From the NCBI RefSeq assembly GCF_017353515.1, contig NZ_JAFMPY010000003.1, positions 62,001-126,000 of the forward strand: a stretch of 64,000 nt of DNA, given 5' to 3'. The position numbers and the translations under genes were made by a program. Within the stretch, counting starts at the first letter, position 1. Each line of letters starts with the position of its first letter. Shown here in pieces: positions 1 through 64,000 of the stretch. Below the pieces are notes generated by a model. The model saw only the letters and a program-made list of their open reading frames with translations, made no database searches and had not been told where the DNA came from. The DNA comes from Jiella sonneratiae (lineage in GTDB: Bacteria; Pseudomonadota; Alphaproteobacteria; Rhizobiales; Rhizobiaceae).

Positions 1-2
1 TT

Positions 3-79
3 TGGTAGCGGAGGAGGGACTTGAACCCCCGACACGCGGATTATGATTCCGCTGCTCTAACCAACTGAGCTACTCCGCC
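3..79 (-). tRNA. tRNA-Met (anticodon CAU)
   Basis: The minus strand folds into a full 77-nt cloverleaf with an encoded CCA end. The anticodon stem GCGGA/TCCGC closes the loop ATCATAA, so the anticodon is CAU. The acceptor stem starts with G1 opposite U72, so this is not the initiator, which lies at 16251-16327. The sequence resembles the rhizobial elongator tRNA-Met. A lysidine-modified tRNA-Ile2 also carries CAU in its gene and cannot be fully excluded by eye. Confidence 0.9.
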
Positions 80-109
80 GCCGCGCCGCGCAGCATCGGG
101 CGACGCGGC

Positions 110-139
110 GATATACGAAGCCGGCGCCGCGCCTGTCAA
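110..139 (-). promoter_or_regulatory. Probable sigma-70 promoter of tRNA-Met
   Basis: On the minus strand a perfect -35 hexamer TTGACA (139-134) is followed after 18 nt by TATATC (115-110); reading the -10 as GTATAT gives a 17-nt spacer. It lies about 30 nt upstream of the tRNA 5' end, the right place for its promoter. Confidence 0.6.
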
Positions 140-711
140 TGGCCTTCGCGTCGTCTGACGGGCAATCGCTCGGAGCGTTTTCGATGGCACGCGCCACTCT
201 TCGAGCGACTGCCATGAGCTCGTCCCGGAGCGATCGCCTTTAAGAGCACGTCCGGAAAGTCACTCGGGTCGGCTTGGCGGCGCTTTTCGCCCCTCGCGTC
301 GTTGCCGATCCTCGCCGATTCCGCCGGCATCGACTGCGTTCGGCGCCTGGCGAGACGACGAAAATCTCGCCCCAATCCTCAACCGGGGACTTCCCGGACG
401 GGCTGTAAGTGGCGGCGGCGCTCGGCGGTCACGCCCTCGGACGGGACGAGATGGCCGGAGCGTCGCCCCGGCTCTTCTGCGTCACAGCCGTCGCCGCGCG
501 GCACGGGAATCACCGGGTCTCACAGTGGAGCCTTTCGGCCCGCCGCCGGGTGGCGAAGCACTCACCCGACGCGGAGCATGCGGGTCTGCTCCCGCTGCCC
601 CTGCGGCCACACGACCCGGCAGCGCAGCGGGCCGGCCCCGCCGATTTAACCGACGTCCGATTGAAGGGGCAGGATCATGCCGATTGAACTGATCGCCGGT
701 TAAACGTTCAA
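140..711. other. Intergenic stretch without a recognisable gene
   Basis: This stretch lies between the tRNA-Met promoter and the pdhA promoter. Open frames here are short, arginine-rich and on both strands, the usual noise of GC-rich DNA. I recognise no protein, RNA or repeat in it. Confidence 0.5.
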
Positions 712-717
712 ATGCGC

Positions 718-745
718 TTGAAGGGAGGTGGGGCTCCAATATACT
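718..745 (+). promoter_or_regulatory. Probable promoter of the pdh operon
   Basis: TTGAAG (718-723) and TATACT (740-745) are separated by 16 nt, a good sigma-70 pair in otherwise GC-rich DNA. The predicted start near 752 leaves a leader of about 45 nt before the pdhA ATG at 799. Confidence 0.5.
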
Positions 746-798
746 TGCTTCCCAACGAAAGACCTGGAACCTCTCCATCGCGGGTCAAGGGAGCGACA

Positions 799-1908
799 AT
801 GGCGGCGAGATCGAGAAAGTCGGGGGCCGGTGCGCCCTCCACCGAAAAGGGCGGGACGGCCAAGGCGGGTTCGGCCCACGAGATCGTCAAGACGCTCGAA
901 CATTTCGACGCCCCGGCGCCGGCGAAGTTCTCCCGCGACGAGGACGTCCGCGCCTATCGCGACATGCTGCTCATTCGCCGCTTCGAGGAAAAGGCCGGTC
1001 AGCTCTACGGCATGGGCTTCATCGGCGGCTTCTGCCACCTCTATATCGGCCAGGAGGCCGTCGTCGTCGGTATGCAGATGGCGATGAAGGAGGGCGACGA
1101 GGTCGTCACCGGCTATCGCGACCACGGCCACATGCTGGCCACCGGCATGGAGGCGCGCGGCGTGATGGCCGAGCTCACCGGCCGGCGCTCGGGCTATTCC
1201 AAGGGCAAGGGCGGCTCGATGCACATGTTCTCCAAGGAGAAGAAGTTCTTCGGCGGGCACGGCATCGTCGGCGCCCAGGTGCCGATCGGCACCGGGCTCG
1301 CCTTCTCCAACAAGTACAACGGCACCGACGCCATCGCGATCACCTATTTCGGCGACGGCGCGGCCAATCAGGGGCAGGTCTACGAGAGCTTCAACATGGC
1401 CTCGCTGTGGAAGCTGCCCGTCGTCTACGTCATCGAGAACAACCGCTACGCCATGGGCACCTCGGTGAGCCGCGCCTCGGCCGAGACCAACTTCTCCCAC
1501 CGCGGCGTCTCGTTCAAGATTCCCGGCTTCCAGGTCGACGGCATGGACGTCAGGGCGGTGAAGGCGGCGGGCGATCTCGCGGCCGAGCACTGCCGGTCCG
1601 GCGACGGCCCGATCATTCTCGAAATGATGACCTATCGCTATCGCGGCCACTCGATGTCCGACCCGGCGAAATACCGGACCCGCGACGAGGTGCAGAAGAT
1701 GCGCTCGGAATCCGATCCGATCGAGCAGGTGAAGAAGCGCCTCGTCTCCGACCACGGCATGTCCGAGGACGACGTCAAGGCCGTCGACAAGGAGGTGCGC
1801 GACGTCGTTGCCGACGCCGCCGACTTCGCCCAGAACGACCCCGAGCCGGACGTGTCGGAACTGTGGACCGACATCTATGCCGAGGCGGTGCCGCAGGCCG
1901 CGGAGTAG
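799..1908 (+). CDS. pdhA: Pyruvate dehydrogenase E1 component, alpha subunit
   Basis: The 369-residue protein is the thiamine diphosphate-binding half of the alpha2beta2 E1 enzyme, which decarboxylates pyruvate and reductively acetylates the lipoyl arm. The ThDP/Mg motif GDGAANQG sits near residues 185-192, with the downstream Asn in VIENNRYAMG. The conserved loop YRYRGHSMSDP near residue 280 is the region phosphorylated in mitochondrial homologues. I chose ATG 799, preceded by AAGGGAG, over an in-frame start at 712 that would overlap the predicted promoter. It opens the operon continued by pdhB and pdhC. Confidence 0.95.
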   Translation: MAARSRKSGAGAPSTEKGGTAKAGSAHEIVKTLEHFDAPAPAKFSRDEDVRAYRDMLLIRRFEEKAGQLYGMGFIGGFCHLYIGQEAVVVGMQMAMKEGDEVVTGYRDHGHMLATGMEARGVMAELTGRRSGYSKGKGGSMHMFSKEKKFFGGHGIVGAQVPIGTGLAFSNKYNGTDAIAITYFGDGAANQGQVYESFNMASLWKLPVVYVIENNRYAMGTSVSRASAETNFSHRGVSFKIPGFQVDGMDVRAVKAAGDLAAEHCRSGDGPIILEMMTYRYRGHSMSDPAKYRTRDEVQKMRSESDPIEQVKKRLVSDHGMSEDDVKAVDKEVRDVVADAADFAQNDPEPDVSELWTDIYAEAVPQAAE

Positions 1909-2085
1909 CCGGCGGGCCGCGGGCGGTCGATAAAGCGTTCCGGCGCCGGGTCTGCCGGCGTCCGGTGTCGGCGCGAATGACCGCGCCGCGTGTCTGAAGT
2001 CTCAACGGGCCGGCTGCGGGACACGGCGATGCCGCCCGCCGAAGAGCCCCGAAAACAGGCCTGACCTTCAGGAGGAAACACCTTC

Positions 2086-3558
<1,473 letters not shown>

Positions 3559-3581
3559 ACGAGGGGGAGGGTTCACCCGCG

Positions 3582-4085
3582 ATGACGCTTCGGGCCGCGG
3601 CAGAGCAGAGCCTCGAGGGGACGCTGATCCTGACGAAGGACGTGCGTCGGCCCCGCGAGCACGTCTGGCGCTGCCTGACCGATCCGTCCTGCTTCAGGAT
3701 CTGGTGGCGCGACAACCTTGAATTCGAGGCGAAGCCCGGCGGCCGCTTCACCGAGCCCTGGACGGACCCCTCGGGGCGCGCGCGCCGGACCCGGGCCGAG
3801 GTGACGGCGTTTCATCCGCCGGAAGGGCTGGTCATGGTGTGGGCCGACGAGGACTGGGAGTTCGACACCGTCGTCTCCGTGACCCTCGCGCCCATCGCGG
3901 GCGGGACCCGGTTCACTATCGAGCATCAGGGCTGGGAGCAGGCGGCGGAGCCCGACCGGGCGACCTATCTTCTCGATCACCAGGGCGGGTGGGAGCGTCA
4001 TCTCGACAATCTCGCCGCCTTCGCCGAGGATCTGGTCCATGACGAGGGAGAGACGCCTGTATCGACCGGAAACGGCCGGCATTGA
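3582..4085 (+). CDS. SRPBCC (AHSA1-like) domain protein
   Basis: The 167-residue cytosolic protein has the Bet v1-like SRPBCC/AHSA1 pattern: LTKDVRRPREHVWRCLTDP at about 17-36, then WW, a GGRF turn, and the closing GWE...W..HLDNL helix. Such proteins bind hydrophobic ligands or act as Hsp90-co-chaperone relatives; the ligand here is unknown. It starts 23 nt after pdhB behind GAGGGGGAGG, inside the pyruvate dehydrogenase operon, where it is not a usual member. No role in the complex is established. Confidence 0.8.
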   Translation: MTLRAAAEQSLEGTLILTKDVRRPREHVWRCLTDPSCFRIWWRDNLEFEAKPGGRFTEPWTDPSGRARRTRAEVTAFHPPEGLVMVWADEDWEFDTVVSVTLAPIAGGTRFTIEHQGWEQAAEPDRATYLLDHQGGWERHLDNLAAFAEDLVHDEGETPVSTGNGRH

Positions 4086-4099
4086 GGGAAGGAGCCGCG

Positions 4100-4717
4100 A
4101 TGTCCACCGCCGAAGCGTTCTCCGACACTCGCCATCGGCCCGCGACCTATGCCGACCTCGAGGCGGTCGACCCGCTCCTCGCGGCCGAGATCATCGACGG
4201 CGAACTGGTCACCCATCCGCGGCCTGCGCCGAAGCATGCTGCGGCGTCATCGGCTCTCGGCACTGAGCTGGGCGACGCATTCCAGCGCGGGCGTTCCGGC
4301 CCGGGCGGCTGGGTCTTTCTCGGCGAGCCGGAATTGCATTTCGAAGACGACGTTGTGGTCCCAGACATTGCGGCTTGGCGGCGGGAGCGTCTGCCGTCGT
4401 TCAACAAGGCCTTTATCGAAACTGCGCCCGACTGGGTCTGCGAAGTCCTTTCGCCCTCGACCGAGCGCCACGACAGGGGCGCCAAGCGCCGCATCTATGC
4501 CGAGGCCGGCGTGACCCACATGTGGATTCTCGACCCGCGTGCCGAGCTTCTCGAAACCTTCGCTCTCGCCGACGGCCGGTGGGTCGTCGGCCCGACTTTC
4601 GACAACCACGTCGAAGTCAAAGCCGCGCCCTTCGACGCCATCTCATTCCCTCTGACCATTCTCTGGCCGCTCAATCCAGCCGCCTCCAACCCAGACGACA
4701 CTCAAAACGCGCAGTAA
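4100..4717 (+). CDS. Uma2-family (DUF820) putative restriction-like endonuclease
   Basis: This 205-residue protein has the Uma2/DUF820 core of the PD-(D/E)XK superfamily: ATYADLEAVDP at the N-terminus, EIIDGELV, VVPDIAAW (metal Asp), VCEVLSPST (catalytic Glu) and the closing AGVTHMWILDP. ATG 4100 follows AAGGAG. It sits 14 nt after the SRPBCC gene and 21 nt before pdhC, so it is probably co-transcribed with them. Codon use is slightly less GC-rich than in the pdh genes (more GAA, CTT, TTT), which hints at later acquisition. Uma2 proteins are abundant in cyanobacteria and patchy elsewhere; no function is established. Confidence 0.85.
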   Translation: MSTAEAFSDTRHRPATYADLEAVDPLLAAEIIDGELVTHPRPAPKHAAASSALGTELGDAFQRGRSGPGGWVFLGEPELHFEDDVVVPDIAAWRRERLPSFNKAFIETAPDWVCEVLSPSTERHDRGAKRRIYAEAGVTHMWILDPRAELLETFALADGRWVVGPTFDNHVEVKAAPFDAISFPLTILWPLNPAASNPDDTQNAQ

Positions 4718-4738
4718 GATGCCTTCGGAGACGCCCAG

Positions 4739-6181
4739 ATGCCGATCAACGTGACCATGCCCGCTCTGTCTCCGACGATGGAGGAGGGCAATCTCGCCAA
4801 GTGGCTGATCAAGGAAGGCGACACCGTCTCCGCCGGCGACATCATCGCCGAGATCGAGACCGACAAGGCGACGATGGAGGTCGAGGCGGTCGACGAGGGC
4901 ACGCTGGCGAAGATCGTCGTTCCGGCCGGCACCGAGGGCGTCAAGGTCAACGAGGTGATCGCCGTCCTCGCGGCCGAGGGCGAGGACGTTTCCGAGGCGG
5001 CGAGCGGCGGTGGCGGCAAGGCCTCCGGCGGCGACGGCAAAGGCGGCGCGATGACGCCGGATCCGAAGGCCGATGCCGCGACGACGGGATCGAAGGAAGC
5101 GGCGAAGACGCCGGAAATGCGCGGCGACAGTCGCGCCACGGGGGGCGCGGCGGCAAACGGCGCGAACGGCGCCGCGAAGGAAGGCGCAGCACCGAGCGAC
5201 GGCAAGGGCGGGCGCGTCTTCGCCTCGCCGCTTGCCCGGCGTCTCGCCAAGGAAGCCGGCATCGATCTTGCCGCGATCGCCGGTTCCGGCCCGCACGGCC
5301 GGGTCGTCAAGGCCGACGTCGAGACGGCAAAGAAGGACGGCGGCGCCGGGAAGCCGGCCGAAAAGCCCGCCGAGAAGGCGCCTCAGGCCGCCCCCGCCGG
5401 CGGTGCCGCGGCGGCGCCCGTCGCCAAGGGCGCCAGCGACGAGCAGATCCTCAAGCTGTTTGCCGAGGGCTCCTACGAGAAGATCCCGCATGACGGCATG
5501 CGCAAGACCATCGCCAAGCGGCTGGTCGAGGCGAAGCAGACCGTCCCGCATTTCTACCTGACCCTCGACTGCGAGATCGACGCGCTGCTCGCCCTGCGCA
5601 AGCAGCTCAACGACGCCGCCCCGGTGACCAAGACGGACGGCGGCGACCGGCCGGCCTACAAGCTGTCGGTCAACGACATGATCATCAAGGCCCATGCGCT
5701 GGCGCTGAAGGCCGTGCCGATGGCCAACGCCTCCTGGACCGAAGGCGCGATGCTCGTCCACAAGCATGCCGACGTCGGCGTCGCCGTCTCGATCGAGGGC
5801 GGGCTGATCACGCCGATCATCCGCCGCGCCGAGGAAAAGACGCTGTCGGCGATCTCCAACGAGATGAAGGACCTCGCCAAGCGGGCGCGCTCGCGCAAGC
5901 TGAAGCCCGAGGAGTATCAGGGCGGCACGTCCGCGGTCTCCAATCTCGGCATGTTCGGCATCAAGGACTTTTCCGCCGTCATCAACCCGCCGCATGCGAC
6001 GATCCTCGCCGTCGGCGCCGGGGAGCAGCGGGCGGTGGTGAAGGGCGGCGCCGTCACCGTCGCGACGGTGATGACCGCGACGCTCTCCACCGACCACCGG
6101 GCGGTCGACGGTGCGCTCGGCGCCGAGCTGCTCTCGGCCTTCAAGCAGCTGATCGAAAATCCGATGTCGATGCTGGTCTGA
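4739..6181 (+). CDS. pdhC: Dihydrolipoamide acetyltransferase (E2 of pyruvate dehydrogenase)
   Basis: The 480-residue E2 core transfers acetyl from lipoyl to CoA. A single lipoyl domain occupies residues 1-80 with Lys43 ([10 protein letters not shown]). A Gly/Ala/Lys linker leads to the E3/E1-binding domain at about 159-195 ([15 protein letters not shown]...[11 protein letters not shown]). A second linker precedes the catalytic domain from about residue 250 to the end. The active-site motif HRAVDG gives His453 and Asp457. It follows the Uma2 gene by 21 nt and precedes a GDSL hydrolase by 10 nt. Confidence 0.96.
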
Positions 6182-6191
6182 GGGCGCCTCG

Positions 6192-6839
6192 ATGAAGACC
6201 GTCCTCGCCTATGGCGACTCGCTCACATGGGGCTACAATCCCGAGACCGGCCTCCGGCACGAATTCTTCGACCGCTGGCCGAACGTCGTCGCCAAGAAGC
6301 TCGGGCACGACGTCCGGGTGATCTCCGAGGCGCTCAACGGCCGCACGACCGTCTTCGACGACGAGATGGTGTTCGCAGACCGCAACGGCGCGCGCATCCT
6401 GCCGACGGTGCTCGCCAGCCACCAGCCGCTCGACCTCGTCGTCATCATGCTCGGCACCAACGACCTGAAGCGCCACACCGGCGGCGGGCGCGTGTTCGAA
6501 AGCCGGCAGGGCCTCGAACGTCTGGTCGAGATCGTCCAGACCTTTCCCTATCAGCGCGGCTACCAGCCGCCGAAGCTGTTGCTCGTCGCCCCGCCGATGT
6601 TCTGCGAGACGATGGAGCCGGATTTCGCTCTGCTCTTCGGCCATGCGGTGGAGGAGAGCCAGCATTTCCGCTCGGCGGTCACCAAGGTCGCCGAGGAATA
6701 CAAATGTGCGATGTTCGACGCCTCCGAGGTCTGTGAGACGACGCCGCTCGACGGCGTCCACCTGACGGCGGAACACACGCGGGCGCTCGGCGAGGCGCTG
6801 GTCGAGCCGATCCGCAGCCTTCTGGCCGCCGAAGCCTGA
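6192..6839 (+). CDS. SGNH/GDSL-family hydrolase (arylesterase-like)
   Basis: The 215-residue protein has the SGNH blocks in order: GDSLTWGYNP at 8-17 (nucleophile Ser10), the block III motif MLGTNDLK near residue 90, and the block V motif DGVHLT near residue 195 (catalytic Asp and His). There is no signal peptide, so it is probably cytosolic. Members hydrolyse aryl or acyl esters; the natural substrate is unknown. A GDSL hydrolase between pdhC and lpdA is recurrent in rhizobial genomes, from my memory of such loci. It starts 10 nt after pdhC. Confidence 0.88.
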   Translation: MKTVLAYGDSLTWGYNPETGLRHEFFDRWPNVVAKKLGHDVRVISEALNGRTTVFDDEMVFADRNGARILPTVLASHQPLDLVVIMLGTNDLKRHTGGGRVFESRQGLERLVEIVQTFPYQRGYQPPKLLLVAPPMFCETMEPDFALLFGHAVEESQHFRSAVTKVAEEYKCAMFDASEVCETTPLDGVHLTAEHTRALGEALVEPIRSLLAAEA

Positions 6840-6957
6840 CGATGCCGCCGCTGCCTCTGTGCCGCGCACACGGATCGTTTGAGGCGCGGGCGGCGCGCCG
6901 CCCATCACTCATCTTCGACAAAAAGCAACCAGACGATCGCGTCCGAGGAGACGACCC

Positions 6958-8412
6958 ATGGCCGACACCTACGACATCCTGATCATCGGCGGCGGGCCGG
7001 GCGGCTATGTCGCCGCGATCAGAGCCGCCCAGCTCGGCTTCAAGACCGCCGTCGTCGAGCGCGAGCATCTCGGCGGCATCTGCCTCAACTGGGGCTGCAT
7101 CCCGACCAAGGCGCTGCTCCGCTCGGCGGAGATCTTCCACTATGCCGAGAACGCCAAGAATTACGGGCTGAAGATCGCCAAGCCCGAGGTCGACACCGAG
7201 GCCGTGGTCAAGCGCTCGCGCCAGGTCTCGGCGCAGCTCAACGGCGGCGTCGGCTATCTGATGAAGAAGAACAAGATCGACGTCATCTGGGGCGAGGCGA
7301 AGATCTCCAAAGCCGGCAAGGGCGGCCCGGTCGAGGTCACCGTCGGCAAGCCGACCAAGCCCGCCGTCGAGCCGCAGAATCCGGTGCCCAAGGGCACGCT
7401 CGGCGAGGGGACCTACAAGGCGAAGAATGTCATCGTCGCCACCGGAGCAAGGCCGCGGGTGCTGCCGGGGATCGAGCCCGACGGCGACCGCATCTGGACC
7501 TATTTCGAGGCGATGAAGCCGAAGGCCATTCCGAAGAGCCTGATCGTCATGGGCTCCGGCGCGATCGGCATCGAATTCGCCTCCTTCTACAAGACGATGG
7601 GCGCTAACGTCACGGTCGTCGAGCTCCTGCCGCAGATCATGCCGGTGGAGGACGCCGAGATCGCCAAGGTCGCCCGCAAGCAATTCGAGAAGCAGGGGCT
7701 GAAGATCCTCACCGACGCCAAGGTGGCGAAGGTCGAGAAGGGCGGCGACGGCGTTTCCGTCACCGTGGAATTGAAGGGCGGCAAGTCCGAGACGCTGAAG
7801 GCCGAGCGGCTGATCTCGGCGGTCGGCGTCCAGGGCAACATCGAGGGCCTCGGCCTCGAAGCGATCGGCGTTCAGACCGAGCGCGGCTGCATCAAGATCG
7901 ACGGCTTCGGCAAGACCAATGTCGAGGGCATCTACGCCATCGGCGACGTCGCCGGACCGCCGATGCTCGCCCACAAGGCCGAGCACGAGGGCACGATCTG
8001 CGTCGAGAAGATCAAGGGGATGGACGTCCATCCGATGAAGAAGACCGAGATTCCCGGCTGCACCTACTGCCAGCCGCAGGTCGCCTCGGTCGGCCTCACC
8101 GAAGCCAAGGCCAAGGAGGCGGGCTACGAGGTCAAGGTCGGCCGCTTCACCTTCAACGGCAACGGCAAGGCGATCGCCCTCGGCGAGCCGGAGGGCCTGG
8201 TCAAGACGGTGTTCGACGCCAAGACCGGCCAGCTTCTCGGCGCCCACATGGTCGGCGCCGAAGTGACCGAGCTGATCCAGGGCTTCGTCATCGCCATGGG
8301 GCTCGAGACCACCGAGGAAGAGCTGATCCACACCTGCTTCCCGCATCCGACCCTGTCGGAAATGATGCACGAGAGCGTCATGGATGCCTTCGGCCGGGTG
8401 ATCCACCTCTGA
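6958..8412 (+). CDS. lpdA: Dihydrolipoyl dehydrogenase (E3)
   Basis: The 484-residue flavoenzyme reoxidises the dihydrolipoyl arm with NAD+. The FAD dinucleotide fold GGGPGGYVAAI is at 10-20, and the redox disulfide is Cys42/Cys47 in GGICLNWGCIPTKA. The NAD motif GSGAIGIEF is near residue 200, and the second FAD site is AIGDVAGPPMLAHKAEHEG. The C-terminal His463-Glu468 pair (HPTLSE) is the catalytic base system. ATG 6958 follows GAGGAG. It is the last pyruvate dehydrogenase subunit gene of the cluster, 118 nt after the hydrolase. Confidence 0.96.
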   Translation: MADTYDILIIGGGPGGYVAAIRAAQLGFKTAVVEREHLGGICLNWGCIPTKALLRSAEIFHYAENAKNYGLKIAKPEVDTEAVVKRSRQVSAQLNGGVGYLMKKNKIDVIWGEAKISKAGKGGPVEVTVGKPTKPAVEPQNPVPKGTLGEGTYKAKNVIVATGARPRVLPGIEPDGDRIWTYFEAMKPKAIPKSLIVMGSGAIGIEFASFYKTMGANVTVVELLPQIMPVEDAEIAKVARKQFEKQGLKILTDAKVAKVEKGGDGVSVTVELKGGKSETLKAERLISAVGVQGNIEGLGLEAIGVQTERGCIKIDGFGKTNVEGIYAIGDVAGPPMLAHKAEHEGTICVEKIKGMDVHPMKKTEIPGCTYCQPQVASVGLTEAKAKEAGYEVKVGRFTFNGNGKAIALGEPEGLVKTVFDAKTGQLLGAHMVGAEVTELIQGFVIAMGLETTEEELIHTCFPHPTLSEMMHESVMDAFGRVIHL

Positions 8413-8582
8413 AGCGGCGGACGGACGTTTCCGCCCCGGCGACGGCTGGGTCCCTTGGGGCAGGTCGGTGCCGGAATCCGGCGTTCGGCGGGCCGAATCC
8501 CTTCAAAGGCCTCTTGTTCGCCGTGGCGCGGCGCTAACTACTGTTGCAGCCAACCAATCAACGGTCCGCAGGAGTTTTCGAA

Positions 8583-8831
8583 ATGGGTTTCCTCGCAGCA
8601 ATCATCGTCGGCGGCATCGCCGGCTGGCTCGCCGAACAGGTGATGAAGAGCGACATGGGCTTCATCATGAACATCATTCTCGGGGTGGTCGGCGCCCTGG
8701 TCCTCAGCTTCGTCCTTTCCCTGTTCAACATCGGCGTGCCGGCCGGGGCGGAATTCTCCTGGGCCTATCTGATCACCGGCTTCGTCGGCGCCTGCCTGCT
8801 GATCTTCATCTTCCGCGCCATCCGACGCTGA
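8583..8831 (+). CDS. GlsB/YeaQ/YmgE-family small membrane protein
   Basis: The 82-residue protein is almost entirely hydrophobic, with three predicted membrane helices (about 2-18, 28-50 and 57-78). The family pattern begins MGFLAAIIVGGIAGWLAE and keeps the GxxxG and glycine-rich helices of the transglycosylase-associated/YeaQ group. Members are induced by stress in several bacteria, but their molecular role is unknown. ATG 8583 follows CAGGAG; a longer in-frame start at 8544 lacks a ribosome site. Confidence 0.85.
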   Translation: MGFLAAIIVGGIAGWLAEQVMKSDMGFIMNIILGVVGALVLSFVLSLFNIGVPAGAEFSWAYLITGFVGACLLIFIFRAIRR

Positions 8832-8937
8832 CGCGCGGCCGCGCGATCCCTGCATGACGGTCAAGGCCGTCATGCACCTGCCGTCGCAGGGGCCCCGGAA
8901 GATTGCATCGCGAAAACCGCCGGCTTAAGTAGGCGTC

Positions 8938-9912
8938 ATGGTCACGATCCTCGACAACCGTTCCGCCGAAGGGCAAAAGCCGCGGCTTCGCCATCCCGAA
9001 AAGGCGCATCGGCCGGACGCTGCGGCGAGCCCGCCGAAGCCGGACTGGATCCGGGTGAAGGCGCCGGTCTCAAAGGGCTATTTCGAAACCCGCGAGATCG
9101 CCCGGGAAAACAAGCTCGTCACGGTCTGCGAGGAAGCCGGTTGCCCCAATATCGGCGGTTGCTGGGAAAAGAAGCACGCCACCTTCATGATCATGGGCGG
9201 GGTCTGCACCAGGGCCTGCTCGTTCTGCAACGTCGCCACCGGCATGCCGCATGCCCTCGACGAGAACGAGCCCGAAAGCGTCGGCCGAGCCGTCGCCAAG
9301 ATGGGTCTCAACCATGTCGTCATCACCTCGGTCGACCGTGACGACCTTGCCGACGGCGGCGCCGAGCACTTCGTGCGGACGATCCGCGCCATCCGCGCCG
9401 CGGCCCCCGGGACGACGGTCGAGATCCTCACCCCCGACTTTTTGAGGAAGCCCGGCGCTCTCGAGAGGGTGGTCGAGGCGAAGCCCGACGTCTTCAACCA
9501 CAATCTCGAGACCGTCCCGTCGAAATACCTGACCGTGCGCCCGGGCGCGCGCTACTTTCATTCGATCCGCCTGCTGCAGCGGGTGAAGGAGCTCGATCCG
9601 ACGATCTTCACCAAGTCCGGAATCATGGTCGGGCTCGGCGAGGAGCGCAACGAGGTGCTGCAGCTGATGGACGACCTCAGGACCGCCGATGTCGACTTCC
9701 TCACCGTCGGCCAGTATCTGCAGCCGACGAAGAAGCACCACCCCGTCATCCGCTACGTGACGCCGGACGAGTTCCGCTCGCTGCAGAGCGTGGCGCTGAC
9801 CAAGGGGTTCCTCGTCGTCTCGGCGAGCCCGCTGACCCGATCCTCGCACCATGCGGGCGAAGATTTCGAGCGCCTGAAGGCCGCGCGCCTCGCCCGCCGG
9901 GCGGCCGCCTGA
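8938..9912 (+). CDS. lipA: Lipoyl synthase
   Basis: The 324-residue radical SAM enzyme inserts two sulfurs into protein-bound octanoyl groups, making the lipoyl cofactor needed by PdhB and PdhC just upstream. The auxiliary cluster ligands are Cys64, Cys69 and Cys75 ([13 protein letters not shown]). The radical SAM cluster is Cys90, Cys94 and Cys97 (CTRACSFC). The C-terminal [10 protein letters not shown] contains the conserved RSS serine. Genomic linkage of lipA to pdh and lpdA is functionally sensible. It ends 4 nt before ratA. Confidence 0.97.
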
Positions 9913-9916
9913 TCTC

Positions 9917-10363
9917 ATGCCGAAATTTCAGACGACCCGCCACGTCAAGCACAGCGCCGACGAAATGTTCGCGCTCGTCGCCGACGTCGAGAAATATCCC
10001 GAGTTCCTGCCCCTCTGCCAGGCGCTGACGATCCGCTCGGAGCGCGAGAAGGAGGGCAAGCGCCTGCTCGTCGCCGACATGACGGTGGCCTACAAGATGG
10101 TGCGCGAGACCTTCACCTCGCAGGTGCTGCTGAAGCCCGAGGAGCGGCGCATCGAGGTTTCCTACGTCAACGGGCCGTTCAAGTTCCTCGACAATCGCTG
10201 GGAGTTCGAGCCGACCGGCGACGACACCTGCGACGTCAAGTTCTTCATCGAATACGAGTTCAAGAGCCGGACCCTCGGCATGCTGATGGGCTCGATGTTC
10301 GACTACGCCTTCCGGCGTTTCGCCGCGGCCTTCGAGGAACGGGCCGACAAGATCTACCGCTGA
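9917..10363 (+). CDS. RatA/Coq10-family START-domain protein
   Basis: The 148-residue protein has the polyketide cyclase/START fold of the RatA/COQ10 family: TRHVKHSADEMFALVADVEKY at the N-terminus, then FLPLC, and the closing MLMGSMFDYAFRRFAAAFEERA helix. Coq10 proteins bind ubiquinone and support respiration; E. coli RatA was described as a ribosome-association toxin. Tight linkage after lipA (4-nt gap) is common in alphaproteobacteria. I favour the ubiquinone-binding role, since no antitoxin gene is adjacent. Confidence 0.88.
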   Translation: MPKFQTTRHVKHSADEMFALVADVEKYPEFLPLCQALTIRSEREKEGKRLLVADMTVAYKMVRETFTSQVLLKPEERRIEVSYVNGPFKFLDNRWEFEPTGDDTCDVKFFIEYEFKSRTLGMLMGSMFDYAFRRFAAAFEERADKIYR

Positions 10364-10389
10364 GCTGAGCCGGACGGTCGCTGCCGGGA

Positions 10390-12450
10390 TCAGCCGGAGG
10401 CAGCCGTTTCGGCCGCGGCCGGTGCGCCCGGGCCGGTCCGCCCCCGCCCGAGCTTTTCGCGCGGCAGGTGGCAGCGGATCGCATGGCCTTCCGCGTCGGG
10501 CGCGAAGCCGGGCTCCTCGGTCTCGCAGATCTTGGCGAACTTGCGCGGGCAGCGGGTGTTGAAGACGCAGCCGGTCGGCGGGTTGACCGGGCTCGGGATC
10601 TGCCCTTCCAGCTTGATGCGCGTGCCGCGCTCGCCCGTCACCGTCGGCGCCGCCGAGAGCAGCGCCTCCGTATAGGGATGGTGCGGCCCCTGCAGCACGC
10701 TGCGCGCCGGGCCGATCTCCATCAGGCGCCCGAGATACATCACCGCAATCCTGTCCGAGAGATGCCTCACGACGCCGAGATCGTGGGAGATCAGGATGTA
10801 GCTGACCTGGCGCTCGGCCTGCAGCTCGGTCAACAGGTTCAGGATCGCCGACTGCACCGAGACGTCGAGTGCCGAGGTGGGCTCGTCGCAGACGATGACG
10901 CGCGGATCGGCGGCGAAGGCCCTTGCGACGGCGACGCGCTGCTTCATGCCGCCGGAAAGCTGGCGCGGCTTTGCCGGAAGCTGGCGCGGCGTCAGCCGCA
11001 CCGCCTCGAGCAGCCGCTTCACCCGGCCGTCGCGCTCCGCCCCGCCGACGCCGGCGAGACGCTCCACCGCCCGGCCGATCAGATGCTTGACCGTGTGGGC
11101 GCGGTTGAGCGCCGAATCCGGGTTCTGGAACACGATCTGCACCGACTTCACCGCCTCGCGCGGGCGCGCATGGACGCTCGGCGCGATCGCCGTGCCGTCG
11201 AGGCTGATGCGGCCGCCCGCGTCGTGTTCGGCCAGCCCGAGGACGAGATTGGCGAGGGTCGACTTGCCGGAACCCGATTCGCCGACGAGACCCAGCGTCT
11301 CGCCCGGCGCGAGCGAGAGGGAAACGTCGCGCAGCGCCTGGACCCGGCGATCGCCGGGAAGCTTGTAGGTCTTGGAGAGATGTTCGAGCTTCAGGACCGG
11401 CTCGACGTTCGGGCCGCGCTCCGGCGAGTTGACCTGAGGCGGCTCGCTCATCCGCGGCAGGTCGTCGACGCGGTCGTGGAAGTGGCAGCGGCTGCCGCGG
11501 CCGCTTCCGATGGCGTAGAGCGGCGGCTCTTCCGCCCGGCAGCGTTCCTCGGCGAGGCCGCAGCGCGGCGCGAAGACGCAGCCTCTGGTGATCGAGCCGG
11601 GCGGGGGCGGGAAGCCCGGGATGTTGTCGAGCGCCGGCCCGCCCTTGAAGCCGGCCCGCGGCAGGCAGCGCAGGAGGCCCGCGGTGTAGGGGTGGCGCGG
11701 ATCGGCGAACAGCGCGCGGGCCGGTCCCTCCTCGACGAGGCGGCCGGCATAGAGCACGCCGACGCGGCTGCAGAGCGAGGCGACGGCGGCGAGATTGTGG
11801 CTGATGAACAGGATCGCGGCGCCGAATTCCTGGCGCAGCGTGTCGACGAGATCGAGCACTTCCGCCTCGATCGTCGCGTCGAGCCCGGTCGTCGGCTCGT
11901 CGAGGATCAGCAGCGCCGGGTCCTTGGCGAGGGCCATGGCGATGACGACGCGCTGCTGCATGCCGCCGGAGAGCTGGTGCGGAAAGCTCGCCATCACCCG
12001 GGCGGGATCGGAGATGCGCACGCGGCCGAGCATCTCCTCGCCGCGCCGGTAGCGCTCCTTGCCGGCGGCACCGAGGATCTCGAAAACTTCCGCCATCTGC
12101 CGGCCGACGGTGAGCGAGGGGTTCAGCGCCTTGCCGGGATCCTGGAAGACCATCGCGACGTCCCTGGCGCGCATCTGCCGCAGCGCCGCCGATCCGAGCG
12201 TCGCGACGTCCTTGCCGGCGACGCGGGCGTGGCCCCCGGAAATCCGGCCGTTGGCCGGCAGGACCCGCTGCAGCGCCAGCGCGACGGTCGACTTGCCCGA
12301 GCCGGATTCGCCGACGAGACCGTAGGCCTCGCCGCGCCGGATCGTCAGGGTGACGTTCGACAGCACCGGCAGGTCGCGGCCGCGGACGTGATAGGCGACG
12401 CTCAGATCGTCGAGTTCGAGGGCGGGGGAGGCGGTGTCTGTCCTGGTCAT
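10390..12450 (-). CDS. Peptide/nickel-type ABC transporter, fused dual ATPase (DppD-DppF type)
   Basis: The 686-residue protein contains two complete ABC ATPase domains. Each has a Walker A GESGSGKST, a signature (LSGGMQQRV in the first, LSGGMKQRV in the second), and an oligopeptide C-terminal cap with a Cys-containing motif (FAPRCGLAEERC and FNTRCPRKFAKIC). The two halves are normally separate DppD and DppF proteins, but such fusions are frequent in rhizobia. The start overlaps the permease stop by 4 nt (ATGA). It is the last gene of the four-gene operon and energises import of peptides or a similar solute. Confidence 0.92.
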   Translation of the reverse strand: MTRTDTASPALELDDLSVAYHVRGRDLPVLSNVTLTIRRGEAYGLVGESGSGKSTVALALQRVLPANGRISGGHARVAGKDVATLGSAALRQMRARDVAMVFQDPGKALNPSLTVGRQMAEVFEILGAAGKERYRRGEEMLGRVRISDPARVMASFPHQLSGGMQQRVVIAMALAKDPALLILDEPTTGLDATIEAEVLDLVDTLRQEFGAAILFISHNLAAVASLCSRVGVLYAGRLVEEGPARALFADPRHPYTAGLLRCLPRAGFKGGPALDNIPGFPPPPGSITRGCVFAPRCGLAEERCRAEEPPLYAIGSGRGSRCHFHDRVDDLPRMSEPPQVNSPERGPNVEPVLKLEHLSKTYKLPGDRRVQALRDVSLSLAPGETLGLVGESGSGKSTLANLVLGLAEHDAGGRISLDGTAIAPSVHARPREAVKSVQIVFQNPDSALNRAHTVKHLIGRAVERLAGVGGAERDGRVKRLLEAVRLTPRQLPAKPRQLSGGMKQRVAVARAFAADPRVIVCDEPTSALDVSVQSAILNLLTELQAERQVSYILISHDLGVVRHLSDRIAVMYLGRLMEIGPARSVLQGPHHPYTEALLSAAPTVTGERGTRIKLEGQIPSPVNPPTGCVFNTRCPRKFAKICETEEPGFAPDAEGHAIRCHLPREKLGRGRTGPGAPAAAETAASG

Positions 12451-13340
12451 TCGGCAAGCGCCCGCTGCAGGCCTTCGGCGACGAGGTTCACCCCGACGAC
12501 GAGCGAGGCGGTGGCGACCGTCGCCGGCACCACCGTCCACCAGAAACCACCGACGAGGACGCCGTAGTTCTCGGCGATCGCGAGGCCCCAGTCCGGCGAG
12601 GGCGGCTGCACGCCGAAGCCGAGGAAGGAGAGCGAGGCGATGGTGAAGATCGCATAGCCGAGGCGGACCGTCGCCTCGACGATGATCGGCGGCCAGATGT
12701 TCGGCAGGATCTCGACGAACATCACGTGGAGGGCGCCTTCGCCGCGCACCGCTGCGGCGGGGACGTAGTCGAGATGGCGCTCGGAGAGCACCGCGGCGCG
12801 CACCGTGCGCGCCACGAGCGGGGTGAAGACGAGGCCGACGACGATGATGACGGTCGGCGTCGCCGGACCGAGCGCGACGAGCACCATCAGCGCAACGATG
12901 ATCAGCGGCAGCGAGAGCAGCACCTCGATCAGCCGGCCGATGATCGCGTCGACCCAGCCGCCGAAATAGCCCATGACGAGGCCGACCGCCGTGCCGAGAG
13001 CGGTGCCGAGCAGCGTCGCGAGCGGCGCGATGGTCAGGATGTCGCGGGCGCCGACGAGGACGCGGGAGAACACGTCGCGGCCGATCTGGTCGGTGCCGAA
13101 CCAGTGCTCGGCCGACGGCGGGGCGAGGGTGTTGAGGAGATCGTCGGCAAGCGGATCGTAGGGCACGAAGGCCGGCGCAAAGGCGGCGCAGAACGCCCAG
13201 AACAGCACGATCCCGGCGCCGATCAGGAAGGCGGGGCTGCGCAGAAGGATACCGAGCGTCGAGCGCTCGGCCCGGATGGCGGGGCCGGCCGGCGCCGCTT
13301 CGCCCTCAGGTGTCTCGATGCCCTCGGCGGTCGCGCTCAT
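12447..13340 (-). CDS. Peptide/nickel-type ABC transporter permease (DppC type)
   Basis: The 297-residue inner-membrane permease has the DppC/OppC layout: an N-terminal cytosolic stretch, a first helix near residue 40, an extracytoplasmic segment with HWFGTDQIGRDVFSRVLVGAR, then five helices. The EAA loop (AAAVRGEGALHVMFVEILPN) contacts the ATPase. Its ATG overlaps the stop of the DppB-type gene by 4 nt and its own stop overlaps the ATPase start by 4 nt, so translation is probably coupled through the operon. Confidence 0.92.
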   Translation of the reverse strand: MSATAEGIETPEGEAAPAGPAIRAERSTLGILLRSPAFLIGAGIVLFWAFCAAFAPAFVPYDPLADDLLNTLAPPSAEHWFGTDQIGRDVFSRVLVGARDILTIAPLATLLGTALGTAVGLVMGYFGGWVDAIIGRLIEVLLSLPLIIVALMVLVALGPATPTVIIVVGLVFTPLVARTVRAAVLSERHLDYVPAAAVRGEGALHVMFVEILPNIWPPIIVEATVRLGYAIFTIASLSFLGFGVQPPSPDWGLAIAENYGVLVGGFWWTVVPATVATASLVVGVNLVAEGLQRALAE

Positions 13341-14302
13341 CCGCCCATCTCCGCCCGCAGCCGGGGATTGAGCATCACGGTGATGCAGTCGGCGATCAGC
13401 GTCGCGACGATGAAGAAGGCGCCGATCGTCAGGATGCCGGCCTGCAGCATGGCGAAATCCTTTGCCTTGGCCGCGGAAAGGACGAGATTGCCGATGCCCT
13501 GGTAGCGGAACAGCGTCTCGACCACGACGAGGCCGCCGAGCGCATAGCCGGTCTGGGCGGCAATCACGGTGATCGTCGGGACGAGGGCGTTGCGCAGCAC
13601 GTGGCGGGTCATCACGGTGCGCCACGGCAGGCCCTTCAGGACGGCGGTCCGCGTGTAGTCGGAGGCCAGCGCCTCGGCCGTGCCCGCCCGCGCCATCCGC
13701 GCGATGTAGCCGAACAGGACGATGACCAGCGGCAGCGCCGGCAGGATGAGATACTGAAGCTGGGTCAGCGGCCCGGCGCCCTCCGGCCAGGTCGCCGAGA
13801 GCGGCAGCCAGCGCAGGATCACCGCGAAGACCAAAATCAGCGCAATGGCCGAGACGAATTCCGGAATGACCGTGAGCGACAGGCTCGCCACCGAGATGAT
13901 GCGGTCGAGCGGCCGGCCGGCATTCAGCGCCGCGATCACCCCCGCGCCGACGCCGAGCGGGACGACGATGAGGAAGATGACGCCGACGAGCTTCAGCGAC
14001 TTCACCAGCGCGTCGCCGACGAAGGGGGCGACCGGGGCGCGATAGGCGTATGACTGGCCCATGTCGCCCTTCAGCATGTCGCCGACCCAGGAGACGTAGA
14101 CCTCGACCGGCGGCCTGTCGGCGCCGAGCTCCTTGTTGAGCGCGGCCACCGCCCGCTGGTCGGCGAGGGGGCCGAGGATCGCCCGGCCCGGATCGCCCGG
14201 CAGTACCTGCGCACCGAGAAACACCACGACGCTGACGAGCCACAGCGTGAGCAGGCTCAGCCCGAGCCTGCGCAGGAGGAAGCGGCCGAACGCCGGGCCC
14301 AC
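13337..14302 (-). CDS. Peptide/nickel-type ABC transporter permease (DppB type)
   Basis: The 321-residue permease has the DppB/OppB pattern: an N-terminal helix (FLLRRLGLSLLTLWLVSVVVF), the conserved QVLPGDPGRAILG loop, and the EAA motif region RTAVLKGLPWRTVMTRHVLRN. The only plausible start near the binding-protein gene is GTG 14302, 5 nt after the upstream stop; the ribosome site is weak, which suggests translational coupling. The start is therefore less certain than the gene. Confidence 0.9.
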   Translation of the reverse strand: MGPAFGRFLLRRLGLSLLTLWLVSVVVFLGAQVLPGDPGRAILGPLADQRAVAALNKELGADRPPVEVYVSWVGDMLKGDMGQSYAYRAPVAPFVGDALVKSLKLVGVIFLIVVPLGVGAGVIAALNAGRPLDRIISVASLSLTVIPEFVSAIALILVFAVILRWLPLSATWPEGAGPLTQLQYLILPALPLVIVLFGYIARMARAGTAEALASDYTRTAVLKGLPWRTVMTRHVLRNALVPTITVIAAQTGYALGGLVVVETLFRYQGIGNLVLSAAKAKDFAMLQAGILTIGAFFIVATLIADCITVMLNPRLRAEMGG

Positions 14303-14307
14303 GGAAA

Positions 14308-15969
14308 TCAGCCCACGGTCGCCTTCTGGAGGAACAGCTGGCCCATGGCTGTCGGCTGCATGTTCTTCACCTTGGGCGAGGCCGCGGTGAGATAGTCGTA
14401 GAAATAGGGGTAGATGATCGGCGTCTCCTCGAGCAGCAGCCGCTGGATCTTGCCGGCGATCTCCTGCTGCGCCTTCAGTTCGATGGCGGCGACGTAGTCC
14501 GTCACGAGCTTGTCGTAGTCGGAATTTTGGAAATTCGCCGCGTTCCAGGTGCCGTCGCTCTTCAGCGGCGCCGTCAGGAAGACGTTGGGAATGCCGCGAT
14601 GGCCGTAGTCGGTCATGCCGAATTCCGAATCCAGCCAGTCCGACTTGCCGGGGACGGCGCTGCCGTAATAGGCGCCGGAATCTTCGATCTTCAGCGTGAC
14701 GTTGATGCCGATCTCGGCGGCGGCGTTCTTGATCAGGCTCGCCAGCGCCGGCAGTTCTTGGATCTGCATCGTCGTGAAGGTCACGTCGAAGCCCGTGGTG
14801 CCGGCATCGGCCATCAGCTGCTTGGCCTTGTCGATGTCCTTGGCGCGCTGTTCGACGGTCTTGTCGGTGGAGGGGAAGATCGGCGCGAAGGGCGAATCGT
14901 TGCCGAGCTCCGCCATGCCGCGGAACAGGCCCTGGATCAGCCGCGGCCGGTCGAGCGTCAGGGCCATGGCCTGGCGCACCCGCTTGTCCTTGAAGGGGCC
15001 GGACTGGCACTTCATGTGGATTTCGCGGTGGGCGTTCGACGGCAGGCGGATGATCTCGACCGCGGGGTTGTTGAACAGGCTCTGCGAGCCCTGGACGGTG
15101 ACCTGCTGGATCACGTCCACCTGGCCGCCGAGCAGCGCCAGCACCTGCGGCTGCTGGTCGTTGTAGAAGCTGAGCTCGACCCGGTCGAGCAGCGGCGCGC
15201 CGTCCCAGTAGTTGGGATTCTTGACGAAGCTCGCCCCGACCTTCGGCGTGTACTTGTCGAGCTTGAACGGTCCGGTGCCGACCATGTGCATCTCGAAGTC
15301 GCCGGAATAGTCGGCCGGCAGGATGATGGCGTTGTAGTTGTCCGAGGAGAGGTAATAGGGGAAATTGCCGTTCGGCGCGTCGAGATGGAACTCGACCGTC
15401 AGGTCGTCGACCTTCTTGGCGCCGTCCTTGGACAGGACGCCCTTGAAGGCGGACAGGGCGTTCGAGCCGTTGGCCGGATCGGCAAGGCGGTTGATCGAGG
15501 CGACGACGTCGTCGGCCGTCATCGTCTTGCCGTCGTGGAACTTGACGTTCTCGCGCAGCTTGAAGGTCCAGACGGTGCCGTCGTCGTTCGGCGTCCACTC
15601 CGTGGCGAGCATCGGCTTCAGCACGAGGTCCGGCCCGTCGAGGACCAGGAAGTCGCCGACCTGCTGCAGGACGAGAAGGCCGTACTGGTCCGACACGGTG
15701 ACCGGGTCGATCTTGCCGGAGGGCGCGATGAGCGCGATGCGCATGGTCCCGCCCGGCTGGCCGCCTTCGGCGCGGGCCTCGCCGATCGGCTCGAAGCCGA
15801 CGGTCTTCATCGCCGCCGCCATCACCGCCATCGACAGGCCGACGCGGCTGCCGTGGCGAAGGAAGGCGCGGCGGTCGAGCCGCCCGGCAAGAAGCTCGTC
15901 GATGACCTCGTTCTGCATGGCCGGGCGGCCGAGCCTCAGAGCGGCGAGATTGCTGATGGCGCGAAACAT
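14308..15969 (-). CDS. Peptide/nickel-type ABC transporter substrate-binding protein (family 5), Tat-type signal
   Basis: This 553-residue periplasmic protein belongs to solute-binding family 5 (DppA/OppA): EWTPNDDGTVWTFKLRENV followed by FHDGKTMTADDVVASI is the family signature near residue 100. Residues 30-50 contain DRRAFLRHG followed by a hydrophobic stretch, which resembles a twin-arginine signal with a long N-region. ATG 15969 follows GAAGGGG. It is the first gene of the operon; the ligand (peptide, opine or glycoside) cannot be read from sequence. Confidence 0.9.
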   Translation of the reverse strand: MFRAISNLAALRLGRPAMQNEVIDELLAGRLDRRAFLRHGSRVGLSMAVMAAAMKTVGFEPIGEARAEGGQPGGTMRIALIAPSGKIDPVTVSDQYGLLVLQQVGDFLVLDGPDLVLKPMLATEWTPNDDGTVWTFKLRENVKFHDGKTMTADDVVASINRLADPANGSNALSAFKGVLSKDGAKKVDDLTVEFHLDAPNGNFPYYLSSDNYNAIILPADYSGDFEMHMVGTGPFKLDKYTPKVGASFVKNPNYWDGAPLLDRVELSFYNDQQPQVLALLGGQVDVIQQVTVQGSQSLFNNPAVEIIRLPSNAHREIHMKCQSGPFKDKRVRQAMALTLDRPRLIQGLFRGMAELGNDSPFAPIFPSTDKTVEQRAKDIDKAKQLMADAGTTGFDVTFTTMQIQELPALASLIKNAAAEIGINVTLKIEDSGAYYGSAVPGKSDWLDSEFGMTDYGHRGIPNVFLTAPLKSDGTWNAANFQNSDYDKLVTDYVAAIELKAQQEIAGKIQRLLLEETPIIYPYFYDYLTAASPKVKNMQPTAMGQLFLQKATVG

Positions 15970-16208
15970 GGCGTCGACCCCTTCGGTGTTGACGGTCCTC
16001 AAACCTGACACGAGCCGAACTCAAGCAAGTTTTGAGGCAAAGGGAAAGGCCTCGCGTCGGTCATTCGATGGCCGGCCAAAGGCTGCACGCGGCTCGGGGA
16101 CACGGTCGGGACTGGCCGATGGGCGGCGATTTCGGCGGCGCGGCACGGCAAGACGGCGGGCTGCCGATCGTCGGCTGGCGCGGCAGGGATCGATCAGTCG
16201 TCCAAACG

Positions 16209-16247
16209 AAAAACACTCCCGGCACCGTCGGGTGCGGGAGTGTTTTT
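16209..16247 (-). terminator. Rho-independent terminator of the initiator tRNA
   Basis: A long dyad starts 4 nt past the tRNA 3' end on the minus strand: AAAAACACTCCC (16209-16220) pairs with GGGAGTGTTTTT (16236-16247), and the inner arms GCACC/GGTGC close a GTCG loop. On the minus strand the stem ends in a T run. There is one bulged base. Confidence 0.85.
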
Positions 16248-16250
16248 CAG

Positions 16251-16327
<77 letters not shown>

Positions 16328-16721
16328 TCGGCAACGGCGCGCTCGGCGCCGTCGGTGGCAGCTATGTATGCGACGGCCGGATGAATGAAAAGGGGGTATT
16401 CGCTATCGCCGCCGGTTTTTTCGCGGCGGGTGTGAATTCCGGCGAAAACGCGTGAAAAAAGCCGCCTAAACGGTTGGGCGGCTTCGCAAATGATCCAAGC
16501 GGGGCGGTGTTTCGGCCGCGGCTTCGCGCGGCCTGACCGGCCGACGCCCCGGCCTGACCCGGCTTTGCAGCGAGTCACCCGGGCGACTCGCGTCGGGCGA
16601 CGTCGACCGGTGCCGTGCCGCGAAAGCCGCATCGCGGGCCGTCGCAGCCTCGGAACGCTGGTCGGCGAGGAATTCGCAGCGAACCAGCGCCCGGCCGGCG
16701 GCGGGCCGGACGTGTCCCGGC
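16328..16721. other. Intergenic region between initiator tRNA and ppa
   Basis: This 394-nt stretch contains the hairpin terminator at 16459-16484 and a second GC-rich dyad with a T-rich loop near 16410-16432. The initiator tRNA promoter must lie within about 16328-16400 on the minus strand, but I could not assign hexamers with confidence. The 237 nt between ppa and the terminator hold no convincing gene. Confidence 0.5.
16459..16484 (-). terminator. Rho-independent terminator downstream of ppa
   Basis: AAGCCGCC (16459-16466) and GGCGGCTT (16477-16484) form an 8-bp stem. On the minus strand it is followed by TTTTTT, so it terminates transcription coming from ppa. It lies 237 nt after the ppa stop, a long 3' region. 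Confidence 0.75.
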
Positions 16722-17282
16722 TCAGTCCTCGGCGGCTTCCGCCGATTCGCCGGCGATCGCATCGGCCCGGTCGATCGCCTCGACGATCAGCTGCCGCGCC
16801 ATGGTGCTGCCGCCCCAGTCGCCGATCTTCACCCACTTGCCGGGCTCGAGATCCTTGTAGTGCTCGAAGAAGTGCTCGATCTGCTTCAGCGTGATCTCGG
16901 GCAGGTCGGTCGGCTCGTAGACCTTGGCGTAGCGCTGGGTGAGGTCGGGCGAGGGCACGGCGATGATCTTCTCGTCCTTGCCCTTGTTGTCCTCCATGAC
17001 GAGGACGCCGATCGGCCGGCAGTTGATGACGCAGCCGGGAAACAGCGGACGGGTGTTGCAGATCAGGACGTCGATGGGATCGCCGTCGTCGGAAAGGGTG
17101 TGCGGGACGAAGCCGTAGTTCCCCGGATAGGTCATCGGCGTGTAGAGGAACCGGTCGACGACGAGGCAGCCGGCGTCCTTGTCCATCTCGTACTTGATCG
17201 GATGGCCGCCGACGGGAACCTCGATGATGACGTTGACGTCCTCGGGGGGATTGATGCCGCGCTTGATCGCGTCGATGCGCAT
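16722..17282 (-). CDS. ppa: Inorganic pyrophosphatase (family I)
   Basis: The 186-residue cytosolic enzyme hydrolyses pyrophosphate to phosphate, pulling biosynthetic reactions forward. The signature DDGDPIDVL near residue 65 holds the metal-binding aspartates. The preceding [12 protein letters not shown] and the later [10 protein letters not shown] complete the active-site pattern. ATG 17282 follows CAGGAG; an in-frame start further upstream only adds an unrelated arginine-rich stretch. It is transcribed in the same direction as ugpC but across a 218-nt gap, probably from its own promoter. Confidence 0.96.
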
Positions 17283-17500
17283 GTCGGATGATCTCCTGTG
17301 GTCCGATCCCGGCCGCCGGCGACGTCCCGGCACGAAGCTCCGGCTCGCCGGAGCTGTCCGAGCGTGCGCCCGCCGGCCGCTCGCCGGCTGGATTAGCGGC
17401 TTGCACGGCCGGTTGCAACGCTCGCGCCCGGGCTGCTGCCGCCTGTCGCCGCTCCCGCGAGGCCCGGACGGGGCACGGCATTCGCCCCCGGGCCGCGACC

Positions 17501-18565
17501 TCAGAGCCGATGCCCGGTCTTCTGGTCGAAACGATGCAGGTTCGCCGTGTCGGCGGCGGCGACGAGACGGGTGCCCGGCTCGACATGGCTGTATCCCGGC
17601 ACCCGGACGGCCACCTCCGGCCCGCCCTCCGGCAGCGTCCCGTAGATGAAGCTCTCGGCGCCGACCACCTCGACGCCCGACACCGTGAGGTCGAAGACCA
17701 TGTCCTGTGGCTGCGGCGCGCCGTCCTCGACGAGGCGCATGTGTTCCGGCCGGATGCCGAGCGTCTCGCCGGCACCCGCCGCCGAGGCCGCGCCGGCGGG
17801 CAGGGTCAGCCCGGCGAGGCCGCCGGCGCCGAGCGGCAGGAGGTTCATCGCCGGCGAGCCGATGAAGGTGGCGACGAAGAGGCTCGCCGGCCGTTCATAG
17901 ACCTCCATCGGCGAACCCGCCTGCTCGATCCTGCCGCCGTTGAGGACGACGAGCTTGTCGGCGAGGGTCATCGCCTCGAGCTGGTCGTGGGTCACGTAGA
18001 GGCTCGTCGTCTTCAGCCGCCGCTGCAGGCGGCGGATCTCGGCCCGCATCTGGACGCGCAGCTTGGCGTCGAGGTTGGAGAGCGGCTCGTCGAACAGGAA
18101 GGCGGCGGGTTCGCGCACCAGCGCCCGGCCCATCGCGACCCGCTGGCGCTGGCCGCCGGAGAGCTGGCCGGGGCGGCGGTCGAGAAGCGCCGCGATCTCC
18201 AGCATCTTCGCGGCCTCGTCGACCCGCCGGGCAATCTCGTCCGCGGCCATCTTGCGGTTGCGCAGCCCGTATTCGAGGTTCCGGCGCACGCTCATATGCG
18301 GATAGAGCGCATAGTTCTGGAACACCATGGCGATGTCGCGCTCGGCCGGCTCCAGCGCGTTGACCACCCGCTCGCCGATCGCAACCGTGCCGGAGGTGAT
18401 CGATTCGAGCCCGGCGACCATGCGCAGCAGGGTGGACTTGCCGCAGCCGGAGGGGCCGACGAGCACGACGAAGGCGCCGTCCTCGATCGACAGGGAGACG
18501 CCCTTCACCGCCTCGACATTGCCCGGATAGACCTTGCGGACCTCGTTCAGTTCGATCTTCGCCAC
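17501..18565 (-). CDS. ugpC: sn-Glycerol-3-phosphate ABC importer, ATPase
   Basis: The 354-residue ATPase is of the MalK/UgpC type. Walker A is GPSGCGKST near residue 37, the signature is LSGGQRQRV, Walker B is [11 protein letters not shown], and a C-terminal regulatory TOBE domain starts near residue 240 (LGIRPEHM). It starts with GTG, 1 nt after the ugpE stop, and ends the operon ugpB-ugpA-ugpE-ugpC. Order, lengths and permease signatures match the glycerol-3-phosphate importer. UgpC-type ATPases are partly interchangeable with those for sugars, so the name rests on context. Confidence 0.9.
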
Positions 18566-18566
18566 G

Positions 18567-19415
18567 TCACTTTTCCGATTCGACCAGGCCGCGCACGAAC
18601 CAGCGCTGCATCAGGACGACGACCAGAACCGGCGGCAGGATCGCCAGGATCGCCGTCACCATCACCATGTGCCAGGGCGTGTCGGCATCGGCGAAGGAGA
18701 CCATCTTCCTGAGGGCGATGACGATGGTGTTCATCTGGTTGTCGTTGGTGACCAGGAGCGGCCACAGATACTGCGTCCATCCGTAGATGAAGAGGATGAC
18801 GAACAGCGCGGCGATGTTCGTCCTGGAAAGCGGGATGAGGATGTCGCGCAGGAAGCGCAGCGGCCCGGCGCCGTCGATGCGGGCGGCTTCCACGAGTTCC
18901 GAGGGGATCGTCATGAAGAACTGCCGGAACAACAGCGTCGCCGTCGCCGAGGCGATCAGCGGCAGGATCAGCCCGGCATAGGTGTCGATCAGCCCGAGAT
19001 CGACCATCACCTTGTAGGTCGGGAGGATGCGGACCTCGACCGGCAGCATCAGCGTGACGAAGATCAGCCAGAAGAACGCCATGCGCAGCGGGAAGCGGAA
19101 GAACACGATCGCGAAGGCCGAGAGGATCGAGATGAAGATCTTGCCGAGCGCGATGCCGAGGGCCATCACCAGGGTGTTGAACAGGAGCGTCAGGACGTCG
19201 ACGCCGCCGATCCGGCCGATGCCGCCGAAGATCGCCTCGCCGTAATTGGCCGCGAATTCGCCGCCGGGCGTCAGCGGCAGCGGCGGGCGCAGGATCGTGG
19301 TGAGCGACTGGGTCGAGGCGATGAAGGTGTAGTAGATCGGGAAGGCGACGACGAAGACGCCGAGGACGAGGACGAGGTGCGCGACGGGGCGGCCGATGCC
19401 GCGGCGTTCGATCAT
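18567..19415 (-). CDS. ugpE: sn-Glycerol-3-phosphate ABC importer, permease
   Basis: The 282-residue inner-membrane permease has the MalG/UgpE pattern: six predicted helices, an EAA loop [20 protein letters not shown] near residue 180, and the C-terminal [12 protein letters not shown] seen in UgpE proteins. Start ATG 19415 lies 12 nt after the ugpA stop. It pairs with UgpA to form the channel. Confidence 0.92.
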
Positions 19416-19427
19416 CGGACGTTTCCC

Positions 19428-20309
19428 TCAGCCATAATGCACGCGGCGTTCGACGTAGCGGAACTGCACCGCGGTGAGGGCGATGACGATCGCCATCAGG
19501 ATCACCGACTGGGCGGCCGAGCCGCCGAGGTCGAGATTGACGAAGCCGTCGTTGTAGACCTTGTAGACCAGCGTCTGCGTCGCCTGGGCCGGCCCGCCGC
19601 CGGTGACGGCGTCGATGATGCCGAAGGTGTCGAAGAAGGCGTAGACGGTGTTGACGACGAGCAGGAAGAAGGTCGTCGGCGCGATCAGCGGGAAGACGAT
19701 CGTCCAGAAGCGCTTGGTCGAGGACGCGCCGTCGATCGCCGCCGCCTCGATCAGCGAGCGCGGGATCGACTGCAGCGCCGCGACGAAGAACAAAAAATTG
19801 TAGCTGATCTGCTTCCAGGCGGCCGCGACGACGACCAGCACCATCGCCTGGTCGCCGTCGAGCAGCGGGTTCCAGCGGTAGCCGGCGTCGCGCAGGAGAT
19901 AGGCGAAGGTGCCCATCGCCGGATTGAACATAAACAGCCACAGCAGACCGGCGACGGCCGGCGCGACGGCATAGGGCCAGATCAGCAGCGTGCGGTAGAA
20001 GGCCTTGCCGCGCACGACCTTCTCGGCGGCCGTCGCCAGGAAGAGGGCGAGGGCGAGAGCGAGGACGGCGGTCGAGACGGAAAACACCACCGTGACCCGC
20101 ACCGAGTGCAGATAGTCCGGATCCCCGAGCACGGCGGCGAAGTTGGCGAGGCCGACGAACTTGCTCTTCAGGCCGAACGGGTCCTCCTTCAGCGTCGACT
20201 GGTACAACGCCTGGCTGGCGGGCCAGTAGAAGAAGACGAGGGTGATCGCCACCTGCGGCGCGAGCAGCAGGTAGGGCAGGAACCTGTTGGGAAAGACGGC
20301 TTTCGGCAC
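19428..20309 (-). CDS. ugpA: sn-Glycerol-3-phosphate ABC importer, permease
   Basis: The permease has six predicted helices and the EAA loop [20 protein letters not shown]. It begins [18 protein letters not shown], as UgpA proteins do. I chose GTG 20309 because AAGG lies about 8 nt upstream and the resulting 293 residues fit the family (about 295); an in-frame TTG at 20351 has no ribosome site and would overlap the intercistronic stem-loop less cleanly. It follows ugpB after a 122-nt gap that holds that stem-loop. Confidence 0.9.
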
Positions 20310-20378
20310 GGGTGGCCTTGCGACTTGGAAAGCGGCCGCCGGGTGGGGCAAAAGGCGCGCGGTCGGGGCTGGCAGGAT

Positions 20379-20411
20379 CGGCGGCGCGGCGCTTGGGGCG
20401 CCGCACCGCCG
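20379..20411 (-). other. Intercistronic stem-loop after ugpB
   Basis: Two 14-nt arms, CGGCGGCGCGGCGC (20379-20392) and GCGCCGCACCGCCG (20398-20411), pair with one G-U and a 5-nt loop. It begins 21 nt past the ugpB stop and lacks a T run. It probably protects the ugpB end of the transcript or attenuates read-through into ugpAEC. Confidence 0.65.
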
Positions 20412-20431
20412 GTTTCACGCCTTGCGGCGGG

Positions 20432-21730
20432 TCACTGGGCCTCGGCGATCGCCGCGTTGCCGAGCTTGACGATGTTGTCCATCGTCGTCTGGGCATCCTG
20501 CTTGCCGGCGAGCAGCGCTTCGAACTGCTCGTTCTCGATGTCGCGGATCTGCGGCAGGTTGGGAAGGCGGACGCCCTTGGAGTTCCCGGTCGGCTCCTTG
20601 CCCATCATCTGGGTGATCGGCGTCTCGCGCCCCGGGTTCTTCTCGTAGAAGCCGGACTTCTTGGTCTGCTCGTAGGCCGCCGTCGTCACCGGCAGATAGC
20701 CCGACTTCTCGTGCAGGCGCTGCTGGACGTCGGTCTGCGACAGGAATTTGAAGAACGCGCCGATGCCCTTGTACTCCTCGTCGGACTTGCCGCCGAAGAC
20801 CCAGAGGCTGGCGCCGCCGGGGATGGTGTTCTGCGGCGCGCTCTTGGCGTTCTCGTCGTAGGGCAGCTGGCCGATGCCGTAGTTGATGCCCGACTTGACG
20901 ACGTCGCCGAGGCCGCCGGAGGATTCCGTCAGCATGGCGCATTCGCCGGAGAGGAAGAGCTGCTTGGCCTCGGAGGTGCGGCCGCCGTAGCGGAAGACGC
21001 CTTCCTTGGCGAGGTCGGCGAGCGCCTTGAAGTGCTCGACGTAGATCGGCTCGTTCAGCTCGAGCTTCACGTCGGTGCCGGCGAGGCCGTTTTCTTCGGT
21101 GCCGTAGGGGACGTCGTTCCAGGCCGCGAAATTCTCGAGATGGATCCAGGTCAGCCAGGTCGAGGTGTAGCCGCAGTCGGACGCGCCGGACTTCTTGATC
21201 TTGCGGGCGGTCTCGAACACCTCCTGCCAGGTCTTCGGCGGATTGTCGACGTCGAGGCCGGCCTTCTTGAAAATGTCCTTGTTGTAGTAGAGGATCGGCG
21301 ACGAAGAGTTGTACGGGAAGGACAGCATGGTGCCGTCCGGCTTGGAATAATAGGCGACGATGCCGGGGAGGTACTTCGACTTGTCGAATTTCTCACCCGC
21401 CGCCTCGAGCACTTCGGCGACCGGCTTCACCGCGCCCTCGGCGCCCATCATGACGCCGGTGCCGACGTCGAAGACCTGGATGATCGCCGGGGTCTGCTTG
21501 GCGCGGAAGGCGGCGATGCCGGCATTCAGCGTCTCGGGATAGGTGCCCTTGAACACCGGGACAACCTTGTAGTCCTTCTGGCTGTCGTTGAATTCCTTGG
21601 CGAGGGTATCGACCACCTCGTTGTTGGCGCCGGTCATGGCGTGCCACCACTGCAGCTCCGTCTGGGCGAAGGCGGGCAGGGCGGTGGTCGCGGCGAGAAC
21701 GCCGGACAGAATCAGGCTGCGGATCGACAT
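20432..21730 (-). CDS. ugpB: sn-Glycerol-3-phosphate-binding protein
   Basis: The 432-residue periplasmic binding protein (solute-binding family 1) has a Sec signal (MSIRSLILSGVLAATTALPAF, cleavage after AFA near residue 22). UgpB-typical features are ELQWWHAMTGANNEVVD at the mature N-terminus, YNSSSPILYYNKDIFKKAG, and the FKFLSQTDVQQRLHEKSGYLP block. It captures glycerol-3-phosphate and glycerophosphodiesters. It is the first gene of the operon; two PhoB-box-like repeats upstream suggest induction by phosphate starvation. Confidence 0.93.
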   Translation of the reverse strand: MSIRSLILSGVLAATTALPAFAQTELQWWHAMTGANNEVVDTLAKEFNDSQKDYKVVPVFKGTYPETLNAGIAAFRAKQTPAIIQVFDVGTGVMMGAEGAVKPVAEVLEAAGEKFDKSKYLPGIVAYYSKPDGTMLSFPYNSSSPILYYNKDIFKKAGLDVDNPPKTWQEVFETARKIKKSGASDCGYTSTWLTWIHLENFAAWNDVPYGTEENGLAGTDVKLELNEPIYVEHFKALADLAKEGVFRYGGRTSEAKQLFLSGECAMLTESSGGLGDVVKSGINYGIGQLPYDENAKSAPQNTIPGGASLWVFGGKSDEEYKGIGAFFKFLSQTDVQQRLHEKSGYLPVTTAAYEQTKKSGFYEKNPGRETPITQMMGKEPTGNSKGVRLPNLPQIRDIENEQFEALLAGKQDAQTTMDNIVKLGNAAIAEAQ

Positions 21731-21779
21731 GGGGTTTCCTCTGATGCGATTGCGGTGGTCCGCTTATTGGATAGCCTGT

Positions 21780-21797
21780 GCAACAGTTTGATGACGC
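21780..21797 (-). promoter_or_regulatory. Second PhoB-box-like element upstream of ugpB
   Basis: On the minus strand GCGTCAT-CAAA-CTGTTGC has the 7-4-7 spacing of the CTGTCAT-N4-CTGTCAT pho box, with a weaker second half. It lies just upstream of a possible -10 TATCCA (21773-21768) and exactly 55 nt (five 11-nt turns) from the better element. Confidence 0.4.
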
Positions 21798-21834
21798 AGC
21801 CGCCGCAAGGCGGCGGGGCGGTCGCCAGGCCAAC

Positions 21835-21852
21835 ATGACGTTTCTATGACAC
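21835..21852 (-). promoter_or_regulatory. PhoB box upstream of ugpB
   Basis: On the minus strand GTGTCAT-AGAA-ACGTCAT matches the pho-box consensus CTGTCAT-(AT-rich 4)-CTGTCAT at 6/7 and 5/7 positions. It lies about 105 nt upstream of the ugpB start. In E. coli and rhizobia ugp is a classical PhoB target. Confidence 0.6.
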
Positions 21853-22349
21853 GCGGGCCATGTCCGCAACGTCCCGGCTGCAGGCGGCGGCGTCCACCAG
21901 CGCGCGGCCGGATCGCCGGGCACGGTTCCGATATGCCCGCGCCGCCGCACCGCCGGCGACCCGCGGCACGGCAGGTCCTGGCCGGCCCGAGTCCGCCCGC
22001 CTGGCGGGGTGGCGGGAGTGCCGGGCTAAAATCGATCCTGAATTGCAAAAAGCCCGACCGCGACGTCGGCGAAAAGCCTCAGCATTTGCATTGGGATGGC
22101 CGATCGGAATAAGCCTCCCATATGGCCTCGACACCGGTACCGTCACAGGAACGTCAAGCGCATGCGATCGCCGTCGTCATCACAGCGCCGCTGGCTGCGG
22201 CGAAAGCCGCGATGCCTGTGTGCCCGGCCGGTTACCCGCAGCGGCGGTCCGCCATCGACGACGGTACCGCCCCGACGTTTTGAACCTTGAGATCGCAAGA
22301 ACCGCGAAGGCAGGCGACAGGGCCGGTCCTTCGCGGAAAAACCGTTTGA
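21853..22349. other. Divergent intergenic region between ugpB and the sensor kinase
   Basis: About 500 nt with no convincing gene. It must hold the promoter of the kinase gene, but I could not pick out hexamers or an ECF-type GGAAC...GTT motif with confidence. Confidence 0.45.
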
Positions 22350-23879
22350 ATGATGAACGCAGGCAACCAGAACGACAGACCCGACATGCCGGCCGTGGAC
22401 CGCGAGGCGATGCGGCCGCTCGACTTCTCCCGCGTGTTCGACCTCGTCGCGACGCCGCACATGATCCTCGATCGCGACCTGTGCTTCGTCGCCGTCAATC
22501 GCGCCTACGAGCGGGTGCTGATGCGACGGCGCGAGGATCTCCTCGGCAAAAACCTCTTCGAGATGTTTCCCGAGAGCCGGGAGCCGGAAGAGCGTCTGCG
22601 CGCCTCCCTCATGACCGCTTTCGAAACCGGCGAGGCGGACACCATCGCGCTGATCCCCTACGAGATCGATCTGCCGGCCGAGCGCGGCGGCGGGCGCGAG
22701 ACGCGCTACTGGAGCGCCACGCACACGCCGATCCTCGACGACGAGGGGCGGGCGATCTTCGTGATCCAGAACACCAACGACGTGACGCCCATCGCACGGA
22801 TGGAAGCGGTCGAGCGGTCCTCGGCCCAGTCCGGCACCGCCGAGCTCGCGCTGTTCAGAAACGCCGAGGTGGTGGAGGCGGCCTATCAGCAGACGCTCGC
22901 CGAAAACGAGGAATTCCACCGGCTGTTCAGTCAGGCCCCGGGGATGATCGCGGTCTTCGAGGGCAAGGATCTCCTCGCGACATTCGTCAGCGACAGTTTC
23001 GCGCGCTTCGTCGGCCAGCGGCCGATCGTCGCCAGGCCGCTGCTCGAAGCGCTCCCGGAACTTGCCGGACAGGACTTCACGGCGATGCTGGGCGAGGCGA
23101 TCGGCGAGGCACGGGCCGTGACGCGCGAGGGCCTGAAGATCAGCCTGCGCACCGCCTCGGACGACGTCGACGGTGCGAGATACGTCGACTGCTTCTGCAA
23201 TCCCGTCCGCGACGCGCAAGGCAGCGTCTACGGCGTCTTCGTCCAGGGTGTCGACCGCACGGAAGCGACGCGCGCCGCCCATCATCAGCGCACGCTGCTG
23301 GACGAGTTGAACCACCGCGTGAAGAACACCCTCGCCACCATCCAGTCGATGGCGCGGCAGAGTTTCCGCGATCCCGGCGACATGGAGACGGCCCGCTACG
23401 CCTTCGAGGCGCGGATCATGGCGCTGAGCCGGGTCCACAACATCCTCGCCGAGCGGCGGTGGGAGGCTGTGCCGCTGACCGAGCTGTTCTGCGGCAGGGC
23501 CCAGTCGGTGGCTTGCGACCGGATCGTGCGCCGCGGCGAAGAGGTGCTGCTCTCGCCGAAGTCGGGAGTGGCGCTCGCGATCGTCATCCACGAACTGTTC
23601 GCCAACGCCCGCCAGCATGGCGCGCTCCGCGACGACGAGGGCCGTGTCGAGATCGACTGGCGGCGCGACGAGCGGGCGACGGACAGGCTCTTCCTGACCT
23701 GGCGGGAGATCCTGCCGCCCCGCGAGGCGGCGGCGCTGCGGCCGGGCGTCGGAATCCGCATCATGCGCAGCATCGCGGAAGGTGAACTCGGCGGCAGCCT
23801 CGCTCTTGATGTCGGCGATACCGGTCTCATTTGTCGCCTGGAGGTCGGCCTGCCAGAGGTCGCGGGCTTTGTTCTGTGA
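22350..23879 (+). CDS. PAS-domain sensor histidine kinase, HWE/HisKA_2 type
   Basis: The 509-residue kinase has no membrane segment, so it is cytosolic. A PAS domain covers about 25-150 (FDLVATPHMILDRDLCFVAVN), a second about 180-310. The phosphoacceptor box LLDELNHRVKNTLATIQSMA holds His322. The short ATPase domain has IVIHELFANARQHGAL (N-box) and a C-terminal GVGIRIMRSIAEGELGG. This HWE/HisKA_2 pattern is common in rhizobial light, oxygen and general-stress sensors. The stop is 10 nt before the response regulator gene. The signal is unknown. Confidence 0.9.
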   Translation: MMNAGNQNDRPDMPAVDREAMRPLDFSRVFDLVATPHMILDRDLCFVAVNRAYERVLMRRREDLLGKNLFEMFPESREPEERLRASLMTAFETGEADTIALIPYEIDLPAERGGGRETRYWSATHTPILDDEGRAIFVIQNTNDVTPIARMEAVERSSAQSGTAELALFRNAEVVEAAYQQTLAENEEFHRLFSQAPGMIAVFEGKDLLATFVSDSFARFVGQRPIVARPLLEALPELAGQDFTAMLGEAIGEARAVTREGLKISLRTASDDVDGARYVDCFCNPVRDAQGSVYGVFVQGVDRTEATRAAHHQRTLLDELNHRVKNTLATIQSMARQSFRDPGDMETARYAFEARIMALSRVHNILAERRWEAVPLTELFCGRAQSVACDRIVRRGEEVLLSPKSGVALAIVIHELFANARQHGALRDDEGRVEIDWRRDERATDRLFLTWREILPPREAAALRPGVGIRIMRSIAEGELGGSLALDVGDTGLICRLEVGLPEVAGFVL

Positions 23880-23889
23880 GGGGGCTGGC

Positions 23890-24255
23890 ATGGGGGAAGC
23901 GATAGCTGGTCTGCGCGTTTTGGTCGTGGAGGACGAGAGTCTCGTCGCGCTGCAACTCGAGGACATGCTGCTCGAGCTCGGATGCAGCGTCGTCGGACCG
24001 GCGATGCGGCTGCGCGCCGCCGAGGAACTCCTGAATTCGGCCGTCGACATCGACTGCGCCGTCCTCGACGTGAATGTCTGCGGCGAAATGGTCTATCCGA
24101 TCGCCGAGCGGCTGACCGGCATGGGCATTCCCTTCATCTTCGCCACCGGATACGGCCGCGACGGCGTCGACAAGCGGTGGACCGAGGTTCCGATCCTGCA
24201 GAAGCCCTACACGTCGGAGGACATCGGCCAGTCGCTGGCCCTCTGCCTGTCCTGA
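23890..24255 (+). CDS. Single-domain response regulator
   Basis: The 121-residue CheY-like receiver has no output domain. Acidic pocket residues sit in LVVEDES (12-18), the phosphoacceptor is Asp60 in AVLDVNV, the conserved Thr is in FATGYG, and the Lys is in LQKPYTSEDI. ATG 23890 is 10 nt after the kinase gene; longer in-frame starts lie inside that gene. It is the likely phosphorylation partner of the kinase, acting by protein contact or as a phosphate sink. Confidence 0.9.
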   Translation: MGEAIAGLRVLVVEDESLVALQLEDMLLELGCSVVGPAMRLRAAEELLNSAVDIDCAVLDVNVCGEMVYPIAERLTGMGIPFIFATGYGRDGVDKRWTEVPILQKPYTSEDIGQSLALCLS

Positions 24256-24257
24256 AG

Positions 24258-24280
24258 CGGCCCCGCCGCTCCGGGGGCCG
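24258..24280 (+). terminator. Possible terminator of the kinase/regulator operon
   Basis: CGGCCCC (24258-24264) pairs with GGGGCCG (24274-24280) just past the response regulator stop, followed by ATTTC. The T run is short, so termination is only plausible. Confidence 0.4.
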
Positions 24281-24372
24281 ATTTCGGGGCGCCTGGAAAC
24301 GCTCGCGGCATCTGCCGGAGAGCGCCCGGTGGCCTCGGGCGGCGGGCGCTTCCTGGCGCATGCCGTGGCCGG

Positions 24373-24771
24373 TCACTTGCCGGCTGCGGGCATCCATGCC
24401 GGCTTGGCGACGTCGGTAGCGGCGAATTGCGGCAGTTTCTAAGACAACTCTTCCATGTTCTTGACGTCGCTGGTAAAAAGCATGTCGTGTGTCACCAGGG
24501 TCGGCGGCACCACGACGTTGTGGTCGGGATCCTCGCCGGCGAGAAGCATGGCGAGCGCCCGCACGGGGACCGCGCCGACCAGCTGCGGATCGGTGGCGGC
24601 CGTCGCGACCCAGGTGCTCGGATCCTCGCGCGTCAGTTCGATGGCAGCGGTGAAGACGTTGGCGCTGCAGGTCCGGATGTCGAACGAAAGGCCGCAACGA
24701 AACGGCATGGGCAAGGCCGGCGAGGCAGGCGGGGCGGAGCCGGCGGAACTCTCCCACAAGCTTGCGCCCAT
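24373..24771 (-). pseudogene. Decayed C-terminal part of a sugar ABC transporter binding protein
   Basis: Read on the minus strand, CGLSFDIRTCSANVFTAAIE, then ATDPQLVGAVPVRALAMLL and NVVVPPTLVTHDMLF look like the C-terminal lobe of a periplasmic sugar-binding protein. An in-frame TAG at 24439-24441 (after NMEELS) interrupts it; the frame then continues KLPQFAATDVAKPAWMPAAG to TGA at 24373. Upstream of about 24700 no recognisable family sequence or signal peptide remains, and no transporter partner is adjacent. The frame starts at 24771 but no true start is expected. Confidence 0.6.
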
Positions 24772-24918
24772 ACGCCATGCGGCCGCCCGGCTGGCTTCTT
24801 CCCCCGCCGCTTCGCGATCCGCCGCCCGGGCGGCGCAGTCCGCCGGAGGGACGGCTTCGGGCTTCCGTACCGGCGGGTCTCCCCACCCGGCGACGCTGCC
24901 GTGCGTGTGAAACGGAAG

Positions 24919-25689
24919 CTAGACGGCGAGATACTGCATGCGCATGTCCTTGTTCTCGATGATCTCCTTGGCTGAGCCGTCGAAGACCACCTCGCCCATG
25001 TCGAGGATGATGGCGCGATCGGCGAGATGCAGGGCGGCGATGGCGTTCTGCTCGACGAGGATGGTGGTGATGCCGATCTCCTTGATCTCCTCGAGGATCC
25101 TCTCGATCTCCTTGACGATGACCGGAGCGAGCCCCTCATAGGGCTCGTCGAGGAGCAGCAGCTTGACCTCGCGGGCGAGCGCCCGGGCGACCGCCAGCAT
25201 CTGCTGTTCGCCGCCCGACATCGTCACGCCTTCCTGGTTGCGCCGCTCGGCAAGGCGCGGAAAGTGATCGTAGATACGCTCGAGCTCCCAGCCGGCCGGC
25301 GGCTCGATGCGCGCGAGCTTGAGATTTTCCTCGACGGTAAGGCCCGGGATGATCCGCCGATCCTCGGGCACGAGCTGGACGCCGGCGCGCGCCGCCTGAT
25401 AGGCCTGCATGTCGTGGAGCGCCTCGCCGTCGAGCCAGATCTCGCCGCGCTTCAACTCCGGCGAACCGGCCCTTGCGATGGTTCTGAGCGTCGATGTCTT
25501 GCCGGCGCCGTTGCGGCCGAGAAGCGCGAGGATCTCGCCATGCCGGACGTCGAAGGAGACGCCCTGGACGATGTAGCTCTCGCCGTAATAGGCGTGCATG
25601 TTCCGCGCCGAGAAGAACGGCCGGTCGGCCTCGGCCCGCGGGCCGCGCGCGGCCGGCGCCGCCTTTGCGTGGGAAAGCGTCTCGCTCAT
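24919..25689 (-). CDS. Branched-chain amino acid/amide-type ABC importer, ATPase (LivF type)
   Basis: The 256-residue ATPase has Walker A GRNGAGKTSTL near residue 56, signature MSGGEQQML, Walker B LLLDEPYEGLAP and H-loop LVEQNA, the LivF pattern. The N-terminal 25 residues (SHAKAAPAARGPRAEADRP) are a disordered extension. ATG 25689 overlaps the livG stop by 4 nt. It is the last gene of the operon SBP-livH-livM-livG-livF. Confidence 0.92.
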   Translation of the reverse strand: MSETLSHAKAAPAARGPRAEADRPFFSARNMHAYYGESYIVQGVSFDVRHGEILALLGRNGAGKTSTLRTIARAGSPELKRGEIWLDGEALHDMQAYQAARAGVQLVPEDRRIIPGLTVEENLKLARIEPPAGWELERIYDHFPRLAERRNQEGVTMSGGEQQMLAVARALAREVKLLLLDEPYEGLAPVIVKEIERILEEIKEIGITTILVEQNAIAALHLADRAIILDMGEVVFDGSAKEIIENKDMRMQYLAV

Positions 25690-26447
25690 AGATGGGCTCC
25701 CCCCAGATAGGCTTCCTGCACGCGTTCGCTGGCCTTGATCTCCTCGGGCGTGCCTTCGGCGATCACCGTCCCCTGCGCCATGACGCTGACCTTGTCGGCG
25801 AGGGAGAACACGACGTGCATGTCGTGCTCGATGATCACCTTGGTGACGCCGCGCTCGGCGATCTTCTTCAAAAGGTCGACGGTGTTGTTGGTGTCGGCCC
25901 GCGACATGCCGGCGGTGGGCTCGTCGAGCAAGAGCAGCTTCGGGTGCTGGACGAGGCACATGGCGAGTTCCAGCCGCCGCTTGTCGCCGCGCGACATCGA
26001 ATTGACGATCTGGTCGCGCTGCTGCCAGAGGTTCAGGTCGTCGAGGATGTGCTCGGCCTCTTCCCGCACCACGCGGCGCTCCCGGGCCCGGCCCCAGGCA
26101 TTGATGCGAAACGCCCCGTCGCGCTTGGCGCAGGCGGGGATCATGACGTTCTCGAAGACCGACAGGTCGCCGAAGACCTCGGGCGTCTGGAACACCCGGG
26201 CGATGCCGGCCTGGTTGATCTGGTGCGGCTTGTGGCCGAGCAGCGAGTCGCCGTCGAAGGTGACCGAGCCCTCGTCGGGGATGATCCGGCCGACGAGACA
26301 GTTGAGAAGCGTCGACTTGCCGGCGCCGTTCGGCCCGATGATGGCGTGGACGGAGCCCTTCTCGACGCTGAGATTGACGTCGTCGAGGGCTCTGAGGCCG
26401 CCGAAGCGCTTCGAGACGCCCTTGATCGACAGGAGTTCTGTGGACAT
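25686..26447 (-). CDS. Branched-chain amino acid/amide-type ABC importer, ATPase (LivG type)
   Basis: The 253-residue ATPase has Walker A GPNGAGKSTLLN near residue 38, signature MSRGDKRRLELAM and Walker B LLLDEPTAGMSRADT. The signature deviates from the usual LSYGEQR form, reading SRGDKRR, as in urea/amide-type LivG proteins. ATG 26447 lies 13 nt after livM; its stop overlaps the livF start. Confidence 0.9.
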   Translation of the reverse strand: MSTELLSIKGVSKRFGGLRALDDVNLSVEKGSVHAIIGPNGAGKSTLLNCLVGRIIPDEGSVTFDGDSLLGHKPHQINQAGIARVFQTPEVFGDLSVFENVMIPACAKRDGAFRINAWGRARERRVVREEAEHILDDLNLWQQRDQIVNSMSRGDKRRLELAMCLVQHPKLLLLDEPTAGMSRADTNNTVDLLKKIAERGVTKVIIEHDMHVVFSLADKVSVMAQGTVIAEGTPEEIKASERVQEAYLGGAHL

Positions 26448-26460
26448 GCGCGGCCTTTCC

Positions 26461-27696
26461 TCAGTGTCCGCCGCCGGCGGGCGCGGGCGTGGGCGAGGCG
26501 CCGCCGCGGCCGCTGCGGAAGCGGGAGGCGATCCGCCTCACGCCTTCCATGATCCCGCCCGGCAGGAAGATCACGACGATCATGAACAGGAGGCCCAGCG
26601 TCAGCTGCCAGCCCTCGCCGACGAAGGGGCTGGTGATCGCCACCATGAAGTCCTGCAGCCCGGTCGGCAGGAAGTCGAAGGTGCGGTGCAGGACGCCCTC
26701 GTTGAACGAGGAGAAGATCTGCTCGAGATATTTCATCACCGCCGCGCCGATCACCGGGCCGAGCAGCGTGCCGACGCCGCCGAGAATGGTCATCAGCACG
26801 ACTTCGCCCGAGGCGGTCCACTGCATCCGGTCGGCGCCGGCGAGGGGATCCGTCACCGCGAGAAGGCCGCCGGCGAGCCCGGCATACATGCCGGAGATCA
26901 CGAAGGCGGCGAGCAGATAGGGCCGCGTCGCAAAGCCGGTGTAGTTCATGCGGTTCTGGTTCGACTTGATGGCGAACAGCATCAGGCCGAAGGTCGAATT
27001 GCGGATCCGCAGCGTCAGGAAGAAGGCGAGGATCAAGAGCACGGCGGAAAAATAGAAGCCCGGCCAGCCCTGCAGTTCCATGCCGAAGAGTTCCGGCACG
27101 CCGCGTCTCGCGACCCCGCCGAACATCGCGTCGAGGACGCGCGGGTCCGAGATGGTCACCTGCAGGCCGGTCTCGCCGTTGGTGATCGGCGTGAGCACCG
27201 AATAGGCGAGGTTGTAGGACATCTGCGCGAAGGCGAGCGTGAGGATCGAGAAGTAGATGCCGGAGCGCCGCAGGCTGACGAAGCCGATCAGGAGGGCGAA
27301 GACGCCGCCGACGACGATGGCGAAGGCGAGGGCGATCAGCGCGTTCATCGACAGCAGCTTGAACATCCAGACGGCGGCGTAGGAGCCGGCGCCGAGAAAG
27401 GCCGCATGGCCGAAGGAAAGGTAGCCGGAGAAGCCGAAGAGGATGTTGAAGCCGAGGGCGAAGATCCCGAAGATCGCGAATTTCTGCAAAATGTCCGGAT
27501 AGCCCGCGCCGATCGGCGCCAGCCAGATCGGCATGGTGAGGATCGCCGCGGCGAAGACGGCGACGAGCAGCCAGTCGCTGCGGCTGGAGGCGAGGAAGCC
27601 CCGCATGCCGTCGCCCCGCGGCGCGTGGCTTTCCGCCGGGCTCTCACCCATCCCCTCACCCGGGTTCTCTTGCGACGTCATGACACTCTGGCTCAT
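26461..27696 (-). CDS. Branched-chain amino acid/amide-type ABC importer, permease (LivM type)
   Basis: The 411-residue permease has about ten predicted helices and the LivM core [18 protein letters not shown] near residue 85 and [19 protein letters not shown] near residue 300. The first 35 residues are a polar extension ([19 protein letters not shown]) absent from shorter LivM proteins. ATG 27696 is 3 nt after the livH stop. Confidence 0.9.
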
Positions 27697-27699
27697 CGC

Positions 27700-28713
27700 T
27701 CAGGCCTCCATCACGCCGCGGCGACCCATCAGGCCGCGCGGCCTGACGAGCAGGATCACCACGGCGACGAGATAGATGATGATCTGGTCGATGCCCGGAA
27801 AGATCGCCTTGACCTCGGTCATCGAGGCGAAGGACTGCAGAATGCCGAGCAGGAAGCCGGCGAACACCGCCCCGACCAGCGAGCCCATGCCCCCGACCAC
27901 GACGACGACGAAGGACAGCACCAGGAATTCCATGCCGAGATGGTAGTTCGGCGCGAGGATCGGCGTGTACATGACACCCGCAAGGCCCGCCACCACGGCG
28001 GCGATGCCGAAGACGATGGTGAACTTTCGGCCGATGTTGATCCCGAGCAGACCGACGGTCTCGCGGTCGGCCATGCCGGCGCGCACCACCATGCCGAAGG
28101 TGGTCAGCTGCAGGAAGGCGAAGACGACGGCGATGACGGCGAGCGAGAACAGGAAGTAGACGATCCGCCACATCGGATAGCTGATGTTCGGCAGGCCGAA
28201 GAGGGCGCCGATGTCCGCGCTGCCGGCCAGCGCCGGCGGCGCCGTGATCGGGATCGGATTGGCGCCGAAGAAGTATTTGACGATCTCCTGCAGGACGATC
28301 GCGAGGCCGAAGGTGACGAGGATCTGTTCGGCGTGGCTGCGCTTGTAGAAGAAGCGGATCAGGCCGCGCTCCATGGCGAAGCCGACGAGCAGCATGACCG
28401 GCACGGCGAGGAGGATCGACAGCGGCACCGCCCAGGCGACGATCGCCTTGCCGGCGTCGCCGTACCAGATCTCCAGATAGGGGATCTCCTTGTAGGCCTC
28501 GAAGAAGGTGACGCTTTCGTCGCGCACCCGCTCCGAGATCGTCAGGATCCGCACGAATGTCACCGAACAGAAGGCGCCGAGCATGAACAGCGCGCCGTGG
28601 GCGAAGTTGACGACACCGAGCGTGCCGAAGATCAGCGTGAGCCCGAGGGCGATCAGCGCATAGGCGCCGCCCTTGTCCAGGCCGTTGAGGATCTGAAGTA
28701 TGATGGCGTCCAT
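27700..28713 (-). CDS. Branched-chain amino acid/amide-type ABC importer, permease (LivH type)
   Basis: The 337-residue permease begins MDAIILQILNGLDKGGAYAL, and has LTLIFGTLGVVNFAHGALFM and FVVVVVGGMGSLVGAVFAG, the LivH signatures. An insertion of about 40 residues after the second helix (ERVRDESVTFFEAYKEIPYL) is longer than in E. coli LivH. ATG 28713 is chosen because residues upstream in frame are low-complexity. A stem-loop and 216 nt separate it from the binding-protein gene. Confidence 0.9.
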   Translation of the reverse strand: MDAIILQILNGLDKGGAYALIALGLTLIFGTLGVVNFAHGALFMLGAFCSVTFVRILTISERVRDESVTFFEAYKEIPYLEIWYGDAGKAIVAWAVPLSILLAVPVMLLVGFAMERGLIRFFYKRSHAEQILVTFGLAIVLQEIVKYFFGANPIPITAPPALAGSADIGALFGLPNISYPMWRIVYFLFSLAVIAVVFAFLQLTTFGMVVRAGMADRETVGLLGINIGRKFTIVFGIAAVVAGLAGVMYTPILAPNYHLGMEFLVLSFVVVVVGGMGSLVGAVFAGFLLGILQSFASMTEVKAIFPGIDQIIIYLVAVVILLVRPRGLMGRRGVMEA

Positions 28714-28879
28714 CGAGCCTACCAGGGTGCCTTCCGGCGAAGGGGGGATGGTCTGATCAAGGCGGCGGCGAACCGTCGGGTCCGGGGCGGGGCCGCCGGC
28801 CACCGGCCCGCGCGGGTGGTCAGCGGCGCGCCCGCCCGAATGCCCTGCCCGTGATGCCCGCGATGCCCGGGCGAACACT

Positions 28880-28909
28880 CGGGCGGGCGGCGTTTCCGCC
28901 ACCCGCCCG
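28880..28909 (-). other. Intercistronic stem-loop after the Liv-type binding protein gene
   Basis: A 13-bp stem (28880-28892 with 28897-28909, one G-U) is closed on the minus strand by a GAAA tetraloop, 20 nt past the binding-protein stop. No T run follows. It is well placed to stabilise the upstream message. Confidence 0.7.
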
Positions 28910-28929
28910 AAGCTTCTTGCGGGCCTTCG

Positions 28930-30294
28930 TCAGGCCGCGCATCCCTTGACGTCTGCCGGACCGAGCTCGCCGCCGAAGATCGACGGATCGTAGGTCACCT
29001 GATCGCGCGGCACGACCTTGACGATCTCCATGAGATCGAACTGGTTGGTCGGGTTCTCCTTGCCGCGCACGACGAGGCAGTCCTTGAAGCACTGATGGTC
29101 TTCGGCGCGGTAGAGGGTCGGGCCGTTGCCCATGCCGTCGAACTCGAAGCCTTCCAGCGCCTTGATGACTTCCGGCGGATAGAAGGTGCCGGCGGTCTCG
29201 ACGGCGTTGGCATAGAGCAGCGTCTGCACGTAGCAGGTCTGGGCAGCCTGCGACGGCGGCGAGCCGTAGGCTTCGCCGAACGACTTGGCGAGAACCTTGG
29301 AGGCCTCGTTGTCGAGCTTCCAGTCCCAGTTGGCGGTGCCGAGGATGCCCTTCACCGCGTCGCCGGCGCCCTGGGCCATCAGCTCGGAGAACAGCGGCAC
29401 GACGATCTGGAAGTCCTTGCCGTTGACCTGCTTGCTCTTCATGTCGAACTGGGTGACCGCCTGCCGCAGCGAGTTCACCATGTCGCCGCCGTAGTGGTTG
29501 AGGATCAGGACGTCGGCGCCCGAATTCAGCACCGGCGTCAGATACTGCGAGAAGTCGCCGGCGCCGAGCGGAGTGCGCACCGCCTGGACCGTCTGCCAGC
29601 CGAGCGCCTCGGTGGCGTTCTTGATCGACTCTTCCTGGGTCCAGCCCCAGGTGTAGTCGGCGGTCAGGTGGTAGGCCTTGCGGTCCTTGCCGTATTCCTC
29701 GCCGAGCACCGGGCCGAGCGCCTGACCGGACATGTAGGCGTTGAAGAAGTGGCGGAAGCCGTAGCGCCGCTTGTCCTTGCCGGTCGTGTCGTTGGAATGG
29801 GTCAGGCCGGCCATGAAGATCACGCCCATGTCCTGGCACAGCGACTGCACCGCAACCGCGACGCCGGAGGACGAACCGCCGGAGATCATGATCGCCTTGT
29901 CGGCCTCGATCATCCGCTTGGCCGAGGCTCTCGCCGCGTCGGACTTGGTCTGGGTGTCGCCGGTGACGAAGGTGACCTTCTTGCCGAGGACGCCGTTGCC
30001 CTTGAGGCTCGAGGGCTTGAGCGTCTTCATCAGGCCGCCGTCGCCCTCGCCGTTGAGGTGCTGGACGGCGAGCTTGAACGCCCGCAGCTCGTCGGCGCCC
30101 TCGTCGGCATAGGGGCCGGACTGCGGGACGTTGAAGCCGAGCACGACGTTGCCGCCGGTCGGATTGTTGCAGAACTGGTTGTTCTGCGACCAGGCGTTGC
30201 GTACGAAGACGTGCGGTACGGCGAGGCCGGTGCCGAGCGCGGCGCCGGTCTTCAAGATCCTGCGGCGGCTCCAGGCCGTCGTGTCTATAGCCAT
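28930..30294 (-). CDS. Branched-chain amino acid/amide-type ABC importer, substrate-binding protein (Tat signal)
   Basis: The 454-residue protein is of the Peripla_BP_6 family. SRRRILKTGAALGTGLAVP at residues 9-27 is a twin-arginine signal, so it is exported folded. The mature part has VVLGFNVPQSGPYADEG and ISGGSSSGVAVAVQSLCQD. Five visible cysteines are unusual for a periplasmic protein. ATG 30294 follows GGGAGGAG; an upstream in-frame start at 30354 lacks one. It heads the operon. The ligand is not deducible: branched-chain amino acids, amides and aromatic compounds are all bound by this family. Confidence 0.9.
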   Translation of the reverse strand: MAIDTTAWSRRRILKTGAALGTGLAVPHVFVRNAWSQNNQFCNNPTGGNVVLGFNVPQSGPYADEGADELRAFKLAVQHLNGEGDGGLMKTLKPSSLKGNGVLGKKVTFVTGDTQTKSDAARASAKRMIEADKAIMISGGSSSGVAVAVQSLCQDMGVIFMAGLTHSNDTTGKDKRRYGFRHFFNAYMSGQALGPVLGEEYGKDRKAYHLTADYTWGWTQEESIKNATEALGWQTVQAVRTPLGAGDFSQYLTPVLNSGADVLILNHYGGDMVNSLRQAVTQFDMKSKQVNGKDFQIVVPLFSELMAQGAGDAVKGILGTANWDWKLDNEASKVLAKSFGEAYGSPPSQAAQTCYVQTLLYANAVETAGTFYPPEVIKALEGFEFDGMGNGPTLYRAEDHQCFKDCLVVRGKENPTNQFDLMEIVKVVPRDQVTYDPSIFGGELGPADVKGCAA

Positions 30295-30461
30295 TCTTCT
30301 CCTCCCGAAACGAAGTCCGAACAGCGGCGGCTGCGAACCGATTCCTCCCGACACCAGCGCACCGCTATTTCATGCCTATCGTCTACGAGTGGGATGTTTC
30401 AAGCTATAATACTTTGGACTAAACCGGCGGGCCGCCGGGCCGGCCGGCGTTTTGCAGTGAA

Positions 30462-30489
30462 TGCGCCGCAACGCGTTTTTCGCGGCGCA
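30462..30489. repeat. Inverted repeat between the binding-protein gene and znuA
   Basis: TGCGCCGC (30462-30469) and GCGGCGCA (30482-30489) form an 8-bp stem around a loop containing ACGCGT. It lies downstream of znuA on the minus strand and upstream of the next gene. No T run follows the minus-strand stem, so its role as terminator is open. Nothing else is recognisable in 30295-30552. Confidence 0.45.
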
Positions 30490-30552
30490 ATATATTCTCA
30501 CCGTTACTGACGGGCGGCCGGGGCGGCGGCCGGCAATGCCCGAGCGACATCG

Positions 30553-31677
30553 TCAGCCCTTGCCGAGACAGGCGGCGAGATCGCGGGCGAGGTTGCGCAT
30601 CAGCGTCGGATAGAGGTCCGGGCCGTCGGCAAGGTCGGCGCCGAGCGGATCGAGGACGCCGGTCCTGGCATTGGTGCCCTCGACGATGGTCGCAACGAGG
30701 CTCGGCTCGAATTCCGGCTCCGTAAAGACGCAGGCCGCGTCGACGCTCTCGACCTTCGTGCGGATCTCGCGCAGCCGCGCGGCGCCGGGCGCCTTTTCGG
30801 GGCTGACGGTGATCGCCCCCGCCGCCGGCACGTGGAAGCGGTGCTCGAAATACTGATAGGCGTCGTGGAACACCACATAGGGTTTCTGCGGCACCCCTTT
30901 CAGCACCGCCGCCACCTCGGTCTCGACCGCGTGCAGCCGCTGGACGTAGGCCTCGGCGTTCTTCCTGTAGGTGTCGGCATGGCCGGGATCGACGCGCTCG
31001 AGCGTCGCGGCGATGGCCTTCGTCATCGCGACGGCGTTTTCCGGATCGAGCCAGACGTGCTCGTTGTAGGGATTGTCGCCCTCCGCCCCGGCATCGGCAG
31101 CGGGCTCGGCCGCGCTCGGCGCGTCGTCGTCCGGCTCGAACATCGCGCCGGAGCGGGCCTTCAGCTTGCTCACCCCCGGTGCGTCCCACAGCGTCACGGT
31201 CGCGGCGTCGGTGCCGAGCGCGCCGATCGGCTTGATCAGGAAATTCTCGACCTGCGGGCCGATCCAGAAGATCGCGTCGGCTTCGGAGAGCGCCGCCGCA
31301 TCGGAGGGTCTAAGTGCCGAGGTGTGCGGCGAGCCGGCGCCGCGGACGATCAGATGCGGCTCGCCGACCCCCGCCATGACCGCCGCGACCAGCGAGTTCA
31401 CCGGCTTGATCGAGGCGACGACCCGCGGCGCGTCGGCCGCCGCGGCGGGGGAAATCGCGGCGAGCGCGACGACGAGCGCGCCGATCAGCGCCGAGGCGGC
31501 GGCAAGGCCGCTGCCGGCGGGATTCTTCGCTTCGGCAAGGTGCGATGCGTCCACGGGCATTTTATGTGCGACGGCGGCGGTGCCCCGGGGCGGGGTCGCC
31601 GCGCCCGGCCTCGACCGGCCGGTCGCCGGCCTGCCTGTCTTCGAACGCGTGGCGGCGGGGAAGGGAACGTGCGGCAT
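30553..31677 (-). CDS. znuA: Zinc ABC importer, periplasmic zinc-binding protein
   Basis: This zinc-binding protein delivers Zn2+ to ZnuB. Family features: VVASIKPVNSLVAAVMAGVG, GAGSPHTSALRPSDAAAL with a ligand His, NEHVWLDPENAVAMTKAI with a second His, VFHDAYQYFEHRF with a third, and ATIVEGTNARTGVLDPLGA. The loop between ligands one and two is acidic (EPDDDAPSAAEPAAD) rather than the common His-rich type. A signal helix ends at AISPAAA. ATG 31677 has GGAGCAGG upstream but gives a 39-residue extension; ATG 31560 is an alternative start. Confidence 0.92.
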   Translation of the reverse strand: MPHVPFPAATRSKTGRPATGRSRPGAATPPRGTAAVAHKMPVDASHLAEAKNPAGSGLAAASALIGALVVALAAISPAAAADAPRVVASIKPVNSLVAAVMAGVGEPHLIVRGAGSPHTSALRPSDAAALSEADAIFWIGPQVENFLIKPIGALGTDAATVTLWDAPGVSKLKARSGAMFEPDDDAPSAAEPAADAGAEGDNPYNEHVWLDPENAVAMTKAIAATLERVDPGHADTYRKNAEAYVQRLHAVETEVAAVLKGVPQKPYVVFHDAYQYFEHRFHVPAAGAITVSPEKAPGAARLREIRTKVESVDAACVFTEPEFEPSLVATIVEGTNARTGVLDPLGADLADGPDLYPTLMRNLARDLAACLGKG

Positions 31678-31691
31678 CGAACCTGCTCCAA

Positions 31692-31706
31692 TGTTATATC
31701 GTTACA
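31692..31706. promoter_or_regulatory. Zur-box-like dyad, znuA side
   Basis: TGTTATATCGTTACA is an imperfect 15-nt dyad (arms TGTTA/TTACA plus mismatch) directly upstream of the znuA ribosome site. Its centre is 22 nt from the second dyad, two helical turns. Zur with Zn2+ would cover the znuA promoter here. Confidence 0.6.
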
Positions 31707-31714
31707 GCAATTGC

Positions 31715-31727
31715 GTTATGCTATAAC
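31715..31727. promoter_or_regulatory. Zur-box-like dyad, znuC side
   Basis: GTTATGCTATAAC has perfect 5-nt arms GTTAT/ATAAC around 3 nt, the usual look of Zur operators in alphaproteobacteria. It lies between znuA and the znuC-znuB-zur operon, so one region can control both directions, with zur autoregulated. Confidence 0.7.
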
Positions 31728-31768
31728 ATATGGCAAAAGCAAGACCGCAGGCGAGAAAAGGTCGTTCG

Positions 31769-32665
31769 ATGACGCAGTCCAATTCGAGCCCGCAGCCGCC
31801 GCAGACGCTCGTCGCGATGCGGGGGATGGGGGTGTTCCGGTCCGGCCGCTGGCTGGTCCGCGGTGTCGATCTTTCGATCCGTCCGGGCGAGATCGTCACG
31901 CTGATCGGCCCGAACGGTTCCGGCAAGACGACGACGGCGAAGGCGGCGATCGGCATCCTCGCGCCGGATGCGGGAGAAGTGCGGCGTAGCGCCGGCCTCG
32001 TCGTCGGCTACGTGCCGCAGAAGCTCGCGATCGACCGCTCGCTGCCGATGAGCGTTGCGCGGCTGATGACCCTCACCGCCCGGGCGAGCCCGGCCGAGAT
32101 CGATGCGGTGCTCGACCGGGTCGGGGTGCTGCATCTGCGCACCGCCCAGGTGCACGACCTGTCGGGCGGCGAGTTCCAGCGGGCGCTGCTCGCCCGCGCG
32201 ATGCTGCGCCGGCCGCATCTCCTCGTCCTCGACGAACCGGTGCAGGGCGTCGATTTTTCCGGCGAGATCGCGCTCTACGAACTGATCTCCGAACTGCGCG
32301 AGAGCGAGGGCTGCGCCGTCCTGCTGATCTCCCACGATCTGCATGTCGTGATGGCGAAGACCGACCGTGTGGTCTGCCTCAACGGCCACGTCTGCTGCGA
32401 GGGAACGCCGAGTTCGGTCGCGGCCTCGCCGGCCTATCGCCGGCTGTTCGGCGACCGGGCGGCCGAGGCGCTCGCTGTCTACCGCCACCACCACGACCAC
32501 ACGCATCTGCCGGACGGGCGCATCGCCTATCCGCCCGGCGGCGGCGACCACCATCATCCGGCCGGCTGCGGCCATGACCATGGCGCGGACGACGAAGGCC
32601 GTGACGCGGCCTCCGGCGCAAAGGAGGAAGCGGATGCCGCAAGCAGGGAGCACGACCATGCTTGA
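31769..32665 (+). CDS. znuC: Zinc ABC importer, ATPase with His-rich C-terminus
   Basis: The 298-residue ATPase has Walker A GPNGSGKTTTAKAA near residue 53, signature LSGGEFQRAL and Walker B LLVLDEPVQGVD. The C-terminal 60 residues are rich in His, Asp and Cys (YRHHHDHTHLPDG, GGGDHHHPAGCGHDHG, REHDHA), a likely zinc-binding tail absent from E. coli ZnuC. I chose ATG 31769 behind GAAAAGG, because the in-frame ATG at 31730 lies within 3 nt of the Zur dyad and would leave no leader. It overlaps znuB by 8 nt. Confidence 0.92.
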   Translation: MTQSNSSPQPPQTLVAMRGMGVFRSGRWLVRGVDLSIRPGEIVTLIGPNGSGKTTTAKAAIGILAPDAGEVRRSAGLVVGYVPQKLAIDRSLPMSVARLMTLTARASPAEIDAVLDRVGVLHLRTAQVHDLSGGEFQRALLARAMLRRPHLLVLDEPVQGVDFSGEIALYELISELRESEGCAVLLISHDLHVVMAKTDRVVCLNGHVCCEGTPSSVAASPAYRRLFGDRAAEALAVYRHHHDHTHLPDGRIAYPPGGGDHHHPAGCGHDHGADDEGRDAASGAKEEADAASREHDHA

Positions 32666-33488
32666 CGACTTCTTCGTCCGTGCGCTCCTCGCCGGCATCG
32701 GCATCGCGGTCGTCGCCGGGCCCCTCGGCTGCTTCGTCGTCTGGCGGCGCATGGCCTATTTCGGCGACACGATGGCGCATTCGGCGCTGCTCGGCATCGC
32801 TTTGGCGCTGGCCTTCGACTGGGCGACGCTGCCGGCGGTCTTCCTGGTCTCGGCGCTGGTCTCGATGGCGCTCGTCCTGCTGCAGCGGCGCGGCGGGCTT
32901 TCGACCGACTCGCTGCTCGGTATCCTGTCGCATTCCTCCCTCGCCATCGGCCTCGTCTCGCTCGCCTTCATGCCGGGGGTGAGGGTCGATCTCCTCGGCT
33001 ATCTGTTCGGCGACATCCTGGCGGTGACGAAGACGGACCTCGCCGTGGTCTGGGGCGGCGCGGTCGTCGTTGCCGCCGCGCTGGCGCTGCTCTGGCGTCC
33101 GCTCCTCGCCGGCACGGTGAACGCCGAGGTCGCCGCCGCCGAGGGCCAGGCGCCGGAACGCGCCAGGATCCTCTTCATGCTGCTTCTTGCCTTCGTCATC
33201 GCCATCGCGATGAAGATCGTCGGCATCCTGCTGATCACCGCGCTCCTGATCATTCCCGCCGCGACCGCGCGGCGCTTTGCGACCTCGCCGGAGGTCATGG
33301 CGCTTTCGGCGGCGGTGATCGGCGCGTTCGCCTCGGGGGGCGGCCTCTATCTCTCGCTCGGCTACGACACGCCGTCCGGCCCGTCGATCGTCGTCGCCGC
33401 GCTCGGCCTGTTTCTTCTCGCGCTGCTGCCGCTGCCGAAGCTTTCCGCGTCGGCCGGAAAGCCGGCCGCCTCGGAGCCGGCGCCATGA
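32658..33488 (+). CDS. znuB: Zinc ABC importer, permease
   Basis: The 276-residue permease of the ABC-3 family has eight to nine helices, with RMAYFGDTMAHSALLGIAL near residue 30 and MKIVGILLITALLIIPAATARRF near residue 185, both ZnuB signatures. ATG 32658 lies inside the end of znuC, and its own stop overlaps the zur start by 4 nt, so the operon is tightly coupled. Confidence 0.94.
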   Translation: MLDDFFVRALLAGIGIAVVAGPLGCFVVWRRMAYFGDTMAHSALLGIALALAFDWATLPAVFLVSALVSMALVLLQRRGGLSTDSLLGILSHSSLAIGLVSLAFMPGVRVDLLGYLFGDILAVTKTDLAVVWGGAVVVAAALALLWRPLLAGTVNAEVAAAEGQAPERARILFMLLLAFVIAIAMKIVGILLITALLIIPAATARRFATSPEVMALSAAVIGAFASGGGLYLSLGYDTPSGPSIVVAALGLFLLALLPLPKLSASAGKPAASEPAP

Positions 33489-33934
33489 CGCAGACGCCCG
33501 CTCTGACCCGCAACCAGACCCTCGTCCTTGGCACGCTCACCAAGGCCGGCGAGCCGCTCAGCGCCTATGCCATTCTCGACCGGCTGCGGGAGGAGGGGTT
33601 CCGGGCGCCGCTGCAGGTCTACCGCGCCCTCGACAAGCTGCTGGAGACCGGGCTCGTCCATCGCCTCGACAGCCTGAAGGCCTTCGTCGCCTGCTCCCAT
33701 CCGCACGAGCATGCCGGCGAGACGATGGTCGCCTTCGCGATCTGCGAGAACTGCGCGCGGGTGTGGGAATTTTCCGATTCGAAGATCGAGGCGCGCTTTT
33801 CCGCCTGGGCCGAGGCGGAAGACTTCGAGACGCGGGCGACGACCTTGGAAATCTCCGGCCTGTGCGCCGCCTGCCGGGCCGCCGCGGCGGCCGGAAAGCC
33901 CGGAAAACCGGGCCCCGAGACGAGCCGCCGCTGA
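33485..33934 (+). CDS. zur: Zinc uptake regulator (Fur family)
   Basis: The 149-residue Fur-family repressor has an N-terminal winged helix (AYAILDRLREEGFRAPLQVY) and a C-terminal dimerisation domain. Metal ligands are visible: CSHPHEH near residue 70 and the structural zinc pairs CENC (about 87-90) and CAAC (about 130-133). Its position behind znuCB and the Zur-like dyads upstream identify it as Zur rather than Fur. Zn-bound Zur should repress znuA and znuCB-zur. Confidence 0.93.
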   Translation: MTQTPALTRNQTLVLGTLTKAGEPLSAYAILDRLREEGFRAPLQVYRALDKLLETGLVHRLDSLKAFVACSHPHEHAGETMVAFAICENCARVWEFSDSKIEARFSAWAEAEDFETRATTLEISGLCAACRAAAAAGKPGKPGPETSRR

Positions 33935-33971
33935 GGCTTTCCGAGAATCCGCGCAAATCCCGCCTGCGTGC

Positions 33972-34000
33972 TTGCGGTCCTCAAAAGCCCTCGTTATATA
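33972..34000 (+). promoter_or_regulatory. Promoter of tRNA-Pro
   Basis: TTGCGG (33972-33977) and TATATA (33995-34000) are 17 nt apart. The predicted start near 34007 is about 9 nt before the tRNA 5' end. Confidence 0.7.
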
Positions 34001-34015
34001 CCGCGGCGCAGGTCA

Positions 34016-34092
34016 CGGAGTGTAGCGCAGTCTGGTAGCGCACCTCGTTCGGGACGAGGGGGTCGCAGGTTCAAATCCTGCCACTCCGACCA
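34016..34092 (+). tRNA. tRNA-Pro (anticodon CGG)
   Basis: The 77-nt cloverleaf has acceptor stem CGGAGTG/CACTCCG and encoded CCA. The anticodon stem CCTCG/CGAGG closes TTCGGGA, so the anticodon is CGG, reading CCG codons. It stands alone between zur and the isfD-like gene. Confidence 0.95.
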
Positions 34093-34224
34093 GCATTTCC
34101 GGACATTGTCGAACGGGACCACCCAGCCGGGCCGGGCGGGGTATCCGAGGTCCGTTCGCTTCGTCTCGTCGGCGTTGTCGTTTCCGGCCGCGCGGTTTTG
34201 CCGACGACGCCGGACCGATCGCCC

Positions 34225-34974
34225 TCACATGTCGCGATGCACCCGGAACGGGCCCCAGCTCTGGCTGACCGGCATCAGCTCCAGCTGGTTGACGTTGACG
34301 TGCGGCGGGAGACTCGCGACCCAGAAGATCGTCTCGGCGATGTCTTCCGGCTGCAGGGCATGGGCGCCGCCATAGAGCGTGTCGTAGGCCGCCTTGTCGC
34401 CGCCGGTCCGCACCAGCGTGAATTCGCTTTCGCACAGGCCCGGTTCGATCGAGGTGACGCGCACGCCGGTGCCGTGGAGATCGGCCCTCAGCCCGCGGGT
34501 GAACTGCTGCACGAAGGCTTTCGTCCCGCCATAGACGTTGCCGCCCGGATAGGGCCAGTTGGCGGCGATCGACGACAGGTTGACGATGCCGCCCCGGCGC
34601 TCGATCAGCCCGGGCAGCAGCCGATGGGTCATGGCGGTCAGCGCGGTGACGTTGGTGGCGATCATCGTCTTCCATTCGGCAAGATCGCATTCCTGCGCCG
34701 GGCCGGTCCCGAGCGCCAGGCCGGCATTGTTGACGAGAAGGTCGATCGCCGAAAATTCCGTCGGCAAGGCTTGCAGCGCCGCGTCCATGGCCGCCTCGTC
34801 GGTCATGTCGAAGACGGCCGGCCAAAAGCATGCGCCGAGCTCGGCCTGAAGCGCCTCCAGCCGTTCGGCCCGCCGCCCGGTGCCGATCACCCGCCAGCCG
34901 GCGGCCGCGAAGCGGCGCGCCGTCGCCTGGCCGAAGCCGGAGGTTGCGCCGGTGACGAGAAGGGTTCCGGTCAT
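34225..34974 (-). CDS. SDR-family NADP-dependent oxidoreductase, probable sulfoacetaldehyde reductase (IsfD-like)
   Basis: The 249-residue protein is a classical short-chain dehydrogenase: TGATSGFGQATARRF at 8-22, the NADP-favouring GRRAERL, NNAGLAL, IVNLSSIAANWPYPGGNVYG with catalytic Ser, then Tyr and Lys in YGGTK. The family includes YdfG (3-hydroxy acid dehydrogenase) and IsfD, which reduces sulfoacetaldehyde to isethionate in Klebsiella oxytoca and Chromohalobacter. Context favours IsfD: it is coupled (ATGA overlap) to a TSUP exporter and divergent from an aminotransferase next to a TauR-like regulator and tauABC. By sequence alone YdfG remains possible. Confidence 0.75.
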   Translation of the reverse strand: MTGTLLVTGATSGFGQATARRFAAAGWRVIGTGRRAERLEALQAELGACFWPAVFDMTDEAAMDAALQALPTEFSAIDLLVNNAGLALGTGPAQECDLAEWKTMIATNVTALTAMTHRLLPGLIERRGGIVNLSSIAANWPYPGGNVYGGTKAFVQQFTRGLRADLHGTGVRVTSIEPGLCESEFTLVRTGGDKAAYDTLYGGAHALQPEDIAETIFWVASLPPHVNVNQLELMPVSQSWGPFRVHRDM

Positions 34975-35786
34975 GAGACCTCCAGATCGATGGTCGAACG
35001 AAGCGCCGACGGGTCCGGCGAGGCCGCCTGCGCGGGCGACGCCGCCTGCGACGGCAAGGTGAGAGCCCGCGACAGGCTGGCCAGCGCCAGCACGATCAGA
35101 AGGCAGGCGACGGCGCGCTTCCAGGCCTCGGCGCTGATCCGCCCGTAGACGTGCTTGCCGAGGACGATGCCCGCCACCACCGCCGGCGCCAGCAGGGCCA
35201 TGACCGTCAGGCTGGACGCCGGCAGCAGGCCGAGAAACGCGCGCAGGGCGATCGACCCCGTGTCGGTCAGCGCGAAGACGACGGCAAGCAGGGCGCGCGC
35301 CTGGTCCGGCGTGCGCCGGCTGGCCATCAGCCAGGCGACGACGAGGGTGCCCCCAACCGCGAAGGCCCCGATCATCGCGCCGGTCAGGAAGCCGGCCGCG
35401 ACCGCCGCGCCGGCGCTGTCGAGCCAGCGCCAGCGAAGCCTCAGCAGCGCCGCCAGCGCCGAGACGAGGACGGCGACGTTGAGGCCGATCAGCGCCGGCC
35501 CCGCGGGCAGCGCCTTGAGCGCGAAGACGCCGGCGACGGCGCCGACGAGGCCGGCGCTCCCGACGAGCGCCGCCTCGCGCCGGTCGAGTCCTGCGAGGAT
35601 GCCGCCGCGCACCAGAAGCGCGGTGGCGAAGAGGTCGAGGCAGAGGACGATGCCGGTGGCGAATTCCGCCGGCCAGAGCAGCGACAAGAGCGGCGCCGCG
35701 ACGAGCGAGAAGCCGAAGCCGGTCGCGCCGCGGACCACGGCTGCGACGATCACGGCGAGAAAGGCGAGCAAAAGCTCCAGTCCCAA
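34971..35786 (-). CDS. TauE/SafE (TSUP) family anion exporter, probable isethionate exporter (IsfE-like)
   Basis: The inner-membrane protein has about eight helices and the TSUP signature VAAVVRGATGFGFSLVAAPLL near residue 15, repeated weakly in the second half. The C-terminal tail is Ala/Pro/Ser-rich (SQAASPAQAASPDPSALRS). The start is uncertain: TTG 35786 behind CGGAG gives 271 residues and fits the first helix; longer frames read into the operator region. In the known isethionate pathway IsfE is a TSUP protein beside IsfD. A sulfite exporter (TauE proper) is the main alternative. Confidence 0.75.
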   Translation of the reverse strand: MGLELLLAFLAVIVAAVVRGATGFGFSLVAAPLLSLLWPAEFATGIVLCLDLFATALLVRGGILAGLDRREAALVGSAGLVGAVAGVFALKALPAGPALIGLNVAVLVSALAALLRLRWRWLDSAGAAVAAGFLTGAMIGAFAVGGTLVVAWLMASRRTPDQARALLAVVFALTDTGSIALRAFLGLLPASSLTVMALLAPAVVAGIVLGKHVYGRISAEAWKRAVACLLIVLALASLSRALTLPSQAASPAQAASPDPSALRSTIDLEVS

Positions 35787-35843
35787 GGCGGCGGCTCCGA
35801 TGAAGTGAGCCGGACCATCCCCCGCGGCGTTGCGAATGAACAG

Positions 35844-35901
35844 GTCCAGTCGCCGGGATCGATGAGTCCAGCGCTGGACCCATCGACACTTCGATCTGGC
35901 T
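35844..35901. promoter_or_regulatory. Symmetric CTGGAC operator, candidate TauR (MocR) site
   Basis: CTGGAC occurs on the minus strand at 35849-35844 and 35871-35866, and on the plus strand at 35874-35879, with a degenerate CTGGCT at 35896-35901. Direct repeats are 22 nt apart on each strand, and the whole is symmetric about 35872.5. The core GTCCAGCGCTGGAC extends to a 28-nt palindrome (35859-35886) with one mismatched pair. From memory, TauR of Rhodobacter binds direct repeats of a CTGGAC-type motif before tpa. The site lies between the isfE-isfD operon and the aminotransferase gene. Confidence 0.65.
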
Positions 35902-35959
35902 CTTTCCGCCGCCACGGCACTCGCGTCAGCTTTGCGTCTCTCGACACGGAGGACGCCGG

Positions 35960-37282
35960 ATGCCGGCCGCACAGACGAATTTCGCGCATCACTGGATGCC
36001 GTTCACCAACAACCGCCTGTTCCGCGAAACGCCGCAGATGTTCGCGAGGGCGGAAGGCGTCCACTATGTCACGCCCGAGGGCGACACCATTCTCGACGGC
36101 TCATCCGGCCTGTTCTGCACCCCGGCCGGGCACGGCCGCCGCGAAATCGCCGACGCCGTCCACGCACAGCTGATGACGCTCGACTACACCCCGCATTTCC
36201 AAAGGGGAGCGCCGATCTCCTTCACGCTGGCCGAACGCCTGGCCGAGATCCTGCCGGAGGGGCTCGACCGGGTGTTCTTCGCCTCGTCAGGCTCCGAGGC
36301 CGTCGACAGCGCGATGAAGATCTGCCTGACCTATCACCGCGCCAGGGGCGAGGGTCAGCGCAGCCGCTTCGTCTCGCGCAACTGGGGCTATCACGGGGTC
36401 AATCTCGGCGGCACGTCGCTCGCCGGCATGGTCAACAACCGCCGGGAGTTTTCCGGCGTCACCTGCGACGTCGTCCACATGCGCCACACCTGGACCGAGG
36501 AGCAGCGCTACACCTGCGGCCAGCCGGAGACCGGGGCGGAACTGGCCGACGACCTCGAGGAGATCTGCCGCACCTTTGGCGCCGACACGATCGCCGGCGT
36601 CTTCGTCGAGCCGATCGCCGGGTCGATCGGCACCATCGTCCCGCCGAAGGGCTATCTGGAGCGCCTGCGCGCCATCGCCGACAAATACGGCCTGCTCTTG
36701 ATCTTCGACGAGGTGATCACCGGCTTCGGGCGCACCGGCTCGGCCTTCGCCGGCCAGGAATTTTCGGTCACGCCCGACGTGATGACCATGGCCAAGGCGC
36801 TGACCAACGGCGCCGTGCCGATGAGCGCGGTGGCGACCACCGCGAAGATCCAGGACGCGATCTTCGCCGCCGCCGGCGAGGCCGACCGGCCGGAGCTCTT
36901 CCACGGCTACACCTATTCGGCCCATCCCGTGGCCTGTGCCGCCGCGCTCGCGACGCTCGACGTCTATCGCGACGAGAAGCTGTTCGACCGGGCCCGCGAC
37001 CTCTCGCCCCGCTTCCTCGACCTGATCTTCGGGCTGCGCAACCTGCCGCAGGTCGTCGACCTCAGGGGCTACGGCATGATGGCGGGCATCCAGCTCGCGC
37101 CGGCCGACAAGCCCGGGCTCAAGGGCTCGCTGGTCCAGCGGGCGCTGTTCGACGCCGGGCTGCACGTCAAGGCGACCGGCGACGCGCTGATCGTCGCTCC
37201 GGCCTTCGTCGCGACCGATGGCGAACTCGAGCAGATGACCGACATCCTGCGGCGCGTGCTCGGCCGGGCCGAGCTTCATTGA
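35960..37282 (+). CDS. Class III aminotransferase, omega-amino acid or taurine:pyruvate type
   Basis: The 440-residue PLP enzyme resembles Pseudomonas omega-amino acid:pyruvate aminotransferase. It has HHWMPFTNNRLF at the N-terminus, SGLFCTPAGHGRREI, FFASSGSEAVDSAMKI (phosphate cup), LLIFDEVITGFGRTG, PLP-binding Lys279 in MTMAKALTNGAVPM, and FHGYTYSAHPVACAAAL. Family members use beta-alanine, taurine or other omega-amines and make alanine. Neighbours (IsfD/IsfE-like pair, TauR-like regulator, tauABC) favour taurine, giving sulfoacetaldehyde. Its stop overlaps the end of the convergent regulator gene by 7 nt. Confidence 0.85.
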   Translation: MPAAQTNFAHHWMPFTNNRLFRETPQMFARAEGVHYVTPEGDTILDGSSGLFCTPAGHGRREIADAVHAQLMTLDYTPHFQRGAPISFTLAERLAEILPEGLDRVFFASSGSEAVDSAMKICLTYHRARGEGQRSRFVSRNWGYHGVNLGGTSLAGMVNNRREFSGVTCDVVHMRHTWTEEQRYTCGQPETGAELADDLEEICRTFGADTIAGVFVEPIAGSIGTIVPPKGYLERLRAIADKYGLLLIFDEVITGFGRTGSAFAGQEFSVTPDVMTMAKALTNGAVPMSAVATTAKIQDAIFAAAGEADRPELFHGYTYSAHPVACAAALATLDVYRDEKLFDRARDLSPRFLDLIFGLRNLPQVVDLRGYGMMAGIQLAPADKPGLKGSLVQRALFDAGLHVKATGDALIVAPAFVATDGELEQMTDILRRVLGRAELH

Positions 37283-38883
37283 GCGCCGGCGTCACGCTCC
37301 TCGACGCGCGGCTCCTCCGGCCGGGGCGGAGCCCGGTTCCGCGCCGCGAGACAGGCGTCGAGCGCCTGCCTGAGCGCCGCGATACCCGCTGGTATCCTGG
37401 CATTGTCGATCGGTCCGAAGCCGAGCCGCAGGAAGTTGTGCTCCGGCCGGGGCTGACGGAAGTGGATGTCGCCGACCTCGACCACGGCGCCGTGTCTCGC
37501 CGCCTCGGCCTGGAACGCGCCGGCCGCGATCCCCTCCGGCAGGCGGAGCCACAGGGCGGATCCGCCTGTCGTCATCGTCGCCTCGCAATCCGGCAGCTGG
37601 CGTTCGATCTCGCCGAGCATCGTCGTCCAGCGCCGGGCGAGCATGTCCTGCTGGCGGCGGATATGGGCGTCGTAATGGCCTTCCGACATGAACAGCGCCA
37701 TGGCGCGCTGGTCGAGCGCCGAGGGATGCCGGTACATCAGGCGCCGCAGGGCCCGGAGCTCGACGATCACCTCCGGCGCCGCGACGATGAAGCCGAGCCT
37801 CAGTCCCGGAAACACCGGCTTCGAAAGGCTGCCGGCATGCAGGACGCGGCCGGAACGGTCGTAGCCGCGCAGGGCGTGCTGGCGCGGGCCGACATGGTTC
37901 AGCTCGTGCTCGTAGTCGTCCTCGACGATCAGAAGGTCGTGGCGTTCGGCGGCCTGGAGAAGCGCCAGCCGCCGCTGCATGGTCATGGTGACGTTGGTCG
38001 GGGCCTGATGGCTGGGCGTGACGTAGACGAGGTCGCAGTCATCAAGCCGCTGGTTCGGCCGCGCGCCGCTGGCATCGACGGGCAGGTCGACGATCTCGGC
38101 GCCGTCGAGCTCGAAGATGTTGCGGGCGTCGACATAGCCCGGATTCTCGAAGGCCACCCTGGTTCCCGGGCCACAGAACAGGCGCGAAACCAGATAGACG
38201 GCATTCTGCGACCCGATGGTCACGAGGATCTCGTCCGCGCCGGCCCGGATGCCGCGGCGCGGCAGGATCCGCCGGATGATCTGCTCGATCAGCAGCGGAT
38301 CGTCGGCGTCGACGAGATCGGTCATCAGGCTCTTCAGATGCTCGGCGCGTCCGGCCTGATGGATGCAGTCGCGCCATTTGGTCAGCGAGACCGGGTCGGC
38401 CGCGACCTGGCCGTAGACGAAGGGGTAGGGGAAGCGCTGCCAGTCCGTGGGTTTGCGGATGTTGGGCTGGTGCGACGGCCGCAGCCGCATGTGGCGGGCC
38501 CAGCCGCTGGGCCGGGCGTCGGCGGGGCGGTCGGGATTGAACGGTCCCATCGCGGCGCGGCGGGTCTCGGCCGAAAGGCGCAGGAAGCGCTCGTCGACGA
38601 AGTAGCCGCGCCGCTCGACGGCGGTGAGATAGCCGTCCTCCGCCATCTTCTCGTAGACGAGGGTGACGGTGTTGCGCGACACGCTGAGCTGCCGCGCCAT
38701 CACCCGGGTCGCCGGCAGCGGCTCGTGCGACACGATCGCACCGGACAGGATCGCCTCGACGATCCGCTCCTGGATCTGGCGCTGCAGCGGCCGGCCGGGG
38801 TCGAGAGGGCGCAGCAGGGCATGGTTCGGCATGCGGCTCGAACGGGTGGTCATCGCCGGCTCTCGGTGCGTCGTCCTCTGCAT
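37276..38883 (-). CDS. MocR-family (GntR/aminotransferase) regulator, probable TauR
   Basis: The 535-residue protein has an N-terminal GntR winged helix (about 30-100; MARQLSVSRNTVTLVYEKMA and GYLTAVERRGYFV) and a C-terminal fold-type I aminotransferase domain with the PLP-lysine motif LHAGSLSKPVFPGLRLG. MocR proteins sense an amino compound through bound PLP; TauR activates taurine genes in Rhodobacter and Paracoccus. Location beside the aminotransferase and tauABC, and the CTGGAC repeats at 35844-35901, support TauR. Start 38883 follows AAGG; ATG 38853 is also possible. GabR-type regulators are the alternative. Confidence 0.8.
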   Translation of the reverse strand: MQRTTHREPAMTTRSSRMPNHALLRPLDPGRPLQRQIQERIVEAILSGAIVSHEPLPATRVMARQLSVSRNTVTLVYEKMAEDGYLTAVERRGYFVDERFLRLSAETRRAAMGPFNPDRPADARPSGWARHMRLRPSHQPNIRKPTDWQRFPYPFVYGQVAADPVSLTKWRDCIHQAGRAEHLKSLMTDLVDADDPLLIEQIIRRILPRRGIRAGADEILVTIGSQNAVYLVSRLFCGPGTRVAFENPGYVDARNIFELDGAEIVDLPVDASGARPNQRLDDCDLVYVTPSHQAPTNVTMTMQRRLALLQAAERHDLLIVEDDYEHELNHVGPRQHALRGYDRSGRVLHAGSLSKPVFPGLRLGFIVAAPEVIVELRALRRLMYRHPSALDQRAMALFMSEGHYDAHIRRQQDMLARRWTTMLGEIERQLPDCEATMTTGGSALWLRLPEGIAAGAFQAEAARHGAVVEVGDIHFRQPRPEHNFLRLGFGPIDNARIPAGIAALRQALDACLAARNRAPPRPEEPRVEERDAGAQ

Positions 38884-38960
38884 CGCGGCACCTTAGCCAT
38901 GCCGGGGGAGGCTCGGCAATTCACGCCAACCCGCCGCCGAGCGGGAAAGGTCCGTGCCGC

Positions 38961-39692
38961 ATGAGCCGCGCATCGCCCAAGCGCCGCATCGGCATCCTCG
39001 GCGGCATGGGGCCGCAGGCGACGGTTCTCCTGATGCAGCGGATCATCGACCGGACGAGCGCGCGCGACGATCGGGACCACGTTCCGATGCTGGTCGACAA
39101 CAACACCCAGGTGCCGTCGCGTATCGCGGCGATCATCGAAGGCACAGGCGAAAGCCCGGCGCCGGTGCTCGTCGAAATGGCGCGGCGGCTCGAGGCGGGC
39201 GGTGCCGAGGCGCTGGCCATGCCCTGCAACACCGCGCATCACTATGCCGGCGAAATCGCCGCCGCGGTGTCGGTCCCGTTTCTCGACATGATCGATCTTT
39301 CCGTCGGCGCGGTGGCGGGCCGGTCCGCCCGAAGGGTCGGCATCCTCGGATCGCCGGCGGTGCGCCTGGCGGGGATCTTCGATCGCACCTTCGCCGGGGC
39401 CGGCATCGCGACGCTCTATCCTGGCGACGAGGCCGCCATGCTGGCGGCGATCCGGCTGGTGAAGGCCGGCGACGCCAGCGGCCGGGCGGCCGCGCTTCTG
39501 AGAGCCGCCGCCGCGGAACTTCACGGCACCGGTGCCGACGTCCTCGTCGTTGCCTGCACCGAATTCTCGGTCATCGCCGGGGCGATCGCCGGCGACTGTC
39601 CGGTCGTCGACACGCTCGATGTGCTGGCCGGCGCCGTGGTAGCCTTCGCTTCCGCCGATCGCGGGCCGGCGCCGCGTTTCGGGGAGGCCTGA
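38961..39692 (+). CDS. Aspartate/glutamate racemase family protein
   Basis: The 243-residue protein has the cofactor-independent racemase pattern: IGILGGMGPQATVLLMQRII at 10-29, first catalytic Cys in MPCNTAHHYAG, second in VVACTEFSVIAG. Both cysteines being present suggests a true amino acid racemase rather than a maleate isomerase-like relative. It starts 78 nt from the divergent regulator and 120 nt before tauA. Its role in a taurine locus is not obvious, as taurine is achiral; it could act on cysteate, alanine or aspartate. Confidence 0.8.
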   Translation: MSRASPKRRIGILGGMGPQATVLLMQRIIDRTSARDDRDHVPMLVDNNTQVPSRIAAIIEGTGESPAPVLVEMARRLEAGGAEALAMPCNTAHHYAGEIAAAVSVPFLDMIDLSVGAVAGRSARRVGILGSPAVRLAGIFDRTFAGAGIATLYPGDEAAMLAAIRLVKAGDASGRAAALLRAAAAELHGTGADVLVVACTEFSVIAGAIAGDCPVVDTLDVLAGAVVAFASADRGPAPRFGEA

Positions 39693-39812
39693 ATACGGCC
39701 GGTGCGTTTCGGCGGCATGATCCTTGCTTGCTGAAACCTGCCGGACCGCGACGCGCAGACAAGACCCCTTCAACGGGCGGCGCATGAACCCAGACGAACA
39801 TCGGAGAGCAGA

Positions 39813-40811
39813 ATGATGAATAAGCTAGCAGTCGTTCTCTTGGCAGGCCTGGCCGGCACGGGCCTCCTGGCGGGAACGGCGGTCGCGCAGGACACCGTCA
39901 TCGTCGGCCATTTCGGCAACCCGACGCCGGACCAGGTGGCCGCTGCCGATGCCAAATTCGAGAAGGCCACCGGCTGGAAGATCGACTGGCGCAAGTTCTC
40001 GGCCGGCACCGACGTGATCGCCGCCATGGCCTCCGGCGACGTCAACGTCGCCGAACTCGGCTCCTCGCCCATGGCGATCGCCGCGACGCAGGGGCTCGAC
40101 CTCGAAATGTTCATGGTCGCCGAGGTCATCGGCACGGCGGAATCCCTGATCGTGCGCAACGACGCGGGCATCAAGACGCTGGCTGATCTGAAGGGCAAGC
40201 GGGTCGCCGTGCCGATCGGCTCGACCTCGCACTTCTCCCTGATGGGAGCCTTGAAGCATGCCGGCGTCGATCCGGGCGACGTCACCATCATGAACATGTC
40301 GCCTGACCAGATGGTCGCGGCGTGGCAGCAGGGCGCGATCGACGCCGGCTTCGTCTGGGAGCCCGCCCAGGGCAAGCTGATGGAGAACGGCACGCGGCTC
40401 GTCGGCGCGGACGAGACCGCCGAGTGGGGCTATCCGACCTTCGACGCCTGGGTGGTGAACAAGGACTTCGCCGACAAGCACAAGGACGCGATGATCGCCT
40501 TCACCAAGACCATGGCCGAGGCGAACGACGCCTATCTCGCGGACACCTCGAAGTGGACGGCCGACAGTGCGCCGGTGAAGACCATCGCCGATCGCACGGG
40601 CGCTGCGCCCGATCAGGTGCCGGCGGTCCTGTCGGGCTACACCTTCCTGCCGCTGAAGAAGCAGATCGAGAGCGGCTGGCTCGGCAAGAAGGGCGCCGAC
40701 GCCACCAAGGCGACGGCGGAATTCCTGAAGTCCGCCGGCCGCATCGACAGCGTCAAGGACGACTACACGCCCTTCGTCACCGACGAGTTCGCCAAGGCCG
40801 CGGCCGAATAG
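39813..40811 (+). CDS. tauA: Taurine ABC importer, taurine-binding protein
   Basis: The 332-residue periplasmic protein has a Sec signal ([21 protein letters not shown], cleavage after VAQ near residue 26). TauA-type features: [60 protein letters not shown] and [20 protein letters not shown]. These match taurine-binding proteins rather than general SsuA sulfonate binders. The ribosome site CGGAGAG precedes ATG 39813. It heads tauA-tauB-tauC and is followed by a stem-loop. Confidence 0.88.
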
Positions 40812-40839
40812 GCGGGCCGATCGCCGCAATGCCGACCGT

Positions 40840-40864
40840 TCTCCGCGCCTTGTCGGCGCGGAGA
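40840..40864 (+). other. Intercistronic stem-loop after tauA
   Basis: TCTCCGCGCC (40840-40849) pairs perfectly with GGCGCGGAGA (40855-40864) around TTGTC, 28 nt past the tauA stop and just before the AAGGAGG of tauB. No T run. Probably an mRNA-stabilising or attenuating element. Confidence 0.65.
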
Positions 40865-40882
40865 CCCCCAAGGAGGGACGTC

Positions 40883-41674
40883 ATGGCACTTGAGATCAAG
40901 CAGGCATCCGTCGAATATCCCGCGGTGAACGGCCGGCCGCCGGTCGAGGCCCTGCGCAAGGTCGAGCTGACGATCGAGCCGGGCGATTTTACCGTGGCGC
41001 TCGGCGCATCGGGCTGCGGCAAGTCAACGCTTCTGAACCTGATCGCCGGCTTTCTCGCCCCCTCGTCGGGCGACATCGTCCTCGACGGCGTCCCCGTTTC
41101 CGGGCCGAGCGCCGACCGCTCCGTGGTGTTCCAGAAGCATGCGCTGCTGCCCTGGCTGAACGTTCTCGACAACGTCGCCTTCGGGCTGAAGCTGCAGGGC
41201 CGCCCGCGCGCCGAGCGCCATCAGGTGGCGGAAAAATTCATCGGCCTGCTCGGCCTCGCGGGCTTCGAGAACTCGCCGGTCTATTCGCTGTCGGGCGGCA
41301 TGCAGCAGCGCGTCGGCATCGCGCGGGCGCTGACCTGCGATCCCAAGCTCCTCTTGATGGACGAGCCGCTCGGCGCGCTCGACGCGCTGACCCGGGAGCG
41401 GGCGCAGGAGCTGATCCTGAGGATCTGGAACGAGACCGGAAAGTCGGTCTTCTTCATCACCCACAGCGTCGAGGAGGCGCTGTTCATGGGCACCAGGCTG
41501 ATTGTCATGTCGCCCCGGCCGGGGCGCATCGCCCACCGCTTCGACCTGCCGTTCTCACGGCGGTTCTGCGAAGGGCAGCCGGCGCGCGCGATCAAGGCCT
41601 CGTCCGACTTCATCGCGCTTCGCGAGGAAGTGCTCGCCATCATCTTCGCCGACGAGGAGGAGGAGGCCGCATGA
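40883..41674 (+). CDS. tauB: Taurine ABC importer, ATPase
   Basis: The 263-residue ATPase of the nitrate/sulfonate/taurine type has Walker [13 protein letters not shown] near residue 44, Q-loop [16 protein letters not shown], signature [15 protein letters not shown] and Walker [19 protein letters not shown] perfect AAGGAGG precedes ATG 40883. It overlaps the tauC start by 4 nt (ATGA). The acidic C-terminal EEEEEAA is not a known feature. Confidence 0.9.
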
Positions 41675-42588
41675 GCATCGTTCGACCGACCAACGACGAG
41701 ACCCGGGTGCAGGAGCCGGCGTCGCCTGCGACCTCCGGATGGCGCGAGGCGATCGGCGGCGGCGTGGCGCGGATGGCCAGGAGCCGCCCGACCAAGCCCG
41801 GCGAGACCTATGGCGTGCCGGGGCAGGGCGAGACCGTCGTCCTCAGCCTCGTCACCATCGCGATCTTCATCTTCGTCTGGTGGCTGGTGACGGCGCTCGG
41901 CCTCGTCAAGCCGCTCTTCGTTCCCTCGCCGCAGGCGATCTTCCAGAAGTTCGTCGACGTCCTGACCGACGGCTTCACCGGCACCTCGCTTCTGGCGCAT
42001 GCCGGGATTTCCGCCGCGCGGGTGTTCGGCGCCTTCCTTCTCGCATGTCTGGTCGGCGTGCCGCTCGGCCTCGCCATGGGCATGAGCCCGACGATCCGGG
42101 GCATCTTCGACCCGCCGATCGAATTCTACCGGCCGATCCCGCCGCTCGCCTACCTGCCGCTGATGATCATCTGGTTCGGCATCGGCGAGACCTCGAAGGT
42201 GCTTTTGATCTTCCTGTCGTGCTTCGCGCCGATAGCGCTCGGGGCGAAGTCCGGCGTGCGCTCGGCGGCGATCGAGCAGATCCACGCGGCCTATTCCTTC
42301 GGCGCCTCGCGCTGGCAGGTGATGCGGCACGTCATCCTGCCCTCGGCGCTGCCGGAGATCCTGACCGCCATGCGCATCGGCATCGGCTTCGGCTGGACGA
42401 CGCTCGTCGCGGCGGAGATGGTCGCGGCCACCAAGGGCCTCGGCTACATGGTGCTGACGGCCTCGCAGTTCCTGCAGACCGCGACGGTGATCATGGGCAT
42501 CGTGGTGATCGCCGCGATCGCCTATGCCTTCGACCTCCTGATGCGCTTCATCGAGCGGCGCGTCGTCCCGTGGAAGGGACGGATGTAG
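41671..42588 (+). CDS. tauC: Taurine ABC importer, permease
   Basis: The 305-residue permease has an N-terminal polar stretch of about 60 residues, then six helices. TauC/SsuC features are [20 protein letters not shown] followed by [20 protein letters not shown], and the EAA loop [20 protein letters not shown]. It ends the operon; an inverted repeat starts 10 nt after its stop. Confidence 0.9.
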
Positions 42589-42598
42589 CTGCGGGGAA

Positions 42599-42630
42599 CG
42601 GGCCGACGCCGATCCGATGCCGTCGGCCCG
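42599..42630 (+). terminator. Stem-loop at the end of the tauABC operon
   Basis: CGGGCCGACG (42599-42608) pairs with CGTCGGCCCG (42621-42630) around a 12-nt loop, 10 nt past the tauC stop. There is no T run, so it may act as a weak bidirectional or Rho-assisted terminator between the convergent tauC and the DegT gene. Confidence 0.5.
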
Positions 42631-42747
42631 ATGAGCCGCGCCCGGCGCGCCCGCAATCCCGGCGACAGCGGGCAAACCGCGCGCTTCTCGGCCGGGTCCT
42701 GAATCAAGCGAATGCGGCCGATCGGGCCGGTCCGTCGCGGCCCGCGG

Positions 42748-43950
42748 TCAGCGGCGCCGGCCGCCGATCACCGCGGCGTGGCAGTGCCGGATGATCGCGG
42801 CGATCTCGGCGCAATCCGCCGCGCTGAAGGTCAGCGGCAGACGCATGTCGAACAGGCCGGACAGGACGGCGTCGGTGCGCGGCAGCGACTGTGCCGGCAT
42901 GTAGCGCCAGCTCGTGTGGTTGGACGTGAAGGCCACCGGCTCGTCGGCGCCGAACCATTTCAGGTCGACGCCGAGATCGCCGGCGGCCGCGACGAACGCC
43001 CGGGCGGCTTCGGGCGCGACGTTCGGGATCAGGAACTGGATGGAACTGCCGACGAAGCCCTCCTCGTCGCGCCGCTTCGGCAGGACGATCCCCTCGCAGC
43101 CGGCGAGCCCTGAGGCGACGATCCGATAACGCTCGTTCCAGCGCTCGATGTTCTCTGAAAGACGCTGGAGCTGCGGAACGAGGATCGCCGCGCGCAGATT
43201 GTCCATCCGGCCCGACATGTTCGGGGTTTCGAGGCGGATCGTCTCGAAGACGCTCGGCTCCGGCGCGGCGCCGTGCCGCCCGTAGAGCATGTAGGAGCCC
43301 GACAGGATGATCGCCCTCGCCATGAACTCCGGGTCGTCGGAGGTCAGAAGCCCGCCTTCGCCGGCGTTGAGATGCTTGTAGGTCTGGGTGGAAAAGCAGC
43401 CGGCGAGGCCGAAGCTTCCGCTCTTCCGCCCCTGCCACGTCGCGCCCATCGTGTGGGCGCAGTCCTCGATCATCACGGCGCCGAAGCGCGCGACGACTGC
43501 GGCGACGGCGTCCATGTCGGCGAGATGGCCGCGCATGCTCGACAGCAGGAAGAAGCGCGACCCGGTCGCCTCGAACCGGTGCGCCAAGTCGTCGAGGTCG
43601 ACCACCAGATCCGGAGTGATCTCGACGAGGGCCGGCGTGCCGCCGGCGGCGGCGATGGCGCCGGGCACCGGCGCCAGGGTGAAGGCGTTGGTGAGCACGG
43701 TCTCGCCGGGGCGAAGACCCGCCGCCCGCAGCGCGATCGCCATCGCATAGCCGCCAGACGCGCAGGCGAGGCAGTAGCGCGCGCCCTGATAGGCGGCAAA
43801 GGCGGCCTCCAGCACGGCCGCCGCCGGGGTCTCGCCCGCGACGCTGTTGTAGCGATGCAGGCGGCCGCTGCGCAGAACCTCGACCGCCGCTTCGATGGCG
43901 TCCTCGGCGATCGGCTCCTGCTGGGTGAAGCTTCCTCGAAACGGCTTCAT
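42748..43950 (-). CDS. DegT/DnrJ/EryC1-family PLP-dependent aminotransferase
   Basis: The 400-residue fold-type I aminotransferase has the DegT pattern: ASGGYAMAIALRAAGLRPGE, VLTNAFTLAPVPGAI, VMIEDCAHTMGATWQGRKSG with the PLP-binding Asp, and the Lys192 loop FSTQTYKHLNAGEGG. DegT enzymes usually aminate ketones on sugars or cyclitols. Here it lies 109 nt downstream of the LacI regulator on the same strand, so it probably belongs to the DHPS-type regulon. The substrate is unknown; an amino-sulfonate such as cysteinolate would fit (see findings). Confidence 0.85.
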   Translation of the reverse strand: MKPFRGSFTQQEPIAEDAIEAAVEVLRSGRLHRYNSVAGETPAAAVLEAAFAAYQGARYCLACASGGYAMAIALRAAGLRPGETVLTNAFTLAPVPGAIAAAGGTPALVEITPDLVVDLDDLAHRFEATGSRFFLLSSMRGHLADMDAVAAVVARFGAVMIEDCAHTMGATWQGRKSGSFGLAGCFSTQTYKHLNAGEGGLLTSDDPEFMARAIILSGSYMLYGRHGAAPEPSVFETIRLETPNMSGRMDNLRAAILVPQLQRLSENIERWNERYRIVASGLAGCEGIVLPKRRDEEGFVGSSIQFLIPNVAPEAARAFVAAAGDLGVDLKWFGADEPVAFTSNHTSWRYMPAQSLPRTDAVLSGLFDMRLPLTFSAADCAEIAAIIRHCHAAVIGGRRR

Positions 43951-44059
43951 CGAAGTCTCCGTCAGGAACGGGCCGCGGCCTGCGCTCCGAAAAATCGTGG
44001 CGCCCCGCGGGCGATGGACATCCGCGAGGGCGGCTGAAGCGGCGGGGCCGCCGGCGGCG

Positions 44060-45082
44060 TCACGAGGCCGTTCGCCCCGGAGCGCGGGCGGTCGACTGGC
44101 GGACCACCAGCGCCACCGGCAGCTGCGTCGCAGCTTCCGTCGGGCGCCCCTCGATCCGCGCCATCAGCTTGTCGGCCGCCTGCTCGCCGATCGTGGTGGT
44201 GGGAATGTTCACGGTGGTGAGCGCCGGCGACATGTGGGCCGACATTTCGAGGTCGTCGATGCCGACGAGCGACAGGTCCTCCGGCACCCTGATGCCCCGC
44301 GCCTGGGTCTCGACCAGGCAGCCGAAGGCCTGGATATCGATGCCGCAGACGATGGCGGTCGGCGGCTCGGCGAGGGACAGGAGCGTCGCGCAGCCGGTGC
44401 GTCCCCCCGCCAGCGTATAGGGCTGCTGGCTGATCAGCCATTCCGGCAGCGCCAGTCCGGCGCCGACGATCTCGGCGCGCACGCCCTCGACGCGCAGCCT
44501 CTGGCGGTCGTTGTTGACGCGGTGCCCGGTCACCACGGCGATCCGGCGGTGGCCGAGCCCGATCAGGTGGCGGGCCGCCAGACGCCCGGCCTCGGCATTG
44601 TCGATCGCCACCGTGTCGAAACGCGCGTCCGCGACCCAGGTCAGGACCACCGGGATCGCGGTCTCCTGCAGAATGCCGATGGTCTCCTGCGACCGCGCGG
44701 CGCCGACGAGCATCAGCCCGTCGACGCGGCGCGACAGGAAGGACCGGATCGCCTCCGTCTCGGCCGCGGGACTGTAGCCGGTGCTGGCGACCAGCAGCTG
44801 GTAGCCGTGCGGGGCGAGCCGGCTCTGCATCACCTCCAGCGCGTGCGAGAAGGTGGCATTGTCGAGCGTCGGGACGATCGCCCCGATGGTGTGCGTGGGG
44901 CCGCGGCCGGCCGACACGCCGGGCCGCTCGAGATAGCCGAGGCGCTCGGCGCTCGACAGCACCCGGCGAAGCGTCGCCTGGTTGACGAGTTCCGGCTGCG
45001 CCAAGGCCCGCGAGACGGTGGCCAGCGAGACCTGGCTGTCCCGCGCGACGTCGATCAATCTGGGGCGCGTGCCGCGTGCCAT
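44060..45082 (-). CDS. LacI-family transcriptional regulator
   Basis: The 340-residue regulator has an N-terminal LacI helix-turn-helix (LIDVARDSQVSLATVSRALA at about 9-28) with hinge, and a periplasmic-binding-like effector domain (TIGAIVPTLDNATFSHALEV; AARHLIGLGHRRIAVVTGHR). It is divergent from the importer-hpsNOP operon across a 167-nt region with three TGAAA/TTTCA dyads, which are probably its operators. The effector is likely a sulfonate intermediate. A DegT aminotransferase gene follows it. Confidence 0.9.
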   Translation of the reverse strand: MARGTRPRLIDVARDSQVSLATVSRALAQPELVNQATLRRVLSSAERLGYLERPGVSAGRGPTHTIGAIVPTLDNATFSHALEVMQSRLAPHGYQLLVASTGYSPAAETEAIRSFLSRRVDGLMLVGAARSQETIGILQETAIPVVLTWVADARFDTVAIDNAEAGRLAARHLIGLGHRRIAVVTGHRVNNDRQRLRVEGVRAEIVGAGLALPEWLISQQPYTLAGGRTGCATLLSLAEPPTAIVCGIDIQAFGCLVETQARGIRVPEDLSLVGIDDLEMSAHMSPALTTVNIPTTTIGEQAADKLMARIEGRPTEAATQLPVALVVRQSTARAPGRTAS

Positions 45083-45095
45083 CGAGCATCCATAC

Positions 45096-45109
45096 TGAAA
45101 ATATTTTCA
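45096..45109. promoter_or_regulatory. LacI-type operator O1
   Basis: TGAAAATATTTTCA is a perfect 14-nt palindrome, 13 nt upstream of the regulator's start codon. It shares arms TGAAA/TTTCA with two further dyads on the importer side, so it is probably the autoregulatory site. Confidence 0.65.
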
Positions 45110-45199
45110 TCTGTCTAACCGCGAAATCGCCACCGTTCAAGCGAAGCGCCGACCCAAGCGAGCACGGAATCTTTAGCCGTTGACATTCCCGGATGGCTG

Positions 45200-45214
45200 T
45201 GAAACTTTCTTTCA
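45200..45214. promoter_or_regulatory. LacI-type operator O2 over the importer promoter
   Basis: TGAAACTTTCTTTCA has arms TGAAA/TTTCA with a 5-nt centre. A perfect -35 TTGACA lies at 45180-45185, so O2 covers the expected -10 position 17 nt downstream. The actual -10 hexamer (around AACTTT) is poor. Confidence 0.65.
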
Positions 45215-45220
45215 AAATAA

Positions 45221-45235
45221 TGAAAATAAGTTTCA
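45221..45235. promoter_or_regulatory. LacI-type operator O3 upstream of the importer start
   Basis: TGAAAATAAGTTTCA has the same arms as O2 and lies 21 nt from it centre to centre, on the same DNA face. It sits between the promoter and the ribosome site of the first permease gene, a roadblock position. Confidence 0.65.
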
Positions 45236-45249
45236 TCGGGAGGGAGACC

Positions 45250-46026
45250 ATGCGCGGGAGGAAGGCCGTCGTCGGCCTGTGCGCGGTCGGCGGCATCATC
45301 ATTCTCTGGTTCGCCCTGACCAGCTGGTTCGGGATCATTCCCGCCGGGCGGTTCCCGACGCCGGCGCAGTTCTGGGTCGCGCTGAAGCAGATCGAGCTGC
45401 GCGGCTATGCCGGAAGCACGCTCGTCGACCATGCCCTGCACAGCCTCCGTCTCATCGTCATCAGCTTCCTCGTGGCGGTGGGGACCGGCATTCCGCTCGG
45501 CCTCCTGATGGGCTGGAACCGCCGCGCGGAAGCGCTGATCAACCCGGTCTTCATGCTGATCCGGCCGATCCCGCCGCTCGCCTGGATCCCGCTGGCGATC
45601 CTGTGGCTGGGGCTCGGGGACGCCGCCAAGGTCATGGTCATCTGGTTCGCCGCCTTCGTGCCCTCGGTGATCAACGCCCATGCCGGGGTGCGCAACATCG
45701 ACAAGTCGGTGATCGAGGCGGCCCGCATGCTCGGCACGCCGCCGCTGCGCATGGCGGGCGAGGTGATCGTCCCGGCCTCCCTGCCGATGATCTTCACCGG
45801 CCTCAGGCTGTCGCTGCAGGCCTCGTGGACGACGCTCGTCGCGGCCGAACTCGTCGGCGCGCTGGTCGGCGTCGGCTTCGTCCTCAACATGGCGCAGCAG
45901 GACATCTATCCGGCGATGATCCTCGTCGGCATGCTGACGGTCGGCGTGCTCGGCTGGGCGACGACCTTCGTCCTCGGCCTCGTCGAACGGCGGGTCCTGT
46001 CCTGGTCGCTGCAGGGGAGGGGCTGA
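45250..46026 (+). CDS. NitT/TauT-family ABC importer, permease 1
   Basis: The 258-residue permease has six helices and the family motifs NPVFMLIRPIPPLAWIPLAI and the EAA loop IEAARMLGTPPLRMAGEVIV. The start is ATG 45250 behind GGGAGGGAG; an in-frame ATG at 45193 would place two operators inside the coding region. It is one of two dissimilar permeases in this operon, so the channel is probably a heterodimer. Context (hpsNOP) suggests it imports DHPS or a related sulfonate. Confidence 0.88.
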   Translation: MRGRKAVVGLCAVGGIIILWFALTSWFGIIPAGRFPTPAQFWVALKQIELRGYAGSTLVDHALHSLRLIVISFLVAVGTGIPLGLLMGWNRRAEALINPVFMLIRPIPPLAWIPLAILWLGLGDAAKVMVIWFAAFVPSVINAHAGVRNIDKSVIEAARMLGTPPLRMAGEVIVPASLPMIFTGLRLSLQASWTTLVAAELVGALVGVGFVLNMAQQDIYPAMILVGMLTVGVLGWATTFVLGLVERRVLSWSLQGRG

Positions 46027-46027
46027 C

Positions 46028-46816
46028 ATGGACAGCGCGCCGCTGACACTCGGTCAGACGCTCCGCCTCGGCCTGATCGGTCTTTTCGTCTTCTTCGGCA
46101 TCTGGCTGCTGCTGCCGACCGCCGGGCTCGTTCCGCCGTCGTTCCTGCCGAGCCCGATCGCCGTCGCCGAACGCGTCGCCACGCTCACCACCGAGCCCTT
46201 CGCCGGCGCCACGCTTCCCGCACACATCGCCTACAGCTTCACGCGTTTCATCGCCGGCTTCGCGCTCGCCGCACTCATCGGCATCCCGCTCGGCCTGATG
46301 ATGGGCTGGTTCCGGCTCGTCGACGAGATCGTCAGCCCGATCTTCGACGGCCTGCGCTTCATCGCGCCGATCGCCTGGGTGCCGTTCGCCGCGCTGTGGT
46401 TCGGCACGGGGATCGGCGGGCCGGTGATGATCATCTTCGCCGGCGCCTTCCCGCCCTGCGTCATCAACGCCTATCGCGGCGCGAGGCAGGTCGACCGGCG
46501 CCTCGTGGAGGCCGCCGAAATGCTCGGCACCGGCCATTTCAGAATGATCGTCGACATCCTTCTGCCGGCCTCCGTGCCCTCGCTGGTCGCGGGGCTCAGG
46601 GTCGCCGCGGGGCTCGGCTGGCAGTCGCTGGTCGGCGCCGAGCTGATCGTCGCCTCGACGGGCGTCGGCTTCATGATGGTGCAGGCGCAGGCCAACGTCG
46701 CGACGTCGACCGTCATGGCCGGGATGGTGGCGATCGGCATCGTCGGCCTGGCGATCGACATGGCGCTGCGCTGGACGGAAGCGTCGATCCGCCGGCATCG
46801 CGGCTTGGATGGATAA
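46028..46816 (+). CDS. NitT/TauT-family ABC importer, permease 2
   Basis: The 262-residue permease has six helices, SPIFDGLRFIAPIAWVPFAA and the EAA loop LVEAAEMLGTGHFRMIVDIL. Where permease 1 has IRPIPPLAWIP it has LRFIAPIAWVP. ATG 46028 starts 1 nt after the stop of permease 1, behind GGGGAGGGG. Confidence 0.88.
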   Translation: MDSAPLTLGQTLRLGLIGLFVFFGIWLLLPTAGLVPPSFLPSPIAVAERVATLTTEPFAGATLPAHIAYSFTRFIAGFALAALIGIPLGLMMGWFRLVDEIVSPIFDGLRFIAPIAWVPFAALWFGTGIGGPVMIIFAGAFPPCVINAYRGARQVDRRLVEAAEMLGTGHFRMIVDILLPASVPSLVAGLRVAAGLGWQSLVGAELIVASTGVGFMMVQAQANVATSTVMAGMVAIGIVGLAIDMALRWTEASIRRHRGLDG

Positions 46817-46829
46817 GGGGAGGACCGGT

Positions 46830-47627
46830 TTGGGCTCGATACGCTTCGAAGGCGTCGGAAAGGTTTTCGGCAACGCCAGAACGGGCTTCAAGGCGCTCGA
46901 CGACGTCTCGCTCGCCATCGGCGAGAAGGAGTTCGTGGCGATCGTCGGCCCCTCCGGCTGCGGCAAGACCACCTGTCTGCGCATGGTCGCTGGCTTCGAG
47001 GGCGTGTCGGCCGGCAAGGTGCTGGTCAACGACCGGCCGGTGGTGCGGCCGGGCGCCGACCGCGCGGTGGTGTTCCAGCAGTTCGCCCTGTTTCCGTGGA
47101 AGACGGTGCGCCAGAACATCGAGTTCGGCCTGCGCAACAAGCGCATCGGCAAAGACCAGCGCGATCATCTCGTCGCCGGGTCTTTGAAGCTGATGTCGCT
47201 GGAGAGCCATGGCGACGCCTATCCGCACCAGCTCTCCGGCGGCATGCAGCAGCGCGTCGCGATCGCCAGGGCCTATGTCCTCGACCCCGACGTCCTCTTG
47301 ATGGACGAGCCCTTCGGCGCGCTCGACGCGCAGACCCGCGTCGTCATGCAGGAAGAGCTGGTGCGGCTGGCGCGGGTCAATCCGCGCACCGTCCTCTTCA
47401 TCACCCATGCCGTCGAGGAGGCAGTCTATCTCGCCGACCGCGTCGCGATCATGAGCCGGCGGCCGGGGACGATCAAGGAAATCATCGACGTCAAGACGGT
47501 GCGCCTCGCCGAACGGTGGGACGGCCACGAGCGGATCGAGGACGTCATGGATCTGGAATCCTTCGTCCATCTGCGCACGCGGATCTGGAAGTCGCTGCGC
47601 GAGGAAAAGGCCGAGATCGGCCACTGA
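46830..47627 (+). CDS. NitT/TauT-family ABC importer, ATPase
   Basis: The ATPase has Walker A GPSGCGKTTCLR, Q-loop FQQFALFPWKTVRQNI, signature [15 protein letters not shown] and Walker B LLMDEPFGALDAQTR. TTG 46830 is chosen because GGGGAGGA lies 6 nt upstream and the start then follows the permease stop by 13 nt (265 residues); ATG 46809 would overlap the permease and has no ribosome site, but would add only seven residues. Confidence 0.88.
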   Translation: MGSIRFEGVGKVFGNARTGFKALDDVSLAIGEKEFVAIVGPSGCGKTTCLRMVAGFEGVSAGKVLVNDRPVVRPGADRAVVFQQFALFPWKTVRQNIEFGLRNKRIGKDQRDHLVAGSLKLMSLESHGDAYPHQLSGGMQQRVAIARAYVLDPDVLLMDEPFGALDAQTRVVMQEELVRLARVNPRTVLFITHAVEEAVYLADRVAIMSRRPGTIKEIIDVKTVRLAERWDGHERIEDVMDLESFVHLRTRIWKSLREEKAEIGH

Positions 47628-47734
47628 GCTCCGAAGCCGCCGCGCCGCGGGCCGCCTCGAGGCCCTCGGCGCGGCGTGCGGAGGAATCGTCCCCGCCGCC
47701 GGCGGAGATCCGAGGAAACGAATGGGAGGAAACG

Positions 47735-50174
<2,440 letters not shown>

Positions 50175-50178
50175 GGAG

Positions 50179-50943
50179 ATGTTCGCGGCGACCGATCTCT
50201 TCGACCTCTCCGGCCGCCGGGCTCTGGTGACCGGCGGCAACAGCGGCATCGGCCATGCGATGGCGCACGCGCTGGCGCTGGCCGGCGCTGCGGTCGTCCT
50301 GACGGCACGGCGGGCGGACGAACTGGAAAAGGCAGCGGCCACGCTCTGCGACAAGGGCTTTCAGGCCGATTTTCGGGTCGCCGATCTCGCCGATGCCGGG
50401 GCGCCGGGCCAGCTTGCGGCGTCGCTCGCCGACGCGCCGGTCGATATCCTGGTCAATGCGGCCGGCATCAATCTGCGCCAGCCCTTCGCCAAGGTCTCGG
50501 CCGAGGCCTTCGACCTCCACATGCGGGTGCATCTGCGAGCGCCGTTCCTTCTGACGCAGGCCTTCGCGCCGCAGATGGCCGAACGCCGATGGGGCCGGAT
50601 CGTCAACGTCGCGTCCCTGCAGAGCACGCGGGCCTTTCCCGACTCGGCGCCCTACGGCGCGGCCAAGGGCGGCATCGTCCAGCTCACCCGCGCGATCGCC
50701 GAAGAATGGTCGCGCCACGGTGTCACCTGCAACGCCATCGCGCCGGGCTTTTTCCCGACGCCGCTGACCGCCCCGGTCTTCGGCGACGAGGAGCGGGCCG
50801 GGCGGCTCGCCGCCCAGACCGCGATCGGCCGCAACGGCCGGCTGGAGGATCTCCACGGCGCGACGATCTTCCTCGCCTCCGACGCGTCCGCCTACGTCAC
50901 CGGCCAGACGCTCGCCGTCGACGGCGGCTTCACCGCGAAATAG
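50179..50943 (+). CDS. hpsO: SDR-family dehydrogenase, probable DHPS 2-dehydrogenase (HpsO-like)
   Basis: The 254-residue classical SDR has [20 protein letters not shown] at 19-38, [12 protein letters not shown], the catalytic tetrad in [20 protein letters not shown] with YGAAK, and C-terminal [13 protein letters not shown]. In hps pathways HpsO and HpsP interconvert (R)- and (S)-DHPS through 2-oxo-3-hydroxypropane-1-sulfonate. ATG 50179 lies 4 nt after hpsN behind GAGGAG. The assignment rests on position; SDR specificity is not readable from sequence. Confidence 0.75.
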
Positions 50944-50951
50944 GATCCGCC

Positions 50952-51947
50952 ATGAAAGCCCTGGTCTATACCGGTCCGCACACGCTCGACTATCGCGACG
51001 AGCCGCAACCCGGGCCGACCGATGGCGAGGCGATCGTCAAGGTCGAGGCGGTCGGCATCTGCGGTTCGGACATGCACGCCTATCACGGCCATGATGCGCG
51101 CCGGCCGGCGCCGCTGATCCTCGGTCACGAGGCGGCGGGGACGATCGCTCATGGCCCGCGGGCGGGAATGCGCGTCACCATCAATCCGCTCGTGGTCGAC
51201 CCGCTCTGTCCCTTCGCGGTCGAGGGACGGGCGCATCTGTCGCCGACCCGCCAGATCCTCTCGATGCCGCCGCGCCAGGGTGCCTTCGCGGGCTATGTGC
51301 GCGTTCCCGAGCGCAACCTCCACGTCATCGGCGACGACCTGCCGATCGAGGAGGCGGCGCTGGCCGAACCGATCGCGGTGTCCTGGCACGCGGTGCGGAT
51401 CGGCGCCGAAAGGCTCGCCCGGCCGATCGCGACGGCGCGCGTCGCCGTCCTCGGCGGCGGCGCCATCGGACTTGCCGCAGCTTTGGTTGCGAGACTCTTC
51501 GCCGCCGCCGAGATCAGCGTCGGCGAGACCAATGCGCTGCGCCGCCGGACGCTGGAGGATGTCGGCGGCCTCAAGGTCTACGATCCGGGCGGTGGGGACG
51601 GTCCCGAACCCGACAGCGTCGATCTCGTCGTCGATGCGGTCGGCGCCGGGGCGACGCGCGCCGCCGCGAGCCGCATGGTCCGCCCGGGCGGCGTCATCGT
51701 GCATATCGGCCTTCTGCCCGGGTCGGACGGGCTCGACATCCGCAAGCTGACGCTTCAGGAGGTCACGCTGACCGGATCCTACTGCTACACGCCGCAGGAC
51801 TTCGCCGACACGGTGGCAGCCCTCGAGCGGCGGCGCTTCGGCGCGATCGGCTGGACCGAGCGCCGGAGCCTTTCGGAAGGCGCCCGCGCCTTCGCCGACA
51901 TCGACGCGGGAACCGTGCCGGCGGCGAAGATCGTCCTCTTGCCGTAG
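50952..51947 (+). CDS. hpsP: Zinc-type alcohol dehydrogenase, probable HpsP
   Basis: The 331-residue medium-chain dehydrogenase has catalytic zinc ligands Cys37 (GICGSD), His59 and Glu60 (GHE), and the Rossmann motif VLGGGAIGLAAALVA near residue 160. The four-cysteine structural zinc loop is missing: residues 83-105 (LVVDPLCPFAVEGRAHLSPT) keep one Cys. It is about 15 residues shorter than typical members. It closes the hpsN-hpsO-hpsP run. A short GCCC/GGGC stem with five Ts (51960-51977) could be a weak terminator. Confidence 0.78.
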   Translation: MKALVYTGPHTLDYRDEPQPGPTDGEAIVKVEAVGICGSDMHAYHGHDARRPAPLILGHEAAGTIAHGPRAGMRVTINPLVVDPLCPFAVEGRAHLSPTRQILSMPPRQGAFAGYVRVPERNLHVIGDDLPIEEAALAEPIAVSWHAVRIGAERLARPIATARVAVLGGGAIGLAAALVARLFAAAEISVGETNALRRRTLEDVGGLKVYDPGGGDGPEPDSVDLVVDAVGAGATRAAASRMVRPGGVIVHIGLLPGSDGLDIRKLTLQEVTLTGSYCYTPQDFADTVAALERRRFGAIGWTERRSLSEGARAFADIDAGTVPAAKIVLLP

Positions 51948-52015
51948 CCGCTTTCCACGGCCCCGGCGGGCGTTTTTCGCTGGACTTCCGCCGCGATAGG
52001 CGGTTTTCCGAAGAG

Positions 52016-53773
52016 ATGACGACGAGGCGGGGCATCAGGCGAAGGTTTCGGCGCGTCCGGGCGGGTGCGGCGCTCCTCGTCGTGCTCGCCTCAGCCGCGG
52101 TGATCTGGCTGTTTGCCGAAAGCCGCGCCGAATCCGCCCGGGCCGGCGTCCGCCGGGAGGCGGCCGAGACGCTCGCCGTGCAGCGCGAGACGCTGACCGG
52201 CATCCTCGACAAGTACCGGCTGTTGCCGGCTCTCCTCGCGCGTCAGGCCGACGTGGCCGACCTCTTCGCCGCTGACCCCGGCAACGAAGCGGCCCGCCGG
52301 GCCCGGCTGAAGGCGCGCGAAGTCGCCAGCCTTTCCGGCGCCAAGGACATCGCGTTCCTGCGTCCGGACGGCACCGCGCTCGCCTCGGCGCGCGCGCTGT
52401 TCTTCGAAGCGCCGCACGAGCGCTCGGCGCTGATCGAGGCCGTCCGCCAGGGCCGTCTCGGCCGCGCCGCCATCTCGCTCGACAGCGACGAGCGGGCCTA
52501 TGCCTTCGCGTCCGGCGTCAGGCGCAGCGACGCTCTCCTCGGCATCGTCGTCGTCTATGTCGGCTTCGACGTGATCGAGGCGACCTGGTCGCTCTCCACA
52601 AACCCGATCTTCGTCACCGATCCGGCGGGAACGATCTTCCTCACCAACCAGCCGGAATGGCGGCTCGCGCCGCTTTCCAGCGTGGCCGAGGGCGAGGCGC
52701 CGCAGCGCCGCTTCCGCGTCGCGGGGCAGGCGATCCCCTTCATCGATCTGGCGCGCGACCTGCCGCTGCTCGACTGGCGGCTGCATGTCCTCGCCGATGC
52801 GCGTCCGGTCGAGCAGGCGCGGCTCGCGGGCGCGATGATCGCCGCCCTCGCGGCATTGCTCGTCGCCGCGGGTGTGGCGCTCGTCCTCTCCCGGCGCGAG
52901 CGCATGGTGCTCGCACGGCGGGCCGAACGGGTCGCGGGGCTGCGGCTGGAACGCCTGGTGCGCGACCGCACGCGGGCGCTCAATGCGACCAACCGCTCGC
53001 TCTCCACCGAGATCGGCGAACGCCGCCAGGCCGAGGAGCGGCTGCGCAAGGCCCAGGCCGATCTCGTCCAGACCGCCAAGCTCGCCGCCCTCGGCCAGAT
53101 GTCGGCAGCGCTCAGCCACGAGTTCAACCAGCCGCTCGCGGCGATCGGCACCTATGCCGAGAATGCCGGCCAGTTCCTCGCCCGTGGGCGCGGCGATCTG
53201 GCGGCGGAGAACCTGACCCGCATCGGCGCCATGGTCGAGCGGATGGCCGAACTCTCCCGCACGCTCCTGTCCTTCGCCCGCAAGCCGGGAACCAGCAACG
53301 TCGCGGTCTCGCTCGGGGCGGTGCTCGACGAGGCGATGATCCTCGTGCGGCCGCGGGCGCGCAAGGCGGGCATTTTGATCGAGGTCGACGAGCGGCTGCG
53401 CGGCCTCGCCGTCCTCGGCGGCCGCACGCGGCTGTCGCAGATCTTCGTCAATCTCGCCAACAACGCCATCGACGCTCTGGCCGACCGCCCGCAACCGACG
53501 CTGCGGATCGGCCTCGAAACGGCCGAAGGCGGGGTCGTCGTCCTCGTCGCCGACAACGGGCCGGGGATCGCCGCGGAGATCCGCGACAGCGTCTTCGAGC
53601 CGTTCTTTTCGACGAAGGAAGCCGGCGCGGGGATCGGCATCGGGCTCTCCATCGCCTACAGCATCGCCAGGGACTGCGGCGGCAGCCTCGAACTGCGCGA
53701 CAGCCCGGCGGGCGGGTGCGTGCTGGCGGTGCGGCTGGTGGCTGCGGCCGACGCGCGCGAAGCGGCTGAATGA
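52016..53773 (+). CDS. DctB-like membrane sensor histidine kinase
   Basis: The 585-residue kinase has a first membrane helix at about 20-38, a periplasmic double PDC sensor (about 40-265), and a second helix at about 267-290 followed by a coiled coil. The phosphoacceptor is His368 in MSAALSHEFNQPLAAIGTYA; the ATPase has NLANNAIDALADRP, DNGPGI and GIGIGLSIAYSI. This is the DctB architecture, whose known ligands are C4-dicarboxylates. No dctA or dctPQM lies nearby; it follows hpsP by 68 nt, so a sulfonate ligand is possible. The start lacks a strong ribosome site. Confidence 0.88.
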   Translation: MTTRRGIRRRFRRVRAGAALLVVLASAAVIWLFAESRAESARAGVRREAAETLAVQRETLTGILDKYRLLPALLARQADVADLFAADPGNEAARRARLKAREVASLSGAKDIAFLRPDGTALASARALFFEAPHERSALIEAVRQGRLGRAAISLDSDERAYAFASGVRRSDALLGIVVVYVGFDVIEATWSLSTNPIFVTDPAGTIFLTNQPEWRLAPLSSVAEGEAPQRRFRVAGQAIPFIDLARDLPLLDWRLHVLADARPVEQARLAGAMIAALAALLVAAGVALVLSRRERMVLARRAERVAGLRLERLVRDRTRALNATNRSLSTEIGERRQAEERLRKAQADLVQTAKLAALGQMSAALSHEFNQPLAAIGTYAENAGQFLARGRGDLAAENLTRIGAMVERMAELSRTLLSFARKPGTSNVAVSLGAVLDEAMILVRPRARKAGILIEVDERLRGLAVLGGRTRLSQIFVNLANNAIDALADRPQPTLRIGLETAEGGVVVLVADNGPGIAAEIRDSVFEPFFSTKEAGAGIGIGLSIAYSIARDCGGSLELRDSPAGGCVLAVRLVAAADAREAAE

Positions 53774-53782
53774 GGATCTGAG

Positions 53783-55180
53783 GTGCCGGAGACTTTCCAA
53801 GCAACGCTCGTCCACCTGATCGAGGACGATGCCGACCTGCGCCACGCCCTCGAACAGGGCCTCGTGCTCGGCGGCTTCACCGTCTCGCCGCATCGCACCA
53901 CCGAGGAGGTGCTGGCGCGGATCGGGCCGGAGGCCTACGCCGTCATCGTCAGCGACATCCGCATGCCGGGGATGGACGGGCTTTCCCTGCTCAAGGCCGC
54001 GCTGTCGATCGACCCGACGATGCCGGTGATCCTCATCACCGGCCACGGCGATGTGCAGATGGCGGTGGATGCGATGCGCGCGGGCGCCTACGATTTCATC
54101 GAGAAGCCGTTCTCCGTCTCCAGGCTGAGCGCCGTCGTCGAGCGGGCGCTGGAAAAGCGCCGGCTGGTTCTCGAAAACCGCATCCTGCGCTCCACCCTCG
54201 ACGGCGGCGACGAACTCGCCGGCCGGCTGGTCGGGCGCACCCCCGGAATCCAGCGCCTGCGCCAGAAGATCGAGGCGCTCGCCGACACCGACGTCGACAT
54301 CCTCGTCCTCGGCGAGACCGGCACCGGCAAGGAGGTGGTCGCCCGCGCCCTGCACGACTGCGGCGGCCGGGCGAAGGGCAACTTCGTCGCGATCAACTGT
54401 GCGGCGCTGCCGGCCGACATCATCGAATCCGAGCTCTTCGGCCACGAGCCCGGCGCCTTCACCGGCGCAGCGAAGCAGCGGATCGGCAAGCTCGAACATG
54501 CGAACGGCGGCACCATCTTCCTCGACGAGATCGAATCGATGCCGCTTGACCTGCAGGCCAAGCTGCTGCGCGCCATCGAGACCCGCTCGGTCGAGCGTCT
54601 CGGCTCCAACCGGGCGATCCCGCTCGACGTGCGCTTCGTCGCCGCGACCAAGACCGATCTCGGCGAGATGGGGCGCGCCGGCCGCTTCCGCCTCGACCTC
54701 TACTACCGGCTCGCCGTGGTGGCGCTGACGATCCCGCCGCTGCGCGAGCGGCGCGAGGACGTGCCGCTGCTGTTCTTCCATCTGGCGCGCGAGGCGCGGG
54801 CGCGTTTCCGCCGCGAGATCCCGCCGGTCAGCCACGCGCTGGAAATCGCGCTGATGCGCGCCGACTGGCCCGGCAACGTGCGGGAGCTGCGCAACTATGC
54901 CGACCGCTTCGTGCTCGGCATGTGGTCCGGCTTCGAAGCCGACGATGGCGCCGGCGCATCCGACATGTCAGATGCCGGCCGACGGCAGGTGGCCCCGGTC
55001 GCCGCCGGCTCGCTGGCCGAGCGTCTCGCCGCCCATGAACGCGCGCTGATCGAGGCGGAGCTTGCGCGCAACAACGGCGCGCTGAAGCCGACCTACGAGG
55101 CGCTGCAGATCTCCCGCAAGGGGCTCTACGACAAGATCCGCCGGCTCGGCATCGAGGGCTCCGAGCGGCTCGAGGACTGA
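53783..55180 (+). CDS. DctD-like sigma-54-dependent response regulator
   Basis: The 465-residue NtrC-family activator has a receiver with Asp58 (VSDIRMPGMDG), an AAA+ domain with Walker A GETGTGKE at 177-184, the sigma-54 contact loop GAFTGA at 224-229, Walker B GGTIFLDEIES, and a C-terminal Fis helix-turn-helix (EAELARNNGALKPTYEALQI). GTG 53783 is the start, 9 nt after the kinase stop. It should activate sigma-54 promoters; I found no clear GG-N10-GC promoter in the window, so its target may lie elsewhere. Confidence 0.9.
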   Translation: MPETFQATLVHLIEDDADLRHALEQGLVLGGFTVSPHRTTEEVLARIGPEAYAVIVSDIRMPGMDGLSLLKAALSIDPTMPVILITGHGDVQMAVDAMRAGAYDFIEKPFSVSRLSAVVERALEKRRLVLENRILRSTLDGGDELAGRLVGRTPGIQRLRQKIEALADTDVDILVLGETGTGKEVVARALHDCGGRAKGNFVAINCAALPADIIESELFGHEPGAFTGAAKQRIGKLEHANGGTIFLDEIESMPLDLQAKLLRAIETRSVERLGSNRAIPLDVRFVAATKTDLGEMGRAGRFRLDLYYRLAVVALTIPPLRERREDVPLLFFHLAREARARFRREIPPVSHALEIALMRADWPGNVRELRNYADRFVLGMWSGFEADDGAGASDMSDAGRRQVAPVAAGSLAERLAAHERALIEAELARNNGALKPTYEALQISRKGLYDKIRRLGIEGSERLED

Positions 55181-55342
55181 CGCGCCGCCCGGCTGGCGTG
55201 GGACGGGCATCCACCCGCTGGCGGCCCCGACATATCGCCGCAGCCGCCCTTGCTGCCGCAACGCTTCGTCCTCTTTCGTGTTCGGCCACCAAAGGCGCCG
55301 ACGGCGCGCGACGATCCGGGGCAGCGAAGGCGAAGGGGCGCC

Positions 55343-56071
55343 ATGGGACGACATCTGATCTTCGGGGGCAGCGGCGGCATCGGTTCGGCCATCGCGCGCC
55401 GGCTGCACCAGGCGGGGCACGAACTCGTCCTCGCCGGCCGGAACGGCGAGGCGCTCGCCCGCCTCGGCGACGAGCTTTCCGCCGCGACGATCGTCTGCGA
55501 CGTCACGGATCGAGCGGCGGTCGAGGCGGCGGGCGAGGCGCTGCCGGAGCCTCTCGACGGGTTCGTCTATGCCGTCGGTTCGATCAATCTCAAACCGTTC
55601 CGGAAGACGACGGCGGAGGACTATCTGAGCGACTTCCGGCTCAACGCCCTCGGCGCGGCGCTCGCCTTTTCCGCCGCGACGCCGGCGCTGCTCGCGGCGG
55701 AAGAGGGCGCCGCCGCGGTGTTCTTCTCGACCGTCGCCGTCGACCAGGGCTTTGCCGCCCACGCCTCGATCGCCATGGCGAAGGGGGCCGTGGTCGGGCT
55801 GACGCGCACGCTGGCGACGGAATTCGCCCCGCGGATCCGCGTCAACGCGATCGCGCCGTCGCTCGTCGACACGCCGCTCGGTCGCACCGTCGCCGGCAAC
55901 GAGAAAATGGCTGACGCGATCGCCCGGATGCATGCCGTCCCGCGGCTCGGCCGGGCGGACGACATCGCGGCCATGGCCGAACTGCTCCTCACCGGGGCGG
56001 GATCCTGGATCACTGGGCAGGTCATCGGCGTCGACGGCGGCCGCTCCTCCATCCGCATCGGGCGGAGCTAG
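55343..56071 (+). CDS. Atypical SDR-family protein without catalytic tyrosine
   Basis: The 242-residue protein has an SDR nucleotide fold (FGGSGGIGSAIARRLHQAG at 7-25; AGRNGEAL) and the C-terminal WITGQVIGVDGGRS. The catalytic set is altered: the Ser position reads Thr in FFSTVAV, the Tyr position is Ile143, and only Lys147 remains (ASIAMAKGA). Similar proteins beside photolyase genes share this change, as I recall, so it is a family trait, not decay. It may bind NADP without classical redox chemistry. It ends 7 nt before the photolyase gene. Confidence 0.8.
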   Translation: MGRHLIFGGSGGIGSAIARRLHQAGHELVLAGRNGEALARLGDELSAATIVCDVTDRAAVEAAGEALPEPLDGFVYAVGSINLKPFRKTTAEDYLSDFRLNALGAALAFSAATPALLAAEEGAAAVFFSTVAVDQGFAAHASIAMAKGAVVGLTRTLATEFAPRIRVNAIAPSLVDTPLGRTVAGNEKMADAIARMHAVPRLGRADDIAAMAELLLTGAGSWITGQVIGVDGGRSSIRIGRS

Positions 56072-56078
56072 GCGCGCC

Positions 56079-57614
56079 ATGGCGACGCTCCGCTTCGTGC
56101 TCGGCGACCAGCTCAGCCGCAATCTCTCTTCGCTCCGTGATCTTGCCGAAGGCGACGTCGTCCTGATGTGCGAGGTCGCCGACGAGACGCGCTACGTCCG
56201 TCATCACAAGCGCAAGATCGCCTTCCTCTTCGCCGCCATGCGGCACTTTGCCGAGGATCTGAGGGCGCGGGACGTCACCGTCGACTACGTCGCCCTCGAC
56301 GATGCCGCAAACACCGGCTGCTTCACCGGCGAACTCGAACGCGCCGTGGCGCGCCACCGGCCGGATGGCGTCGTCGTGACGGAGCCCGGCGAATGGCGGG
56401 TGCGGCAGATGATGGAGGACTGGCGCGAGGAACTGGACGTCTCGGTCGACATCCGGCCGGACGATCGTTTTCTCTGCAGCCACGAGCGCTTCCGCGCCTT
56501 TGCTCATGGTCTGAAGCAGCTGCGGATGGAGTTCTTCTATCGCGAGATGCGCAAGGAGACCGGCTATCTCATGGAGGGCGACGAGCCCGCCGGGGGCCGC
56601 TGGAATTTCGACCATTCCAACCGCGAGCCGCTCGCGGCGGACGTCGCCCCGCCGGAGCGGCCGACCTATGGCGTGGACGAGACGACGCGAGAGGTTCTGG
56701 ATCTCGTCGCCGCCCGCTTCGGCAACCATTTCGGCGGTCTCGACGATTTCGACTATCCGGTCACCCGGCGCCAGGCGCTGCACTCCCTCGCCTGGTTCGT
56801 CGAAACGGCGCTGCCGGATTTCGGCACCTATCAGGATGCCATGCGGGAGGGCGAGCCGCTGCTCTTCCACTCGCACGTCTCGGCGCTGATCAATTGCGGC
56901 CTGATCGACCCGCGCGAGGCCTGCGAGCGGGCGGAAGCCGCCTGGCGGGACGGCAGCGCGCCGATCAACGCCGTCGAGGGCTTCATCCGCCAGATCATCG
57001 GCTGGCGGGAGTTCGTCCGCGGCGTCTACTGGCGCGAGATGCCGGACTATGCCGCGTCCAACAAGCTCCTCGCCCGCCGGAAGCTGCCCGACTTCTTCTG
57101 GACCGGGGAGACCGATCTCAACTGCCTGGGGGCGTGCTTCCGCGAGGTGCGGGACAGCGCCTACAACCACCACATCCAGCGGCTGATGGTGATCGGCAAT
57201 TTCTGCCTCCTCTGCGGCTTCGATCCAAAAGAGGTGCAGGAGTGGTATCTCGTCGTCTATCACGATGCCTATGAGTGGGTGGAGATGCCGAACGTCGTCG
57301 GCATGATCCTCTATGCCGACGGCGGGCTGTTCGCCTCCAAGCCCTATGCCGCCTCGGCGAACTATATCGACAAAATGTCCGACTATTGCGGGTCCTGCCG
57401 CTATTCGCCGAAGCTGAAGACCGGCGAGGGCGCCTGCCCGTTCAACCTGCTCTACTGGGATTTCGTCGCCCGCAACGCCGAGCGGCTGCAGGGCAACCCC
57501 CGCATGGCCCGCACCTATGCGACGCTCGGGCGGATGGATGCGAAGAAGGTGGCGACGATCCGGCGCGAGGCGGAAGGCTTCCTCGACGGCCTCGTCTCGA
57601 CGGGTGAATACTGA
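56079..57614 (+). CDS. phrB: Iron-sulfur cryptochrome/(6-4) photolyase (PhrB type)
   Basis: The 511-residue flavoprotein belongs to the bacterial FeS-BCP family, which repairs (6-4) photoproducts with FAD, a lumazine antenna and a [4Fe-4S] cluster. Cluster cysteines Cys349, Cys437, Cys440 and Cys453 (LNCLG, DYCGSCRYSP, GEGACPF) align one residue off those of Agrobacterium PhrB (350, 438, 441, 454). FAD-site features include FIRQIIGWREFVRGVYWRE and YNHHIQRLMVIGNF. ATG 56079 follows the SDR by 7 nt. Confidence 0.95.
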   Translation: MATLRFVLGDQLSRNLSSLRDLAEGDVVLMCEVADETRYVRHHKRKIAFLFAAMRHFAEDLRARDVTVDYVALDDAANTGCFTGELERAVARHRPDGVVVTEPGEWRVRQMMEDWREELDVSVDIRPDDRFLCSHERFRAFAHGLKQLRMEFFYREMRKETGYLMEGDEPAGGRWNFDHSNREPLAADVAPPERPTYGVDETTREVLDLVAARFGNHFGGLDDFDYPVTRRQALHSLAWFVETALPDFGTYQDAMREGEPLLFHSHVSALINCGLIDPREACERAEAAWRDGSAPINAVEGFIRQIIGWREFVRGVYWREMPDYAASNKLLARRKLPDFFWTGETDLNCLGACFREVRDSAYNHHIQRLMVIGNFCLLCGFDPKEVQEWYLVVYHDAYEWVEMPNVVGMILYADGGLFASKPYAASANYIDKMSDYCGSCRYSPKLKTGEGACPFNLLYWDFVARNAERLQGNPRMARTYATLGRMDAKKVATIRREAEGFLDGLVSTGEY

Positions 57615-57741
57615 TCATCAACGAGGCATGCCGATTTGTTGTGCAAATGCAACGGCGCGCGCGAAAGACGGGCGAGGGCGGTGGCACCGCACGGCTTCGG
57701 GTTTCCCTCGCTCTGAAACTGGCCGAATGTCGCAGGGTCGC

Positions 57742-57756
57742 TTAACGTCTCGTTAA
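57742..57756. promoter_or_regulatory. CtrA-type binding site
   Basis: TTAACGTCTCGTTAA fits TTAA-N7-TTAA exactly and is followed by C, the full CtrA consensus. In this GC-rich DNA such a match is rare. It lies about 120 nt upstream of usg and 128 nt past the photolyase stop. Confidence 0.55.
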
Positions 57757-57793
57757 CGAAGGCGGCGCAGCATCGTCTGATCGCTCCACTGAT

Positions 57794-57809
57794 CGGACAC
57801 CCGTGTCCG
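57794..57809. repeat. Short perfect dyad upstream of usg
   Basis: CGGACAC-CC-GTGTCCG is a 16-nt inverted repeat, 38 nt after the CtrA-type site and 67 nt before usg. It could be an operator; no regulator is assigned. Confidence 0.4.
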
Positions 57810-57876
57810 TCAAGTTGGATGCGGATGATCCAGCGTCGGCCGCTCGCCGGCCGCCGCTTTTCGAAGAGGTGTGCCG

Positions 57877-58158
57877 ATGACTGCCAGATCTGTCGACGCG
57901 TCGTTCCGTCGGATGCTTCAGGGATACAGCCTCACCTCGGCCGAGGTGCTGTATCGCATGCCGGATCATCCGACGTTGCTCCAGACCTTCTTCTGGCAGT
58001 TCGAGGACATGGCGCCGGACTATCCGCGTCTAAAGCGGTTTCTCGACCATTGGGAGCGGGAGATCGAGGCGATCATCCATTCCGTCCGCGTCATGCATCA
58101 GGGGCTGATCACGCCGAAGGAAATCCGCCTCGTGAAGGACGGCGGCCATCTGCACTGA
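57877..58158 (+). CDS. usg: Usg-family protein
   Basis: The 93-residue protein has the Usg pattern: FRRMLQGYSLTSAEVLYRMP, DHPTLLQTFFWQFEDMAPDY, FLDHWEREIEAIIHSVRV. Usg was named for its place upstream of trpF in Caulobacter; its function is unknown and no trp gene is adjacent here. ATG 57877 is spaced well from GAAGAGG, whereas the in-frame GTG 57871 is too close. It converges on radC with 22 nt between stops. Confidence 0.88.
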   Translation: MTARSVDASFRRMLQGYSLTSAEVLYRMPDHPTLLQTFFWQFEDMAPDYPRLKRFLDHWEREIEAIIHSVRVMHQGLITPKEIRLVKDGGHLH

Positions 58159-58180
58159 CGATCCGGCCTCGGCCGCGCCG

Positions 58181-58978
58181 TCAGATCAGCCGCAGCCCCT
58201 TGAGGCTGGCATGGCCGTTCTTGCCGATGATGATGTGGTCGTGGACGGCGACGCCGAGCGGCCGCGCGGTCTCGACGATCGTCTTCGTCATGTCGATGTC
58301 GGCGCGCGAGGGTGTCGGGTCGCCGGAGGGATGGTTGTGGACGAGGATGATCGCGGTGGCGTTCAGTTCCAGCGCGCGGCGCATGACCTCGCGCGGATAG
58401 ACCGGCGTGTGGTCGACCGTTCCGGTGCCCTGCACCTCGTCGGCGATGAGGGCGTTCTTCTTGTCGAGAAACAGGATGCGGAACTGCTCGCGCCCTTCGT
58501 GGGCCATCGCCGCCTTGCAGTAGTCGAGCACCGCGGCCCATGAAGAAAGCACTTCGCGCTGCCGCACCGCCGAGCGCATGCCGCGCCGGTTGACCGCCGC
58601 GACGACGGCGATGTCGAGGGCGACGGCGTCCTTGACGCCCGGAACCTCGGTGAGGCGCCGCGTCGGCGCGCCGAGCACCTCGGCGAGCGAGCCGAAATGC
58701 GCGATAAGCGCTTTCGCGATCGGCTTGACGTCCTTGCGCGGGATCGAACGGAAGAGGATCAGTTCGAGCAGCTCGTAGTCGGCGAGCGCGTCGTCCCCCG
58801 CCGCGGCGAAACGCGCCCGCAGCCGGTCGCGATGGCCGTCGTGATGGCGCGCGGCCCGGTCTTCGCCGGTGCCCGCGGCCTTGCGCTGGGGCTGCGGCGA
58901 CCTGGATATGCGCTCCTCGAGCCCCGGCCAGACGTCGTCCGCTCCGGTGAGGTCTCCGCGATCGCCGGACGAAGCCAT
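58181..58978 (-). CDS. radC: RadC-family JAB-domain protein
   Basis: The 265-residue protein has an N-terminal helix-hairpin-helix region (about 65-135; [33 protein letters not shown]) and a C-terminal JAB/JAMM domain with the metalloprotease motif [14 protein letters not shown]. RadC was once linked to repair of DNA damage, but that phenotype in E. coli was later assigned to another gene, so its role is open. ATG 58978 lies 8 nt after map. It is the third gene of sfsA-map-radC. Confidence 0.93.
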
Positions 58979-58986
58979 CGCCGCGC

Positions 58987-59838
58987 CTATTCGGCCGCGG
59001 CCGGTTCGCGCGTGAAGGCGATCCCCGGCGTGTCGAGCCCTGCCGGAGAGTGGGTGAACACCTCGTAGCCGTCCTCGGTGACACCCAGCGTGTGTTCGTA
59101 CTGGGCGGAGAGCGTCCGGTCGCGGGTGACGGCCGTCCAGCCGTCGTTGAGGATCTTCACGTGCGGCCGCCCGAGATTGATCATCGGCTCGACGGTGAAG
59201 ATCATGCCGGGCTTCAGTTCGGGGCCTTCGCCGCGGCGGCCGTAATGCAGGACGTTCGGCGCGTCGTGGAAGAGCTTGCCGACACCGTGGCCGCAGAAGT
59301 CCCGCACCACCGAGCAACGCTCGGCCTCGGCGTAGCTCTGGATCGCCTCGCCGATGTCGCCGACATGGCCGCCCGGCTTCACCGCCTCGATGCCGAGGAG
59401 CAGCGAGCGGTAGGTCACCTCGCAGAGCCGCTCGGCCGCCCGCTTGATCCGCCCGACCGGATACATGCGCGAGGAATCCCCGTGCCAGCCGTCGACGATC
59501 AGCGTGACGTCGACATTGACGATGTCGCCTTCCTTCAGCGGCTTCTCGTTGGGAATACCGTGGCAGACCACGTGATTGATCGAGGTGCAGACGCTCTTCA
59601 TGTAGCCGCGGTAGTTCAGCGTCGCGGGGACGGCGCCGTTCGACAGGGCGAAGTCGTAGACGAAGTCGTCGAGCGCCTGCGTCGTCGCGCCGGGCACCAC
59701 CAGTTCCGCCAGGCCGTCGAGGCAGCGCGCCGTCAGCTGGCAGGCCTGGCGCATGCCGGCGAAGGCCTCCGGCCCGTAGAGCCGGATGGCGCCGGTGTTG
59801 CGGATCGGATTCGCCTCGGCCTCGAGATAGGTGGTCAT
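58987..59838 (-). CDS. map: Methionine aminopeptidase, type I
   Basis: The 283-residue enzyme removes the N-terminal Met from nascent proteins. The five metal ligands are visible: Asp in [11 protein letters not shown], Asp in HGDSSRMY, His in [11 protein letters not shown], Glu in FTVEPMI and Glu in YEHTLGV. The substrate His is in GIPNE's partner VVCHGIP. It begins with an N-terminal extension of about 20 residues typical of rhizobial Map. ATG 59838 overlaps the sfsA stop by 4 nt. Confidence 0.95.
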
Positions 59839-60545
59839 GGTCGCTCGACGATCGGGAGGGTGCGGTTGGGGATGATCCCGTCAAGGGTGATGTCGCACCG
59901 AACGGCGAAGGCTTCAACCCCTCGGCGCCGTGCCGCGGCGAAGCCCGCCGCATAGGCGGGGTCGAGATCGGCGGCGAAGGCGAGCCGGTCGCAGTCCGCC
60001 CGCTGCACGACGTAGAGCATCACCGCGCGGCTGCCCGCCGCGACCTCGGCGGCGAGATCGTCGAGGTGGCGGGCGCCGCGCGTCGTCACGCAGTCGGGAA
60101 ACTCGGCGAGGCCCGCTTCGCGCCTCAGATGGACGTTCTTCACCTCGACGAAGACCGCGCGTCCGTCCGGCTGCCGGTAGAGGAGGTCGACCCGCGAGGC
60201 GGCGGCATAGCGCACCTCGCGCCGGGCCGGCCCGAGGCCGGAGAGTTCCTGGACGAGGCCCGCGGCGATCGCCTCCTCGGCGATCCGGTTGGGAAGGCCG
60301 GTGTTGATGCCGACGAGCGTTCCGTCCGCCTCGACGATCTCCAGCGTCAGCGGCAGCTTGCGCTTGAGGTTGGGCGAGCGCGACAGGAAGACCCGCGCGC
60401 CTGGCGCCTTCAGCCCCATCATGGCGCCAGGATTGGGGCAGTGGACGGTGACCGGGGCACCCTCGCCGTCGATCGCGACGTCGGCGAGGAAGCGCTTGTA
60501 GCGCTCGATCAGGCGGCCGGGGATCAGCGGGGCGGGGAACTGCAT
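59835..60545 (-). CDS. sfsA: SfsA family protein (sugar fermentation stimulation)
   Basis: The 236-residue protein has the SfsA pattern: [20 protein letters not shown] with the N-terminal OB-like domain, [20 protein letters not shown] with a PD-(D/E)XK-like core (Asp, Glu, Lys), and [14 protein letters not shown]. coli SfsA was reported as a DNA-binding stimulator of mal genes; the nuclease-like core suggests nucleic acid binding. It is the first gene of sfsA-map-radC. Confidence 0.93.
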
Positions 60546-60599
60546 CGCCGGCGGGTAGCTCCTCGCCCCCGCCGGGTCAACGTCGCCGCGGTCCCGACT

Positions 60600-61046
60600 C
60601 TACCAGGCGAGTTCCACATGCGGCCGCCCGTCCGACGTCTTCTCGCGGCTGCGCCCGGTGTCGTCGACGACGCAGTTCACCCGGTGCCGGAAGGCCGAGA
60701 AGCTGTCGAAGGTGACGACGTCGACCGGCTCGTCGAACCTCAGCGTCAGGCGGATGCGGGTCGGGTCGGCCTCGAAGGCGCTCGCCGCGATCACCTCGCC
60801 GGTGAAGCGCTGGCCGAGATAGCAGCCTGCGACCCGCGACCCGAGGGTGTAGGGCGACAGGCGCGGCCGGTTGCCGAGCCGGGCGTGCAGCGTGTTCCAG
60901 TCGCGGAACCCGTGCTGATGGGCGACGAGCTCCAGCGCCCGGCAATGCGAGACCGGCTGTCCGGCCGCCTCGAGCGAGGCCCGCAGCCGCCTTGCCTGAT
61001 CCTTCAGAACGGGCAGCGAGGGCAGGGGAATAGTGGGAGATTGCAT
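60600..61046 (-). CDS. Small protein of the glyoxalase-superfamily type
   Basis: The 148-residue protein starts with LPVLKDQARRLRASLEAAGQ and SHCRALELVAHQHGFRDWNT, a helical module found in proteins that genome pipelines call glyoxalase superfamily, followed by a beta-rich half (FTGEVIAASAFEADPTRIRL). Metal ligands of true glyoxalases are not evident. ATG 61046 follows GGAAGGAG. It stands alone between phaC and sfsA. Function unknown. Confidence 0.6.
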   Translation of the reverse strand: MQSPTIPLPSLPVLKDQARRLRASLEAAGQPVSHCRALELVAHQHGFRDWNTLHARLGNRPRLSPYTLGSRVAGCYLGQRFTGEVIAASAFEADPTRIRLTLRFDEPVDVVTFDSFSAFRHRVNCVVDDTGRSREKTSDGRPHVELAW

Positions 61047-61376
61047 GTCGGAAGCTCCTTCCGGCATCGCATGGCGGCCAAATCTGGCGGGTGTCCGCAT
61101 TGCCGCCGGCCGGCGATGCCCGATCGAAGGCTTCGACGGTTGCGTCTCGGGGAGGACTTCACCACGGCGATCAGCCAGCGGACGGCGGGCGCCTCGAGCC
61201 CTGGAGACGCCTATAGCCGTCCTCGCGACCGGCGGCAATCCGGGCGATGCCGATCCGCCCGGAGCAATCGCCCGAAGCCCGGGCCGGCAGGGCGATCGCC
61301 CTGATCGCGGACGGACGCTCGCTCCTTCGGGCCGGTCGCTTCCAGCGCCGGGGCGCATGGCGGCGCGCTCCGGCCG
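61047..61376. other. Intergenic region between phaC and the glyoxalase-superfamily gene
   Basis: About 330 nt without a convincing gene. It contains a 14-nt palindrome AGGGCGATCGCCCT (61289-61302) that has no loop and no T run. I could not assign a phaC terminator or the promoter of the small gene. Confidence 0.45.
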
Positions 61377-63209
61377 TCAGGACGGCATCCGCACATACCG
61401 CCCCGGCGCGTCCTCGATCGGCGTCAGCCGGCCGCCGCCCGGCTCGCGCGGCTCGATCCTGTCGCCGAGATGCGGCGTCAGCCATTCCAGCCAGTGGCCC
61501 CACCAGGAGCCCGGCGTTTCCCTCGCCGCCAAGAGCCAGTCCTCGAAGCCGCCGGTGTCCTTCGGCGCCGGGCCGGTCCAGTACTGGTACTTGTTCTTCG
61601 CCGGCGGGTTGACGACGCCGGCGATGTGGCCGGAGCCGGTGAGCACGAAATCGACCTTCGAGCCGAAGGCGAGGCAGCCGCGATAGACCGACCGCGCGGG
61701 GGCGATGTGGTCTTCCTTGGTGGCGAGGTTGTAGATCGGCATCGTCACCTTGGAGAGGTCGAGCCTGACGCCGCCGATCTCCATCTTGCCGCGCGAGAGC
61801 CGGTTCTCGTGATAGCAGTTGCGCAGGTAGAAGAGGTGGTTCGCCTTCGGCATCCGCGTCGAATCGGCGTTCCAGTAGAGAAGGTCGAAGGGCAGCGGCT
61901 CCTTGCCGCGCAGGTAGTTGTTGACGAAATAGGGCCAGATCAGATCGCCGGAGCGCAGAAGGTTGAAGGCCGTCGCCATCTGCGAGCCTTCCAGATAGCC
62001 CCGCTCCATCGAGCGCTCGAGCGCCTTCAGCTGGGTCTCGTCGACGAAGACCTTGAGGTCGCCGGCATGGGTGAAGTCGATCTGGGTGGTGAGGAAGGTC
62101 GTCGTCTTGATCCGCTCGTCGCCCTTCGCCTTCAGATAGGCGAGCGAGGCGCCGAGCAGCGTGCCGCCGACGCAATAGCCGACGGCGTTGACCTGCGCTT
62201 CGCCGGTCGCCTTCTCCGCCGTGTCGAGGCCGAAGCGGATTCCCTCCTCGATATATTCCTGCCAGCCCTTCTCGGCCTGGCGCTCGTCCGGATTGACCCA
62301 GGAGACGACGAACACCGTCAGCCCCTGCTTCACCGCCCAGCCGATGAACGACTTCTCCGGATTGAGATCGAGGATGTAGAACTTGTTGATCCAGGGCGGC
62401 ACGATGAGCAGCGGGCGGCGGAACACCGTCTCGGTCTGCGGCGCATACTGGATGATCTGGCAGAGATCGTTCTCCGCGACGACCTTGCCGGGCGTCACCG
62501 CCATGTCGCGGCCGACCTGGTACTTGCTGTAGTCCGACTGCCGCAGCCTCAGCGTTCCGCGGCCGGCGACCATATCCTCGGCGAACATCTTCATGCCCTT
62601 GACGAGGTTCTCGCCGTTCGAGGCGATGGTCTCGCGGTACAGCTCCGGATTGGTCATCACGAAGTTCGAGGGGGCGAGCGCGTTGGAGATCTGGCGGACG
62701 TAGAAGGCGGCCTTGTGCCGTGTATGCGGATCGAGCCCCTCCGCCCGCTCGACGAGCTCGTCGGCCCAGCGGCTGGTCAACAGATAGGTCTGCTTGACGA
62801 AGTCGAAGAACAGATTCTCGTTCCAGTCGGCCCCGGCGAAGCGCTTGTCGCCCTTGGCCGCGTCGACCGGATGGTCGGGCGCCTCGCCGGCGAGCCGGCG
62901 GATGGAATTGCTCCAGATGTTCAGGTAGCTGGCGAAGAGGTTGGTCTGGGCCTCCATCGCCCGCGCCGGATCGGTCATCCAATATTCGGAAACCTTGGAG
63001 AGCGTCTGCACCACCTCGGCCATGGAAATCGGCCCGCCGTCGACGACCTCCCCCTTTTCCCGGGGTGCGACCCAGGCGGCGGCGGCTTTGCCGATCTGCT
63101 CCAGCATGCGCGCCATGTTCCGGCTGAAGGCCTCGGGATCCTTCACCACGAAGTCCTCGGTATGCATGGCGAGCGGATCCGTCTCGGGCCTGGTGGCTTT
63201 GCTGGCCAT
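61377..63209 (-). CDS. phaC: Class I poly(3-hydroxyalkanoate) synthase
   Basis: The 610-residue enzyme polymerises (R)-3-hydroxyacyl-CoA into storage polyester granules. The lipase-like box GYCVGGT holds the nucleophile Cys346; the Asp is in [14 protein letters not shown] and the His in [13 protein letters not shown]. The class I N-terminal domain precedes [23 protein letters not shown] 63209 follows GGGAGGA; frames extending further upstream are low in family similarity. It is transcribed alone, away from the lipoprotein gene. No phaA, phaB or phaR lies in the window. Confidence 0.95.
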
Positions 63210-63338
63210 CGGTCTTGCGTCCTCCCTGTTCCCCGGCCGGTGCGGCGACGGTCTCGGCGTGTCGCGTCCGGCGATCGGATGCGTCTCGATTCCTAGCGCC
63301 AATCTTGCAACGGCGACATGAAACGGACGCTGGCTTCT

Positions 63339-63367
63339 TTGTGTTTGCCTTGTCCGTAGGATATGAC
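63339..63367 (+). promoter_or_regulatory. Possible promoter of the small lipoprotein gene
   Basis: TTGTGT (63339-63344) and TATGAC (63362-63367) are separated by 17 nt. The predicted start is about 60 nt upstream of the chosen ATG at 63434. Confidence 0.45.
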
Positions 63368-63433
63368 ACAGGCGTCGCGGATTTGAAGCGGTCTGCACGC
63401 CTGTCGGTGGTTGCTTCGGATGGACTGTTGGGA

Positions 63434-63889
63434 ATGGCCGGTGGGATCGCCCCTCGCATGTTGACGGCATTGGCCATGACGGCGGCGCTCGCCGGCTGCC
63501 AGGCGGCCTACGAGGAGGCGATGACGCCGCAGACCGTCGCCTACCATCCCGTCGCCCCGGACGGCCGCTCCGGCCAGCGCCTCGGCCCCGACGGCTATCC
63601 GATGCTCGGCGCCTATCCCGACGCCGCCGCGCCCCAGGTCGACGATGCCACGGTCGCGGCGCAGCGACGGCGGGCCGCAGCGCTCGCCGGTAAGCGCGGG
63701 GGCGCCGCCTCGACCCGCGGCTACGACGCGGAGATCGCCCGGCTGAAGCGGCTGAAGCGGCGTCAGGCCGAGGAAGTCGACGCCGCGCTCGCCCGCAAGC
63801 CCGAATCGGCTGCCGTGAAGGTCGGGTCCGGCCAGGCCCCGAGCCGCACGCCCGAAGAGGTGCTGCGGCAGATCCAGACCGGCCAGTAG
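63434..63889 (+). CDS. Small lipoprotein, function unknown
   Basis: The 151-residue protein begins with a lipoprotein signal ([14 protein letters not shown], lipobox LAGC, Cys near residue 22). The mature part is polar: a Pro/Gly-rich segment ([20 protein letters not shown]) and a Lys/Arg-rich helix ([20 protein letters not shown]) before [11 protein letters not shown]. It resembles small rhizobial lipoproteins without assigned role. ATG 63434 is chosen because it gives a compact signal; in-frame TTG and later ATG 63458 are alternatives. It is divergent from phaC. Confidence 0.65.
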
Positions 63890-64000
63890 ACGCCGCGCCG
63901 GCCGGACGGCCGTGGTTCAGTGGCGGTGGGCGCCGAAGCGAGATCTTGTTCCGGCATCCGGCCGGAGACCATTCCCGGCATGGTGCCGGAGGACGAGAGC

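Follow-up and report, generated by a model that had tools for sequence, protein, structure and literature searches.

The DegT-family aminotransferase gene at 42748..43950 of the window (the whole 64,000-nucleotide stretch of Jiella sonneratiae DNA that was analysed) belongs to a clade with a well-supported role in C3-sulfonate metabolism. The best explanation of its reaction, which we hold tentatively and at slightly less than even weight, is that the enzyme would be a PLP-dependent aminotransferase interconverting cysteinolate and 2-oxo-3-hydroxypropanesulfonate, with HpsN as its partner; both the substrate and the direction are what we infer. The features of the window on which the analysis draws are as follows.

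35960..37282, + strand: AptA-type class III omega-aminotransferase (571.4 bits, cut-off 500)
37276..38883, - strand: MocR/PdxR-like regulator (311.4 bits, slightly under the cut-off of 320)
38961..39692, + strand: CuyB cysteate racemase (NF052483, 278.7 bits, cut-off 190)
39813..40811, + strand: TauA-like substrate-binding protein (nearest taurine-binding protein 6ssy, E 1.2e-72)
40826..41674, + strand: TauB-like ATPase (start codon tentative)
41671..42588, + strand: TauC-like permease, convergent with DegT (gap 159 bp)
42748..43950, - strand: DegT-family aminotransferase, ORF of 400 aa, Schiff-base lysine K192
44060..45082, - strand: LacI-family regulator, upstream of DegT and sharing its strand, placed like HpsR
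45096..45109, no strand: perfect palindrome TGAAAATATTTTCA in the gap from lacI to the first permease gene (permA), a possible LacI operator
45193..46026, + strand: TauC-like ABC permease
46028..46816, + strand: second TauC-like ABC permease
46809..47627, + strand: ABC transporter ATPase
47732..48793, + strand: NMT1-type substrate-binding protein (start codon tentative)
48861..50174, + strand: HpsN, DHPS 3-dehydrogenase (GRYAH motif; 8v35 match)
50179..50943, + strand: HpsO-like short-chain dehydrogenase (start codon tentative; 8wwf match)
50952..51947, + strand: HpsP-like zinc alcohol dehydrogenase (8wwd match)

The initial annotation had proposed a DegT-family gene here, and the reading frame bears this out: it is intact (ATG start, no internal stop codons, third-position GC of 0.91), and its product scores 179.4 bits with PF01041 (DegT_DnrJ_EryC1), for which the cut-off is 19.8. 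A single further PF01041 match in the window genome exceeds 100 bits (G000:C14, 341.6 bits), and the other eight score at most 44.3. The predicted fold is that of the DegT/DnrJ/EryC1/StrS family. K192 aligns with the lysine of 5w70 and 3bn1 and is conserved across at least 97% of 113 sequences; judging from the alignment, the protein has the Schiff-base lysine of an aminotransferase and not the histidine of the dehydratases. The DegT family is known chiefly for amino-sugar synthesis, acting on the ketones of sugars or cyclitols, and the solved structures nearest to the window protein are mostly sugar or cyclitol enzymes. Its identity to KdnA (5k8b), AHBA synthase (1b9h), GDP-perosamine synthase (3bn1), RbmB (5w70), and Fic25 (8gyj) is 14–26% in the rows shown, and the clade has motifs of its own (GRLHRY, SxMRGH, EDCAHT, and SGSYM, in at least 97% of the 113 relatives). 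Among the nucleotide-sugar subfamily models (PseC, LegC, ArnB, WecE, and others), the best match was to PseC, with 117.6 bits against a cut-off of 423.5. A scan of 42500-45300 found no promoter-like sites and two terminator-like sites within DegT (0.9 expected).

As had been annotated, the LacI gene lies upstream of DegT on the same strand. With 109 bp between the two genes, DegT could share control by LacI and the palindrome, and lacI and DegT may well be co-transcribed. A near-identical palindrome, TGAAAATCTTTTCA, occupies the matching place in the hps locus of genome G362. In the window, the site at 45096-45109 is the only one even when up to three mismatches are allowed, and a LacI operator common to DegT, CuyB, or SBP1 was rejected on this ground. 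Since 37 of 100 shuffles also gave at least two matches with up to three mismatches, the weight lies only on the exact palindrome and its likeness in G362.

The hps module itself also proved real. The solved structure nearest to the window HpsN is the sulfopropanediol 3-dehydrogenase of Cupriavidus (8v35, E 1.2e-200), and the window protein has GRYAH and all of the E, H, D, and K positions; the GRY[AS]H motif and the sulfonate-binding and catalytic residues are those given in the available text of PMC11382572. The short-chain dehydrogenase matches 9pvq at 8.8e-88 and HpsO (8wwf) at 3.1e-74, and the zinc alcohol dehydrogenase matches 8wwd at 5.3e-108, an entry titled only "zinc-containing alcohol dehydrogenase" that is probably HpsP from its place beside 8wwe and 8wwf. 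The window thus shares LacI, HpsN, HpsO, and HpsP with the hpsNOP modules with a LacI-type HpsR of Cupriavidus pinatubonensis, Ruegeria pomeroyi, and Dinoroseobacter shibae. It differs from them in the DegT gene beside lacI, the descriptions compared holding none in their available portions, and in an ABC transporter in place of the R. pomeroyi TRAP transporter HpsKLM; the relevant lines of PMC4334477 list hpsR (LacI), hpsKLM, hpsNOP, and slcD for R. pomeroyi, and no DegT gene.

The CuyB racemase, the AptA-type omega-aminotransferase, and the TauABC-like transporter of the window had been overlooked. Compared with cysteate degradation by CuyA (D-cysteate sulfo-lyase) and CuyB, the window has CuyB, whereas a search of its genome for CuyA at E 1e-100 gave no match; compared with taurine utilisation (TauABC, Tpa, TauR, and Xsc), the window has the TauA-like protein, whereas the genome lacks xsc at E 1e-100. 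ComE was likewise absent at 1e-20. A 392-aa GarD-family protein of this genome (L162, G000:C8, 1471-2649) is a possible SuyB, the sulfolactate lyase subunit, on the basis of its size; no SuyB name was returned for it from NCBIfam or PDB. The AptA-type gene adjoins HpsN, CuyA, CuyB, or DegT genes in the window and in four other loci (L046, L127, L143, and L173), accompanied by a MocR-like regulator in the window, L046, and L173. The AptA-type enzyme could belong to this route as an additional aminotransferase, and may be a source of the opposite stereochemistry.

The gene neighbourhoods of DegT relatives were compared in genome contigs and plasmids. From the contigs, the best 80 of 196 loci (56–72% identity) were taken, and 79 remained after a partial one (L066) was dropped; sulfonate genes were called within 9 kb by tblastn at 40% identity or more. 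HpsN, CuyA, CuyB, Xsc, or HpsP was present in 39 of these 79 loci (CuyA and CuyB in 22 each, Xsc in 13, HpsN in 9, and HpsO and HpsP in none), and the other 40, some on short contigs, had no sulfonate gene within 9 kb. NCBIfam names were obtained on one representative each (CuyA of L055, 541.8 bits, cut-off 450; Xsc of L033, 928.5 bits, cut-off 676.4), and the CuyA query, the L094 copy, was outside that scan. Ten records of the plasmid collection, from Paracoccus, Mesorhizobium, Shinella, Ensifer, Ancylobacter, Leisingera, Pseudomonas, and Polaromonas, held the DegT clade at E 1e-60 or better. CuyA was found by tblastn in all ten (62–89% identity in the nine other than the query), and each also had a gene annotated as an amino acid racemase; nine had HpsN (annotated hisD), and a TauA-like and a YeiH-like gene were found by tblastn in seven and six, respectively; HpsO and HpsP were absent within 9 kb in all ten. 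In eight of the ten, cuyA is followed by DegT after a gap of 2–5 nt, and DegT overlaps cuyB by 1–4 nt. Compared with the known CuyA/CuyB system, the operon of the relatives has DegT and a lone HpsN in addition. DegT and sulfonate genes less than 400 bp apart were on one strand in 88 of 88 pairs, which came from 54 of 112 loci, many of them close kin and the window not among the 54.

Of the loci examined, just two have HpsO and HpsP close to DegT, that of the window and that of G362 (L140). In G362 a LacI gene stands divergent to the permease and is followed by permease, ATPase, binding protein, HpsN, DegT, HpsO, and HpsP. This is the hps operon of the window with DegT placed inside. Among other ARRANGEMENTS, G226 and G079 have the order transporter, HpsN, DegT; in G148, HpsN and DegT adjoin CuyA and CuyB; and G392, G309, and G295 combine CuyB, CuyA, HpsN, and DegT in varying order. 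The order is AptA, DegT, HpsN, CuyA, CuyB in G321 and HpsN, DegT, Tpa, MocR, Xsc in G377. Relatives of the TauA-like binding protein of the window accompany DegT in other loci.

Two further features were observed around these genes. In Hoeflea (L010-L014, L016-L018, L020, and L025), the neighbours of DegT are either the taurine genes xsc, tpa, and tauABC or a GMC oxidoreductase gene and others that lead up to xsc. In L094, of Paracoccus alcaliphilus (DegT at 9995-11203, HpsN at 14737-16050), the gene after HpsN, at 16054-16830, encodes an alpha/beta hydrolase, and such a gene is found there in L096, L102, and L103 as well; the hydrolase could release the sulfonate from an ester or amide.

A tree of 113 DegT sequences, 64 sulfonate-linked and 49 stand-alone, was built as a quick tree with SH-aLRT support only. 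With midpoint rooting, the four deepest sequences (L101, L127, L137, and L140) are all sulfonate-linked, and linked copies are also spread over much of the remaining tree. The linked or stand-alone label changes 11 times on the tree, compared with 37 in shuffles. Twenty-seven stand-alone copies form one clade, mostly of Rhodobacterales, which differs from the other rows at two columns, 186 (F/Y) and 240 (L/Y), counting majority residues held by more than 80% of each group. A different pocket in this clade was therefore rejected, and the two columns give no sign of another substrate. The neighbours of the 49 stand-alone loci were scanned for sugar genes: of 125 neighbour ORFs listed, 89 from 45 loci were scanned and gave 97 Pfam families. 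Among the 25 commonest families, those of sugar-nucleotide type were NTP_transferase (4) and hexapeptide (6), as in GlmU, and there was no epimerase or glycosyltransferase.

Across a class-level set of 289 genomes, DegT (E 1e-60) was found in 15, HpsN (E 1e-130) in 22, and both in 14. HpsN was thus present in 14 of the 15 DegT genomes and in 8 of the 274 others (Fisher one-sided 2e-17, uncorrected for kinship), and the two genes co-occur at class level; the exception is G195, which lacks HpsN at E 1e-130. CuyA exceeded its cut-off in 7 of the 15 DegT genomes and 18 of the 274 others, and CuyB in 5 and 11, respectively. Six genomes (G022, G117, G193, G195, G222, and G226) keep DegT although searches for CuyA (E 1e-100) and CuyB (E 1e-40) gave no match in them, G193 and G226 being 64% and 70% complete. 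The initial annotation had named co-occurrence of the clade with hpsNOP as a check. It held for HpsN; the commonest partners of the clade are CuyA, CuyB, and HpsN, and not HpsO or HpsP, which lay within 9 kb of DegT in none of the 79 contig and ten plasmid loci.

The link is weaker in the family of G154, whose DegT was placed among Rhodobacteraceae in the tree. DegT (E 1e-90) was found in 104 of the 129 genomes of this family, and HpsN proper in 65 (60 at E 1e-130 and 5 as fragments of at least 64% identity). Both were present in 63 of the 104 DegT genomes, and 41 of the 64 genomes without HpsN still hold DegT, so that HpsN seldom occurs without DegT and DegT often occurs without HpsN. CuyA (E 1e-125) was found in 47 of the 129 genomes, in 44 together with DegT. 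A second HpsN-like group also occurs in these 129 genomes (44–51% identity to the Paracoccus HpsN, e.g. G372:C50:9912-11153); it scores about 343–413 bits among the matches listed to E 1e-90, compared with at least 494 bits for whole copies of HpsN proper. When solved histidinol dehydrogenases are compared with the window HpsN, their scores do not exceed about 224 bits.

DegT belongs to an amino-sugar family, but many of its relatives lie within clusters for the breakdown of algal sulfur compounds, and it therefore probably transfers an amino group on such a compound, a reaction to which the literature examined assigns no gene. In the reaction that we favour, DegT would act at C2, interconverting cysteinolate and 2-oxo-3-hydroxypropane-1-sulfonate with glutamate/2-oxoglutarate or alanine/pyruvate as the partner pair, and would thereby join the amino series (cysteinolate and cysteate) to the oxo and hydroxy series (2-oxo-3-hydroxypropanesulfonate, DHPS, and sulfolactate). 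HpsN has the build of its relative histidinol dehydrogenase, which makes an amino acid from an amino alcohol, and would turn cysteinolate, likewise an amino alcohol, directly into cysteate; in the relatives CuyB would racemise cysteate for CuyA to cleave into pyruvate, ammonia, and sulfite. The series ketone, DegT, cysteinolate, HpsN, cysteate, CuyB, CuyA would use each enzyme of the operon once, and DegT and HpsN would mirror HisC and HisD, which act in one series in histidine synthesis. The reverse direction, from cysteinolate to the ketone, is chemically just as possible and may suit the window genome, in which, with CuyA, Xsc, and ComE not found at the thresholds used, an amino-sulfonate would flow into the hps route. 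An SHMT-like cleavage of cysteinolate to taurine, conceived on chemistry alone, was dropped for lack of evidence.

The action of HpsN on cysteinolate is likewise inferred. According to the available text of PMC11382572, CpHpsN accommodates L-cysteate just as it does its product R-sulfolactate, contacts the sulfonate through His126 and Lys353, and is inactive on L-histidinol; that text does not contain cysteinolate. In an alignment of 57 HpsN rows (L112, the G028 operon copy, and L092, the G148 copy, were labelled from short stretches), every CuyA/CuyB-linked sequence (30 of 30) and every HpsO/HpsP-linked one (16 of 16) has the His and Lys that bind the sulfonate as well as the catalytic Glu, His, and Asp. 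The lone HpsNs therefore still resemble enzymes for C3 sulfonate alcohols; by the same residues they look no different from DHPS enzymes and bear no mark of a switch to cysteinolate. Eleven loci were also chosen in which CuyA adjoins HpsN with DegT elsewhere; CuyB was found in 10 of them and HpsO or HpsP in none within the stretch taken, three of the contigs ending early. L163-L173 are compact lone HpsN-CuyA-CuyB cassettes, several with what reads by eye as a divergent LysR-like gene. The 2024 survey of HpsN retained, according to the part of PMC11382572 available, a sequence only when hpsO and hpsP lay close to it (272 of 1000), so that lone-HpsN loci were excluded by design.

Several observations count against the cysteinolate reaction. 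No sulfonate gene lies within 9 kb in the 40 contig loci mentioned above, from the best 80 of 196, and HpsN, CuyB, and CuyA alone would degrade L-cysteinolate, so that the make-up of the operon does not require DegT to be a cysteinolate aminotransferase. The window genome gave no match to CuyA or Xsc at 1e-100 or to ComE at 1e-20. The window DegT is convergent to the CuyB-transporter genes and stands outside their group, the Hoeflea copies neighbour xsc with HpsN absent within 9 kb, and DegT is kept without HpsN in G195 and in the 41 genomes of the G154 family.

A further objection is that the interconversion of cysteate and sulfopyruvate would suit nearly the same loci. DegT as a cysteate:2-oxoglutarate aminotransferase (Coa), which would supply CuyB and CuyA by way of sulfolactate or run in reverse, is possible, if rather doubtful. 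Sulfopyruvate is a keto acid like 2-oxoglutarate, which such enzymes already bind, and the close spacing of DegT between cuyA and cuyB in eight plasmid loci fits this role. In Mesorhizobium L096, a separate gene group about 7 kb upstream includes the gene for an Ldh-family oxidoreductase, a kind of enzyme for which sulfolactate could be a substrate of oxidation. The gene for the cysteate aminotransferase of R. pomeroyi is given as unknown in the text available of PMC11382572. On the other hand, the route needs a sulfolactate dehydrogenase, and none is named as running on with DegT in the incomplete gene table of the ten plasmid loci; DegT enzymes are best known on sugar or cyclitol ketones; and the six genomes that keep DegT where CuyA and CuyB were not found also speak against it. 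The lack of such a named dehydrogenase, together with a link of DegT to HpsN that is tighter than that to CuyA or CuyB, led us to favour cysteinolate over cysteate.

The initial annotation had proposed that DegT deaminates cysteinolate to 2-oxo-3-hydroxypropanesulfonate, taken as exactly the intermediate of HpsO and HpsP, which would reduce it to DHPS for conversion to sulfolactate by HpsN. We consider this route unlikely. DegT is tied to a full hpsNOP set in the window and G362, HpsP lies in a short stretch around HpsN in 9 of the 15 DegT genomes, and a way into sulfolactate would be useful in the window genome, where CuyA was not found at 1e-100. However, in the available account (PMC11131964, 2024), both R- and S-DHPS are oxidised by HpsO and HpsP at the C3 hydroxyl, giving sulfolactaldehyde, so that the 2-oxo compound would not be exactly that intermediate. 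The position, C2 or C3, is disputed in print, the accessible part of PMC11382572 still terming the two enzymes DHPS-2-oxidoreductases. Many DegT operons, moreover, hold HpsN, CuyA, and CuyB without HpsO or HpsP, and the CuyA/CuyB operons suit amination at least as well as the deamination into the DHPS route that had been assumed. The earlier proposal was right on the field of metabolism, may be right on the reaction, and appears from the gene content of the loci to be wrong on the usual partner enzymes.

Action on taurine and sulfoacetaldehyde, or on another sulfonate amine, seems improbable to a similar degree. It would account for the xsc gene within 9 kb in 13 of the 79 loci from the best 80 of 196 (five of them also with tpa), for the HpsN-DegT-Tpa-MocR-Xsc order of G377, and for the resemblance of the transporter to TauABC; yet five of the 13 xsc loci already hold a class III aminotransferase of taurine type, and the largest linked group is that with CuyA and CuyB. 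An ordinary sugar or cyclitol aminotransferase lying here by chance is very hard to credit: its fold, its nearest solved structures, the 49 stand-alone copies, and a UDP-glucose-dehydrogenase-like gene seen by eye about 1.5 kb downstream of DegT in L061 are outweighed by the model cut-offs and the neighbour genes, which are sulfonate and not sugar genes in 64 of the 113 loci and, in the 25 commonest of the 97 families from the 89 neighbours scanned, were not the mostly sugar-nucleotide or cyclitol genes that would have spoken against a sulfonate role.

Cysteinolate is a widespread solute of marine microalgae at levels in the range of DMSP and DHPS, according to the available text of PMC8703288, and cysteinolic acid has been detected in Pelagibaca bermudensis (PMC9695272, in the part available). 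A literature search, mostly of non-subscription papers, found no bacterial enzyme named for cysteinolate breakdown in the text available, and no DegT enzyme tied to a sulfonate. A review of cysteinolic acid metabolism by Burchill and Williams (2022) may already propose an aminotransferase.

A broader role, which we regard as a long shot, is that the clade would serve as a cysteinolate aminotransferase both ways, the operons breaking down algal cysteinolate and its ketone, and the copy in 104 of the 129 G154-family genomes making cysteinolate for the roseobacter sulfonolipid SAL. SAL carries cysteinolic acid according to the accessible part of PMC11631085, an earlier proposal for its head group having been aminopropanesulfonate (PMC8319176, in the portion available), and no source of the head group is named in the literature examined, as far as its available text goes. 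A DegT group is absent from Table 2 of PMC8319176, on groups unique to SAL producers, in the form available, which weighs slightly against this role.

The operon CuyA-DegT-CuyB-TauABC-HpsN points to named genes, in soil and marine bacteria that can be cultured, with which the entry of amino-sulfonates into central metabolism can be tested, and its DegT is also a candidate for the as yet unassigned gene of the cysteate aminotransferase (Coa).
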